40,143 bases of DNA from Bacillota bacterium (GTDB taxonomy: Bacteria; Bacillota; Sulfobacillia; Sulfobacillales; Sulfobacillaceae). The DNA lies in assembly GCA_021784595.1 (NCBI GenBank), contig JAJYHT010000074.1, positions 1 through 40,143 of the forward strand, written 5' to 3'. Of this stretch, positions 1 to 40,143 are shown one piece after another. Each line of letters opens with the position of its first letter. Position 1 is the first letter of the stretch. The position numbers and the translations under genes are program-made. Below the pieces are notes generated by a model that worked only from the letters and a program-made list of their open reading frames with translations, was not told where the DNA came from and did not search any database.

Positions 1-30
1 CTACCGGATACCGAGGAGAGGAGTACCATC

Positions 31-195
31 GCATATTATCTAACCGCAGAGGAGTGTCGCACGATTATGACCAGACATCAACAAAAGCAGACGATCACGG
101 CGATTCAACAAGCCACGGGCCGCGACCGCAAAACCATTCGGAAAGTGGTGACACAGGAAGAACACGGGCACGACCTCGTCCATCGTACACCGTGA
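31..195 (+). pseudogene. IS21-type transposase (IstA) N-terminal remnant
   Basis: A frame open from the left edge to a TGA at 193-195 reads as a helix-turn-helix of the IS21 IstA type: it contains TAIQQATGRDRKTIRKVV, the usual 'GRDRKTIRK' recognition-helix pattern. A GGAGAGGAG ribosome-binding-site-like stretch at about 15-23 precedes an ATC codon at about 29-31, where an ATG may once have stood; the first ATG in frame is at 67. Only about 55 residues remain of a protein usually near 400-500 aa; the DDE catalytic part and the IstB partner are absent. It is best read as a dead insertion-sequence fragment. Certainty about the family is moderate because only the HTH is left. Confidence 0.5.
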
Positions 196-203
196 AATGT
201 GCA

Positions 204-590
204 TTAATTGGGCAATTTACTCAAGAAAATGGTGTGCCACAGATGACCGTCTGGCAATTGATAGGCGACAGCTACCACGGGATGATGCTGACGGGGGCTC
301 ACCGTCACGTGCAAGGTGCTACCCGGGGGAAGGGTCCAATGTCTCCCGTGCACAGTAACAATGACCCGAGCATAGGTATTGAAGACCGAAATCCCGTAGA
401 AGTGTGGTGTGGTCTTACGGTTCAAAACGCCAATATCGGACTCCACGGCCTTTCGTGGTCGCGCATGAAGCGTCATCCATTGGCGTGCAGAAAGCCACGT
501 CAAATCAGGACGCGATGTAGCGTACGTTCCACACCCTGCCATTGTCAACACCATGGCCAGTAGGCCGACACCTACGATCGCCTGTTTCAC
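204..590 (-). CDS. small lipoprotein of unknown function
   Basis: A 128-residue protein starting at GTG (588-590) with GAGGTG about 7 bases upstream. The N-terminus is a typical lipoprotein signal: a Lys at position 3, a hydrophobic run at 4-17 and the lipobox TMAGC with Cys20. The mature part (about 108 aa) is His-rich and probably a small beta-rich extracytoplasmic domain; I do not recognise its family. It has no operon partner here: a transposase remnant lies beyond its 3' end and small uncertain ORFs upstream. The signal peptide and ribosome binding site make it a believable gene; the function is unknown. Confidence 0.65.
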   Translation of the reverse strand: MKQAIVGVGLLAMVLTMAGCGTYATSRPDLTWLSARQWMTLHARPRKAVESDIGVLNRKTTPHFYGISVFNTYARVIVTVHGRHWTLPPGSTLHVTVSPRQHHPVVAVAYQLPDGHLWHTIFLSKLPN

Positions 591-651
591 GCACGTTCAC
601 CTCGTTCAATGATGGCTTCGGCGGATCGACTCGTGCCAAAAGTCAGTACTC

Positions 652-792
652 CTACTCAAATACCTTCCGGCCAGCGTACCACCGCGCTTGATCAACAGCA
701 TCTTGGCCACCGGTCAGGTGCAGCGCAGGATGGATAACGCCATAAGCGCCAGCTACAGCGACAACGAATCCGATCACGATCTTACACTTCAT
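652..792 (-). CDS. small single-span membrane or secreted peptide, hypothetical
   Basis: A 46-codon ORF beginning MKCKIVIGFVVAVAGAYG: two Lys then one hydrophobic span (about residues 5-20), then a polar tail of about 25 residues. An AGGGGC stretch lies just upstream of the ATG at 790-792. It could be a short membrane peptide, a secreted peptide, or the end of a decayed gene. It sits just downstream of the 846-1031 ORF on the same strand, so the two might be pieces of one locus. Nothing supports a function. Confidence 0.3.
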   Translation of the reverse strand: MKCKIVIGFVVAVAGAYGVIHPALHLTGGQDAVDQARWYAGRKVFE

Positions 793-845
793 TTTCGCCC
801 CTGACCGTGTCAAATCGCCATCCAACCTAAGTGAAATCTCGGTGC

Positions 846-1031
846 TTACCCGAATTCTTTGTAGAATAGTGCATGCGCCCCTAAGGAGACTTGGACGCCG
901 GACCCCCCGGTCGGTTTGGCGTTCAATCCCTCGTAGGCGGTTGAATGTCCGGCCAACGTGTACAGGGAAAAACCCATGCCTGATGTTCCGTGATAGAGGC
1001 AGCTGGCCAGTCCAATCACCAAAGTGGTCAT
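846..1031 (-). CDS. hypothetical 61-residue ORF with lipobox-like start
   Basis: The ORF starts with a hydrophobic stretch ending in GLASC, resembling a lipobox without the preceding basic residues, then a Gly/Ser-rich mature part. A better ribosome binding site (GGAAGGAA) lies upstream of a different ATG at about 1058, in another frame, that would give the basic residues of a signal peptide before stopping. A one-base slip could therefore have broken an originally longer secreted protein. I do not recognise it, and it may be non-functional. Confidence 0.22.
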   Translation of the reverse strand: MTTLVIGLASCLYHGTSGMGFSLYTLAGHSTAYEGLNAKPTGGSGVQVSLGAHALFYKEFG

Positions 1032-1215
1032 CGATCATATCATCGAAATTCCGAGCCGTGGCATGATCGTACTTCCTTCCCCTTATCACAACGTTGACCA
1101 CTTATGTGATGTTTCACCACGATGATTATTTTGGCAAAGTTGTTTCTGACACTAATGGGTTAACCTCAAACTGCGGTTAAAATTCTCCACGGGATTCCCA
1201 CCCAAACTCCCCGAA

Positions 1216-1663
1216 TCAGCGTTCTCCTTGACCAAACAGCTCTATCGCTTTTCGTACGTAGGCAACCATGTTGTGGGGGAGATTATCCACATCGCACCAA
1301 CGAAGCTCGTCACATTTCTCAGTCTCACAATTGGTGACGGATCCATCCCATTCAGAGCAAGTAAAGAAGAAGTAGAGAAAAGGAAGTGATTGATTTACCC
1401 GCTCAGAATCTGACATCCGATATAGAACGCCAATAGGAACGAGGTCGTCGTCACACATCTGAATGCCAATTTCTTCTTCCGTTTGCGATCCATGCCTGGC
1501 GCACCTCGTCGTTCAGTTCCACAGGGCCCGCTGACACACGGTAATTTCCGTCCTCATTGCCCGTTTGATATTGGCGCAGCAATGGGATTTCGGATTCCTG
1601 CCGCAAGAATAAGTGTACCGATACCGCCGCCCGCACGCGTTGCGGTTTGTCCGCTCCGTCCAT
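1216..1663 (-). pseudogene. Nudix hydrolase, frameshifted
   Basis: Two overlapping reading frames together make one Nudix protein. The first (from the ATG at 1661-1663, with AAAGGATG upstream) gives the N-terminal strands and the beginning of the Nudix box, GPVELNDEVRQA. The frame must then shift near 1490-1500, after which TEEEIGIQ supplies the end of the box (consensus REUxEExGU), followed by a C-terminal part ending KAIELFG. Nudix proteins hydrolyse nucleoside diphosphates linked to another group, using the box glutamates to bind Mg2+. The frameshift cuts through the catalytic box and the Arg-Glu pair is lost, so the gene is almost certainly dead unless this is a sequencing error. Confidence 0.7.
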
Positions 1664-1795
1664 AATTTCATCCTTTCAAACCCGACAAATCTCCTGGAAT
1701 TTCTGGGCTATCAGACGCGCCGACAATTAACCGTCCGAAAGGCGTATTTGTCTACCAACGTGACCATGCCCCCTCACTGCCGGTGACCCTCCTGA

Positions 1796-2274
1796 TTAAG
1801 CCGAAATGAACTGGTTGGCTGCCTCCCCGCCCATCACCGTGTCCGCGTTCAGTCCACTGGGCCCACCGCCCGTTAAGACACGCAGTGGACTCCATGGGTC
1901 CTTTCGCCGCAGGAATTGCTCCTTTACCCTATCGCAAGGGATAGGGCAGCTCGATCGCTGGCCAAGAATGGCATAAAGATTGATGAAGTAAAGTCGATAT
2001 CCTGCATGAATTCCAGACCCGAAAACCTTAAAAGGAGTTTGTCCCTTGTCTGCGGTAATCTCTCAGCATAAAATCCTTGAGGGTAGAATCATCGCCTGAA
2101 AATCAAGATATCCTTTCAGCCGAATCGTGTACGCATACGTTCGAGTACCTCGGGTTCGAGGTTGGCGGAGGCCACTAACGAAACTTCGGACATGCGTTCG
2201 GGAAATCTAACATGTTTGGGTCCAATCGCATCGCACCCAATAATTCCCCATCGTAACCGATCGTTACTGTTCAT
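1796..2274 (-). pseudogene. Gfo/Idh/MocA-family oxidoreductase, decayed
   Basis: An ATG at 2272-2274, preceded by AGAGGAT, opens a 52-residue frame with the Rossmann-fold start of the family: RWGIIGCDAIGPKHV (usual GxGxxG, third position changed to Asp) followed by a second strand LVASANLEPE. It stops with TGA at 2116-2118. Farther downstream, in another frame ending at TAA 1796-1798, a stretch with EQFLRRKDPWSPLRVLTGG resembles the C-terminal helix region of the same family (short-range inference). Members oxidise or dehydrate sugars using NAD(P). It lies about 50 bp after the anSME gene on the same strand, so it was probably the last gene of the sulfatase operon before it decayed. Confidence 0.6.
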
Positions 2275-2325
2275 ATTTATCCTCTTGCCTTCCTACAGTT
2301 CGAACATAACTTCGTGCCGGAGGCT

Positions 2326-3420
2326 CTACCCGAGTCGGTGCAGCCGATTATCCGCATAGGTAAAAAATTGTTGGTAGGCCTGACAAAAGTAGTCCACTCC
2401 GCCTACACTGCCTGCGTCATCACCGCGGTTGCGGGGACACCCTCCTTGGCAGCCGGACCGCCACTGGCAAGATTGGCATGCGGTTGCCAATGATGCTTTC
2501 AACTGGCGAAACCGCCGATACACGGGACTTCTCAACAGCGTTGCTAATCGGTCATCCCGTATATTTCCCATACGCCACTGCGGTCCTAAATAAAAATCGC
2601 ACGGGTACACATCGCCATTTTGTTCAATCACCAGTGTCGGAGGACACATTTCCGCTAGGGTACACTGTTCGGGTTCGAGACCGACGTACCGTGACAATAC
2701 ATTATCGAAAAACCGAATGGACATTTTCGGTTGGCCATCGTTGTACCATTGGTCAAACGTCTGGCACAAAAATCTCCCATAGTCCTCGGGAGTAATCTCA
2801 TAACGGCCCGGGTGTTCAGGATTCTGAGCCAGAAAGTTCATGGCCGGAATAAATTGAACCCACCGCAATCCTTCGGACTGATAGAACTCAAACAAGGCGT
2901 CGACGCGGTCTACGTTGCCCGGATGCACCACCGTCAATATATTGAAGTCAACGTTGTTACGCTGTAGGTGATCAATCCCCCGCATCACCCGACGAAACGA
3001 TCCCTGTCCGTGTCGATCAACCCTCCGCGCGTCATGAATAGTTTCTGGTCCGTCCAAACTGACGCCAACCAAAAAATGATACGTACGGAAAAACTCGGCC
3101 CAGGCATTATTGATCAAGACACCATTAGTCTGGATGCCATTACTGATGACCGTGTGGTTCGGCGCATACTGCGCTTCTAGCGCCACCACCCGCTCAAAAA
3201 ACTCCCGCCCCGCCAACAAGGGTTCTCCGCCCTGCCATGCCAGGGATGCGCTACCGCGAGCATACGACGACATATAGTCGGCCATAAAACGCTCGAGTAA
3301 ATGCGGGTCTATGGCCTCCTGTGCACGTCCCGGGTTTCCCTTTACCCGGCTGTAATAGCAATAGTCACATGCTAAGTTACAGGACTCGGACACCGTTTTA
3401 AACATCACTGCCAGGGCCAT
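2326..3420 (-). CDS. anaerobic sulfatase-maturating enzyme (radical SAM, SPASM)
   Basis: Radical-SAM enzyme that oxidises the active-site Cys or Ser of sulfatases to formylglycine in the cytoplasm, without oxygen. I start at the ATG of 3418-3420 because GAAAGGAGAG lies 8 bases before it; an in-frame start 11 codons upstream has no such site. With 364 residues, the radical-SAM motif is CNLACDYC (Cys14, Cys18, Cys21), the SAM-binding GGEP motif is near residue 64, and SLDGP follows. The C-terminal SPASM region has the ordered cysteines expected for two auxiliary 4Fe-4S clusters (253, 259, 274, 305, 308, 314, 318, 346), including GDVYPCDFYLG and CQGGCPRNR. Length and motifs match anSME. It follows three sulfatase genes on the same strand, one dead, one carrying the Cys-type motif, so the functional link is strong. 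Confidence 0.92.
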   Translation of the reverse strand: MALAVMFKTVSESCNLACDYCYYSRVKGNPGRAQEAIDPHLLERFMADYMSSYARGSASLAWQGGEPLLAGREFFERVVALEAQYAPNHTVISNGIQTNGVLINNAWAEFFRTYHFLVGVSLDGPETIHDARRVDRHGQGSFRRVMRGIDHLQRNNVDFNILTVVHPGNVDRVDALFEFYQSEGLRWVQFIPAMNFLAQNPEHPGRYEITPEDYGRFLCQTFDQWYNDGQPKMSIRFFDNVLSRYVGLEPEQCTLAEMCPPTLVIEQNGDVYPCDFYLGPQWRMGNIRDDRLATLLRSPVYRRFRQLKASLATACQSCQWRSGCQGGCPRNRGDDAGSVGGVDYFCQAYQQFFTYADNRLHRLG

Positions 3421-3513
3421 CGGTCCCACTCTCCTTTCATCGCGCTTTACCATCCATCCCTCGCGAACGGAAAGACTGTACTGCTGCCAAGAAGTCTCGC
3501 AATGGTGTCCGTT

Positions 3514-4550
3514 CTAAGAGGTCAGTTCTGAAAGGGAACTGTCTTTGGCATCTAAAGGTACGTCTGTAGAGTCGTATGTGCTAAAATGCACGATTGACTT
3601 ATGAGTAGCCGTTCGGATCCCCCGAAAGGGATCATACACGATGTGATAAGTCTTTTCGGCAAATACGTCCGCGACTGATAGGATTCTCTGCACCACATTG
3701 GCCACAGGCAACGCCCATACAACGTTGCCGGGACAAGAAGTTCTAGTGCTTCTAAAATCGTCGGCAAGACATCAACATGACTGAAGAGGTCGGAAAATGT
3801 CCCGGTCGCTAAGGACACTTCAATTCCAGGATCATACAGCGTCCCTTTGGCTCGCGGAATGGCAATCCCATGCTCAGAGGTAAAGATGACCTACGTATTG
3901 TGGCGCAACCCCAATGCCTCCGCTGTGTCAAGAGTGGGACCGATGCCCCGGTCCAACGCATAAATTCCCCCCCTGAAAACGAGCCCTCTCTTCATCGCTA
4001 CCGGGGTACGGTGGCAACCACCGAAGCCGATCCTGTTCCTAACGCTCAGTCGAGCGGATTCCCCCAGCCGATGAGTATCACCAAACCCGATTTCTATGTA
4101 AAACGGTTTCCGCGCGGATCCCTCGCAATTCCGGAAGTGCAACCATTGCACCACCTTTGGGCTAACCACGCAGCTTTGCCCGCCTAGTTCCTACTCGTCA
4201 GATTCCAGCTCATACACTTTATCATTGCTTGTTACATGTTGAATCCGAACAGCGCGGTATTATACCCACTATTCTTAAGTTATCGCGCCATAGAGGTTTC
4301 TCTCATAGGTAAATGCAAGGCCAATTCGCCGTGAGTCAACCCCATTACGCCGCTCGCATGGGGATAGCGTCCCGTTGCCAGGGCTGCGCATGCCGGAGGG
4401 CATTGCGGTGCCGCGCAGAAACTTTGCTCAAATCGCCCCCCGCGCTGCCAACGCATCCAGATTGGGCGATTGCACGCTCCGTACTCCATAGCACCCTAGA
4501 TGCCGACCTCAATCATGAGTGGTTATGAGTACAATATTAGGCTGCTCCAT
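3514..4550 (-). pseudogene. sulfatase (third copy), multiply frameshifted
   Basis: The whole length of a sulfatase can be traced across changing frames. From the ATG at 4548-4550: PNIVLITTHD then a stop; then SPNLDALAARG; then QCPPACAALATGRYPH, which is the catalytic box CxPSRxxLxTG with the Ser and Arg lost. Next come PFYIEIGFGDTHR (central region), a stretch ending FTSEHGIAIPRAKGTLYDPG (metal-site His-Gly region), then SHVDVLPTILEAL (typical C-terminal subdomain entry) and a tail ending at 3514. At least four frame changes or stops are needed. The start lies 20 bp after the stop of the 4571-5983 gene and the end about 95 bp before anSME, so it was an operon member. The damaged catalytic box shows the decay is not only a sequencing artefact. 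Confidence 0.82.
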
Positions 4551-4570
4551 GATTAATCACTCTTCCGGTT

Positions 4571-5983
4571 TTACACAAAACCGGCGTCGGCCTTGTCCTG
4601 CGAGACGGTGGAGCGATAATACCGACGAATGGGCGCCACGCTCGGGTGCACCGTGTCCGGCAATTGGACGGGCAACGCCGCTCCCAAAAATTCTTCCAGC
4701 CGCTGGCGCATCTGCTGCACCACGTCAGCACGGTGCGGTGCTGCATCCAGCAATTCTTGCGGATCGTTTCGGAGGTCATACAACCGCTCATCGATGTCGG
4801 GGTGTTCAAAATTGACAATGTAATTCCACTGGGAATCTCTTACGGCCGCGTAATTGCCCCATCCTGTGACAATCCAAGGGCGGGGCGCAACCGCACTGCC
4901 GGGCCACACATTGTGTCCCGCGACTGGGGGATGGGCGACATGCAACAGATCCAGCATTGTGGGAAACAGATCATGGCTTTGCACCAATGCGGATTCTTCT
5001 TGGCGTTGCGGATATTGCGGGTGACGTACGGACCAAATTAATTGCGTGTTGTGGCTGAATAAATGGCTCGGATGCTTGGAGAAACGGCCGTGATCCAACA
5101 GTTCGGTGCCATGATCGTTTAACAAGACTACCACGGTCCCGTCCCACAAGCCATGGGCTTTGAGGCTGTCCACCAACTGCCCGACCCAATGGTCCACGAA
5201 AGTGAGGTAGCCCAGATACAGGTGGCGCACCCGTGCCGCTTCGGCCGCACTTAAATCGGCCTCCCGCATCCCGTAGGGGTAAATAAACTCGATGCCGTGA
5301 TATGCTCCATAGATCGGGTCAACATAGGCGCGGGGCGGATCCCATGGCTCATGAGGTCCAAACGAGTCTACCCACAGCATAAATGGTTCTGCAGCGCGAT
5401 GGTCGGCAACCCATTGGATTGCCCGGCCGAACACTTGAGCGGTCAGCCAATCCGCTTCCGTCACACGGTCTCGGGTATTCAGCAAGTATTGTGTAAGAAC
5501 CGGATGCTGGCGCGGATCGGGATCCCTCACGTAAGGGGTTAAGGCATCGTGCGGCAACTGGCCACTGCGAAAATTATCGCTTTCATAGCCACGAATGAAT
5601 TCGTAGGACAAAAACCCCCGGGTGAAATTCATCGTCGGTTTAAACATATGGTAAGTGTCGCTAATCAGGCCGGTTTGATAGCCCTGATCCAACAAGATTT
5701 CTGCTAACGTCGGTTGGGTGGGCGGAATCTTGTGCCACCCGCGGCCCGTAGGCCACAGCCCCTCGGTATCATAGTCAAACCGCCAGGGGAAGGATCGCTC
5801 CCCGGTAAAATAGGCTCGGCGCATCGGAATCGTCGGTTGTCCTTCGCCAAAGGCTTGCATAAACTCCACGCTATTTCGCCGAAGGGCGTCCAAATGGGGC
5901 AAACTCACGGTCCACGGTGCCCGATGATTCAAGAGATCCCAGCGAAAGGTGTCTAAGCAGACAAACACCACGTTATAACGCAT
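4571..5983 (-). CDS. sulfatase-family hydrolase with Thr at the nucleophile position
   Basis: A 470-residue protein of the alkaline-phosphatase/sulfatase superfamily, without signal peptide, so cytoplasmic. The ATG at 5981-5983 follows AGAGGAG by 7 bases. Metal-site residues are visible at the N-terminus (FVCLDTFRWD, Asp11) and in VLLNDHGTELLDHGRFSKH. The position normally holding the formylglycine precursor (C/S-x-P-x-R) reads TIPMRRAYFTG, with Thr51 replacing Cys or Ser. Known maturation enzymes convert Cys or Ser, not Thr, so this protein either uses Thr directly, as phosphodiesterases of the NPP branch do, or has an unusual mechanism. C-terminal DERLYDLRNDPQE is the usual sulfatase tail. 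First gene of the unit sulfatase-like / dead sulfatase / anSME. Substrate unknown: sulfate ester or phosphoester of a sugar are both possible. Confidence 0.85.
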   Translation of the reverse strand: MRYNVVFVCLDTFRWDLLNHRAPWTVSLPHLDALRRNSVEFMQAFGEGQPTIPMRRAYFTGERSFPWRFDYDTEGLWPTGRGWHKIPPTQPTLAEILLDQGYQTGLISDTYHMFKPTMNFTRGFLSYEFIRGYESDNFRSGQLPHDALTPYVRDPDPRQHPVLTQYLLNTRDRVTEADWLTAQVFGRAIQWVADHRAAEPFMLWVDSFGPHEPWDPPRAYVDPIYGAYHGIEFIYPYGMREADLSAAEAARVRHLYLGYLTFVDHWVGQLVDSLKAHGLWDGTVVVLLNDHGTELLDHGRFSKHPSHLFSHNTQLIWSVRHPQYPQRQEESALVQSHDLFPTMLDLLHVAHPPVAGHNVWPGSAVAPRPWIVTGWGNYAAVRDSQWNYIVNFEHPDIDERLYDLRNDPQELLDAAPHRADVVQQMRQRLEEFLGAALPVQLPDTVHPSVAPIRRYYRSTVSQDKADAGFV

Positions 5984-6536
5984 AGCTCACTCCTCTTCCT
6001 ATTTATGATAGTAGGTTTTTGCACCCACTTTACTTGGGGAAATTGGTACATCCGATGTTAAGGTTCCGACCCGCCCAACCTAGTCCCCTGCTCGATGCAT
6101 GAAGCTCGGAAATTCCGCCATTCTAATAGACAGGTGAGATTTATGCATTAGTATCGTATGTCCGCTATATCCGGGGCCGTTTCCAGTTGGTGCCTCCCAT
6201 GGACCCGTCCGAAGAATTTGGTGTTGACCCACTTTTTATTCTGGTCTATAAGCCAAAGAGCTCGAACCCCCTTCTTCTCGACCGTCAATGAGGCAGCATC
6301 GTCTGGAGAGTACGGACATTTCTTGTCCAGGGGTGCCCCGTCCTCCCCCGGGATCACGAAGTGCATAAGCGTACACGCCTGCCGCATTGGAAGACCTCGA
6401 CCGTGGTGCTAACGTTGCGGGGGAGCACCTACCCCCCGCCAGCATACAGCACTATATGGCCCTTACTCCACACTTACCTGCCTCACCCCGAAGCCTGCGA
6501 AATATGCGGTGAGAGGGGAATCGCGACCATGTTCGG
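5984..6536. other. spacer between two sulfatase genes
   Basis: 550 bp between two same-strand sulfatase genes. Apart from the ribosome binding site of the downstream gene and a weak minus-strand ORF at 6148-6387, I see no recognisable gene, RNA or terminator. An AT-rich TATCAT about 35 bases before the downstream start could be a -10 box for the sulfatase/anSME unit, but no matching -35 stands out. Confidence 0.4.
6148..6387 (-). CDS. unassigned 79-residue ORF, possibly a remnant
   Basis: An open frame whose product has ordinary protein-like composition, including a run RALWLIDQNKKWVNTKFFG, but no recognised motif and no clear ribosome binding site before the ATG. It lies in the spacer between two sulfatase genes and may be the leftover of a deleted gene. 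Listed because it is the only candidate in this spacer; it may not be real. Confidence 0.18.
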   Translation of the reverse strand: MRQACTLMHFVIPGEDGAPLDKKCPYSPDDAASLTVEKKGVRALWLIDQNKKWVNTKFFGRVHGRHQLETAPDIADIRY

Positions 6537-7847
6537 TTAGCGACTAGGATCAATCCACCCTGCTGTCTTTACTTCTATCGGCTTGACAGTTAGCCCCCCC
6601 GTTCGGCTCCACCAATCGTCTACCTGGACACGTAAATCTGTTTTAATGTCTTGATAGGACGGATTGTCCGCCTGGTTAACCAGTTCGTGTGGATCGTCTT
6701 CCCGGTCGTACAATTCTTCCGCCTTATCCTCGAAATAATATACATACTTCCAGTGCGGGGTGATCAGGCCTCGCAATGGATGAAACCCCCAATAGGCCTT
6801 CCAATGTTCAATATATATCATTTGTTCCCCGCTAATTTCCTGGGCGGTGAGTTTGTCCACCAGCGATGCTCCATGGAATTTTTCCGGCACAGGCAATCCC
6901 GCTAATTCCGCCAAAGTTGCTGGTAACGACACATTGGATACCAGATCCGAAATCACCTTACGAGCTGGATTACGGTTCGGATCATAAATGATTAGAGGAA
7001 TTCGATATAATTCCTCGTAGGACAGAACTCCTTTGTAGCGAAGGCGATGGCTGCCTTGCATATCGCCGTGATCCGTGGTAAACACCACTACTGTGCGGTC
7101 AATAATCCTTCGTTGCTCAAGGATGTCCAACACCCTCCCGACATTCCAGTCGAGGTAGGAAACTTGAGATCGGTAATTTCTTGCATCTTCACGTACTTGT
7201 TCCTCAGTTAACAAGGATTCTCCATAGGCAGCACGGATTTTTTGCCAGGAAGGTTTACTCGACAAATCATCCTGATAAAAGCTGACTGGTACGGGCATAT
7301 CTTCGAGTGAAAACTGATCCACATACGGATCGATCGCCCGAAACGGGGGATGGGGAGCATACCACGAGATGACGAGAAAAAAGGGTTGCTGGTCTGACAC
7401 TTCGGATAGGAAATTAAGCGCTTTTGCCGTCGCCCGTGCGTCCAATCCCTGCTGCGTTTGTTCACTAGGGTCAATCGTACCATGATCGACACCATCTTCG
7501 CGATAATCTATAGTGTCAAACCCATGGTCTTTAATATCGGCAAATAAATGCCACTTGCCAAAATAGGCGGTGTGATACCCAGCTTCCCTAAAGTGCTTTC
7601 CTATGGTGCGATACTGCTGGGACAGCGCGTGACCGATTTGAAGTACCCCTACCTCGTGGGGGTAGCATCCCGTCATCATCGCCGCCCGCGATGGGGTGCA
7701 CTGCCCGGATGCGCAATAGTTATGAGAAAACCGCACACCCCGCGCGGCCAGTTTATCCAGGTTAGGCGTTTTATAAGAAGAATTCACGCACCCCAATGCT
7801 TGTGCCTGTTGTTGATCTGTCACGATCAGTACAACATTCTGTTTCAT
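6537..7847 (-). CDS. Cys-type sulfatase, cytoplasmic
   Basis: A 436-residue sulfatase (type I, alkaline-phosphatase superfamily). The ATG at 7845-7847 follows AGAGGAGCG by 8 bases. Residues: NVVLIVTDQQ with metal Asp11; the formylglycine box CTPSRAAMMTG with Cys50, the residue expected to be converted by anSME; FGKWHLF with the conserved Lys-His; WYAPHPPF; and FTTDHGDMQG with the Asp-His metal pair. The C-terminal EELYDREDDPHELVN is the usual sulfatase tail. There is no signal peptide: the fold begins at residue 3, so it should desulfate an imported substrate in the cytoplasm. It follows the serine hydrolase by 237 bp on the same strand, and anSME lies about 4 kb downstream. Exact substrate unknown; a sulfated amino sugar is a guess from context. 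Confidence 0.92.
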   Translation of the reverse strand: MKQNVVLIVTDQQQAQALGCVNSSYKTPNLDKLAARGVRFSHNYCASGQCTPSRAAMMTGCYPHEVGVLQIGHALSQQYRTIGKHFREAGYHTAYFGKWHLFADIKDHGFDTIDYREDGVDHGTIDPSEQTQQGLDARATAKALNFLSEVSDQQPFFLVISWYAPHPPFRAIDPYVDQFSLEDMPVPVSFYQDDLSSKPSWQKIRAAYGESLLTEEQVREDARNYRSQVSYLDWNVGRVLDILEQRRIIDRTVVVFTTDHGDMQGSHRLRYKGVLSYEELYRIPLIIYDPNRNPARKVISDLVSNVSLPATLAELAGLPVPEKFHGASLVDKLTAQEISGEQMIYIEHWKAYWGFHPLRGLITPHWKYVYYFEDKAEELYDREDDPHELVNQADNPSYQDIKTDLRVQVDDWWSRTGGLTVKPIEVKTAGWIDPSR

Positions 7848-8084
7848 CGACTCGCGCTCCTCTGAAAAAGGTATAATGGTTCTGTTCTTGCTCTGCCACC
7901 AGCTTTTCGCTGCGACAGCGTTGTAATCTCCCTGATCCGGCTCGCTTCCCCTGTTTCGTCACGGCTCAGACTAAAACCGATCCCGCAGGTCAGCTGAAAT
8001 GCGGCAATGAAGCGTTGCCTACCTGAAAGCCAGGTTGCCATGCCTTAAAAGATTGGGTGACTCAGGAAATATCTGGTTATACCT

Positions 8085-9122
8085 TCACGGGAACAGGGCG
8101 TAAGCCACCGCGTTATGAAACTGGCGGCGAAGGCTCCCAATGTCTATGTGCCGTCCGAAATGCACCCGATTTGTCAAAAGCACTGCCCATGCGCCACTGG
8201 GACGGTCGAAGATCGTCGAAGTCCCAGTAAATCCTGTATGGCTAGCCACCGTGTCGGGCCACAAATCCCCGCTGATGTCTTGGCTATCGCCCCGGAGCAC
8301 CCATCCCCAGCCCCTACGCCCCGTCAACCCAGGCGTCTGTAATCCTACCGCGTGCTCGCAGGTATTCTGGGCCAATGGTCCGGGGCCGCCCACCCACATG
8401 CCAAGGTATCGCGCCATATCTCGTGCCGACGAAAACAGTCCTGCGTGTCCTGCGATCCCCCCCATGGCGGCTGCGGTTTTGTCATGCACCACTCCTAACT
8501 TGGCTACGCCCCGTTCCACTTCCGTCGCGGCAATATTTTTCGCGCCTGTTGGGTTAAAAGTCGTGTCATGCATCTGCAACGGGCCGAATACAGTGTCCTG
8601 CAAAAACTCGGCCAATGGCCTGCGGGAAACTTGCTCCACAAGAGCCCCGGCAATGATGTACCCATAATCACTATATGCCACGCGAGCTCCCGGTTCAGTA
8701 TCTAGAGGCTCTGCCAGGGCCGCGGCAATAATGGCGTCCGTGCCTTCAAAACGCTCCCACAAGAACGGTTTTTTTGCGACAAGTCCCGATGTGTGGGTAA
8801 TAAGATGCTTTACCCGCACCGCACGTTTGCTGACTTCCGCAAAAGCGGGAAAATAGTCGGAAAGCGGGGTGTCCAATGATATCTGTCCTCGTTCAACCAA
8901 AATCAACAGTGCAGGGAGTGTGGCCATAACTTTGGTCAATGAAGCCACATCAAAGAGTGTATCGTATTGCATTTGGCGCGCCACGGGATACACTTGTGCA
9001 AATCCACAATGAAACTGAAATAAAATCTCGGACTTTCGACCACAGATCGCCACCGCGCCCGGAATGCGATCGGATGCAACTGCATCTTCTAAAAGATCGC
9101 GCGCCGCACTAAATGCATCCAA
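8085..9122 (-). CDS. serine hydrolase, beta-lactamase/AmiE-like
   Basis: A 345-residue serine hydrolase of the class-C beta-lactamase/penicillin-binding fold. It starts at TTG (9120-9122) behind a GGGGGGAG stretch. Motif 1 is SLTK (Ser61, Lys64); motif 2 is YSD (Tyr150); motif 3 is HTGFTGTS, as usual in this branch. ITHTSGL is also typical. There is no signal peptide, so it is probably cytoplasmic. In Bacillus subtilis a protein of this family (AmiE, formerly YbbE) sits beside nagZ and murQ and removes the peptide from MurNAc-peptides; the same neighbours here (MurQ fusion, NagZ, MupG) make N-acetylmuramyl-L-alanine amidase the best inference. A generic esterase or amidase cannot be excluded from sequence alone. 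Confidence 0.8.
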   Translation of the reverse strand: MDAFSAARDLLEDAVASDRIPGAVAICGRKSEILFQFHCGFAQVYPVARQMQYDTLFDVASLTKVMATLPALLILVERGQISLDTPLSDYFPAFAEVSKRAVRVKHLITHTSGLVAKKPFLWERFEGTDAIIAAALAEPLDTEPGARVAYSDYGYIIAGALVEQVSRRPLAEFLQDTVFGPLQMHDTTFNPTGAKNIAATEVERGVAKLGVVHDKTAAAMGGIAGHAGLFSSARDMARYLGMWVGGPGPLAQNTCEHAVGLQTPGLTGRRGWGWVLRGDSQDISGDLWPDTVASHTGFTGTSTIFDRPSGAWAVLLTNRVHFGRHIDIGSLRRQFHNAVAYALFP

Positions 9123-9226
9123 TTCGCTCCCCCCTTTTTTTCCAGTCTTTTTGCCCAGTCTCTACTCTAGGTGCCAATGAGAGCTCATTTCGAAAGCTCC
9201 AATCGCAGTCAATCGGGACCATACTG

Positions 9227-10021
9227 TCATGATGATCTAAACTGTTTGACCATAGAAACAAAAGTGCGAATGACGTGAAATCCCTGTTTGCGATACAGCG
9301 GGAATGTAGCGGTGCCCTCGGTACAGGGCAGTAAATAAGCCGTATTTACGCCGCCTGTCCGGATGTATTGAAGGATAAAGCCCAACAACGCCTCCCCCCA
9401 CACTTGGGTACACGTGTACAACCTCAGCACTCTCTCGAGCCGACGGTCTTGTATCCATGTCTGGCGCAACGCTCGTTCCCATCCAACACCGAATACGCGA
9501 GCAACCACCAACGAATGGAATCGAAAGATTTTCGGCAAACCCCCACCTATAACTGCGAATCCAGCTTTGGGACGGCTCACGGTCGGCAATGGCCGGTTAT
9601 CTGCCATGTTTCGCACCATGGATACCCCTGGACGAGTGGGCTGGCATCCCTTATTGAGAAACCATTGCCAGGCCCCGGGGTAGGTTTGGCGGTCCACTCC
9701 GAGAATTAACACGTAGGGGCAGACAACGTCGAGCGTGACACGGTCATGAATTTTGGTGGTGGAGCAGAGCTCACTCCATAAACGCGTTCCCACGCCAATG
9801 GATCGGGACCGCGAATCAACTGCCATCGCACCAAGACTTTCTCACGCCATCGGTCCTTGCGGAGACCAGATCAAATCCCACAATGTGTGTTATCCTTTGC
9901 TGCCCAAAGAGGCGCCCGGGCGAAGATCGGATCACAGAGCCATCCAGTCGACCGATAACGCAGACGCCCACACCCTCAAAACGGCAGCATAATCCGCGGC
10001 TTCTGCGATCGCCACCTCCAT
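9227..10021 (-). pseudogene. GNAT-family acetyltransferase, frameshifted
   Basis: The gene starts at an ATG (10019-10021) that shares bases with the TGA of the ROK gene (TGATG), a translationally coupled arrangement. The first frame gives a good GNAT N-terminus, EAADYAAVLRVWASAL, and ends at a stop after about 30 codons. After one or two frame changes near 9830-9940 the rest continues as a long frame: SRSRSIGVGTRLWSEL (acetyl-CoA loop, a damaged form of R/QxxGxG/A), then TAYLLPCTEGTATFPLYRKQGFHVIRTF, the usual GNAT ending (Y-x-x-x-GF). The protein would have been about 260 aa. It is an acyl-CoA N-acetyltransferase of unknown substrate; the operon suggests an amino sugar. Probably non-functional. 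Confidence 0.7.
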
Positions 10022-11220
10022 CAGAAGGTCTCCTCGGGTGCGTCTAAGCCATCATCCGCAGGTGTTTGTTCCCATCGTCCGCCTAAACCGTACACCCATT
10101 TCCCCAGTGCGACCGCATTGGCCCCGTGAATTCCTACCTCCGATCCAAAGGATGAGGACCGGATCTCCAGTGCGGGTTCGTTCCAAAACCGTGTGCGGCG
10201 CTTGACTTGCTGCTGCACTTCATCTTCCATAAGAGGCCAGACGTCTGCAATCCAGCCGCCCAGCACTATCACCTGGGGATTATACATATTCACCACGGCC
10301 ACCAAAGCCGTGGCCACCACATCAATAATGTCATAATAGGTCCCCCGCTGATAGGACCGTTGAAGTGCGGTCTTGATGGTTTCCCCATCACCGACATGCA
10401 ACAGTGACTCGATGTGCGCCTGATTTAAATAGGTCTCCAGACATCCGACGTTGCCGCACCAACAGGCTTCGCCTTTCCAGTTAATGGTGATATGCCCCAA
10501 TTCACCGCCAATGCCGTTGCCCCCACCGAACACCTGGCCATCCGCCAGCACTCCCAAACCAATCCCTTGACCCGCAAATAAAAAGACCAACCACGAGGAC
10601 TGCGTGCTCCCGCCAAACAACATTTCCGCCAACGCCATGCCCCGGGCGTTGTTATCCATGACCACCGACAGTCCTGTCTCCCGGGACAAGAGTGCGGCCC
10701 ACGCCACGTGTTGCCAGTCGTACGCCAGCGACGCATAAATGGTCCCCGCAGCGGTATCCACGATCCCGGATGCCCCCACCCCGATGCCTACGATGTGCGA
10801 TTCCCGGCGCTCGCGCACGAGGTCCTTGATGACGGCGCCGATATTCTGCGCCAGTTCCTCAGGAAACGGATGGTCAGACACCGCCAGGTGCGTAAGATGC
10901 GTTACCGACCCGTCCAAATGCCCCAGACCAATGGTTATCTGGTGCCGCTGCATATGCACCGCCACTGTAAGATAATGCCCATTGCGGATAGCGAGACCAA
11001 TCGACCGCCGTCCGATTGACCGAATTTCATCGAGTGTCCCAATTTCCTGAATGTATCGCTCTTTGATCAACGCCCCGGTAATATTGGACACCGAGGCCGG
11101 TGTCAAGTGCGTCATTTCCGCCAGTTTGGCCCGGGAAATGCGCGGATTTTGCAAAATCATCCGCAACAGGAGACCGCGATTTTGTCGGTGGGCCACCGAG
11201 ATGTTAAGACCGCGCCCCAT
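10021..11220 (-). CDS. ROK-family transcriptional regulator (NagC/XylR type)
   Basis: A 399-residue protein with an N-terminal winged helix-turn-helix (about residues 12-65; SRAKLAEMTHLTPASVSNIT) and a C-terminal ROK sugar-binding domain. The ATG at 11218-11220 has AAGGAGG 9 bases upstream and overlaps the end of the NagZ-MurQ gene by 17 bp. The zinc site is visible: GELGH (His243) and CWCGNVGCLE (Cys253, Cys255, Cys260). The ROK kinase catalytic motif ENDAN is DNNAR here (residues 189-193), so the catalytic Asp is Asn191. I therefore read it as a regulator that senses a sugar, not as a kinase. It probably controls this locus, including the divergent promoters near 14.1-14.6 kb. The effector is likely an amino sugar, by context. 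Confidence 0.88.
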   Translation of the reverse strand: MGRGLNISVAHRQNRGLLLRMILQNPRISRAKLAEMTHLTPASVSNITGALIKERYIQEIGTLDEIRSIGRRSIGLAIRNGHYLTVAVHMQRHQITIGLGHLDGSVTHLTHLAVSDHPFPEELAQNIGAVIKDLVRERRESHIVGIGVGASGIVDTAAGTIYASLAYDWQHVAWAALLSRETGLSVVMDNNARGMALAEMLFGGSTQSSWLVFLFAGQGIGLGVLADGQVFGGGNGIGGELGHITINWKGEACWCGNVGCLETYLNQAHIESLLHVGDGETIKTALQRSYQRGTYYDIIDVVATALVAVVNMYNPQVIVLGGWIADVWPLMEDEVQQQVKRRTRFWNEPALEIRSSSFGSEVGIHGANAVALGKWVYGLGGRWEQTPADDGLDAPEETF

Positions 11221-13129
11221 AAATCAACGCCTCCTTCCCCCGCAGCCGTTCCAACACGGCCGTCACACTGCCTTCCAACTCCAGAGCCGCTTGTGCGTCG
11301 AACGCCGAACACCCGCTCCAGTGCATGAGCATGGCAATCGCCAGATGGCCTCGGGCTTCTGACAGCTTTGCCAGCGCCACGCCGCGAGGTTGCCCCGTAG
11401 CGATCATAAACACACGCACCGCGCGTTCGCGCAACTTGTCATTCGTGGCCACAAAATCTATCATGAGATTATCGTAACTGCGCCCCAGCGTCACCATCGT
11501 TAAGGAGGACAGCAGATTTAAGATCACTTTTTCGACGGTACCCGCTTTCAATCGCGTTGATCCCAGCAGCAGTTCCGGTCCGCTGTCCACAAATATCTCT
11601 TCGTCCACCATGCCACCCACCTTGGTTCCGCGGTTATTCACCACCGCAGCCGTAAAACAACCGCGCTGATGCGCCTCTGTAAGCGCCCCTAAAACAAATG
11701 GCGTATTGCCGTGCGCGGTTATTCCAATCACCACATCCTGCGGTTGCACATCAACTGCCATCACCTGTTTTCGTCCCTCATCAAAATTATCTTCCACACC
11801 TTCGCGCGCTTTTTCAAAAGCGGCCAGGCCGCCAGCCAAGATCGCGCGAATCCGCTCTGGGCCGATGCCAAAGGTCGGCGGGAGTTCAACCGCATCCATT
11901 ACGCCCGCGCGCCCTGCCGAACCTGCTCCCACGTAAAAAATGTGAGATCCGGACCGATACGCCTCAACCATTCGTATCACAAGGTGTTCCAATTGGGCAA
12001 TGGTTGGGCGTATGCGTTCCAGCGCTTGTTGTTCTTCAGTAATCCATCGGGTCATCAGATGGGGCAGAGGTTGGCGGTCCAACCAGCGCAAACGCGGATC
12101 CGGATGCGGTTGTTCGGTTCCAAAATGGCCACTATGGGTCGAAAGCTGATCCTGGTCCAGACGAAACGGGGTCCGTCCCCACCATTCGGCCTTCCCTAGC
12201 AGGCGATGCCTCAGAGCGGACCACACTACGGGATGGTCATCGAAAACCTGCACTGTAATTGCCTGATCCGGCGCAAGACCAATGACGGTTGAATTTTTAT
12301 AGGCCACCACGAGGCTATCCTGACCCAAGGCCGCAGAGGGGAGCGCGTCGATGCCCACCGCCACAACAGGTCCGTCGTTGTCGGGGGTTGGGTTGAGCGC
12401 CCGTTCAACACGTCGCTTAAGTTCCTGATCTTCACAGGTGACCCGAAACCGTGTCTGGGGGTCACAGGGCAACCGCTTCGGATCATCGATTAAATGAATG
12501 CTCGAGCTTCGCATGCGGGTCAAAATGGTGCCTACTGCATCACGGTCCGGTATCATTGGGGAAGGTCCTGCGACAACATGCCCCGGGGTATACCGCGTCA
12601 CCTCCACCCAATGCCACGGCGCATCCGATAAGACACCTGGCCACGGCGCGACGGTCCCAACCCCATCGAGCCACCAGTGGAGGTCGTCCGCATTGGCTGA
12701 GGTCACCCACGCCCTTCCTAGTCCAGCTTGCTGGAACCCAGCTTGGACCATTCTCCGCACGGCATCCCCCATCCAAGGCAATGCGACATCGCTGAGAGTG
12801 CCATCAACACTGCCAAATACCCCGCGGACGCCCATTTCGCGCAACCGCGACCCATACCATAACGCCACCCGATCCATCTGATCCAACGAGTCCGAAGCCG
12901 CTGCCAAGGCCGCAGTTGGCCAAAGCAGACCGTCATTTGACCAGACTCGCAATCCCTCCTCGGCAACCCATACTTCCGCGAGGGGGAATCGGTCCCGCAC
13001 CTGCCGAATGAGCGCGTGATCCGCCGTAAAGAAATCTGTCACCACGACAATGGTCGGTCCCGCGTAGTCAATTGAATGGTGCGCGTGTTCCGCAGCCGTT
13101 CCCCAGAGTGCCAGGCCCGACGATATCAC
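11204..13129 (-). CDS. NagZ-like (degenerate GH3) / MurQ etherase fusion
   Basis: A 641-residue fusion starting at GTG (13127-13129) behind GGAGGG and overlapping the previous stop (GTGA). Residues about 345-641 are a full-length MurQ (N-acetylmuramic acid 6-phosphate etherase, usually about 300 aa), which removes D-lactate from MurNAc-6P: GAGSAGRAGVMDAVELPPTF (Glu415), GVEDN (Glu446) and GSTRLKAGT are clear. The phosphate-binding loops differ from the usual GAGTSG and ASGRT, reading GAGSAG and AHGNT here. Residues 1-340 follow the order of a NagZ-type GH3: AEEG, then YGSRLREMGVRGVFGSVDG (cf. YGxxLxxxGINxxFAPVVD), then a GH3-C-like end near 265-325. The KHFPGHG loop, Asp-His dyad and nucleophile are missing, so this half is probably a non-catalytic sugar-binding or structural domain. 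The GH3 relationship is an inference. Confidence 0.85.
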   Translation of the reverse strand: MISSGLALWGTAAEHAHHSIDYAGPTIVVVTDFFTADHALIRQVRDRFPLAEVWVAEEGLRVWSNDGLLWPTAALAAASDSLDQMDRVALWYGSRLREMGVRGVFGSVDGTLSDVALPWMGDAVRRMVQAGFQQAGLGRAWVTSANADDLHWWLDGVGTVAPWPGVLSDAPWHWVEVTRYTPGHVVAGPSPMIPDRDAVGTILTRMRSSSIHLIDDPKRLPCDPQTRFRVTCEDQELKRRVERALNPTPDNDGPVVAVGIDALPSAALGQDSLVVAYKNSTVIGLAPDQAITVQVFDDHPVVWSALRHRLLGKAEWWGRTPFRLDQDQLSTHSGHFGTEQPHPDPRLRWLDRQPLPHLMTRWITEEQQALERIRPTIAQLEHLVIRMVEAYRSGSHIFYVGAGSAGRAGVMDAVELPPTFGIGPERIRAILAGGLAAFEKAREGVEDNFDEGRKQVMAVDVQPQDVVIGITAHGNTPFVLGALTEAHQRGCFTAAVVNNRGTKVGGMVDEEIFVDSGPELLLGSTRLKAGTVEKVILNLLSSLTMVTLGRSYDNLMIDFVATNDKLRERAVRVFMIATGQPRGVALAKLSEARGHLAIAMLMHWSGCSAFDAQAALELEGSVTAVLERLRGKEALIYGARS

Positions 13130-14097
13130 GCGATCCCTCCTAGTTTCCGTCCGCAGAGAATGTGCGCGCCAGACGCCGTTCGTGCTTCATAATATAAGAT
13201 CAACCCCTCTTCGGTATGCACTGGCGCCACGTAACGTAGCGACCCGTATTGGGACTGAATCCATGGACCCTCTGCCGGGATCTTGTAAAAAGTTTTCAGG
13301 TCCGCGGTCAGAGCTAGGCCGACCCGTTCCTCATAATTTTCCTCCACATCGGCCGCGCCGTCATAAAACGCCAAATAGAGCGAGCCCATTTTGACCAAAC
13401 CCGAGATCCGCGAAACCAAGGAGTCCCATCCCGTCGGCGATGATCCCAACACCTCGCCGACCCAGTTGTGGGGTTCCCCACCCACCGATATCGCCAATCC
13501 GGTATGCGAATGCACGCGACCGGTCGTAAACACATCATTGCTCGCGTGCAAATCGCCCAGAGAGTCGCCGAGATCTACCAAATCAGTTGGCGCATAACTC
13601 ACATAGAGAAAACTCAAGGGGCCCATCGGCACGAGGAGCGGATCTTTAACGGCATGTCCGCCAATCATGGAGGTATCCAATTCCGTACACCGGGCTTGCA
13701 CATTTAGCGTTTCCACCTGGTCGCCGACGAGACGGTCAATCTGCCATTGATGGGTGTCACCATTGACGTAACTGAGATACAGCGTCCATAGACCGTGATG
13801 GTGCGTCAGCGCTCCACGTTCGATCGAGGGAGAGTCTAGTTGCTCTTGGGTGACGCGCCAGACATCGTGGAATGTCACGCCATCCGCACTTTTGGCAATC
13901 CGGGCTTCATACCCTCGCCCGGATCCCCGAGGCCGTCGCAGGCGATAATATAAATACACCGTCCGGGACTCCGCATCATAATACACACCGGGGGCCCCCA
14001 CCCAATAACCTTCCTCATCAGCGGGGCTGGTGCGCACCACAAATTCCTCTCCGGTATTCAACCATTCGGGCCGAGCGACTAGTAAAGATTGTTCCAA
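13126..14097 (-). CDS. five-bladed beta-propeller glycosidase-like protein
   Basis: A protein of 323 residues resembling the GH32/43/117/130 beta-propeller superfamily: repeated strand patterns such as WVGAPGVYYDAESRTVYLYYR, WTLYLSYVNG, LSFLYVSYAP and SLYLAFYDG, each ending with an aromatic-rich blade strand. An ERGAL stretch and the KDPLLVPMG segment resemble substrate-site regions of these families. I choose a TTG start at 14095-14097 because GGAGGTAATCTCG lies immediately upstream; upstream in-frame ATG and TTG codons (14112, 14133) lack such a site. There is no signal peptide. It is the first gene of the leftward operon, just before the NagZ-MurQ fusion (4-bp overlap). Catalytic residues cannot be assigned; it could cleave a glycosidic bond or phosphorolyse one, or be a lectin-like relative. 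Confidence 0.6.
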   Translation of the reverse strand: MEQSLLVARPEWLNTGEEFVVRTSPADEEGYWVGAPGVYYDAESRTVYLYYRLRRPRGSGRGYEARIAKSADGVTFHDVWRVTQEQLDSPSIERGALTHHHGLWTLYLSYVNGDTHQWQIDRLVGDQVETLNVQARCTELDTSMIGGHAVKDPLLVPMGPLSFLYVSYAPTDLVDLGDSLGDLHASNDVFTTGRVHSHTGLAISVGGEPHNWVGEVLGSSPTGWDSLVSRISGLVKMGSLYLAFYDGAADVEENYEERVGLALTADLKTFYKIPAEGPWIQSQYGSLRYVAPVHTEEGLILYYEARTASGAHILCGRKLGGIA

Positions 14098-14138
14098 CGA
14101 GATTACCTCCATATTCTTAATTAGTTTAATCAATGATT

Positions 14139-14167
14139 ATTGTAGTCCGTTTCTCCTTTCTCGTCTA
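14139..14167 (-). promoter_or_regulatory. predicted promoter of the leftward operon
   Basis: On the minus strand TAGACG (14162-14167) and TACAAT (14139-14144) are 17 bp apart: 4/6 and 5/6 matches to the sigma-70-type -35 and -10. Transcription would start about 30-35 bp before the TTG of the propeller gene. An AT-rich stretch with TTAATTAGTTTAATCA lies just inside, at about 14118-14133, a possible operator for the ROK regulator. Confidence 0.5.
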
Positions 14168-14590
14168 CTCCTCGATGGTAAAAGTTCCGCAATGGAGCCG
14201 TCTCCTGCTATTTCCACCCGGAAAAGGAGGTTTTAGCAGACGGGCTTCTTTGACAAGCAAGAAATCTGGCCCTTAGTGCTCAAGCGCAGGATTATACGGC
14301 CATCGGTTATATTGCGCAAGCTTTCGAAGAGTTGACCTGTCTTGCCACCCTGCCACAACTTCGCATTAACCGAGGAGGGACAAGGCGGAAAACCTGTCCT
14401 AGACTTCTTCGGGTAGCGCGATGACCCGCCGTTGTCGTGTTCACTGTGCAGGCCAAGGTGCCTGGTGTCAAGAAGTGTTGGGGTGGGTACACCTGATATT
14501 ATTGGCGTGGCGGTGCCGCGGCAGAATGTATCCCACCGCATTGAATTTTTGACCGTTACTCGCCAATTGCGAAAGTTGAGACGTTGTGGG
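14168..14590. other. divergent spacer, no gene recognised
   Basis: About 420 bp between the two divergent promoters. A long minus-strand open frame (14233-14733) is present, but it has no recognisable domain or ribosome binding site. Near 14189-14235 the sequence can fold as a long imperfect hairpin (GCTA...TAGC arms with purine-rich loop), which would lie in the untranscribed region of the leftward operon. I assign no function. Confidence 0.35.
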
Positions 14591-14619
14591 TTGACATTAC
14601 CATATGAACCAAGTAAATT
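14591..14619 (+). promoter_or_regulatory. predicted promoter of the rightward ABC/salvage operon
   Basis: TTGACA (14591-14596), a perfect -35, is followed after 17 bp by TAAATT (14614-14619), a 4/6 match to the -10. The start would leave a 5' untranslated region of about 155 bases before the phosphodiesterase gene at 14781. The -10 is embedded in an AT-rich stretch continuing to about 14636 (AATTAAA appears twice), resembling the AT-rich stretch next to the leftward promoter, so a shared ROK operator is possible. Confidence 0.6.
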
Positions 14620-14780
14620 AAAAATATGAATTAAATGACTGTTGCAAGAATCGCAGCCCGAGGGTTTTTCGTCGATCAGCACTAAGATTTTAACTACTAC
14701 AAAATTCCATGCCACAAAAGATTTACGAAGCACGCGTTAATTGAAGAAAGCTTACCCGTTGACAAAGAGGAGCGCTGAGA

Positions 14781-16574
14781 ATGTCCGGACGTGTTATTGT
14801 GCTCGGGATGGATGCGTTGGTTTTGCCATTAATTAAACGTTTTGTTGCGGAGGGCGCACTACCAAACTTTCAACGGTTATTGAACGACGGATCATACTCC
14901 TATGCGCTATCGGTGTTACCTCCCTACACGCCAACGAATTGGGCGACCATTGCGTCCGGTGCCCTGCCGGGACGTCACGGAGCAGGCAATTGGACGGACG
15001 TGACCGTATCCGACCCTATTGGTAGAAAGGCGCGGTCAACCTTTGATGCGCGTGCCCTGCACGCAGATACTGTGTGGAATGCCGCCTCGCGCGCAGGCTT
15101 GCACACCATGCTGGTGACCTATCCTGGATCCTATCCGACTAAGTTCGCAGGCGTAACGATCGTTGCTCCGCTATACCGGGGTTTGACGGGACACGTCCTG
15201 GCATCGGGTGGAGAATATGATATCGATCTTAGTTCTGGACAACGGATTAAATTGCCGGTCAAAAGCCAGTCTTCAGGACCATTGCTTCTACCGACCGAAG
15301 ATGGTCATCAAGAACTCTATCCTGAGGGACTAGAGCATTTTTCCGGCTTCGAGATCAGCCGCGATAACCAGACCATCGCCATCTACTGGCACGATGCCCC
15401 TTTGGTTGTGTTGGCGGAAAACACCTGGAGCGCGTGGACTACTATCCCCGATGGGCATGGGGGACAAGCTTCAGTCAGATTTCGCTTGCTGAACATGACC
15501 GATCACAAGGTCCATTTGATTCGGTCCGAAATATATCCTATTCAGGGCTTTACCGACCCACCGAGCTACGCAGACGAGATATACCGCGCCGTGGGGCCGT
15601 TTTTTGAGCATCCGGCAGCAATTAATCGCGAAAGCGAGGAAGCGGTGAATGCCCTGTTGGAGGAACTTCAGGACCAAGTGGACTGGTACATTGGAGTGGC
15701 CAAGCATAGCGCGGAAAATCGTCCGTGGGATTTATTCATGACCCATTGGCACTGGATTGATACCGCGCAGCACAACTTTTTGACGGGGTTAGATCCCGAG
15801 CCCGGAGTCGATCCCGACGAGCGGGCGGTATCGATTATTCGCAAGTCCTACCAACTCGGCGACCGACTTTTAGGCGGATTTTTAGGTCAGATGAAGCCAA
15901 TGGATCATCTCATGGTGGTTTCCGACCACGGTCATGTGCCCAATCGACGCATTGCCAGCGTAACCCGACGTTTGGTGGAAACGGGTTTGGCCGTTTTTGA
16001 CGAAAAACGTTTGCCCTCTCAAGTCATTGACCGTACGCGCTCGAAAGTCTATTTACTGTCCCCGCATGAAATTGTTGTCAATCTTGAAGGTCGTAATGAC
16101 GGAGGCATTGTACCACAAACAGAATATCAAGTGGTCGCAGAGGCAGCGCTCGACGCTCTGCTCGACTGGAAAGACCCCGAGACAGGAAAACGTTTAGTAG
16201 CCTATGCTTTGGAAAGATCACATCAGCAGATCCTAGGGTATTTCGGAAGCCGAGTGGGAGATGTGATGTTCTTGTATAATTCGGGATATTCTTGGGGGAC
16301 TCCACAACACAACATGAGTGTGGGCCCGTCTGATGGCTCGTCCAATCACGGGGCCCAATTGCCGACTACAACGACTGAACGCACCGCCAACATGGCGACC
16401 TTAATGGCGTTGGGCCCTAGTATTCGGTCGGGATATGAGCGGCGGGCAGAAGACTTGGGCTACGTTTCCCTAACAGATATAACACCCCTAATCTCCCATC
16501 TCCTGGGGATCGTTCCTCCCATAGACTGCCGAGGAGCGGTCCCTCGGGACTTTTTGCAGTCCACTTTAAAATAA
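14781..16574 (+). CDS. alkaline-phosphatase-superfamily phosphodiesterase (NPP type)
   Basis: A 597-residue protein of the type I phosphodiesterase/nucleotide pyrophosphatase branch. The ATG follows AGAGGAG by about 10 bases. Motifs: VIVLGMDAL with metal Asp11; PPYTPTNWATIASG with the nucleophile region (Thr50, in the T-x-x-N pattern of NPP enzymes); THWHWIDTAQH; and VVSDHGH with the Asp-His metal pair. No signal peptide is present, since the fold starts at residue 4, so it acts in the cytoplasm. These enzymes hydrolyse phosphodiesters or pyrophosphates. As first gene of the transporter operon it may remove a phosphoester or sugar-phosphate substituent from the imported compound; this is inference. 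Confidence 0.85.
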   Translation: MSGRVIVLGMDALVLPLIKRFVAEGALPNFQRLLNDGSYSYALSVLPPYTPTNWATIASGALPGRHGAGNWTDVTVSDPIGRKARSTFDARALHADTVWNAASRAGLHTMLVTYPGSYPTKFAGVTIVAPLYRGLTGHVLASGGEYDIDLSSGQRIKLPVKSQSSGPLLLPTEDGHQELYPEGLEHFSGFEISRDNQTIAIYWHDAPLVVLAENTWSAWTTIPDGHGGQASVRFRLLNMTDHKVHLIRSEIYPIQGFTDPPSYADEIYRAVGPFFEHPAAINRESEEAVNALLEELQDQVDWYIGVAKHSAENRPWDLFMTHWHWIDTAQHNFLTGLDPEPGVDPDERAVSIIRKSYQLGDRLLGGFLGQMKPMDHLMVVSDHGHVPNRRIASVTRRLVETGLAVFDEKRLPSQVIDRTRSKVYLLSPHEIVVNLEGRNDGGIVPQTEYQVVAEAALDALLDWKDPETGKRLVAYALERSHQQILGYFGSRVGDVMFLYNSGYSWGTPQHNMSVGPSDGSSNHGAQLPTTTTERTANMATLMALGPSIRSGYERRAEDLGYVSLTDITPLISHLLGIVPPIDCRGAVPRDFLQSTLK

Positions 16575-16590
16575 GAAGGAGGGAATCACC

Positions 16591-18435
16591 ATGAAACGCG
16601 TCGTCTTGGCTGCGTCCGCCTCGGTCTTGCTACTGTCTGCGGTAGCTGGCTGTGGAACCACAGCCAAAACCTCGACAACCGCAGGCCCGCCATTTGTGAC
16701 GATTGGCACCATCATGCCGCCGGGAGCTCCTATGAACATCTTCAGTGCGAGTAGTCTGGAGCGGCCTGGAATGGACATTATGCCCTTGGCCGTGTCAAAG
16801 AATAGCGCAGACTTAAGTGCCTTTTATCCAGCCTTGGCAAGCCGCTGGAAACTCTCCAACAATGGGCGCACGGTCACCGTGTGGCTCCGACCGAATGCCC
16901 GCTGGTCCAACGGACAACCTGTGACCTCGGCCGATGTGGTCACCACCAGTGCGTGCGACGACGCGGTGGGCGTCATGCAGGCAGACGGTCTAGGCTCGGT
17001 TCGGGTATTAGGACCCAAGGAAGTGCAAATGACATTGACTCCGGAACGCACATCCACCACCTTTTTGCTGGATGTCTTGAGCAGTGACATTGTTCCCAAG
17101 CAGGTCTTTGGCGCATTATTGCCAGCCAACATCTGGTCGTTGATCCATGCCACCCAGTATACGGGGACAAATCCGTCATTGTCCAAGCAGGCACAAACTG
17201 CAACCACCCAATTGACCAGTATTGCCGACAAAATAACCGCTTTTGCCCCGGCTCATGACCTGTCTTCTGGACCGTTCGTGATTCAGGCCGTCAATCCCGG
17301 GGAAGTGATAATGCGCAAAAATCCCGATTTCTTTGCGGCTCAAAATGTGCCGGTTAATGAAGTGGTGGTGCGCAATTATACCGGAAGCGAGGAGGTATGG
17401 AACTACGCGATCTCCGGACAGGTAGATGAACTGACTGGTAATCTTCCGGTAAACATTTACAACCAGGCCAAAAAAACCCCTGGCAATGTGTTTTACAAAG
17501 TGCCAGCCTATACCATGACCAGTTTAATTTTCAACGAGCATGTTTACCCGTACAATCTGTTGGCGGTCAGGCAAGCACTGGCCTATATCATCAATCGCCA
17601 GGCCGTACAGCATGTTGCCAATCCGGTGTCAGCATCGCCGTCGCAGTGGACTGACGGCATGGTGGATGCCGCGACGCGGCAGTGGCTAACATCAACGCAA
17701 ATCGCAGCACTGAAAAAATACTCGCTCAATGTGGCCAAGGCAACGAGTCTTCTTTCGCATGCGGGGTTTAAGAAAGTCGGACAGCAGTGGATGCTGCCCG
17801 ATGGCAAGCCATGGACAGCGACCCTGACGACGGTTAGTCAGTTTAGCTCATGGATGGCCATGGCGCAGATTGTGCGCAGCGCGATGGTTAAGTTTGGGAT
17901 ACCCACCAAGGCGGTCGGAATGACGTTTGCTCAGGAGCTTCAGGCACAGTCGGCGGGGAGTCTTCCCTTGTCGTTCTGGATTGACGGGCAGGGGCCGAAT
18001 CCTTATTTTGCTTATAATCGCATCTATGGCGCGCCCGACGGATATGTAATGAAAGCGGGACGGCTGGTTCACATTCCAGCAGGGCAACTTGTTCATAGCT
18101 CCGCCGCCACTCCAGCGGCCACGAACTGGGTGGACTTTCCGACAACAGTTCCCCTGTCAGGCTATGGCACTGTCAATCCAGGGCAGTTAACACGGCAGTT
18201 GGATCAGGTGACCAATCCTGCGGTGATTCGTCGGGACACCCAAATCCTCGCCATGGTCACGAATCGCTATGTGCCCCAAATTACCATGTGGAACGTCAAT
18301 TTGACCGGATGGGTCAATACCAAGCACTTCACGGACTATCCTTTGAGCAACCATGCTCTGATGCTAGCCACGGAAGGATACTATCCTCCCATTGGTATTT
18401 GGATGATGCTTCATTATATACGCTCTCGTTCCTAA
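16591..18435 (+). CDS. ABC transporter solute-binding lipoprotein, family 5 (copy 1)
   Basis: A 614-residue lipoprotein with signal peptide and lipobox AVAGC (Cys21), anchored on the outer face of the membrane. The ATG is preceded by AAGGAGGGAATCACC. It has the shape of the peptide/oligopeptide-binding SBP_bac_5 family: PALASRWKLSNNGRTVTVWLRPNARWSNGQPV near residues 75-110 is the family hallmark region, then the SSGPFVIQ segment and LAVRQALAYIINRQAV. Family members bind peptides, nickel complexes, heme or muropeptides; with MurQ, NagZ and MupG beside it a muropeptide or amino-sugar oligosaccharide is likely. It is about three-quarters identical by eye to the next gene. Confidence 0.93.
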   Translation: MKRVVLAASASVLLLSAVAGCGTTAKTSTTAGPPFVTIGTIMPPGAPMNIFSASSLERPGMDIMPLAVSKNSADLSAFYPALASRWKLSNNGRTVTVWLRPNARWSNGQPVTSADVVTTSACDDAVGVMQADGLGSVRVLGPKEVQMTLTPERTSTTFLLDVLSSDIVPKQVFGALLPANIWSLIHATQYTGTNPSLSKQAQTATTQLTSIADKITAFAPAHDLSSGPFVIQAVNPGEVIMRKNPDFFAAQNVPVNEVVVRNYTGSEEVWNYAISGQVDELTGNLPVNIYNQAKKTPGNVFYKVPAYTMTSLIFNEHVYPYNLLAVRQALAYIINRQAVQHVANPVSASPSQWTDGMVDAATRQWLTSTQIAALKKYSLNVAKATSLLSHAGFKKVGQQWMLPDGKPWTATLTTVSQFSSWMAMAQIVRSAMVKFGIPTKAVGMTFAQELQAQSAGSLPLSFWIDGQGPNPYFAYNRIYGAPDGYVMKAGRLVHIPAGQLVHSSAATPAATNWVDFPTTVPLSGYGTVNPGQLTRQLDQVTNPAVIRRDTQILAMVTNRYVPQITMWNVNLTGWVNTKHFTDYPLSNHALMLATEGYYPPIGIWMMLHYIRSRS

Positions 18436-18470
18436 CGTTGACTCTTCAAACCATAAGGGGGAACTCATTG

Positions 18471-20291
18471 ATGAAACGCATTTTCTGGACAGCATCCGCC
18501 TCCGTCTTGTTGCTGTCTGCGGTGGCAGGCTGTGGAACCACGAGCAAAACATCCACTGCCGCTCAAACTCCATTTGTTACCATTGGCAATATTTTGGCTC
18601 CCGGCGCTCCGATGAATATTTTTTCCAGCAATACCTTAGAGGAACCTGGCATGGACATTATGCCGCTGGCCGTGTCGCAGAACAGCGCCAATCTCAGTGC
18701 CTTTTATCCCGCTTTGGCGAGTCATTGGCAACTCTCCAACAATGACCGCACGGTTACGGTCTGGATCCGCACCAACGCCCGCTGGTCCAATGGGCAACCA
18801 GTGACCGCGCAGGATGTGATGACCACTATGGCCTGTTCCTATGCGGTGGGGACGATGCAGGCGGACGGACTGGGTTCGGTGAAGGTCCTGGGCCCCAAGG
18901 AAGTGCAGATGACCTTGGCGCCGGGCATCACATCCAATACCTTTCTCTTAGATGTCTTAACCACCAACATTGTTCCTACCAGTGTCTTTGGCCCCTTGTT
19001 ACCCCACGACATCTGGACCTTGATTCATGCCACCCAATATAAGGGAACGAACCCAACACTGGTCAAGAGTGCCCAAACCGCCACGACTCAATTGACTGCC
19101 TTGGCCGACAAAATCACGGCGTATGCGCCCACCCACGATGTGTCATCGGGGCCGTTCGTGATTCAAGCCGTGAATCCTGGGGAGATGATTTTACGAAAAA
19201 ACCCCGACTTTTTTGACGCGGCCCATGTGCGGGTCAATGAGGTGATACAGCGAAACTACGCGGGAAGCCAGGAGGTGTGGAATTACGCGATTTCCGGCCA
19301 GGTGGACGAGCTTACGGGAAATGTTCCCGTAAACATTTACAACCAAGCGAAAAAAACCGCGGGCAATATCTTTTACAAAGTACCGGCTTACTTAATGACC
19401 ACGTTAATGTTTAATGAGCATATCTACCCATACAATCTCTTGCCAGTGAGGCAAGCGCTGGCGTACATTATCAATCGGCAAGCGGTGCAGCATGTCGCCA
19501 ACCCGGTATCCGCATCGGCCTCGCGGTGGAGCGACGGGATGGTGGACTCGGCAACGCGGCAGTGGCTCACCCCGTCACAAATTGCTGCACTGAAGCAGTA
19601 TCGTGTCAATTTGGTCAAGGCCACAAGCCTTCTTACGAGTGCCGGATTTAAAAAAGTTGGACAGCAGTGGATGCTGCCCAACGGCAAGCCATGGACCGTC
19701 ACCCTGACCACAGTCAGCCAATTTAGTTCCTGGATGGCGATGGCGCAGGTCGTTCGCACCGCGCTGGTTCAGTTTGGTGTTCCCACCCAGATCGTTGGCA
19801 TGACATTTCCCGAGGAACTGCAGGGCCAATCGCAGGGGAAGCTCGCGTTATCATTCTACGATGACGGAATGGGGCCCAATCCGTATTTTGCCTTCAGCCG
19901 CATCTATGGCGCGCCTGACGGTTATCTGGTCAAAGGCGGAAGGCTGGTTCACAACGCCGCTTCGGATCCGACGGGGGGCAATTGGGTTGACTTTCCGACG
20001 ACCGTCTCGTTGCCAGGATACGGCACCGTCAACCCAGGTCAATTAACCCAACAACTGGATCAGACTCACAATCCGGCGCTGGTTCGCCGTGATACCCAGA
20101 TCTTGTCTATGGTCACCAATCGCTACGTGCCGCAAATTACGATGTGGAACGTCGCACGCACGGGATGGGTCAATACCAAAGACTTCACCGACTATCCTCT
20201 GAGCAACAAGACGCTTATGGTGGCGACCTACGACTTTGAACCGCCCGTCGGCATCTGGATGATGCTCAATTACATTAGACCCAAGTCCTGA
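18471..20291 (+). CDS. ABC transporter solute-binding lipoprotein, family 5 (copy 2)
   Basis: A 606-residue paralogue directly following copy 1. The start is the ATG at 18471-18473 after AAGGGGG; an upstream extension in frame runs through the end of copy 1 and is not real. It has the same lipobox AVAGC and the same SBP_bac_5 pattern (ASHWQLSNNDRTVTVWIRTNARWSNG, SSGPFVIQ). The two copies align over their full length; differences cluster in the ligand-binding half, for example the segment after residue 500 (copy 1 has an Ala/Ser-rich insert, HSSAATPAAT, where copy 2 is shorter). The duplication suggests two ligands or affinity classes feeding one transporter. Confidence 0.93.
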   Translation: MKRIFWTASASVLLLSAVAGCGTTSKTSTAAQTPFVTIGNILAPGAPMNIFSSNTLEEPGMDIMPLAVSQNSANLSAFYPALASHWQLSNNDRTVTVWIRTNARWSNGQPVTAQDVMTTMACSYAVGTMQADGLGSVKVLGPKEVQMTLAPGITSNTFLLDVLTTNIVPTSVFGPLLPHDIWTLIHATQYKGTNPTLVKSAQTATTQLTALADKITAYAPTHDVSSGPFVIQAVNPGEMILRKNPDFFDAAHVRVNEVIQRNYAGSQEVWNYAISGQVDELTGNVPVNIYNQAKKTAGNIFYKVPAYLMTTLMFNEHIYPYNLLPVRQALAYIINRQAVQHVANPVSASASRWSDGMVDSATRQWLTPSQIAALKQYRVNLVKATSLLTSAGFKKVGQQWMLPNGKPWTVTLTTVSQFSSWMAMAQVVRTALVQFGVPTQIVGMTFPEELQGQSQGKLALSFYDDGMGPNPYFAFSRIYGAPDGYLVKGGRLVHNAASDPTGGNWVDFPTTVSLPGYGTVNPGQLTQQLDQTHNPALVRRDTQILSMVTNRYVPQITMWNVARTGWVNTKDFTDYPLSNKTLMVATYDFEPPVGIWMMLNYIRPKS

Positions 20292-20337
20292 GTCCAGCCA
20301 CGTCTTATCCAGACCAGCAAAGGAAGGTGCTTTCTTC

Positions 20338-21459
20338 ATGGCTCCATTAAATCCAGCCGTTGTCGGTACCTCATTTTACTGCGGAATTCCAGCCAGCACG
20401 CAGACATCTGCCTATGATTGTGTGGCGATGGCGGCCGACCTCGGCATCACCCAGTTCTTCACGTCGCTGCAAATGCCTGAGGCCGATATTCCCTCCAGCA
20501 TCGCCGAATTTCAAGAGATTGGCAGACTCGCGGACCGAATGGGTCTTAACATCATGGCGGATGTACATCCTATCGCTTTTCGCAGGGTTGGTGGCAATTT
20601 GGAAGATCTCGGCCCGTTTCGCGACATTGGCATCTCTGCGATTCGCCTTGATGCAGGTTTCTCCGATGAAGAGGTAAGCACATTGCTACCCACCGCAGAG
20701 CGCTTCGGCATGAGTGTGGTACTCAATGCCAGTCCCGTGACCGACGCGAGTCTAGACCGCCTGAAGGCGCTTGGGGTGCCGTTGAAGGGGGCGGTGGCAT
20801 GCCATAACTACTATCCCAGGATTGAGAGTGGGCTCTCGCGCGCGTTCGTAGCCGAACAGGCTCGGCGGCTCCACGAATATGGCTGTGTCGTGATGGGATT
20901 TGTGGCATCGCGGAGCCACCGTCGATATATGACCTACGAAGGGCTCCCCACACTCGAGTGTCACCGCCAAGCCGATCCGGGCTTGGCGGCTCAGGAACTC
21001 CTAACCTTGGCGTGGTGTGACCAGGTGTATATCGGGGATCAGACCGATGACGAAGAAGAGCTTAAGGCGATGTTGGAAGCCGCAAAAGATCCGTGCCTGG
21101 TGCTCACGCTACGCCTTAATCCGAATGCGGGAATGGCAGAGAAAATGGTGGCGCTTAACGCTGTGCACACACATTTGCCCCAGGAATTTGAGTTGGTCCA
21201 TCGAGCTCGGGGAGATCGCCAGCGGCCTGGCCGCCCCACCATTCTGCCCCAAAGAGTTGCACTGGCGCGAAGGAGGGGGACCGTTACCGTGGACAACGCC
21301 TTATACCCGAGATTTGCCGGGGAGCTGCAAATTGCTCGAACGGACTTAGCACCCGACATCCGCACCAACGTGGTGGGGTGGGTTGTGGACGAAGATCTTG
21401 GCATGTTGGACAATCTGGGGCCGGGAATCCGTTTTCGCTTTCATGTCTTGACGAATTGA
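20338..21459 (+). CDS. MupG-like 6-phospho-N-acetylmuramidase (DUF871)
   Basis: A 373-residue protein of the DUF871/MupG family: an N-terminal TIM-type barrel and a small C-terminal beta domain. Family features: a start in TSFYCG, TQFFTSLQMPE, MADVHPIAFRR, and the conserved ACHNYYPR..SGLS segment around residue 158 (usual CHNFYPRPxTGLS). MupG of Staphylococcus cleaves MurNAc-6P-GlcNAc made by a PTS importer, in the cytoplasm. Here the neighbours are an ABC transporter, so the phosphorylated substrate would need a separate kinase or the enzyme accepts an unphosphorylated one. SD: AAGGAAGG about 11 bases before the ATG. Confidence 0.85.
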   Translation: MAPLNPAVVGTSFYCGIPASTQTSAYDCVAMAADLGITQFFTSLQMPEADIPSSIAEFQEIGRLADRMGLNIMADVHPIAFRRVGGNLEDLGPFRDIGISAIRLDAGFSDEEVSTLLPTAERFGMSVVLNASPVTDASLDRLKALGVPLKGAVACHNYYPRIESGLSRAFVAEQARRLHEYGCVVMGFVASRSHRRYMTYEGLPTLECHRQADPGLAAQELLTLAWCDQVYIGDQTDDEEELKAMLEAAKDPCLVLTLRLNPNAGMAEKMVALNAVHTHLPQEFELVHRARGDRQRPGRPTILPQRVALARRRGTVTVDNALYPRFAGELQIARTDLAPDIRTNVVGWVVDEDLGMLDNLGPGIRFRFHVLTN

Positions 21460-21520
21460 GCCTCTTTTAAAAGGTGGCAATCGCGATGACGACAGACCAG
21501 CAGGTCAAGGAGGGATGGAT

Positions 21521-22576
21521 GTGTCTTCCAATATGAGGGTATTGCGAGGTGTTCCTGAGGCTATCCCTCTGCTGGCGCAACTGGTGGACCGAGTGATGCG
21601 TCCCTATACACTGGCCGGGGAAGGTATGGCCAAACGGTTTCCACTTCTCTTCCAAGAGAACAATGCTCACAATCTCTTTTATATTGCGAAACAAGGCATT
21701 CCGGTCAGCATGGCCGCGGTCTGGCGCGGAGAAGTGGCAACGAGCGGTCTCGTGATTCCAGTCGCCTCCATTGGATCGGTTGCCACCCTAAAAGAATTTC
21801 GTGGTCAAGGGTTAGCATCGCGCATCCTACAGCATATTTGGACGCAGCTGATGCATCAAGGGGTGCCGGTGGTGCAAATTTCTGGAAACCGCGACTTGTA
21901 TCATCGCCTCGGCGCCGAACCGGTAGGGGATTTTCTTCGCGCGCGGGGCCATATCCAAGCTCAAGCCGCGTGGCCAGTGAAAAAATTGACGAATGGAGAC
22001 AGTGTGGTAGAGGAATTGGCAAAGATTTATCGTTCCGAAGCGGTGAGGTACGAGCGGACGCGAGATGACATGCGCCAGCTCTTGGCGGGGCTTTCCTATC
22101 CCCGCCGCAATACGCGCCATTCACTCTTTGTGGCCCAGCAGGGCAGGCGTCTCGTTGCCTATGCGGTGGTTGGGGTGTCAGACCGCTGGGAGGGCGCCCG
22201 GACCATGGAGTGGGCGGGATCTCGGTCAGCAGTGTTATCAATTTTGCAATATGCAGCCTCCCACTATGGGGTTCCATCGGTGGAACTTGTGATTGGCCCA
22301 AGCGACTACCCGATGAGGAAGATGGCAGCAGCGGCAGGGTTGGTGACGGAACCGACCCTCAACCTGGGGACGATGGCCGTGGTCGACCGCAGCGCTTTAA
22401 TTCGGACCCTTGAACCATGGATTGCGCAGCGGTGGGGTGTCGAACACCGGACTGCAGACATTTGGCAGCAAATCAATCAGTTTGCGGCCAAGCCTGGCGA
22501 GTTTGCCCAGTGGGTATTTTCTGCACAAGGTATGGCATTGCCCTGGCCGTATGCGGGAGGACTTAATTACGTGTGA
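21521..22576 (+). CDS. GNAT-family N-acetyltransferase
   Basis: A protein of 351 residues with a GNAT domain in its first half: IPVASIGSVATLKEFRGQGLASRILQHI holds the acetyl-CoA pattern RGQGLA. The second half has GNAT-like strands (a tandem or Eis-like architecture) without a clear acetyl-CoA loop. I start at GTG 21521-21523, which is 6 bases after AAGGAGGG; an ATG at 21515 would overlap that site and an ATG at 21533 is also possible. The gene lies between MupG and the permeases, so the acceptor is probably an amino sugar or muropeptide. Substrate unknown. Confidence 0.78.
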   Translation: MSSNMRVLRGVPEAIPLLAQLVDRVMRPYTLAGEGMAKRFPLLFQENNAHNLFYIAKQGIPVSMAAVWRGEVATSGLVIPVASIGSVATLKEFRGQGLASRILQHIWTQLMHQGVPVVQISGNRDLYHRLGAEPVGDFLRARGHIQAQAAWPVKKLTNGDSVVEELAKIYRSEAVRYERTRDDMRQLLAGLSYPRRNTRHSLFVAQQGRRLVAYAVVGVSDRWEGARTMEWAGSRSAVLSILQYAASHYGVPSVELVIGPSDYPMRKMAAAAGLVTEPTLNLGTMAVVDRSALIRTLEPWIAQRWGVEHRTADIWQQINQFAAKPGEFAQWVFSAQGMALPWPYAGGLNYV

Positions 22577-22682
22577 TCCTGCCAACCGACTAGGAGAAAT
22601 GCTCCGATGTGGTCGGCCACCTCGATGGCCCTGGTGCTGGTCGGCGCGGGATGCGAATTTGTTCTAAGGGAGGCAAGTGGGG

Positions 22683-23678
22683 ATGAAGGGGTTCTGGATA
22701 CGGTTGGTGCGGCGACTCGCCGGAGGCCTGATTATGGTCTTGGCGGTCTCCTCGTTCACCTTCTTTTTAGTGCATTTTATGCCGGGAAATCCCGTGCAGA
22801 CGAAACTGAACACCTTATTGGAATCGGGGACCCCTCCTCTGCAGGCAGAAGCCCAGGTGCGGTCGATGTATGGATTCGTTCCCCATACACCTCTTTATGT
22901 TCAGTACTTTCATTACATTTGGCAGATTCTGCACCTGAATTTAGGACAGTCGATTTCTTATGCGGGGGTGCCGGTGCTGCATTTGCTGCTGAAGGCCATG
23001 CCCTGGACCGTGATCATGGTGCTGACCGGACTCTTTATCAGTTTCATCATCGGCATTGCGGCGGGCGTGGTCGCTTCAGTAAATCGCAACTCGCGCATGG
23101 GCGACGGGTTGACCATGCTGTCTACATTTTTGCATGGCATTCCGCAGTTTATTTTGGCATTGGGATTAGCCTATCTATTTACCACAGTGTTCCGGGTGTT
23201 TCCGTTTGGGGCTCCATACAATGCGGCAATAACTCCCGGATGGTCGGCGGCATTCCTCGCTTCGTTGGCTCGCCATGCCGTGCTGCCGATTGCGGCCTAT
23301 GCGATATCGGGTTTTGGCGGTTGGGCTTTGGCCATGCGCGCTAGCGTGAGTTCGGTACTAGGCGACGATTACATTTTGGCAGCGGAATTGAGGGGCGTAA
23401 CACCGGCCATCCGTCTGCGCTACATTGCACGCAACGCAATCCTTCCCCTCTTTACAATTCTCACTCTTTCCGTTGGCTTTATGTTTGGCGGTTCCATTTT
23501 TATCGAGACGATTTTTGATTACCCAGGCCTGGGCTATATGATCAATTCGGCATTGGCGGCTCGCGACTATCCCTTGATGGACGGGGCGTTTTTGATGATA
23601 ACGCTGGCGGTGATTATTGCCAACATTGTGGCTGACTTGCTATACACCGTGTTGGATCCCAGGATTCAACGGATATAG
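22683..23678 (+). CDS. ABC transporter permease, DppB/OppB type
   Basis: A 331-residue permease with about six membrane spans. The N-terminal LIMVLAVSSFTFFLVHFMPGNP is the hallmark of DppB-type proteins, and DDYILAAELRGVTPAIRLRYIARNAILP is the EAA loop that contacts the ATPase. I use the ATG at 22683-22685, 9 bases from AAGGGAGG; a GTG 6 bases upstream is too near that site. It pairs with the DppC-type gene to form the pore and is fed by the two solute-binding lipoproteins upstream. Confidence 0.93.
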   Translation: MKGFWIRLVRRLAGGLIMVLAVSSFTFFLVHFMPGNPVQTKLNTLLESGTPPLQAEAQVRSMYGFVPHTPLYVQYFHYIWQILHLNLGQSISYAGVPVLHLLLKAMPWTVIMVLTGLFISFIIGIAAGVVASVNRNSRMGDGLTMLSTFLHGIPQFILALGLAYLFTTVFRVFPFGAPYNAAITPGWSAAFLASLARHAVLPIAAYAISGFGGWALAMRASVSSVLGDDYILAAELRGVTPAIRLRYIARNAILPLFTILTLSVGFMFGGSIFIETIFDYPGLGYMINSALAARDYPLMDGAFLMITLAVIIANIVADLLYTVLDPRIQRI

Positions 23679-23734
23679 CCGACCTGCACCCGACGCATGA
23701 ATGTATGCGACTACACATATAAGGAGGCTCTTTG

Positions 23735-24643
23735 ATGGCAATGGCAAATTCTCCTCTGCCGAATCAACCCTCGGTTTCGTGGCGTCCGCCGTCGTTCTCG
23801 ACGATTGCCTGGAAAGCGCTTACTCGCAAGCCAGGCCGCATGGTGGGTCTAGGGATTCTGCTATTCTATATTCTGATGGCTATTTTTGGGCCGATGCTTT
23901 ATCCCGCCAATCTTCCTGTGAATCCTGCCAACATTTATGCGCCCCCTAGTTGGGCCCATCCCCTAGGGACCGACTTTGAAGGGACCGATGTTTTGGCACT
24001 CATTCTTACGGGGTCTCGCTATGTATTATATTCCGCAGGATTGGCGGCCTTTTTTACGGTAAGCATTGGCGCCCTGCTCGGACTCGTGTCAGGATATTTT
24101 AGAGGCTGGCCCGAAACGGTGGTCATGCGGATCGCTGACTTTTTCCTAACGGTTCCGGGCTTCCCTCTGTTAGTGGTCTTATCAACGGTTTGGGACTTCG
24201 GCAACCCCGTCTCAATGGGACTCGTGCTGGGCTTGACGGGATGGGCACCCTTGGCGCGAGCTGTACGGTCGCAAACGCTGTCTTTGCGTGAAAGAGGATT
24301 TGTCGAAGCGGCGCGGGGACTAGGCCTTTCGCGGGCGGAAATTATTTGGAGTGAAATTTTTCCCAATACGGCGCCTTATGTGGCGATGCACTTTCTTTTG
24401 GCTATCACCGGCAGTATCTACTTAGAAGTCGGCCTCTTCTTTTTGGGAGTGGTGCCATTTTCTACAAACAACTGGGGCGTTATGTTGAATTTGGCCTTTT
24501 CGCAGGCGGGAGCTATGTATAGCACCCGCGCACTGCCTTATCTCTTATCGCCGTTGTTTTGCATCATGTCCTTGACTTTTGGGATCGTCCTGTTTTTAGG
24601 GGCTGTGGATGAAATGTTGAATCCTCGGTTAAGGAGGGTATGA
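23735..24643 (+). CDS. ABC transporter permease, DppC/OppC type
   Basis: A 302-residue permease. The ATG at 23735-23737 follows AAGGAGG by 7 bases. It has the N-terminal membrane span and then HPLGTDFEGTDVLALILTGSR, the DppC signature; the EAA loop is ERGFVEAARGLGLSRAEIIWSEIFPNT. It ends NPRLRRV, typical of the family. The last bases overlap the start of the ATPase gene (ATGA), so the two are translated together. Confidence 0.93.
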   Translation: MAMANSPLPNQPSVSWRPPSFSTIAWKALTRKPGRMVGLGILLFYILMAIFGPMLYPANLPVNPANIYAPPSWAHPLGTDFEGTDVLALILTGSRYVLYSAGLAAFFTVSIGALLGLVSGYFRGWPETVVMRIADFFLTVPGFPLLVVLSTVWDFGNPVSMGLVLGLTGWAPLARAVRSQTLSLRERGFVEAARGLGLSRAEIIWSEIFPNTAPYVAMHFLLAITGSIYLEVGLFFLGVVPFSTNNWGVMLNLAFSQAGAMYSTRALPYLLSPLFCIMSLTFGIVLFLGAVDEMLNPRLRRV

Positions 24644-25665
24644 GTGTGAGCGCCGACCTCAGCACCACTTCTGAAGCCATGAAATCTTCCCATATTGTCT
24701 GCAGCGTCCGCAACCTAACGGTCACCTATCAAACAGACGCCGGTGATTTTCCGGCTCTTCACAATGTGAATTTGGATATTCAGCAGAACCAAATTACGGC
24801 GGTTATCGGTGAGTCCGGGTCGGGCAAATCAACCCTGGCCCTGGCGATGTTAAATGGCATTGCATTGCCAGGAAGAGTGACCGGTGGAACCATTTCACTG
24901 TCCCAGCATGGCGATGTGCTGGCATTGCGGGGAAAGGCACTCCGACGGCTTCGGGGTCCGGTTGTCGGCACAGTTTTTCAGGCGTCGCAAAACGCGATGA
25001 ATCCGCTGCGCCGCATTGGCAAGCAAATTTTAGACTTGGGGCGCTCCCATGGCTATAAAGACCCGCGCATACTGTTGCGTGAAGCTCAGTTATTAGCGAA
25101 GAAAATGTCCATGGACCCGGACCGGGTGCTCACGGCGTATCCGCACCAACTCTCCGGAGGCATGCGGCAGCGCCTTGGCATTATTATGGCTCTGGTGCTG
25201 CATCCCGAGATCCTGCTGTTGGATGAGCCCACCACCGCGCTCGACTTGCTGACTCAGTCGGCGGTTTTGCAAATCATCCAGTCCATTCATCGTGAACGAC
25301 AGTTGACCACCTTGCTGATAACGCATGATATGGGAGTGGTTGCGGAAGTGGCCGACACAGTGGTGGTTCTCTATGCGGGCCGTGTGATGGAAGAAGGGCG
25401 CACGGCGGCTGTCTTGCGGCATCCCGGACACCCCTACACCCGGGCGCTGATCAAAGCAATTCCGCGATTGACGGGAAGTCTCGATCAGGCTCGACCATTA
25501 GAAGGATCACCTCCAGATCTCACAATGATTCCCCGCCAAGGATGCGTCTTTCGCCAGCGGTGCCGATACCGCATGGCGCTGTGCGACAACGAAAGCCCCT
25601 CTTTAAAGCAATTAGAGGACGGACACCTGACGGCCTGCCATTGGGAAGGACAAAGCGATGATTGA
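24640..25665 (+). CDS. ABC transporter ATPase, DppD/OppD type
   Basis: A 341-residue ATPase with the canonical motifs: Walker A GESGSGKST (57-65), Q-loop FQASQNAMNP, signature LSGGMRQR, Walker B ILLLDEPTTALD and H-loop ITHDM. The C-terminal oligopeptide-transport extension holds the family's cysteines (GCVFRQRC...LC...ACHW), a set known in DppD/OppD. It overlaps the permease stop by 4 bases and the next ATPase by 8. It powers uptake by the permease pair. Confidence 0.94.
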   Translation: MSVSADLSTTSEAMKSSHIVCSVRNLTVTYQTDAGDFPALHNVNLDIQQNQITAVIGESGSGKSTLALAMLNGIALPGRVTGGTISLSQHGDVLALRGKALRRLRGPVVGTVFQASQNAMNPLRRIGKQILDLGRSHGYKDPRILLREAQLLAKKMSMDPDRVLTAYPHQLSGGMRQRLGIIMALVLHPEILLLDEPTTALDLLTQSAVLQIIQSIHRERQLTTLLITHDMGVVAEVADTVVVLYAGRVMEEGRTAAVLRHPGHPYTRALIKAIPRLTGSLDQARPLEGSPPDLTMIPRQGCVFRQRCRYRMALCDNESPSLKQLEDGHLTACHWEGQSDD

Positions 25666-26677
25666 AATACGAAACTTAAATAAAACGTTTCCCGCTACAA
25701 AGGGCATGCTGTCCCATGGAGAAGTCCATGCGGTTCGCGGGGTTAGTTTCCGTCTCGATGATGCGGGGGCGATTTCCGTGATTGGCGAGTCGGGGTGTGG
25801 GAAAACCACGATCGGACGCATTTTGGCGGGATTGGAGCCTCATACCGGTGGCGACTTGATATTTGACGGGGTTAACCTAAATAAGCTGCCCGTAGCGGTG
25901 CGCCAACCCTATTTTAGAAAAGTGCAATTGATCCATCAAGATCCATATACCGCCTTGAACCCAGCGCATACGATTGTGCGAACACTCACGTCACCATTAA
26001 TGCTGCAAGCGAAAAAACACGGAAGAGATGCCTCCTGGATTGAGAAACGGGCTCAGGAGCTGATGGGCTTGGTGGGGCTGGATCCCCGGGGCACGTTTTA
26101 TAAATATCCCCACCAATTGTCAGGCGGACAACGGCAGCGGATAGTGATTGCCCGGGCGTTAACGGTCGAACCCAGCGTGCTGGTAGCTGATGAAGCGGTC
26201 TCAATGATAGATGTGTCCATGCGTCTTGACATCCTCAACCTCCTGAGGGATCTTCGGTCACGGCTGGGAATCGCTATAGTATTTATCACGCACGATGTGG
26301 CGTCCGCCCGGTATATTGCCGCGGATGGGGCATTATGCGTACTGTATCAAGGCGAGATCGTGGAGTATGGGCGTACCGATGACCTGATTGTCCACCCCGT
26401 TCATCCCTACACACAGGCCATGCTGAGCGCCATGCCAGTTCTGCGGGGATTAGAGGAACCAGGACCGGACCGCTATATACCGCCGGAAGGCATGGACGAA
26501 GACGCGGCTGCCGAGCCTAGTTGCTCATTTTCTCCCCGTTGCCGATGGGCCACGGAGCAATGCCGCACCCGCCATCCGCCATTGATCTCCTGGCACGGGA
26601 TGGAATCGACCGAGACCCACTATCACGCCTGTTTCTATCCCGAACCCCGACGTGTGGTGGCTACGCCGGTGCAGTAA
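25658..26677 (+). CDS. ABC transporter ATPase, DppF/OppF type
   Basis: A 339-residue ATPase, the second nucleotide-binding subunit. Walker A GESGCGKTT (43-51), Q-loop HQDPYTALNP, signature LSGGQRQR, Walker B VLVADEAVSMIDV (less usual: DEAVS rather than DEPTS, with Met before Ile-Asp), H-loop ITHD. The C-terminal extension has Cys residues (CSFSPRCRWATEQC). It starts 8 bases inside the preceding gene, so the ATPase pair is translationally coupled. Confidence 0.94.
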   Translation: MIEIRNLNKTFPATKGMLSHGEVHAVRGVSFRLDDAGAISVIGESGCGKTTIGRILAGLEPHTGGDLIFDGVNLNKLPVAVRQPYFRKVQLIHQDPYTALNPAHTIVRTLTSPLMLQAKKHGRDASWIEKRAQELMGLVGLDPRGTFYKYPHQLSGGQRQRIVIARALTVEPSVLVADEAVSMIDVSMRLDILNLLRDLRSRLGIAIVFITHDVASARYIAADGALCVLYQGEIVEYGRTDDLIVHPVHPYTQAMLSAMPVLRGLEEPGPDRYIPPEGMDEDAAAEPSCSFSPRCRWATEQCRTRHPPLISWHGMESTETHYHACFYPEPRRVVATPVQ

Positions 26678-26860
26678 GCAATCCAACTGCCCGGGGGCTA
26701 ATGGCGCCAGCACCAGACTCGCTTTGTCCATCGGATTTAGGGGACTTACTAGGCAATGGAGCCAATGGGCTAGCGCTCCAACCTGTTTTTCATCATCTTT
26801 CTCAGTGCCATGACATCTTAAGAGAGAATTTCAATGCGCAAGAACGCAGGAGGCGATAGG

Positions 26861-28321
26861 GTGACTCAGCAACATCGAAAATACGTCGTGGGGCAAATGG
26901 TGCTGGCAAATTGGCCAGCAGAGGGCATGCCAAAGGTAAGAGAAGCGTTGGCGGATCGTCCTCTGGGTGGCTATGTGTTTCACAGCAATGATATCAAGTC
27001 GCCAGAGTGGCTACGGGACATCGCCGAAGAATTATGGACCTTGTACCAAAAGCAAGGTTGGGATCCGCCGTGGCTTGCGGTGACAGAAGAAGGGGGAATT
27101 GTCCAACGGTTCCGCCGTTGGTTCAATCCGCCGTCAGCCATGTCCCTCGGCCTCTTGGACAATTCTCAGTTAAGCGGCGAGGTCGGTGCTCTGGTTGGAC
27201 AGTTTCTCCGGGCGAGTGGCATCAACTGGAATTTCGCCCCATCGGTCGATGTGCTCACGCAAAAATATAGCCACATCATCGGCACCCGATCTTTTGGCAC
27301 CGATGAAGAAAAGGTTTCCTCACTCGCCATCCCCTGGTTGTTGGGTCAGCAAGCCCAAGGGGTGTTGTCGACGGTGAAGCATTTCCCAGGGCATGGAATG
27401 ACAGATCGCGATTCCCACATCGAACGCCCGGTGGTCAATATAGGATGGGATGAGATGGCGCGCCATCTCATCCCCTATCGTGCGGCATTTGAGGCTGGCA
27501 CAGGGGCGGTAATGACCGCTCACATCGTATACCCAAGGTTTGATAGTCTCCCCGCCACATTATCATCGTTTTGGTTAACTGAGGTGCTTCGTCAAGAATT
27601 GGGGTTTTCGGGCCTTGTTGTGACGGACGCGTTATCCATGAAAGGCATCGCGCATTATATGGATCCGATAGAGGCCTCGGTGCTAGCCGTTTCGGCGGGC
27701 GCCGATGTGATTGACTGCGGGGGGACCTTTGAACAAGCGCTCAGCATATTTGATGCGATTTATGAAGCGACTGGCCGCGTATTGCCGGAGACCACCGTGT
27801 CGGAGATTGAAAGCCGGATTGCGCACGCCAAGCAGAGGCTTGCACCGCCCAAAGACTGGCCATTGTGGCCTGATGGCGAGAAGCTTGAAGCAATATATCA
27901 AAAAATCGCGATAAATATGCGTGTAAGGCATTCCGGATATGCGCGCCATGTCACGAAACCGCTCATTGAAGTGTGGGCCTCTGGCAGTCCGCCTACAGAA
28001 GTGGAAGAAGATGCTCAAGAACAGCCGTCGGACATCTTTTGGTTGAACACGGGAACCATGCAACGATGGGACGAGGTGTTCCAGACCATCAATGCCATGC
28101 ATGGATCGGTTATCCTCTACACCGAAAACTTGTGGAAATTGCCTCTCCTGGTGGACAGGATTAAAGCGGCCATCGGGCCTCGGCTTGAAGCGTTAGTGGC
28201 GATAGGCGATCCGGTGGACGAGGAATTATTTGAGGGAATGTCCCTTTTCATTAAGGTTTGTGGAAACCGGGCAATGGCACGACAGGTGCTGCAGCTGTCT
28301 TTAAGCGCGGATCGGATTTAA
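26861..28321 (+). CDS. nagZ: beta-N-acetylglucosaminidase (GH3)
   Basis: A 486-residue GH3 enzyme that removes GlcNAc from GlcNAc-MurNAc(-peptide). The start is GTG 26861-26863, 7 bases after AGGAGG; an ATG farther upstream has no ribosome binding site. NagZ hallmarks: TVKHFPGHGMTDRDSH, with the loop KHFPGHG (173-179) and the Asp-Ser-His dyad (Asp184, His186) that replaces the usual acid/base, and LVVTDALSM with nucleophile Asp256. TRSFGTD and the NWNFAPSVDV segment also match. There is no signal peptide, so it is cytoplasmic and must use imported muropeptides. The C-terminal part (about 340-486) is an extra domain; many NagZ of Gram-positives have one. It sits 184 bp after the ATPases, same strand, so probably the same operon. 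Confidence 0.92.
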   Translation: MTQQHRKYVVGQMVLANWPAEGMPKVREALADRPLGGYVFHSNDIKSPEWLRDIAEELWTLYQKQGWDPPWLAVTEEGGIVQRFRRWFNPPSAMSLGLLDNSQLSGEVGALVGQFLRASGINWNFAPSVDVLTQKYSHIIGTRSFGTDEEKVSSLAIPWLLGQQAQGVLSTVKHFPGHGMTDRDSHIERPVVNIGWDEMARHLIPYRAAFEAGTGAVMTAHIVYPRFDSLPATLSSFWLTEVLRQELGFSGLVVTDALSMKGIAHYMDPIEASVLAVSAGADVIDCGGTFEQALSIFDAIYEATGRVLPETTVSEIESRIAHAKQRLAPPKDWPLWPDGEKLEAIYQKIAINMRVRHSGYARHVTKPLIEVWASGSPPTEVEEDAQEQPSDIFWLNTGTMQRWDEVFQTINAMHGSVILYTENLWKLPLLVDRIKAAIGPRLEALVAIGDPVDEELFEGMSLFIKVCGNRAMARQVLQLSLSADRI

Positions 28322-28340
28322 ATAACGGGAGGCGGACCAG

Positions 28341-29291
28341 ATGACCGCAGTACGTTCATATCAATCAGGAGATATAGCCGCCCTGGTCACGACTTGGAAC
28401 CAGATCTTAGTGCATGATCCGGTGAATCAGGAGAGGTTTGCCGCCAGCATTTTGTGCGACCCAAATATGGAAGCCGAGGGTTTTTCTGTAATACCGGAGG
28501 CTGGTGGAATTGCAGCCTTTGCTTATGCCTCAGTTCGGCGCCGAACTTTCCCAGAGGAAGGTGCCGCCGAGCGCCATGTCGGGTGGATTAACGCGTTTGG
28601 CGTTCATCCAGTTCGAAGAAGACAGGGTTTGGGTGCTCAGTGCATGGAAGCCGCCTTCGCTTACCTTCGCCTAAAGGGTTGTCACACGATCCGGGTGGGC
28701 GCATTTGTTCCGTACTATATTGCGCCCGGTGTGGATCTTGAAGCCTATCCCGCAGCTGGTGAGTTTCTCCTGGCGCTAGGATTCCAACGCGAATCGGAAC
28801 TCGTTTCCATGCAGGCAAGTTTGTTACATTTCACGGTTCCCCCAGATGTTGAGACAGTGCAGTCGCGCCTCTTAGAGGCGGGAGTGCAATTTGAGGCGCT
28901 AACGGCAGATTTCTTGCTGGACCTGTTAAACTTCATTCGACGGAATTTTCAGGCTGATGCGGCACAGGTGATTCAGAATACGCTACGAAACGGCGGACGC
29001 ATGAGTCAGATTTTTATTGCGCGGGAAAACCGCGCCGTAATCGGCTATTGCATGTATGGCCTATATGATGGCAATCTAGAGCGGTTCGGGCCCTTTGGGG
29101 TCCGAGCTGACCAACGAAGGCGCAACGTGGGCAAGGTTCTCTTGTACCGCTGTATGGAAACGATGCAGGCCCAAGGATTGCGGACTGTGTGGTTTAAATC
29201 AACGAGTGAAGCAAGCCCGGCGGCACAACTATACCGACGCGCCGGATTTCAAACCGTTCGCCGATTTCATACGTTTAGCAAACCGCTATAG
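28341..29291 (+). CDS. tandem GNAT-family acetyltransferase
   Basis: A 316-residue protein with two GNAT domains, like mycothiol-synthase-type proteins. The first has FGVHPVRRRQGLGAQCMEAAF (acetyl-CoA loop RRQGLG); the second has GPFGVRADQRRRNVGKVLLYRCME (RRRNVG) and ends AAQLYRRAGFQTVRRF. It starts 19 bp after NagZ, behind a GGGAGGC site, so it is the last gene of the rightward operon. It is probably an acyltransferase for an amino group on a sugar or small amine; mycothiol synthesis is not expected in this type of organism. Confidence 0.82.
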   Translation: MTAVRSYQSGDIAALVTTWNQILVHDPVNQERFAASILCDPNMEAEGFSVIPEAGGIAAFAYASVRRRTFPEEGAAERHVGWINAFGVHPVRRRQGLGAQCMEAAFAYLRLKGCHTIRVGAFVPYYIAPGVDLEAYPAAGEFLLALGFQRESELVSMQASLLHFTVPPDVETVQSRLLEAGVQFEALTADFLLDLLNFIRRNFQADAAQVIQNTLRNGGRMSQIFIARENRAVIGYCMYGLYDGNLERFGPFGVRADQRRRNVGKVLLYRCMETMQAQGLRTVWFKSTSEASPAAQLYRRAGFQTVRRFHTFSKPL

Positions 29292-29303
29292 GATTCATAG
29301 TTC

Positions 29304-29849
29304 AATGGCGATGAAGAATAGGAACCGTTCACCCGTGGGAGTGGTGGCTGGGGTTACGATTATCTCTGGTGTTCTTTGCGTGACTCGATGTCCCCCGCAC
29401 CTTTTTTCCTCCCTCGGCGCTATGCCGATAGTTGGCGTAATTTGCACCTCGTGGCACTCCCTTCTCCCGGTCAAATTCAGCGACAGCCTTCATGGAGAAT
29501 CGTCGTTGGAATCGAATTGCTGGGGTTTCTAATCGGAAACATTTCCGGTTTCATTGGTGCGTCGGGCGGTATTTAATTTTTAATGGCGTCATTGTATGGC
29601 CTTCACTATTCCCTATGTACCGCCGTTGGCACCAGGACGGTGGCTATGAGCCCCTAGACCTTAAGTGGTGCGATGGGTTATGGAAGGCACCACGAAGTGG
29701 ACGACCTTGGATTTCTCCTGATTGGAGGGACTGCAGTACTGACGGGATACGGCGTGTCCCACTACGCTCAGCGAATTCGCGAACGGTATCAGATAAGAGG
29801 AACTGGCGTGTTGCTATTGGTTGTCGGACCCTCCATGCTGCTACATTAA
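29304..29849 (+). pseudogene. TauE/SafE-type (TSUP) membrane permease, decayed
   Basis: From about 29480 the reading is IELLGFLIGNISGFIGASGGI followed by TAA, then in another frame LHYSLCTAVGTRTVAMSP, a stop, TLSGAMGYGRHHEVDDLGFLLIGGTAVLTGYGVSHYAQRI and LLLVVGPSMLLH ending at TAA 29847-29849. This is the GASGG.../AVGTS.../SGALGY... pattern of sulfite/sulfonate exporters of the TSUP family. The 5' half (from an ATG at 29305) is scrambled. Two stops and one frameshift make it non-functional. Its position after the sulfatase/salvage locus is notable because TSUP proteins export sulfur oxyanions, although this family's substrates vary widely. Confidence 0.6.
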
Positions 29850-31060
29850 TTCATGCAAAACAGAGGCTTTCCGTTCCGCCCCTCCCATCCGAACTTAACA
29901 GCCGCCCAAGTTCGTGGAGTACCGAACAAGAGCCCAAAAGTTTGGAGTGGCATTCGGCTTAGAACGAGCGACGACCTGGATTTGCAGCACATATCTTGTC
30001 TGACCACTTTACACCAGTCGTGTTGGCACATTCTTGATCGTCTTTACGAAACCGTCGACCAAGGTGTTCGAAAACCGCACGAGTCGCAACTACTTTTGCA
30101 CGGGGACTGTTTGATGCCGCCTATCCCCTTCCGTGCACGGGCCTTAGGAACACCTACGGAATACACCGCACCGGGAGCAGGGTATTCCGTTTCCCCAATG
30201 CTTAAGATGCGAGACATCTCTGAAAATCGGCGGGATAAGGACACTACTCTAGACGATTGGGCTAACACTGACTAGGGGGCATCGCAGTAACGGCAATGGA
30301 CCTTCAACACTTATCTGGTAAAGCACAATGAGAAATGGACATCTCAGACCCAGAGTCTCCCCCATCCACAATCTATGATAGGGCGATTGAGTGGAGGTGT
30401 CCAACGAACCAGCGCCTTACCTTTTTGGGAGCAAGCAGCGATTGCGCCACCATTGCACCAAGACACCCATCCACCAGACGCCAGAAATTTCTCCGATGCA
30501 ATTCACAGAAGTGAGAGCAACGAGCGTGTCAAGGTCAACTGAAATTCCTCAAACAAGATACTTTAGAATAGCTCATGTTCCATATAGATTCAGATAAAAT
30601 CTGGAGAAAATCCCGACCTGACGGAGAGAAACCCAGCGGCTTGCAAGTCCTGTTGCTAGTGGTCAAAGACCCCGGTGAGGGAACGAAACCGTCCCCAGAC
30701 AAGTGCGGGGCCCCCACACAAAGCTTTTAGAACTCCTCGGCGTGACCTGGTGGGGAGCTTCAACAAGTATCCTATGCGAAAAAGGGGGTGACCTCCAAGA
30801 TTTTGCCGAACATCCACCCCATGAAGCCATCAATTCACGGGAAATTTCTCAATCACACTCCTATGGATGCGGTGGCTTCCACAAAAATCTGCATCACTAA
30901 TGACAAGACGGACCGCCCACGTAACCACATGTTCGGATTTCAGAGTTCTTTACTCTGGGTTTTAAGAAAATTACATAAAACCATGTAATCCTATGAAGAC
31001 TGGAACGAACTCCAATATATGGGATGCTACACGCAAAACTACCGGACTAGTCAAAACCGA
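29850..31060. other. gene-poor decayed stretch
   Basis: Over 1.2 kb of stop-rich sequence in all frames. The longest open frame (plus strand, 29853-30275) has no recognised motif or ribosome binding site. A perfect 8-bp inverted repeat, CGGAATAC (30157-30164) and GTATTCCG (30182-30189), could form a hairpin. Near 30630-30720 the sequence resembles the transcribed end of an IS200/IS605 element (a CCC...GTGGTCAAAG pattern), but too loosely to call. I find no other gene. Confidence 0.4.
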
Positions 31061-31141
31061 TCAGCACGAGCGACAGCTCGCCTGGAACACCGCGCTCATT
31101 CCGGGGACATAGCCCCCGCCGACGACAATGTGTTGGGACAA
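31061..31141 (-). pseudogene. FAD/NAD-linked oxidoreductase N-terminal remnant
   Basis: A TTG start (31139-31141) behind AAGGAGAG opens a 26-codon frame reading SQHIVVGGGYVPGMSAVF, the FAD-binding GGGYxG Rossmann start of NADH dehydrogenase-2/sulfide:quinone-type flavoproteins, and stops at TGA 31061-31063. Downstream frames do not continue the fold convincingly. It looks like the first part of a deleted gene. Confidence 0.4.
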
Positions 31142-31413
31142 AATATATCTCTCCTTATAGGGAAGTAATGGGCAAAGTACGCTAGTGATCTGGATTGCAC
31201 CGTGCCTTCTTAGTCGGACGGCTCCTGGGCCATCATCTCAGTTCCCTTCGACCGGGACACATCACGCGGTGGTCATTTGAAGGCGTGTAGAAATGCGTCG
31301 GCCAGATCATTTGTCGGCACATGGTCTCAGCGGAATCCGACGCACCCGTATTCGTAACATTCGAAACGGCCGAGATGACGGGCAACCGCAGCTCATCAAA
31401 AACGCTGCTAAGC

Positions 31414-31641
31414 CTACAAATCCAGTATTACAGCCCGTCCTTTGGAGATCAAATGGCATTCAACCCGCCGGAAAAATTCAGCGTACCGCGGTCGATCTAA
31501 TTCTAACATGCATTCCTGGGTTAGCCGCTGTAATCGGTCCGAGAGCGTCCGAGGGTTCAACCATGGCTACAGCAGTTCCCCAAACCGTCGCGGACCCATC
31601 CGCAACTCCTGTAAAATCACCTTAACAGTGACATCGGTCAC
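31414..31641 (-). pseudogene. HxlR-family transcriptional regulator remnant
   Basis: TVKVILQELRMGPRRFGELL is the HxlR winged-helix hallmark (LILRELxxGPxRFxEL). An in-frame TAG follows, then the frame continues PWLNPRTLSDRLQRLTQECMLELD and ends VECHLISKGRAVILDL with TAG at 31414-31416, the recognition helix and wing of HxlR (SxRTLSxRLxxLxxxGLxER, LTxxG). The N-terminal cysteine segment is missing and the upstream sequence is a piece of an MFS transporter, so it is truncated and interrupted. Confidence 0.65.
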
Positions 31642-31936
31642 CAGGGATGCCGCCCGCTGAATCGCGCAAATAATGAACGCGTCCCAGCTCATCAACGAGC
31701 GTAGGCGAAAGCGATCTGCCAACCCTAGTGCGGCGCCCCCGCTACAAACCCCAACTGGACCAATGCGGTAAGCCAGGTGACCGCTGAACCGGATAGATGC
31801 CATTGATGCTCAAGCGCATCAGTGACTGCCGAGGCACTAAACCAGACACTCATAGCCAACAGTTCAGCCAGAATGATCCGCCCGCGTACTGTCCATCGGG
31901 AAGCCTGAGGCCGTTCCCCTCGTCGTATCGGGTCAT
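31642..31936 (-). pseudogene. MFS transporter N-terminal remnant
   Basis: An ATG at 31934-31936 with AGGAGGAGCC upstream opens a frame that breaks after 20-odd codons; in the next frame RIILAELLAMSVWFSASAV and GSAVTWLTALVQLGFVAGA give the first two membrane spans of an MFS transporter, and after a second frameshift GLADRFRLRSLMSWDAF continues the loop and third span. It then runs straight into the HxlR remnant, so a deletion has joined the start of a transporter to the middle of a regulator. Such a pair (HxlR regulator beside an MFS exporter) is common. Confidence 0.65.
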
Positions 31937-31977
31937 TTCGATGGCTCCTCCTAGGTCTTTCCTGTTCATCGTGACGC

Positions 31978-32007
31978 TTGACACTATAATACTATACAAT
32001 GTATATT
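31978..32007 (+). promoter_or_regulatory. promoter with overlapping palindromic operator
   Basis: TTGACA (31978-31983) and TATATT (32002-32007) are 18 bp apart, a good sigma-70-type promoter about 70 bp before the thioredoxin start. A perfect 13-bp palindrome with a central A, TATACAATGTATA (31993-32005), covers the spacer and -10. It lies between the divergent thioredoxin gene and the MFS/HxlR remnants, so it is a likely operator of the lost HxlR-type repressor; the repressor itself is not functional here. Confidence 0.6.
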
Positions 32008-32075
32008 ATTACTGTTCACCCATCAATCGCGGATGAAAATCGGTAACCAACAAGACCAGGAGGTATCTATTAGTA

Positions 32076-32402
32076 ATGAACACTTTTGTGGTGACCGCAA
32101 CGGACACGACATTCGAGACCATGATTCACAAGGCCACCCATCCGGTGATCGTGGATTTTTGGGCGGCGTGGTGCCAGCCCTGTCTTCGCGTTAGCCCTCT
32201 CCTCGAGGCACTGGCCCAAGAACGCACCGACGCGTTAACGGTAGCTAAAGTCAATGTGGATGAGGAACCGGAATTGGCCCGCCGCTTTGGTATCCAAAGC
32301 ATTCCCACCTTGATTCGATTCGATGAAGGGAAAGAGACCCACCGTGTCGTAGGGGTCTATCCAAAAACCCATTTGATGGCCCGTTTGGGCTTGAAGGACT
32401 AA
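32076..32402 (+). CDS. thioredoxin with WCQPC active site
   Basis: A 108-residue single-domain thioredoxin. The active site reads WCQPC (Trp32, Cys33, Cys36) instead of the usual WCGPC; the Gln changes the residue that tunes the redox potential and partner choice. The rest is standard: VIVDFWAAWC before the site, KVNVDEEPELARRFGIQSIPT with the cis-Pro, and FDEGKE with VGVYP after it. AGGAGG lies 13 bases before the ATG, somewhat far. No neighbour is co-directional within 270 bp upstream. Confidence 0.9.
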   Translation: MNTFVVTATDTTFETMIHKATHPVIVDFWAAWCQPCLRVSPLLEALAQERTDALTVAKVNVDEEPELARRFGIQSIPTLIRFDEGKETHRVVGVYPKTHLMARLGLKD

Positions 32403-32680
32403 ATTGTCCTGGCGCAATACGGAAGAGCACTTAGATGGGATCCGGCCGAAGGAAACACCTCAATTGATTAAAGCCGCCCCCGCGAAAATTCTTTCGAACA
32501 ACCTAGTGGGGCGCATGCTGTTCGGGTAGCGCATCCCGTGGCCTGAGTGCAATAAACACCCATGAATGGGAATTGGCTAATTTTTTGAGCCGTCGGCGAC
32601 TTGTGCTCCCAACTTGCCTTCGCGACATGGGAACGCGGGTAGGTCACTCGGTTTCCATAGAATGAAAGGAGGGAATCCCC

Positions 32681-33739
32681 ATGCGAGTAGGGTTAATCGT
32701 TCCCATGCACACCCCTCCGACTGGAGGCAATCTCATCTCGGCCCAACGGCTACAGGCAGGTCTGACCCAACTGGGCATATCCTCGACGATTGAAAGTTTA
32801 CACTCGCCTCTTCCCCCCTATGATATCTATCATGCATGGAATGCCGTACAAACCGGGCAGGCATTGATACAACAGGGCATTAACCCCCAAAAAATTCTGA
32901 TCACGTGGACCGGTACGGATGTCTGGGGAGACTGGGTCGATGACAGTGTGGCGATTCGCCAACATTTGCACGCCATTGAACATCACGTCGTGTTTACTCC
33001 TATCATCCAAAGGCGCCTTCTGCAGGACGCCCCCGAATGGGCCCCTCGGGTACAGGTGATTCCGCCTTCGGTGGATGAAACCCTGTTTTTCCCTTCCGCA
33101 GGGAAGACGTCGCGCGACAATTTGTTGATTGTCATGGCGGGGGGCATTCGGTCGGTTAAACGCAACGCCTGGGCGATCACTTTGGTCGAGCAGGCTCGTC
33201 AGGCCCTGGGACTGAATCTGCGTCTTGCGCTATTGGGTCCCGTTCGCCAGGAGGACGAATGGCGCCGGGTGCTGAACAGTACCCAAGATAGGCCCTGGGT
33301 GCAAGTGGTTGGGGAAGTGCCTAAAACAGGCATGGCTGACTGGTATCGGCAGGCCGGCATCGTGCTCAACACCAGTCACATTGAAGGTGTGTCCAATGCT
33401 TTGATGGAGGCCATGGCGTGCGGCTCCCTCATTCTAGCGACAAACATTCCGGGAAATCGCTATCTAATTGATCCACAAAAGACCGGGTTAGTGTTTGAGA
33501 GTGATCGAGATTTCGTGCAGGCCGTCGGTTGGGTATTTTCCCATCCCATAGAAGTGGAACAATTGCGCCACCATGCGCGTCAGCGAATTGTCTCGCAGCA
33601 TCGCTCGGAGCACGAAGCCCAACGGTATGTCACACTCTATCGTGAAGCCCTCCAAAGCAAGCCCTCATGGATGGCAACCCCCATGCGATCCCGGCATTTG
33701 GAAATGAAAACGGGGACCAACTCCAGATCGCCCCTCTAG
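32681..33739 (+). CDS. GT4-family glycosyltransferase
   Basis: A 352-residue GT-B fold glycosyltransferase. AAGGAGGGAATCCCC precedes the ATG. The N-terminal half starts RVGLIVPMHTPPTGGNLIS; the nucleotide-sugar half has IVMAGGIRSVKRN (family GxxxxxK) and EGVSNALMEAMACG, the EX7E motif of GT4. It lies alone on the plus strand between thioredoxin and a convergent MFS gene. The acceptor is unknown; a lipid or surface glycan is possible. Confidence 0.87.
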   Translation: MRVGLIVPMHTPPTGGNLISAQRLQAGLTQLGISSTIESLHSPLPPYDIYHAWNAVQTGQALIQQGINPQKILITWTGTDVWGDWVDDSVAIRQHLHAIEHHVVFTPIIQRRLLQDAPEWAPRVQVIPPSVDETLFFPSAGKTSRDNLLIVMAGGIRSVKRNAWAITLVEQARQALGLNLRLALLGPVRQEDEWRRVLNSTQDRPWVQVVGEVPKTGMADWYRQAGIVLNTSHIEGVSNALMEAMACGSLILATNIPGNRYLIDPQKTGLVFESDRDFVQAVGWVFSHPIEVEQLRHHARQRIVSQHRSEHEAQRYVTLYREALQSKPSWMATPMRSRHLEMKTGTNSRSPL

Positions 33740-33924
33740 TGACTACCGCTTTCAGAGCTCTGTAATATTTTTTGGTCCGCATCTCGACAATGGGCGGTAG
33801 GTGTTTTTGGTACACGACTCGTTCCCCCCGAAAGCCCGTTCGTAAATACTCCACGGCGGATAACCATGGGAAACATCCCGCTGGCGTACCCAAAACTTAT
33901 GGCGGTCAAGGGAGCGAGGCCCCC

Positions 33925-35451
33925 TTACTCTGACGTGATACTCATGGCAGGCAGAGCCCATTCGACTAGCGCGGCAAACAGGCTGACGGCAAGCAACACC
34001 CAAAAAACATGGTGAATGCTTAGATATAATCCTTGTCGCACATACTGTGCCGCATGGTTGGACAACGAGTGCAAACGAGTGCCAGAAACGAGTTCGGATG
34101 CGGTGAGGTGCCGTGGCCACTGGTGGGATAAGGACCTCGGAGGATGGCGAAGCCAACCGAGGAGAAATCCATTAACCAGCGTCCCAAATACCGCGACGCC
34201 CACTGCACTCCCGACCGTGCGAGTGAAGAGATTGCTGCCCGTTACCACTCCGCGTTGGTTCCACGGCACGGACGATTGGACGGCGATTAAGAGAGGTGTT
34301 GAAGTCAAGCCTAGCCCCGCGCCCATCCACAATGAAGCTGCTGCGGCTTGCCAGGGAGCCGCGTGCACGGACAGCGCCAAAAACACCAGGCTGGCGCTAA
34401 TCATCAATCCCGAACCGATTAACGCCGTCGTGCGAAATCCTCTGGTGAGATACAATTTACCGGATAGTGCTGAGGCGAGTGGCCATCCGACGGACATGGC
34501 ACCCAGAGCGAATCCTGCCACTAATGGTGTGCTACCCAATCCTCTTTGAACAAACGTTGGGAGATAAGAACTGAGTCCTAACGAAATGACACCTACAATC
34601 AAACTAACGAGATTGGCCAATCCGATAAAGCGTCTACGAAACACCCAGACTGGCAGAATGGGTTCGCTCGTGCGGGCTTCATAAACATAAAACATGACAA
34701 GCGCACTTAGGCTGAGAGTAAAAATGACCAGGCTGGGCCAAGCACTCCACGACCAGGCGACGCCTCCTTCCAATAATCCCACAATCAGGGCTCCAGTGCC
34801 CACTAATAGCAACACCGCGCCTCCGATGTCAATGGAGTGGGCTTGGAGTGTTACGCGCTCCTGCAGATAGCGTCCAATCACCCAGAATGCGCCGATGCCG
34901 ATGGGGATATTGATATAGAAGATCCAGTGCCATGACGCATACTGCACCAGGATTCCCCCGAGGGCTGGCCCCATCATGGATGCAATGCCCCAGGCACTCG
35001 ATAAATAACCTTGCATTTTTGCGCGCTCCTGCATGGTATATAAGTCGCTGATGACGGTGGTGGACATAGGAACGATGGCTGCGGCACCAATGCCTTGAAT
35101 ACCCCTGAACACGATAAGTTCGATCATGCTCTGGGAAAGGCCGGATAGCGCCGAACCGACCAGAAACACGATAATGCCGAAAAGCAATATCGGTTTTCGC
35201 CCGTATAAATCGGCTAATTTTCCATAAATCGGCACCATGACAGCTTGAACCAGCAAATAAATGGAAAACACCCAAGGGAAAAGCGAAAATCCTCCCAAAT
35301 CACGCACTATTGTCGGAATGGCGGTCGCGACAATCGTTCCATCCATGGCAGCCAGTGCCATCGTCAGCATTAATCCCACCATAATCAACGATCGCGAGGG
35401 GACTGGATACTTTGGACCGTTGGGGGTTTTTTTCTGTCTGCTAGTCTCCAC
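33925..35451 (-). CDS. MFS multidrug exporter, 14-span (DHA2) type
   Basis: A drug:H+ antiporter of the DHA2 family with about 14 membrane spans. Hallmarks: LAAMDGTIVATAIPTI (family motif at span 1), GKLADLYGRKP (motif A), RGIQGIGAAAIVPM (motif B), GPALGGILVQYASWHWIFYINIPIG (motif C and the following loop). I start at GTG 35449-35451, 11 bases after AGGAGG; in-frame ATG 35496 and TTG 35520 lack a site but would only add a polar tail. The gene converges with the glycosyltransferase. Substrate unknown. Confidence 0.9.
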   Translation of the reverse strand: METSRQKKTPNGPKYPVPSRSLIMVGLMLTMALAAMDGTIVATAIPTIVRDLGGFSLFPWVFSIYLLVQAVMVPIYGKLADLYGRKPILLFGIIVFLVGSALSGLSQSMIELIVFRGIQGIGAAAIVPMSTTVISDLYTMQERAKMQGYLSSAWGIASMMGPALGGILVQYASWHWIFYINIPIGIGAFWVIGRYLQERVTLQAHSIDIGGAVLLLVGTGALIVGLLEGGVAWSWSAWPSLVIFTLSLSALVMFYVYEARTSEPILPVWVFRRRFIGLANLVSLIVGVISLGLSSYLPTFVQRGLGSTPLVAGFALGAMSVGWPLASALSGKLYLTRGFRTTALIGSGLMISASLVFLALSVHAAPWQAAAASLWMGAGLGLTSTPLLIAVQSSVPWNQRGVVTGSNLFTRTVGSAVGVAVFGTLVNGFLLGWLRHPPRSLSHQWPRHLTASELVSGTRLHSLSNHAAQYVRQGLYLSIHHVFWVLLAVSLFAALVEWALPAMSITSE

Positions 35452-35680
35452 GCTCTGTAGGTCCTCCTGCACTTCTTTCGTCTGAAAAATACCTCCCATT
35501 AAAAAACAAGAGTGAGACAACGACTATTTGGGAGCCTCGAGCCAGCAATCAGATCAAGATCAACGGGCGTGTTTTAGGCTGTCCTTGATGGTGGATGCCA
35601 TAGGCGCGTCACTTTCGCGACCAAGACTTTTTGACCCGTAGCCATCGTGGTGGGGGTTGTCATTCAGCTGTCCCGACCTT

Positions 35681-36748
35681 TGTGAAGACTCCCTACTTCT
35701 AAAGCCGGAGGTTTCTTGGTTCATTGCGGCGGTGTATGCCTCATCCGCTCCCCGAAGGCTCCCTCCAAGTCCGAAAAGTCTTGTGTTAGCCCACCAAAGC
35801 CCGTTGCACGATGTTGTCCGATACATTGCGATCGCGACCATGCCAGGTCTCCCAGTCGGGGCATTGCCATGTTCGGTCCGCCAGGGTTAAATCCGTTTTA
35901 CGGTCCGAACCCTGCGGCGTCGCACGATCTTGACTCGTAACGTGGGCGCACCCCGGCGACTCCCTCTAGTTCCCTAGTACGTCGTGGCCTGCACGAGGTG
36001 ATGCCATCCCGCCTCCGCGACACTCTTGGCTAAATGGGAGTTTTACAAGAACCCTTGGGCCTTCCAATCCGCAAAAGTGCTGGGAACACAGGCACTGACC
36101 AAGTGCCTGACCGCGTCCCGCTTTTAGTTTGCCACCTGCTCATGGGCTTTCGCGAGAACGGACGGCCTTCTTGCAGCGCCGATCGTTCCCTAAAACTATA
36201 TAATAGTAAGCATTTGGATGCAACTTTCTCAGCACAAAGGTGGTGAAGCTGGAAAGGAAATTCTCCGGCTGGGGGTATGGCGACCATTCTTTCCTCAAGC
36301 CAGTTTCCCCAGTCATGATACACCCGGATTGGTCAAGTCCGCCAAACGTACTCCACCGGTGACGGTTGCCGTTTCCGGCCCAACTCATAGCGGCCGAAGT
36401 GATTCACAGTGGCCGTCCCATAAGGACTTAATGCCCGGACTCGGAACTCAAGGTCTGGCCGCCTTGTTGCAGCGTATGCAACCCATGGGTCATCCGAAAG
36501 ACATTAAAAGAGATGAGGTAGTTGGCCACGAGGTGATTATATTTGATGATCTTGCGCTTCTAAGTCGGCGGGAATTGTCCCTTCCCCACCGAAGAACATC
36601 CATCTGGCAAGCCCGCTAAATGCTTCGCTCTTATTCGTCGCCGCTTGAATGGTCGCGCAGAGGTGGCGCAAGGGAAGTTCCGTTCGGACCGCGCGACGAG
36701 TTCGCGAAAGGTTTGGTAGAGTTTGATCCTGCGGTGGATCAACGTCAT
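35681..36748 (-). mobile_element. IS200/IS605-family element remnant
   Basis: The element comprises the dead tnpB and its right end at 35681-35720. On the minus strand the right end reads AACCAAGAAACCTCC, GGCTTTAGAAGTAGGGAG, TCTTCACA, closely matching the standard right end of this family, which has a CCCxGGCTTTAG hairpin and TTCAC at the cleavage site. No tnpA lies in this window. The left end is not located. Decay of both gene and hairpin shows it is immobile. Confidence 0.65.
35788..36748 (-). pseudogene. tnpB: TnpB (RNA-guided nuclease of IS200/IS605), decayed
   Basis: Several frames give the TnpB order. IHRRIKLYQTFRE at the start (usual RIYPTPEQ). Then VLAKAHEQVAN, a stop, KRDAVRHLVS (the arginine-rich helix, usual HxKxANxRxDxxHKxS). 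DWKAQGFL then a stop and NSHLAKSVAEAGWHHLVQ, the RuvC-II-downstream helix. Last TSQDRATPQ and WQCPDWETWHGRDRNVSDNIVQRALVG, the remains of the zinc ribbon and RuvC-III (usual RDxNAAxNI). Most ribbon cysteines and the RuvC-II Glu region are lost. It ends at TAA 35788-35790. Clearly inactive. Confidence 0.8.
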
Positions 36749-36814
36749 ACCTCAAAGCATCGCCGACCGAATCATGTTCCGGCATCACACTCCATTGTGC
36801 TCGTCCGATTCCGT

Positions 36815-37255
36815 TCAAGGCTGGGTGGCCACGGCGTGTTCTTGCGCCACCCACATCACATCGGTATCCTTGGAATCAATCTCTGCCACCGTCTTGTCCA
36901 AAAGCCGCCGGCTATAGACGCCAGGTTTTGCAAGGCATAGTTTTCGTATAAACGGGCGCACCTCTGCATGGGGGCAGAACAGCGCGAAGTCAAACGGGCG
37001 CTGCATGATCCAAAGTGGGGCGAGCGCCGCCAGAAATTTGCGGACATCCTCGTCCCGGTTGAGGCGGCCGTTTCGGCCATAGCCAAAGCCGCGCACGGTG
37101 GCGAAGTGGATAAATTCGGCCAGCACGCCTTGCGAAATGACCGGACAAAAGAACGGCGCGGCTCGCAGCCGGCTTCGTCGATTGCCGCCACCTGGTTTGA
37201 CTAACGCACCACAAAATACGGTCTTATCAAGGATCTCGCTGCCCCATACCCGCAC
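36815..37255 (-). CDS. PIN-domain protein, C-terminally truncated
   Basis: A 146-residue open frame from GTG (37253-37255) with the PIN order: EILDKTVFCGALVKPGGGNRR (usual VLDTNVLVSAL, catalytic Asp present), VISQGVLAEFIHFA (catalytic Glu), and SKDTDVMWVAQEHAV (usual DxxDxPVLxxA). The fourth acidic residue (TxD) is missing because the frame ends just after. PIN domains are metal-dependent ribonucleases. It starts 7 bp after the ATPase gene, so the two look co-transcribed. Truncation and a K-T change beside the first Asp suggest weak or lost activity. Confidence 0.5.
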   Translation of the reverse strand: MRVWGSEILDKTVFCGALVKPGGGNRRSRLRAAPFFCPVISQGVLAEFIHFATVRGFGYGRNGRLNRDEDVRKFLAALAPLWIMQRPFDFALFCPHAEVRPFIRKLCLAKPGVYSRRLLDKTVAEIDSKDTDVMWVAQEHAVATQP

Positions 37256-37261
37256 TCCCGA

Positions 37262-38377
37262 TTACAGTTGCGTGACGTAATCGCGGAACATGGGCTCAAA
37301 AAATTCATATTGCCCGCGTCCCACCTTTACGAGAATACCTTGGCTCATGACATAGGTTAAGATCCGACCAACGCGCGCCGGCGAGGCGTTTTGACCATAG
37401 GGACGTTCCCCGTGTGCTACTTTTTTAATAAGCTGTTGAGCTCCTTGATGTTCACTAAGGCTCCCCCACAGCTCCTCAAAGGCCCGCATGAGGCTCTGGA
37501 GAGCCCGCTGGTACGCGATTTCCAGCACCGTCAGGCTCACCACCTGACTCTCCATCTCCATGAGCACATAATAAACTTCGGAGGCCACTAACATGGTATC
37601 TTGGGGGTGCGCCCCGGTGAGTTTCAAAAGGACTCCTACCTCCGCCGGTGTAATCGAGATCCCCCGCTCCGAGAATTTTCGGACCAAGTAGTCGGACCAT
37701 GCATCGGGAGGGATTTCCGGGACGGGAAGAGACACCGCATAGCGAAAAAACGCCTCATTTCCCTGGGAAAACAATCGAGCTAGCAAGGTCGGTTTCGATC
37801 CAAGAAAAAGACAACTGATATGCGGCTTTTCCTGAAGATGGCTCCGGAGAATCTTGTGAAGATTGGTGTCAATCCGGGACAGTTCTTGAAATTCATCGAA
37901 GACCAGAATGACTCGGCTGTTCGAAGCGCGGATCAGTTTATCCGTAATCCCTAACGATTCTTCGAGCAATTCCATGTCGGACCCTTGGCGTCGAGCAAAT
38001 GACATGCCCAACTCAATGCCCTGTACCGAAAGACGCACCTCGGTTTGTGCGGCGCTGCGAACCATGTCCCGGAGTTTTTCCACCGTGCGCTGTACTCCGG
38101 TCCGATTTTCTAAGAGGGTGTTGGCCAGGCGTTCTGCCAATTCCCGCACCGAGGTAATGCCGAACATGTCCACCAGCGCCACATCATGCCCCTCGCGACG
38201 CAAGCGTCGCAACACCTCTAAGGCCAATGACGTTTTTCCGATGCGCCTCGGTCCTGCGAGTAAAATGTTCTGGCCATCACTTAATCGCCGCGTGAGTCCT
38301 TCCAGAAATAATTCGCGATCAATGATGTCATCTTCCGACACGGGACCACCTACCGGAAAGTAACGGTTCACCTTCAT
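37262..38377 (-). CDS. archaeal-type P-loop ATPase
   Basis: A 371-residue ATPase of the ArchATPase/STAND-like group. FLEGLTRRLSDGQNILLAGPRRIGKTSL has Walker A (GPRRIGKT) near residue 42; VILVFDEFQELSRI is Walker B; FLGSKPTLL is sensor 1. A C-terminal winged-helix region follows (YVMSQGILVKVGRGQYEFF). These proteins are often accessory or mobile. The ATG at 38375-38377 has only a G-run before it; a GTG two codons in is possible. The PIN gene follows directly. Partner function is unknown. Confidence 0.8.
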   Translation of the reverse strand: MKVNRYFPVGGPVSEDDIIDRELFLEGLTRRLSDGQNILLAGPRRIGKTSLALEVLRRLRREGHDVALVDMFGITSVRELAERLANTLLENRTGVQRTVEKLRDMVRSAAQTEVRLSVQGIELGMSFARRQGSDMELLEESLGITDKLIRASNSRVILVFDEFQELSRIDTNLHKILRSHLQEKPHISCLFLGSKPTLLARLFSQGNEAFFRYAVSLPVPEIPPDAWSDYLVRKFSERGISITPAEVGVLLKLTGAHPQDTMLVASEVYYVLMEMESQVVSLTVLEIAYQRALQSLMRAFEELWGSLSEHQGAQQLIKKVAHGERPYGQNASPARVGRILTYVMSQGILVKVGRGQYEFFEPMFRDYVTQL

Positions 38378-38432
38378 CCCCCCGTCTAATTATAACGTAG
38401 AATGAATGTATTTATACCGCATGATGATATAA

Positions 38433-38730
38433 GTGACACAAAAAACAGGCGTCGAACTAGAAAGAGGCCTTACCGCAGTGCCGCCGCAGGAAATACAAGA
38501 GAGACTACGGACAGCTTCAGAACCTGGGGGACATTTCTCAAATAATCGTCTTCCGGTAGAAGTGTTTTCGCCTATTCGTTCGTCAGCGGATGGACCATTT
38601 GTACCAAGCGACACGCTGTGAGCGATGCCCGACGATGGCTTTAACACCCGCCTATTGCCACATGTGTGGGCCGAGGACAGCTTGCACATGGGACTCGGCA
38701 CACAAGCCAACGCAAAGCTCCCGGAGGTGA
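38433..38730 (+). pseudogene. zinc-ribbon protein remnant, frameshifted
   Basis: An open frame from GTG at 38433 starts TQKTGVELERGLTAVPPQE and ends at TGA 38619-38621. In an overlapping frame (38599-38730) the sequence YQATRCERCPTMALTPAYCHMCGPR has two CxxC pairs 10 residues apart, a typical zinc ribbon or finger. The two frames may be halves of one gene broken near 38590. I do not recognise the family. Confidence 0.3.
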
Positions 38731-39168
38731 GGAGCCCCGCAATCCCAAGATGCCAGACTCAGAGACCGGAGCGATCGCGAACCTGAATGGTCTGTTCTTG
38801 GCGGAAGACGATAAAGTAAGGTTCGGGGTCAACGCATGTTCAACGGTCGAGAGATAGAGCGCATCATAGAGGCCTACGTCGGAAAAAATTGTCGCTTCCG
38901 ATTTTCGCCTTGCCGTGATACGTTTGGATCTCGTGCACGACATTTAACCTAAAGGGATATCGATTATCCACTTCCTCCGGTGGGTCTAGGGCCTTTGAGT
39001 GTCCATCCCCCATAGCCTATCCCCACCGCAAGGCAAGGCAGGACCTACCGCACTATCGACACCACATCCAGCCATCGGAAATCCGTCGGAGTCATGCATC
39101 AAAGGGTCCTTTATGCGCAACCTTCTCGAATGAGCCCGATTAGAGAGAACCGATCAAGCCCACATGCT
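38731..39168. other. spacer without recognised gene
   Basis: About 440 bp with stops in every frame and no motif, RNA or terminator that I can support. A minus-strand open frame (38641-38943) begins in this stretch; it shows a faint SDVGLYDALYL segment, reminiscent of PIN-family ends, but not enough to call. Confidence 0.35.
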
Positions 39169-39588
39169 CTAGGAGAGGCCGTGACGCGACCGCAATTGCG
39201 CCACTGATTCATAATCATCCTGCCAGAGATGGGGTTCGCCATCGAGTAATTGGATGAGATGCCAAAATTCCGCCCACTCTGCGCGGCGCTGGCACTCCAC
39301 GGCGCTATCCCCGCTAGCACTGTCCAGCAATTCCGCGTCTGGCCACAACGACGGCACATCAAAGTAATGGGTCAGGAAGTAATCAATAGCGTCTGCCGTG
39401 TTCATAAAACGCACAGAAGCGATCCATTCTGAAGCCCTGAGTTCGAATGCCACGATCCCGCCACTCCGTGGCAACAAACGCCAGGGGCCCAAGACCGTCG
39501 CACCATCCACCGCACCCCACCAATCCGGGAATCCGATTAACCGTCCAAAATCTTCTAATGAAAGAACATCCACCGTCACATGATACAC
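39169..39588 (-). CDS. unknown 139-residue acidic protein
   Basis: I start at GTG 39586-39588, 8 bases after GAAAGGGGGC; this puts it 25 bp after the winged-helix gene, in the same operon. The protein is rich in Trp and acidic residues (SLEDFGRLIGFPDWW, WAEFWHLIQLLDG) and has no signal or membrane segment. I do not recognise the family. Because it follows a DNA-binding-domain protein it may be its partner. Confidence 0.55.
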   Translation of the reverse strand: MYHVTVDVLSLEDFGRLIGFPDWWGAVDGATVLGPWRLLPRSGGIVAFELRASEWIASVRFMNTADAIDYFLTHYFDVPSLWPDAELLDSASGDSAVECQRRAEWAEFWHLIQLLDGEPHLWQDDYESVAQLRSRHGLS

Positions 39589-39613
39589 AGAACATGCCCC
39601 CTTTTCTTTCCTT

Positions 39614-39952
39614 CTACCGTGCGTTCTCGCCGTTAAGACGGCGCACTGCCTGCCACCCACGGTCGGTTAAGGCCCAAATACCCCGGGCAGGACTTTCGAT
39701 CAAGCCCAATCGTTGCAACTGATCTTTGGCCCACCGGACGCGGTACGGCCAGAGCCATTGCGCGCGATGCTGGTTGGGTCCCGAGATTACAGTGAATTGC
39801 CGCTGCTGGGCTTCGGGCGATAACTGAAAGTGATGCGCTAAAACCTCGTAAACCGTCAGGCCATTGACGCGTTCTGACGGTCGGCAACGTCCACCCCGTC
39901 GGGCAATCTCGCACAATAAGGGTGCGTGGGTGTCATCGTATTTGGGGTACAT
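39614..39952 (-). CDS. winged-helix protein, Mrr N-terminal-like
   Basis: A 112-residue protein starting at ATG 39950-39952, 8 bases after TAGGAGGTG. Upstream in-frame sequence is repeat DNA and not coding. The first half (residues 1-60) has the helix pattern MYPKYDDTHAPLLCEIARRGG ... VYEVLAHHFQLSPEAQ, and the second half WPYRVRWAKDQLQRLGLIESPARGIWALTDRGWQAV is the winged helix (Mrr_N, usual ...WxNRxxWAxxxLxxxGLxxxxxRGxWxLTxxG). Mrr_N normally precedes a restriction nuclease domain; none follows here. It may be a free regulator or adaptor. Confidence 0.75.
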   Translation of the reverse strand: MYPKYDDTHAPLLCEIARRGGRCRPSERVNGLTVYEVLAHHFQLSPEAQQRQFTVISGPNQHRAQWLWPYRVRWAKDQLQRLGLIESPARGIWALTDRGWQAVRRLNGENAR

Positions 39953-40005
39953 CAAAATACACCTCCTAAAGGTTTCGGTGTTTCCACGATATTTTCTTGG
40001 GCATA

Positions 40006-40120
40006 AGCAGGTTTTGTCACAACGCAGTCGTGAGGCGCAGGCCCGTAAGATCCCCGAGTGGAACTTTATGGCCCGCTTCATACTCTTTTCTTCGCCATCA
40101 GCGGGTTTCGTCACAACGCA
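40006..40120. repeat. two-copy direct repeat upstream of the winged-helix gene
   Basis: AGCAGGTTTTGTCACAACGC (40006-40025) recurs at 40100-40119 with two changes (A/G and T/C), the copies being 94 bp apart. The similarity extends weakly leftward for about 15 more bases (TTTTCTT..GC/CAT). Two copies lie upstream of the winged-helix start, where a regulator site could be, but they may be duplication debris. The array is cut by the window end, so a third copy beyond it is possible. Confidence 0.45.
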
Positions 40121-40143
40121 CGCAGGGACCGCCCACCTCCCGG

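Follow-up and report, generated by a model that had tools for sequence, protein, structure and literature searches.

A sulfatase-fold protein with threonine at the formylglycine position, a candidate phosphoester hydrolase of Bacillota sugar operons

The window analysed here, a 40,143-nucleotide stretch of Bacillota DNA (contig JAJYHT010000074.1), carries on its minus strand a gene for a sulfatase-like protein, hereafter the Thr gene, whose start codon is immediately preceded by a good ribosome-binding site, AGGAAGAGGAG (Table 1). The product matches the Pfam Sulfatase family PF00884 with 111.4 bits over residues 4-348 (curated cut-off, 25 bits), and a whole-genome search revealed only two further PF00884 proteins, namely an apparently intact Cys-type sulfatase on one side of the gene and a decayed one on the other. 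A sequence-only reading of the locus had placed the gene directly beside a dead sulfatase and the maturase gene; the dead sulfatase is real, but it stands between the Thr gene and the maturase, and the intact sulfatase is absent from that reading. The maturase is the sole anaerobic sulfatase maturase of the genome, a search of which found no FGE, and the intact sulfatase is its obvious client. The gap of 553 bases upstream of the Thr gene (5984-6536) shows no homology in the loci compared and contains a minus-strand fragment without a Pfam match.

Table 1. Features of the locus and predicted active-site codons of the Thr enzyme (window coordinates)
Feature	Position	Strand	Remarks
Anaerobic sulfatase maturase (radical SAM/SPASM)	2326..3453	minus	TIGR03942, 396 bits (cut-off 349)
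Decayed Cys-type sulfatase (pseudogene)	about 3517..4508	minus	at least 4 frame pieces; between Thr gene and maturase
Thr-type sulfatase-fold hydrolase gene	4571..5983	minus	470 aa, ATG at 5983
Lys303 codon	5075..5077	minus	predicted His211 partner
Asp290-His291 codons	5111..5116	minus	predicted metal ligands
His211 codon	5351..5353	minus	predicted general acid, together with Lys303
Codons 109-112, DTYH	5648..5659	minus	Asp109 in place of sulfatase Lys of GKWH
Arg55 codon	5819..5821	minus	Arg of CxPxR box; invariant in full-length orthologues
Thr51 codon, ACG	5831..5833	minus	formylglycine position of TxPxR
Asp11 codon	5951..5953	minus	predicted metal ligand (= Asp14 of choline sulfatase)
Cys-type sulfatase, apparently intact	6537..7847	minus	CTPSR, GKWH, DHG
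Beta-lactamase/PBP4B-like serine hydrolase	8085..9122	minus	conserved neighbour in G001, G003
ROK/NagC-like regulator	10021..11220	minus	conserved neighbour
MurQ-type etherase, long N-terminal extension	11204..13129	minus	conserved neighbour

Both in the window and in three relatives (G001-G003), the Thr gene belongs to an operon-like row with the MurQ-type etherase, the ROK regulator and the beta-lactamase-like hydrolase. The extension of the etherase, about 340 residues without a Pfam match, is kept in the same three relatives, and the adjoining minus-strand gene at 13126-14133 belongs to a conserved family of neighbours that matches neither Pfam nor NCBIfam and recurs near Thr-type genes at four other loci (L032, L033, L041 and L042). 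On the plus strand, 14781-16574 encodes a second member of the alkaline-phosphatase superfamily (PF01663), which G001 and G003 also conserve and whose TPTNWAT motif likely provides another Thr nucleophile; it is followed at 16591-20291 by two tandem, closely similar solute-binding proteins, the first of them SBP_bac_5, which precede an oligopeptide-type ABC transporter. MupG and NagZ-like GH3 genes lie farther along the same strand (20338-21459 and 26834-28321) and, taken together with the MurQ-type etherase, suggest a cluster for peptidoglycan (MurNAc) or amino-sugar recycling. A search for anti-phage defence matches returned none.

The ORF translation and profile alignments confirm the threonine first read at the formylglycine site: Thr51, in the context GQPTIPMRR, aligns with the Cys of xPCxPxR in known enzymes, while the other residues of the sulfatase/PMH catalytic set (D11, R55, H211, D290, H291 and K303) are retained in the alignment. 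Choline sulfatase coordinates its metal through Asp14, Asp296 and His297, holds the sulfate oxygens with Lys102 and Asn75, contacts the nucleophile with His104 and protonates the leaving group through a His201-Lys309 pair (PMC5870055). D11, D290, H291, H211 and K303 all have their matches in this enzyme, and the residue corresponding to Lys102 is Asp109. Because residues 110-112 include a one-residue insertion relative to sulfatases, the alignment-based mapping around 109-112, and with it the register against the sulfatase His, hinges on where that insertion is placed; D109 and H112 may be ligands for a second metal, the NPPs having a two-metal site with an extra Asp, His and His.

The AlphaFold2 model used throughout was built from 34 sequences (pLDDT 89.8, pTM 0.91), a model from 11 orthologues having been poor (pLDDT 65), and opens directly with the first beta strand of the core, residues 4-10, with no leader or membrane part seen. 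Its structural neighbours include the S1 sulfatases 6hr5 (S1_25, Z 35.7) and 6hhm (S1_7, Z 35.6), the PMH 4uph (Z 32.1) and the Thr enzyme YejM (Z 31.4), and since all three groups are among the nearest structures, the predicted fold does not discriminate between sulfate and phosphate. The S1 formylglycine sulfatases, including choline sulfatase 6fny, share the fold (Z 31.9-35.7), the metal ligands, the Arg of CxPxR and the His-Lys acid pair, but carry Cys or Ser where the window protein has Thr, which places the latter outside the [CS]xPxR signature, and the sulfate-binding Lys of GKWH where it has the Asp109 of DTYH. The PMHs RlPMH and ArPMH (Z 31-32) likewise have the Asp, Asp, His metal set, the Arg and the His-Lys pair, and their phosphodiesterase activity would be a further likeness to that predicted for the window protein; their nucleophile, by contrast, is formylglycine made from Cys. 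In the PMHs a Thr occupies the position of the sulfatase His (PMC5488252). LtaS, EptA, MCR and YejM place a Thr nucleophile at the same point of a metal-bound core, yet they have membrane domains, act outside the cytoplasm and lack TxPxR, whereas the window protein reads TIPMR and has no membrane part. The NPP phosphodiesterases, to which the protein had initially been compared, have the superfamily and a Thr nucleophile in common with it, but the PF01663 match is weak (35 bits, best stretch 258-296) and structure comparison puts sulfatases, PMHs and YejM closer.

Threonine as such is also less unusual in PF00884 than the sequence-only reading implied, as 30 of the 59 Pfam seed sequences carry it; the SulfAtlas authors excluded such proteins from family S1 and gave TxNxE as the motif of one Thr group (PMC5066984). 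LtaS, EptA and YejM use a Thr nucleophile, and in the Mg-dependent phosphatase YejM the T302A substitution costs about 70% of the activity (PMC7576196). A Thr nucleophile in this fold is thus already known, and it is the TxPxR/DTxH form that was not found described in the literature and structures searched, where no characterised TxPxR-Thr enzyme was found either. A sequence search of the PDB for members of the clan formed by these proteins and their closest Cys-type relatives found none, and we know of no clan member that has been characterised.

Thr51 is present in 10/10 full-length orthologues from other genomes (57-75% identity, one Bacillota family) and invariant across the 11 aligned orthologues. 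The same holds for an alignment restricted to 11 Thr types, which takes in an alphaproteobacterium and other Bacillota families and in which D11, R55, D109, H211, D290, H291 and K303 are further invariant columns; R55 and D11 are each found in 18/19 members when one decayed Ser51 member is counted. This member (locus L025, genome G033) combines Ser51 with Leu55 in a short, probably decayed frame. The Thr51 codon varies between ACG, ACC and ACA among orthologues, with ACT added among the wider Thr types, and wherever synonymous sites are unsaturated dN/dS comes to 0.06-0.09; purifying selection on the gene is strong. A local mutation or sequencing error at Thr51 was accordingly rejected. The same data render it highly improbable that the protein is a catalytically dead relative retained for binding or regulation, as its departure from the sulfatase norm at the nucleophile and the decayed sulfatase next to it could suggest, since all the other catalytic residues are invariant across lineages, the selection is strong and Thr has been proven to act as nucleophile in this fold (PMC7576196).

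A narrow-alignment profile search of genome contigs yielded nothing but orthologues in Bacillota. G001 carries a partial gene with 94% identity to that of the window, and its two Thr orthologues (contigs C43 and C88, 72% and 94% identical) lie in different sugar operons. Remoter Thr types include genes of further Bacillota families (G380, G358), paralogues within the same family (L014 and L022, clan members with DTPP in place of DTYH) and a gene of the alphaproteobacterium Martelella mediterranea, 34.5% identical and carried by a conjugative plasmid. On this plasmid, pMM259 (L060), the gene occupies 9004-10368 with IS3 and IS6 transposases and metal-transport genes nearby, a setting that suggests horizontal movement; neither an FGE nor an anaerobic maturase was seen next to it.

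Asp109 is a trait of the whole clan, opposed to the Lys of GKWH found in 20 of 22 other sulfatases compared, and W83, R131, N169 and E212 are also common to its Thr types and Cys types (SxPCMPARR). A 71-protein tree, from which the columns of the nucleophile and of residues 107-114 had been left out, unites the clan (100/100) and shows the Cys types as a single clade (100/99) lying within the Thr types. Such nesting of the Cys type within a Thr grade is suggestive only, because an AU test holding the Thr types as one clade gave p 0.059 and thus did not reject Thr monophyly. The Cys-type clade is found in Rhizobium, haloarchaea, Deinococcus, Streptomyces, Clostridia and Enterobacteriaceae, where its members are annotated merely 'sulfatase'; they share with the Thr type D109, W83, R131, N169, E212, the rest of the site and neighbours for sugar transport and catabolism, but pair Cys51 with His110. 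At a threshold of 80% or more the two types differ at just four positions, namely 12 (Thr/Ser), 51 (Thr/Cys), 110 (Thr/His) and 214 (Trp/Phe), and residue 110 is His in 30/30 Cys types and in 0/19 Thr/Ser types, the Thr types having Thr or Asn there. An FGE gene lies near the Cys-type gene in Chelativorans, Salipiger and Streptomyces, and the Cys-type members are presumably formylglycine enzymes. The replacement of His110 is consistent with a Thr enzyme that has no formylglycine hemiacetal to resolve.

The neighbouring maturase raises the possibility that Thr51 is itself modified, the anaerobic maturase oxidising it to a ketone (a 2-amino-3-oxobutanoyl residue) whose hydrate mimics the formylglycine diol. 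The Pro and Arg of TxPxR are those of maturase recognition; the maturase and Thr genes lie close together in the window, in G030 (L031) and in G380 (L106), and are direct neighbours in G358 (L109); and within the family a maturase is present in 8/11 genomes with a Thr gene as against 0/10 without one (p 0.001). Conversion of threonyl peptides to the ketone in vitro has, moreover, been reported for an anaerobic maturase, so the earlier statement that maturases acting on Thr are not known may be incorrect as it stands. The co-occurrence, however, is confounded, because the maturase adjoins other sulfatases: in five relatives (G001, G007, G010, G016 and G018) it stands beside another sulfatase homologue on a contig different from that of the Thr gene. 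The Thr gene is also kept in G019, in which neither maturase nor FGE scores over the cut-off, and in G014, which has an FGE and no maturase, although these absences are uncertain, both genomes being 95% complete. Further, the His110 universal in the Cys-type sisters is missing, and the SulfAtlas authors note that formylglycine derived from Thr is not known and that a ketone would result (PMC5066984). We therefore consider maturase-made ketone formation very unlikely, and slimmer still is the chance that the enzyme works as a sulfatase via the ketone hydrate, with the ketone as a carbonyl cofactor residue other than formylglycine. The pairing with other sulfatases in the five relatives and one Thr-bearing genome without a detectable maturase indicate that the maturase is probably not the partner of the Thr enzyme, and G001 and G003 keep the orthologue in the same operon without an adjoining sulfatase or maturase. 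The suggested relevance of the adjacent maturase and dead sulfatase to the Thr enzyme is thus not borne out, and dependence on the maturase inferred from position was rejected as a general rule, with the direct pair in G358 as the exception.

Further relatives place the Thr gene beside Gfo/Idh proteins, xylose-isomerase-like TIM barrels, an FGGY kinase, a class II aldolase, a GH78 rhamnosidase or a fucose/sulfoquinovose-isomerase-like protein that scores below its family cut-off. The shared theme of the neighbourhoods is cytoplasmic sugar catabolism, often with a ROK regulator. A sulfatase gene adjoins the Thr gene in G030, G016, G007, G018, G010 and G380. At two loci this neighbour is of Ser type (VSTPSR; L035 11524-12999 and L036 6628-8103), and its homologues in G016 and G007 are of Cys type (VCTPSR).

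Such frequent sulfatase neighbours would fit a sulfated substrate equally well, and the protein could be a true sulfate-ester hydrolase or sulfuryl transferase using unmodified Thr51, a new sulfatase subtype that shares work on a sulfated sugar with the adjacent Cys sulfatases. The S1 sulfatases are its best structural matches, and hydroxyl nucleophiles can work unmodified in this scaffold. A change to Ser in nine sulfatases and PMHs costs only about tenfold, similarly for sulfate and phosphate, and Ser variants of sulfatases still act on sulfate with about a tenth of the catalytic efficiency (PMC5488252); choline sulfatase, too, is a multiple-turnover enzyme when unmodified (PMC6189696). Against this, the Lys that binds the sulfate oxygens is Asp109 throughout the clan, a sulfated Ser or Thr intermediate is known to be hard to resolve without formylglycine (a trapping study is cited to this effect via PMC6189696), and no sulfatase or maturase adjoins the gene in G001 and G003. 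We regard sulfate ester hydrolysis as rather unlikely, while recognizing that the Lys-to-Asp109 exchange alone cannot separate phosphate from sulfate, because the Cys-type sister clade has D109, W83, R131 and N169 too.

The combined loss of the sulfate Lys and of the Cys-coupled His argues, with moderate force, that the Thr is unmodified and acts on a phosphoester. Of the two possibilities raised at the outset, a phosphoester hydrolase or a new sulfatase subtype, what stands is that a Thr-nucleophile hydrolase in the sulfatase/alkaline-phosphatase fold is the natural reading, the class of substrate being a matter of inference. We propose, at what we judge to be even chances, that the protein is a cytoplasmic hydrolase of sugar-linked phosphoesters with an unmodified Thr51 nucleophile, similar in this respect to LtaS and YejM. 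Thr51, not oxidised and bound to a single divalent metal held by D11, D290 and H291, would attack the substrate; R55 would orient the nucleophile and the transferred group; H211 and K303 would protonate the leaving alcohol; and the resulting phospho-Thr intermediate would then be hydrolysed by water. It counts against this proposal that Pro and Arg of the sulfatase box persist in TxPxR, where other Thr proteins of PF00884 read TxNxE. The substrate would most likely be a phosphoester, probably a diester, on an imported sugar, because the gene travels with genes for ROK regulators, sugar isomerase, kinase, aldolase, Gfo/Idh or MurQ proteins; a link to GlcNAc phosphodiesterases (PMC10704324) was rejected, as those enzymes belong to another superfamily.

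One compact clan holds Thr types and presumed formylglycine types with otherwise near-identical sites, a naturally occurring exchange of nucleophile, linked to residue 110, that bears on the origin or loss of formylglycine chemistry. By the same token, many genes annotated 'sulfatase' by PF00884 alone may not encode formylglycine enzymes.
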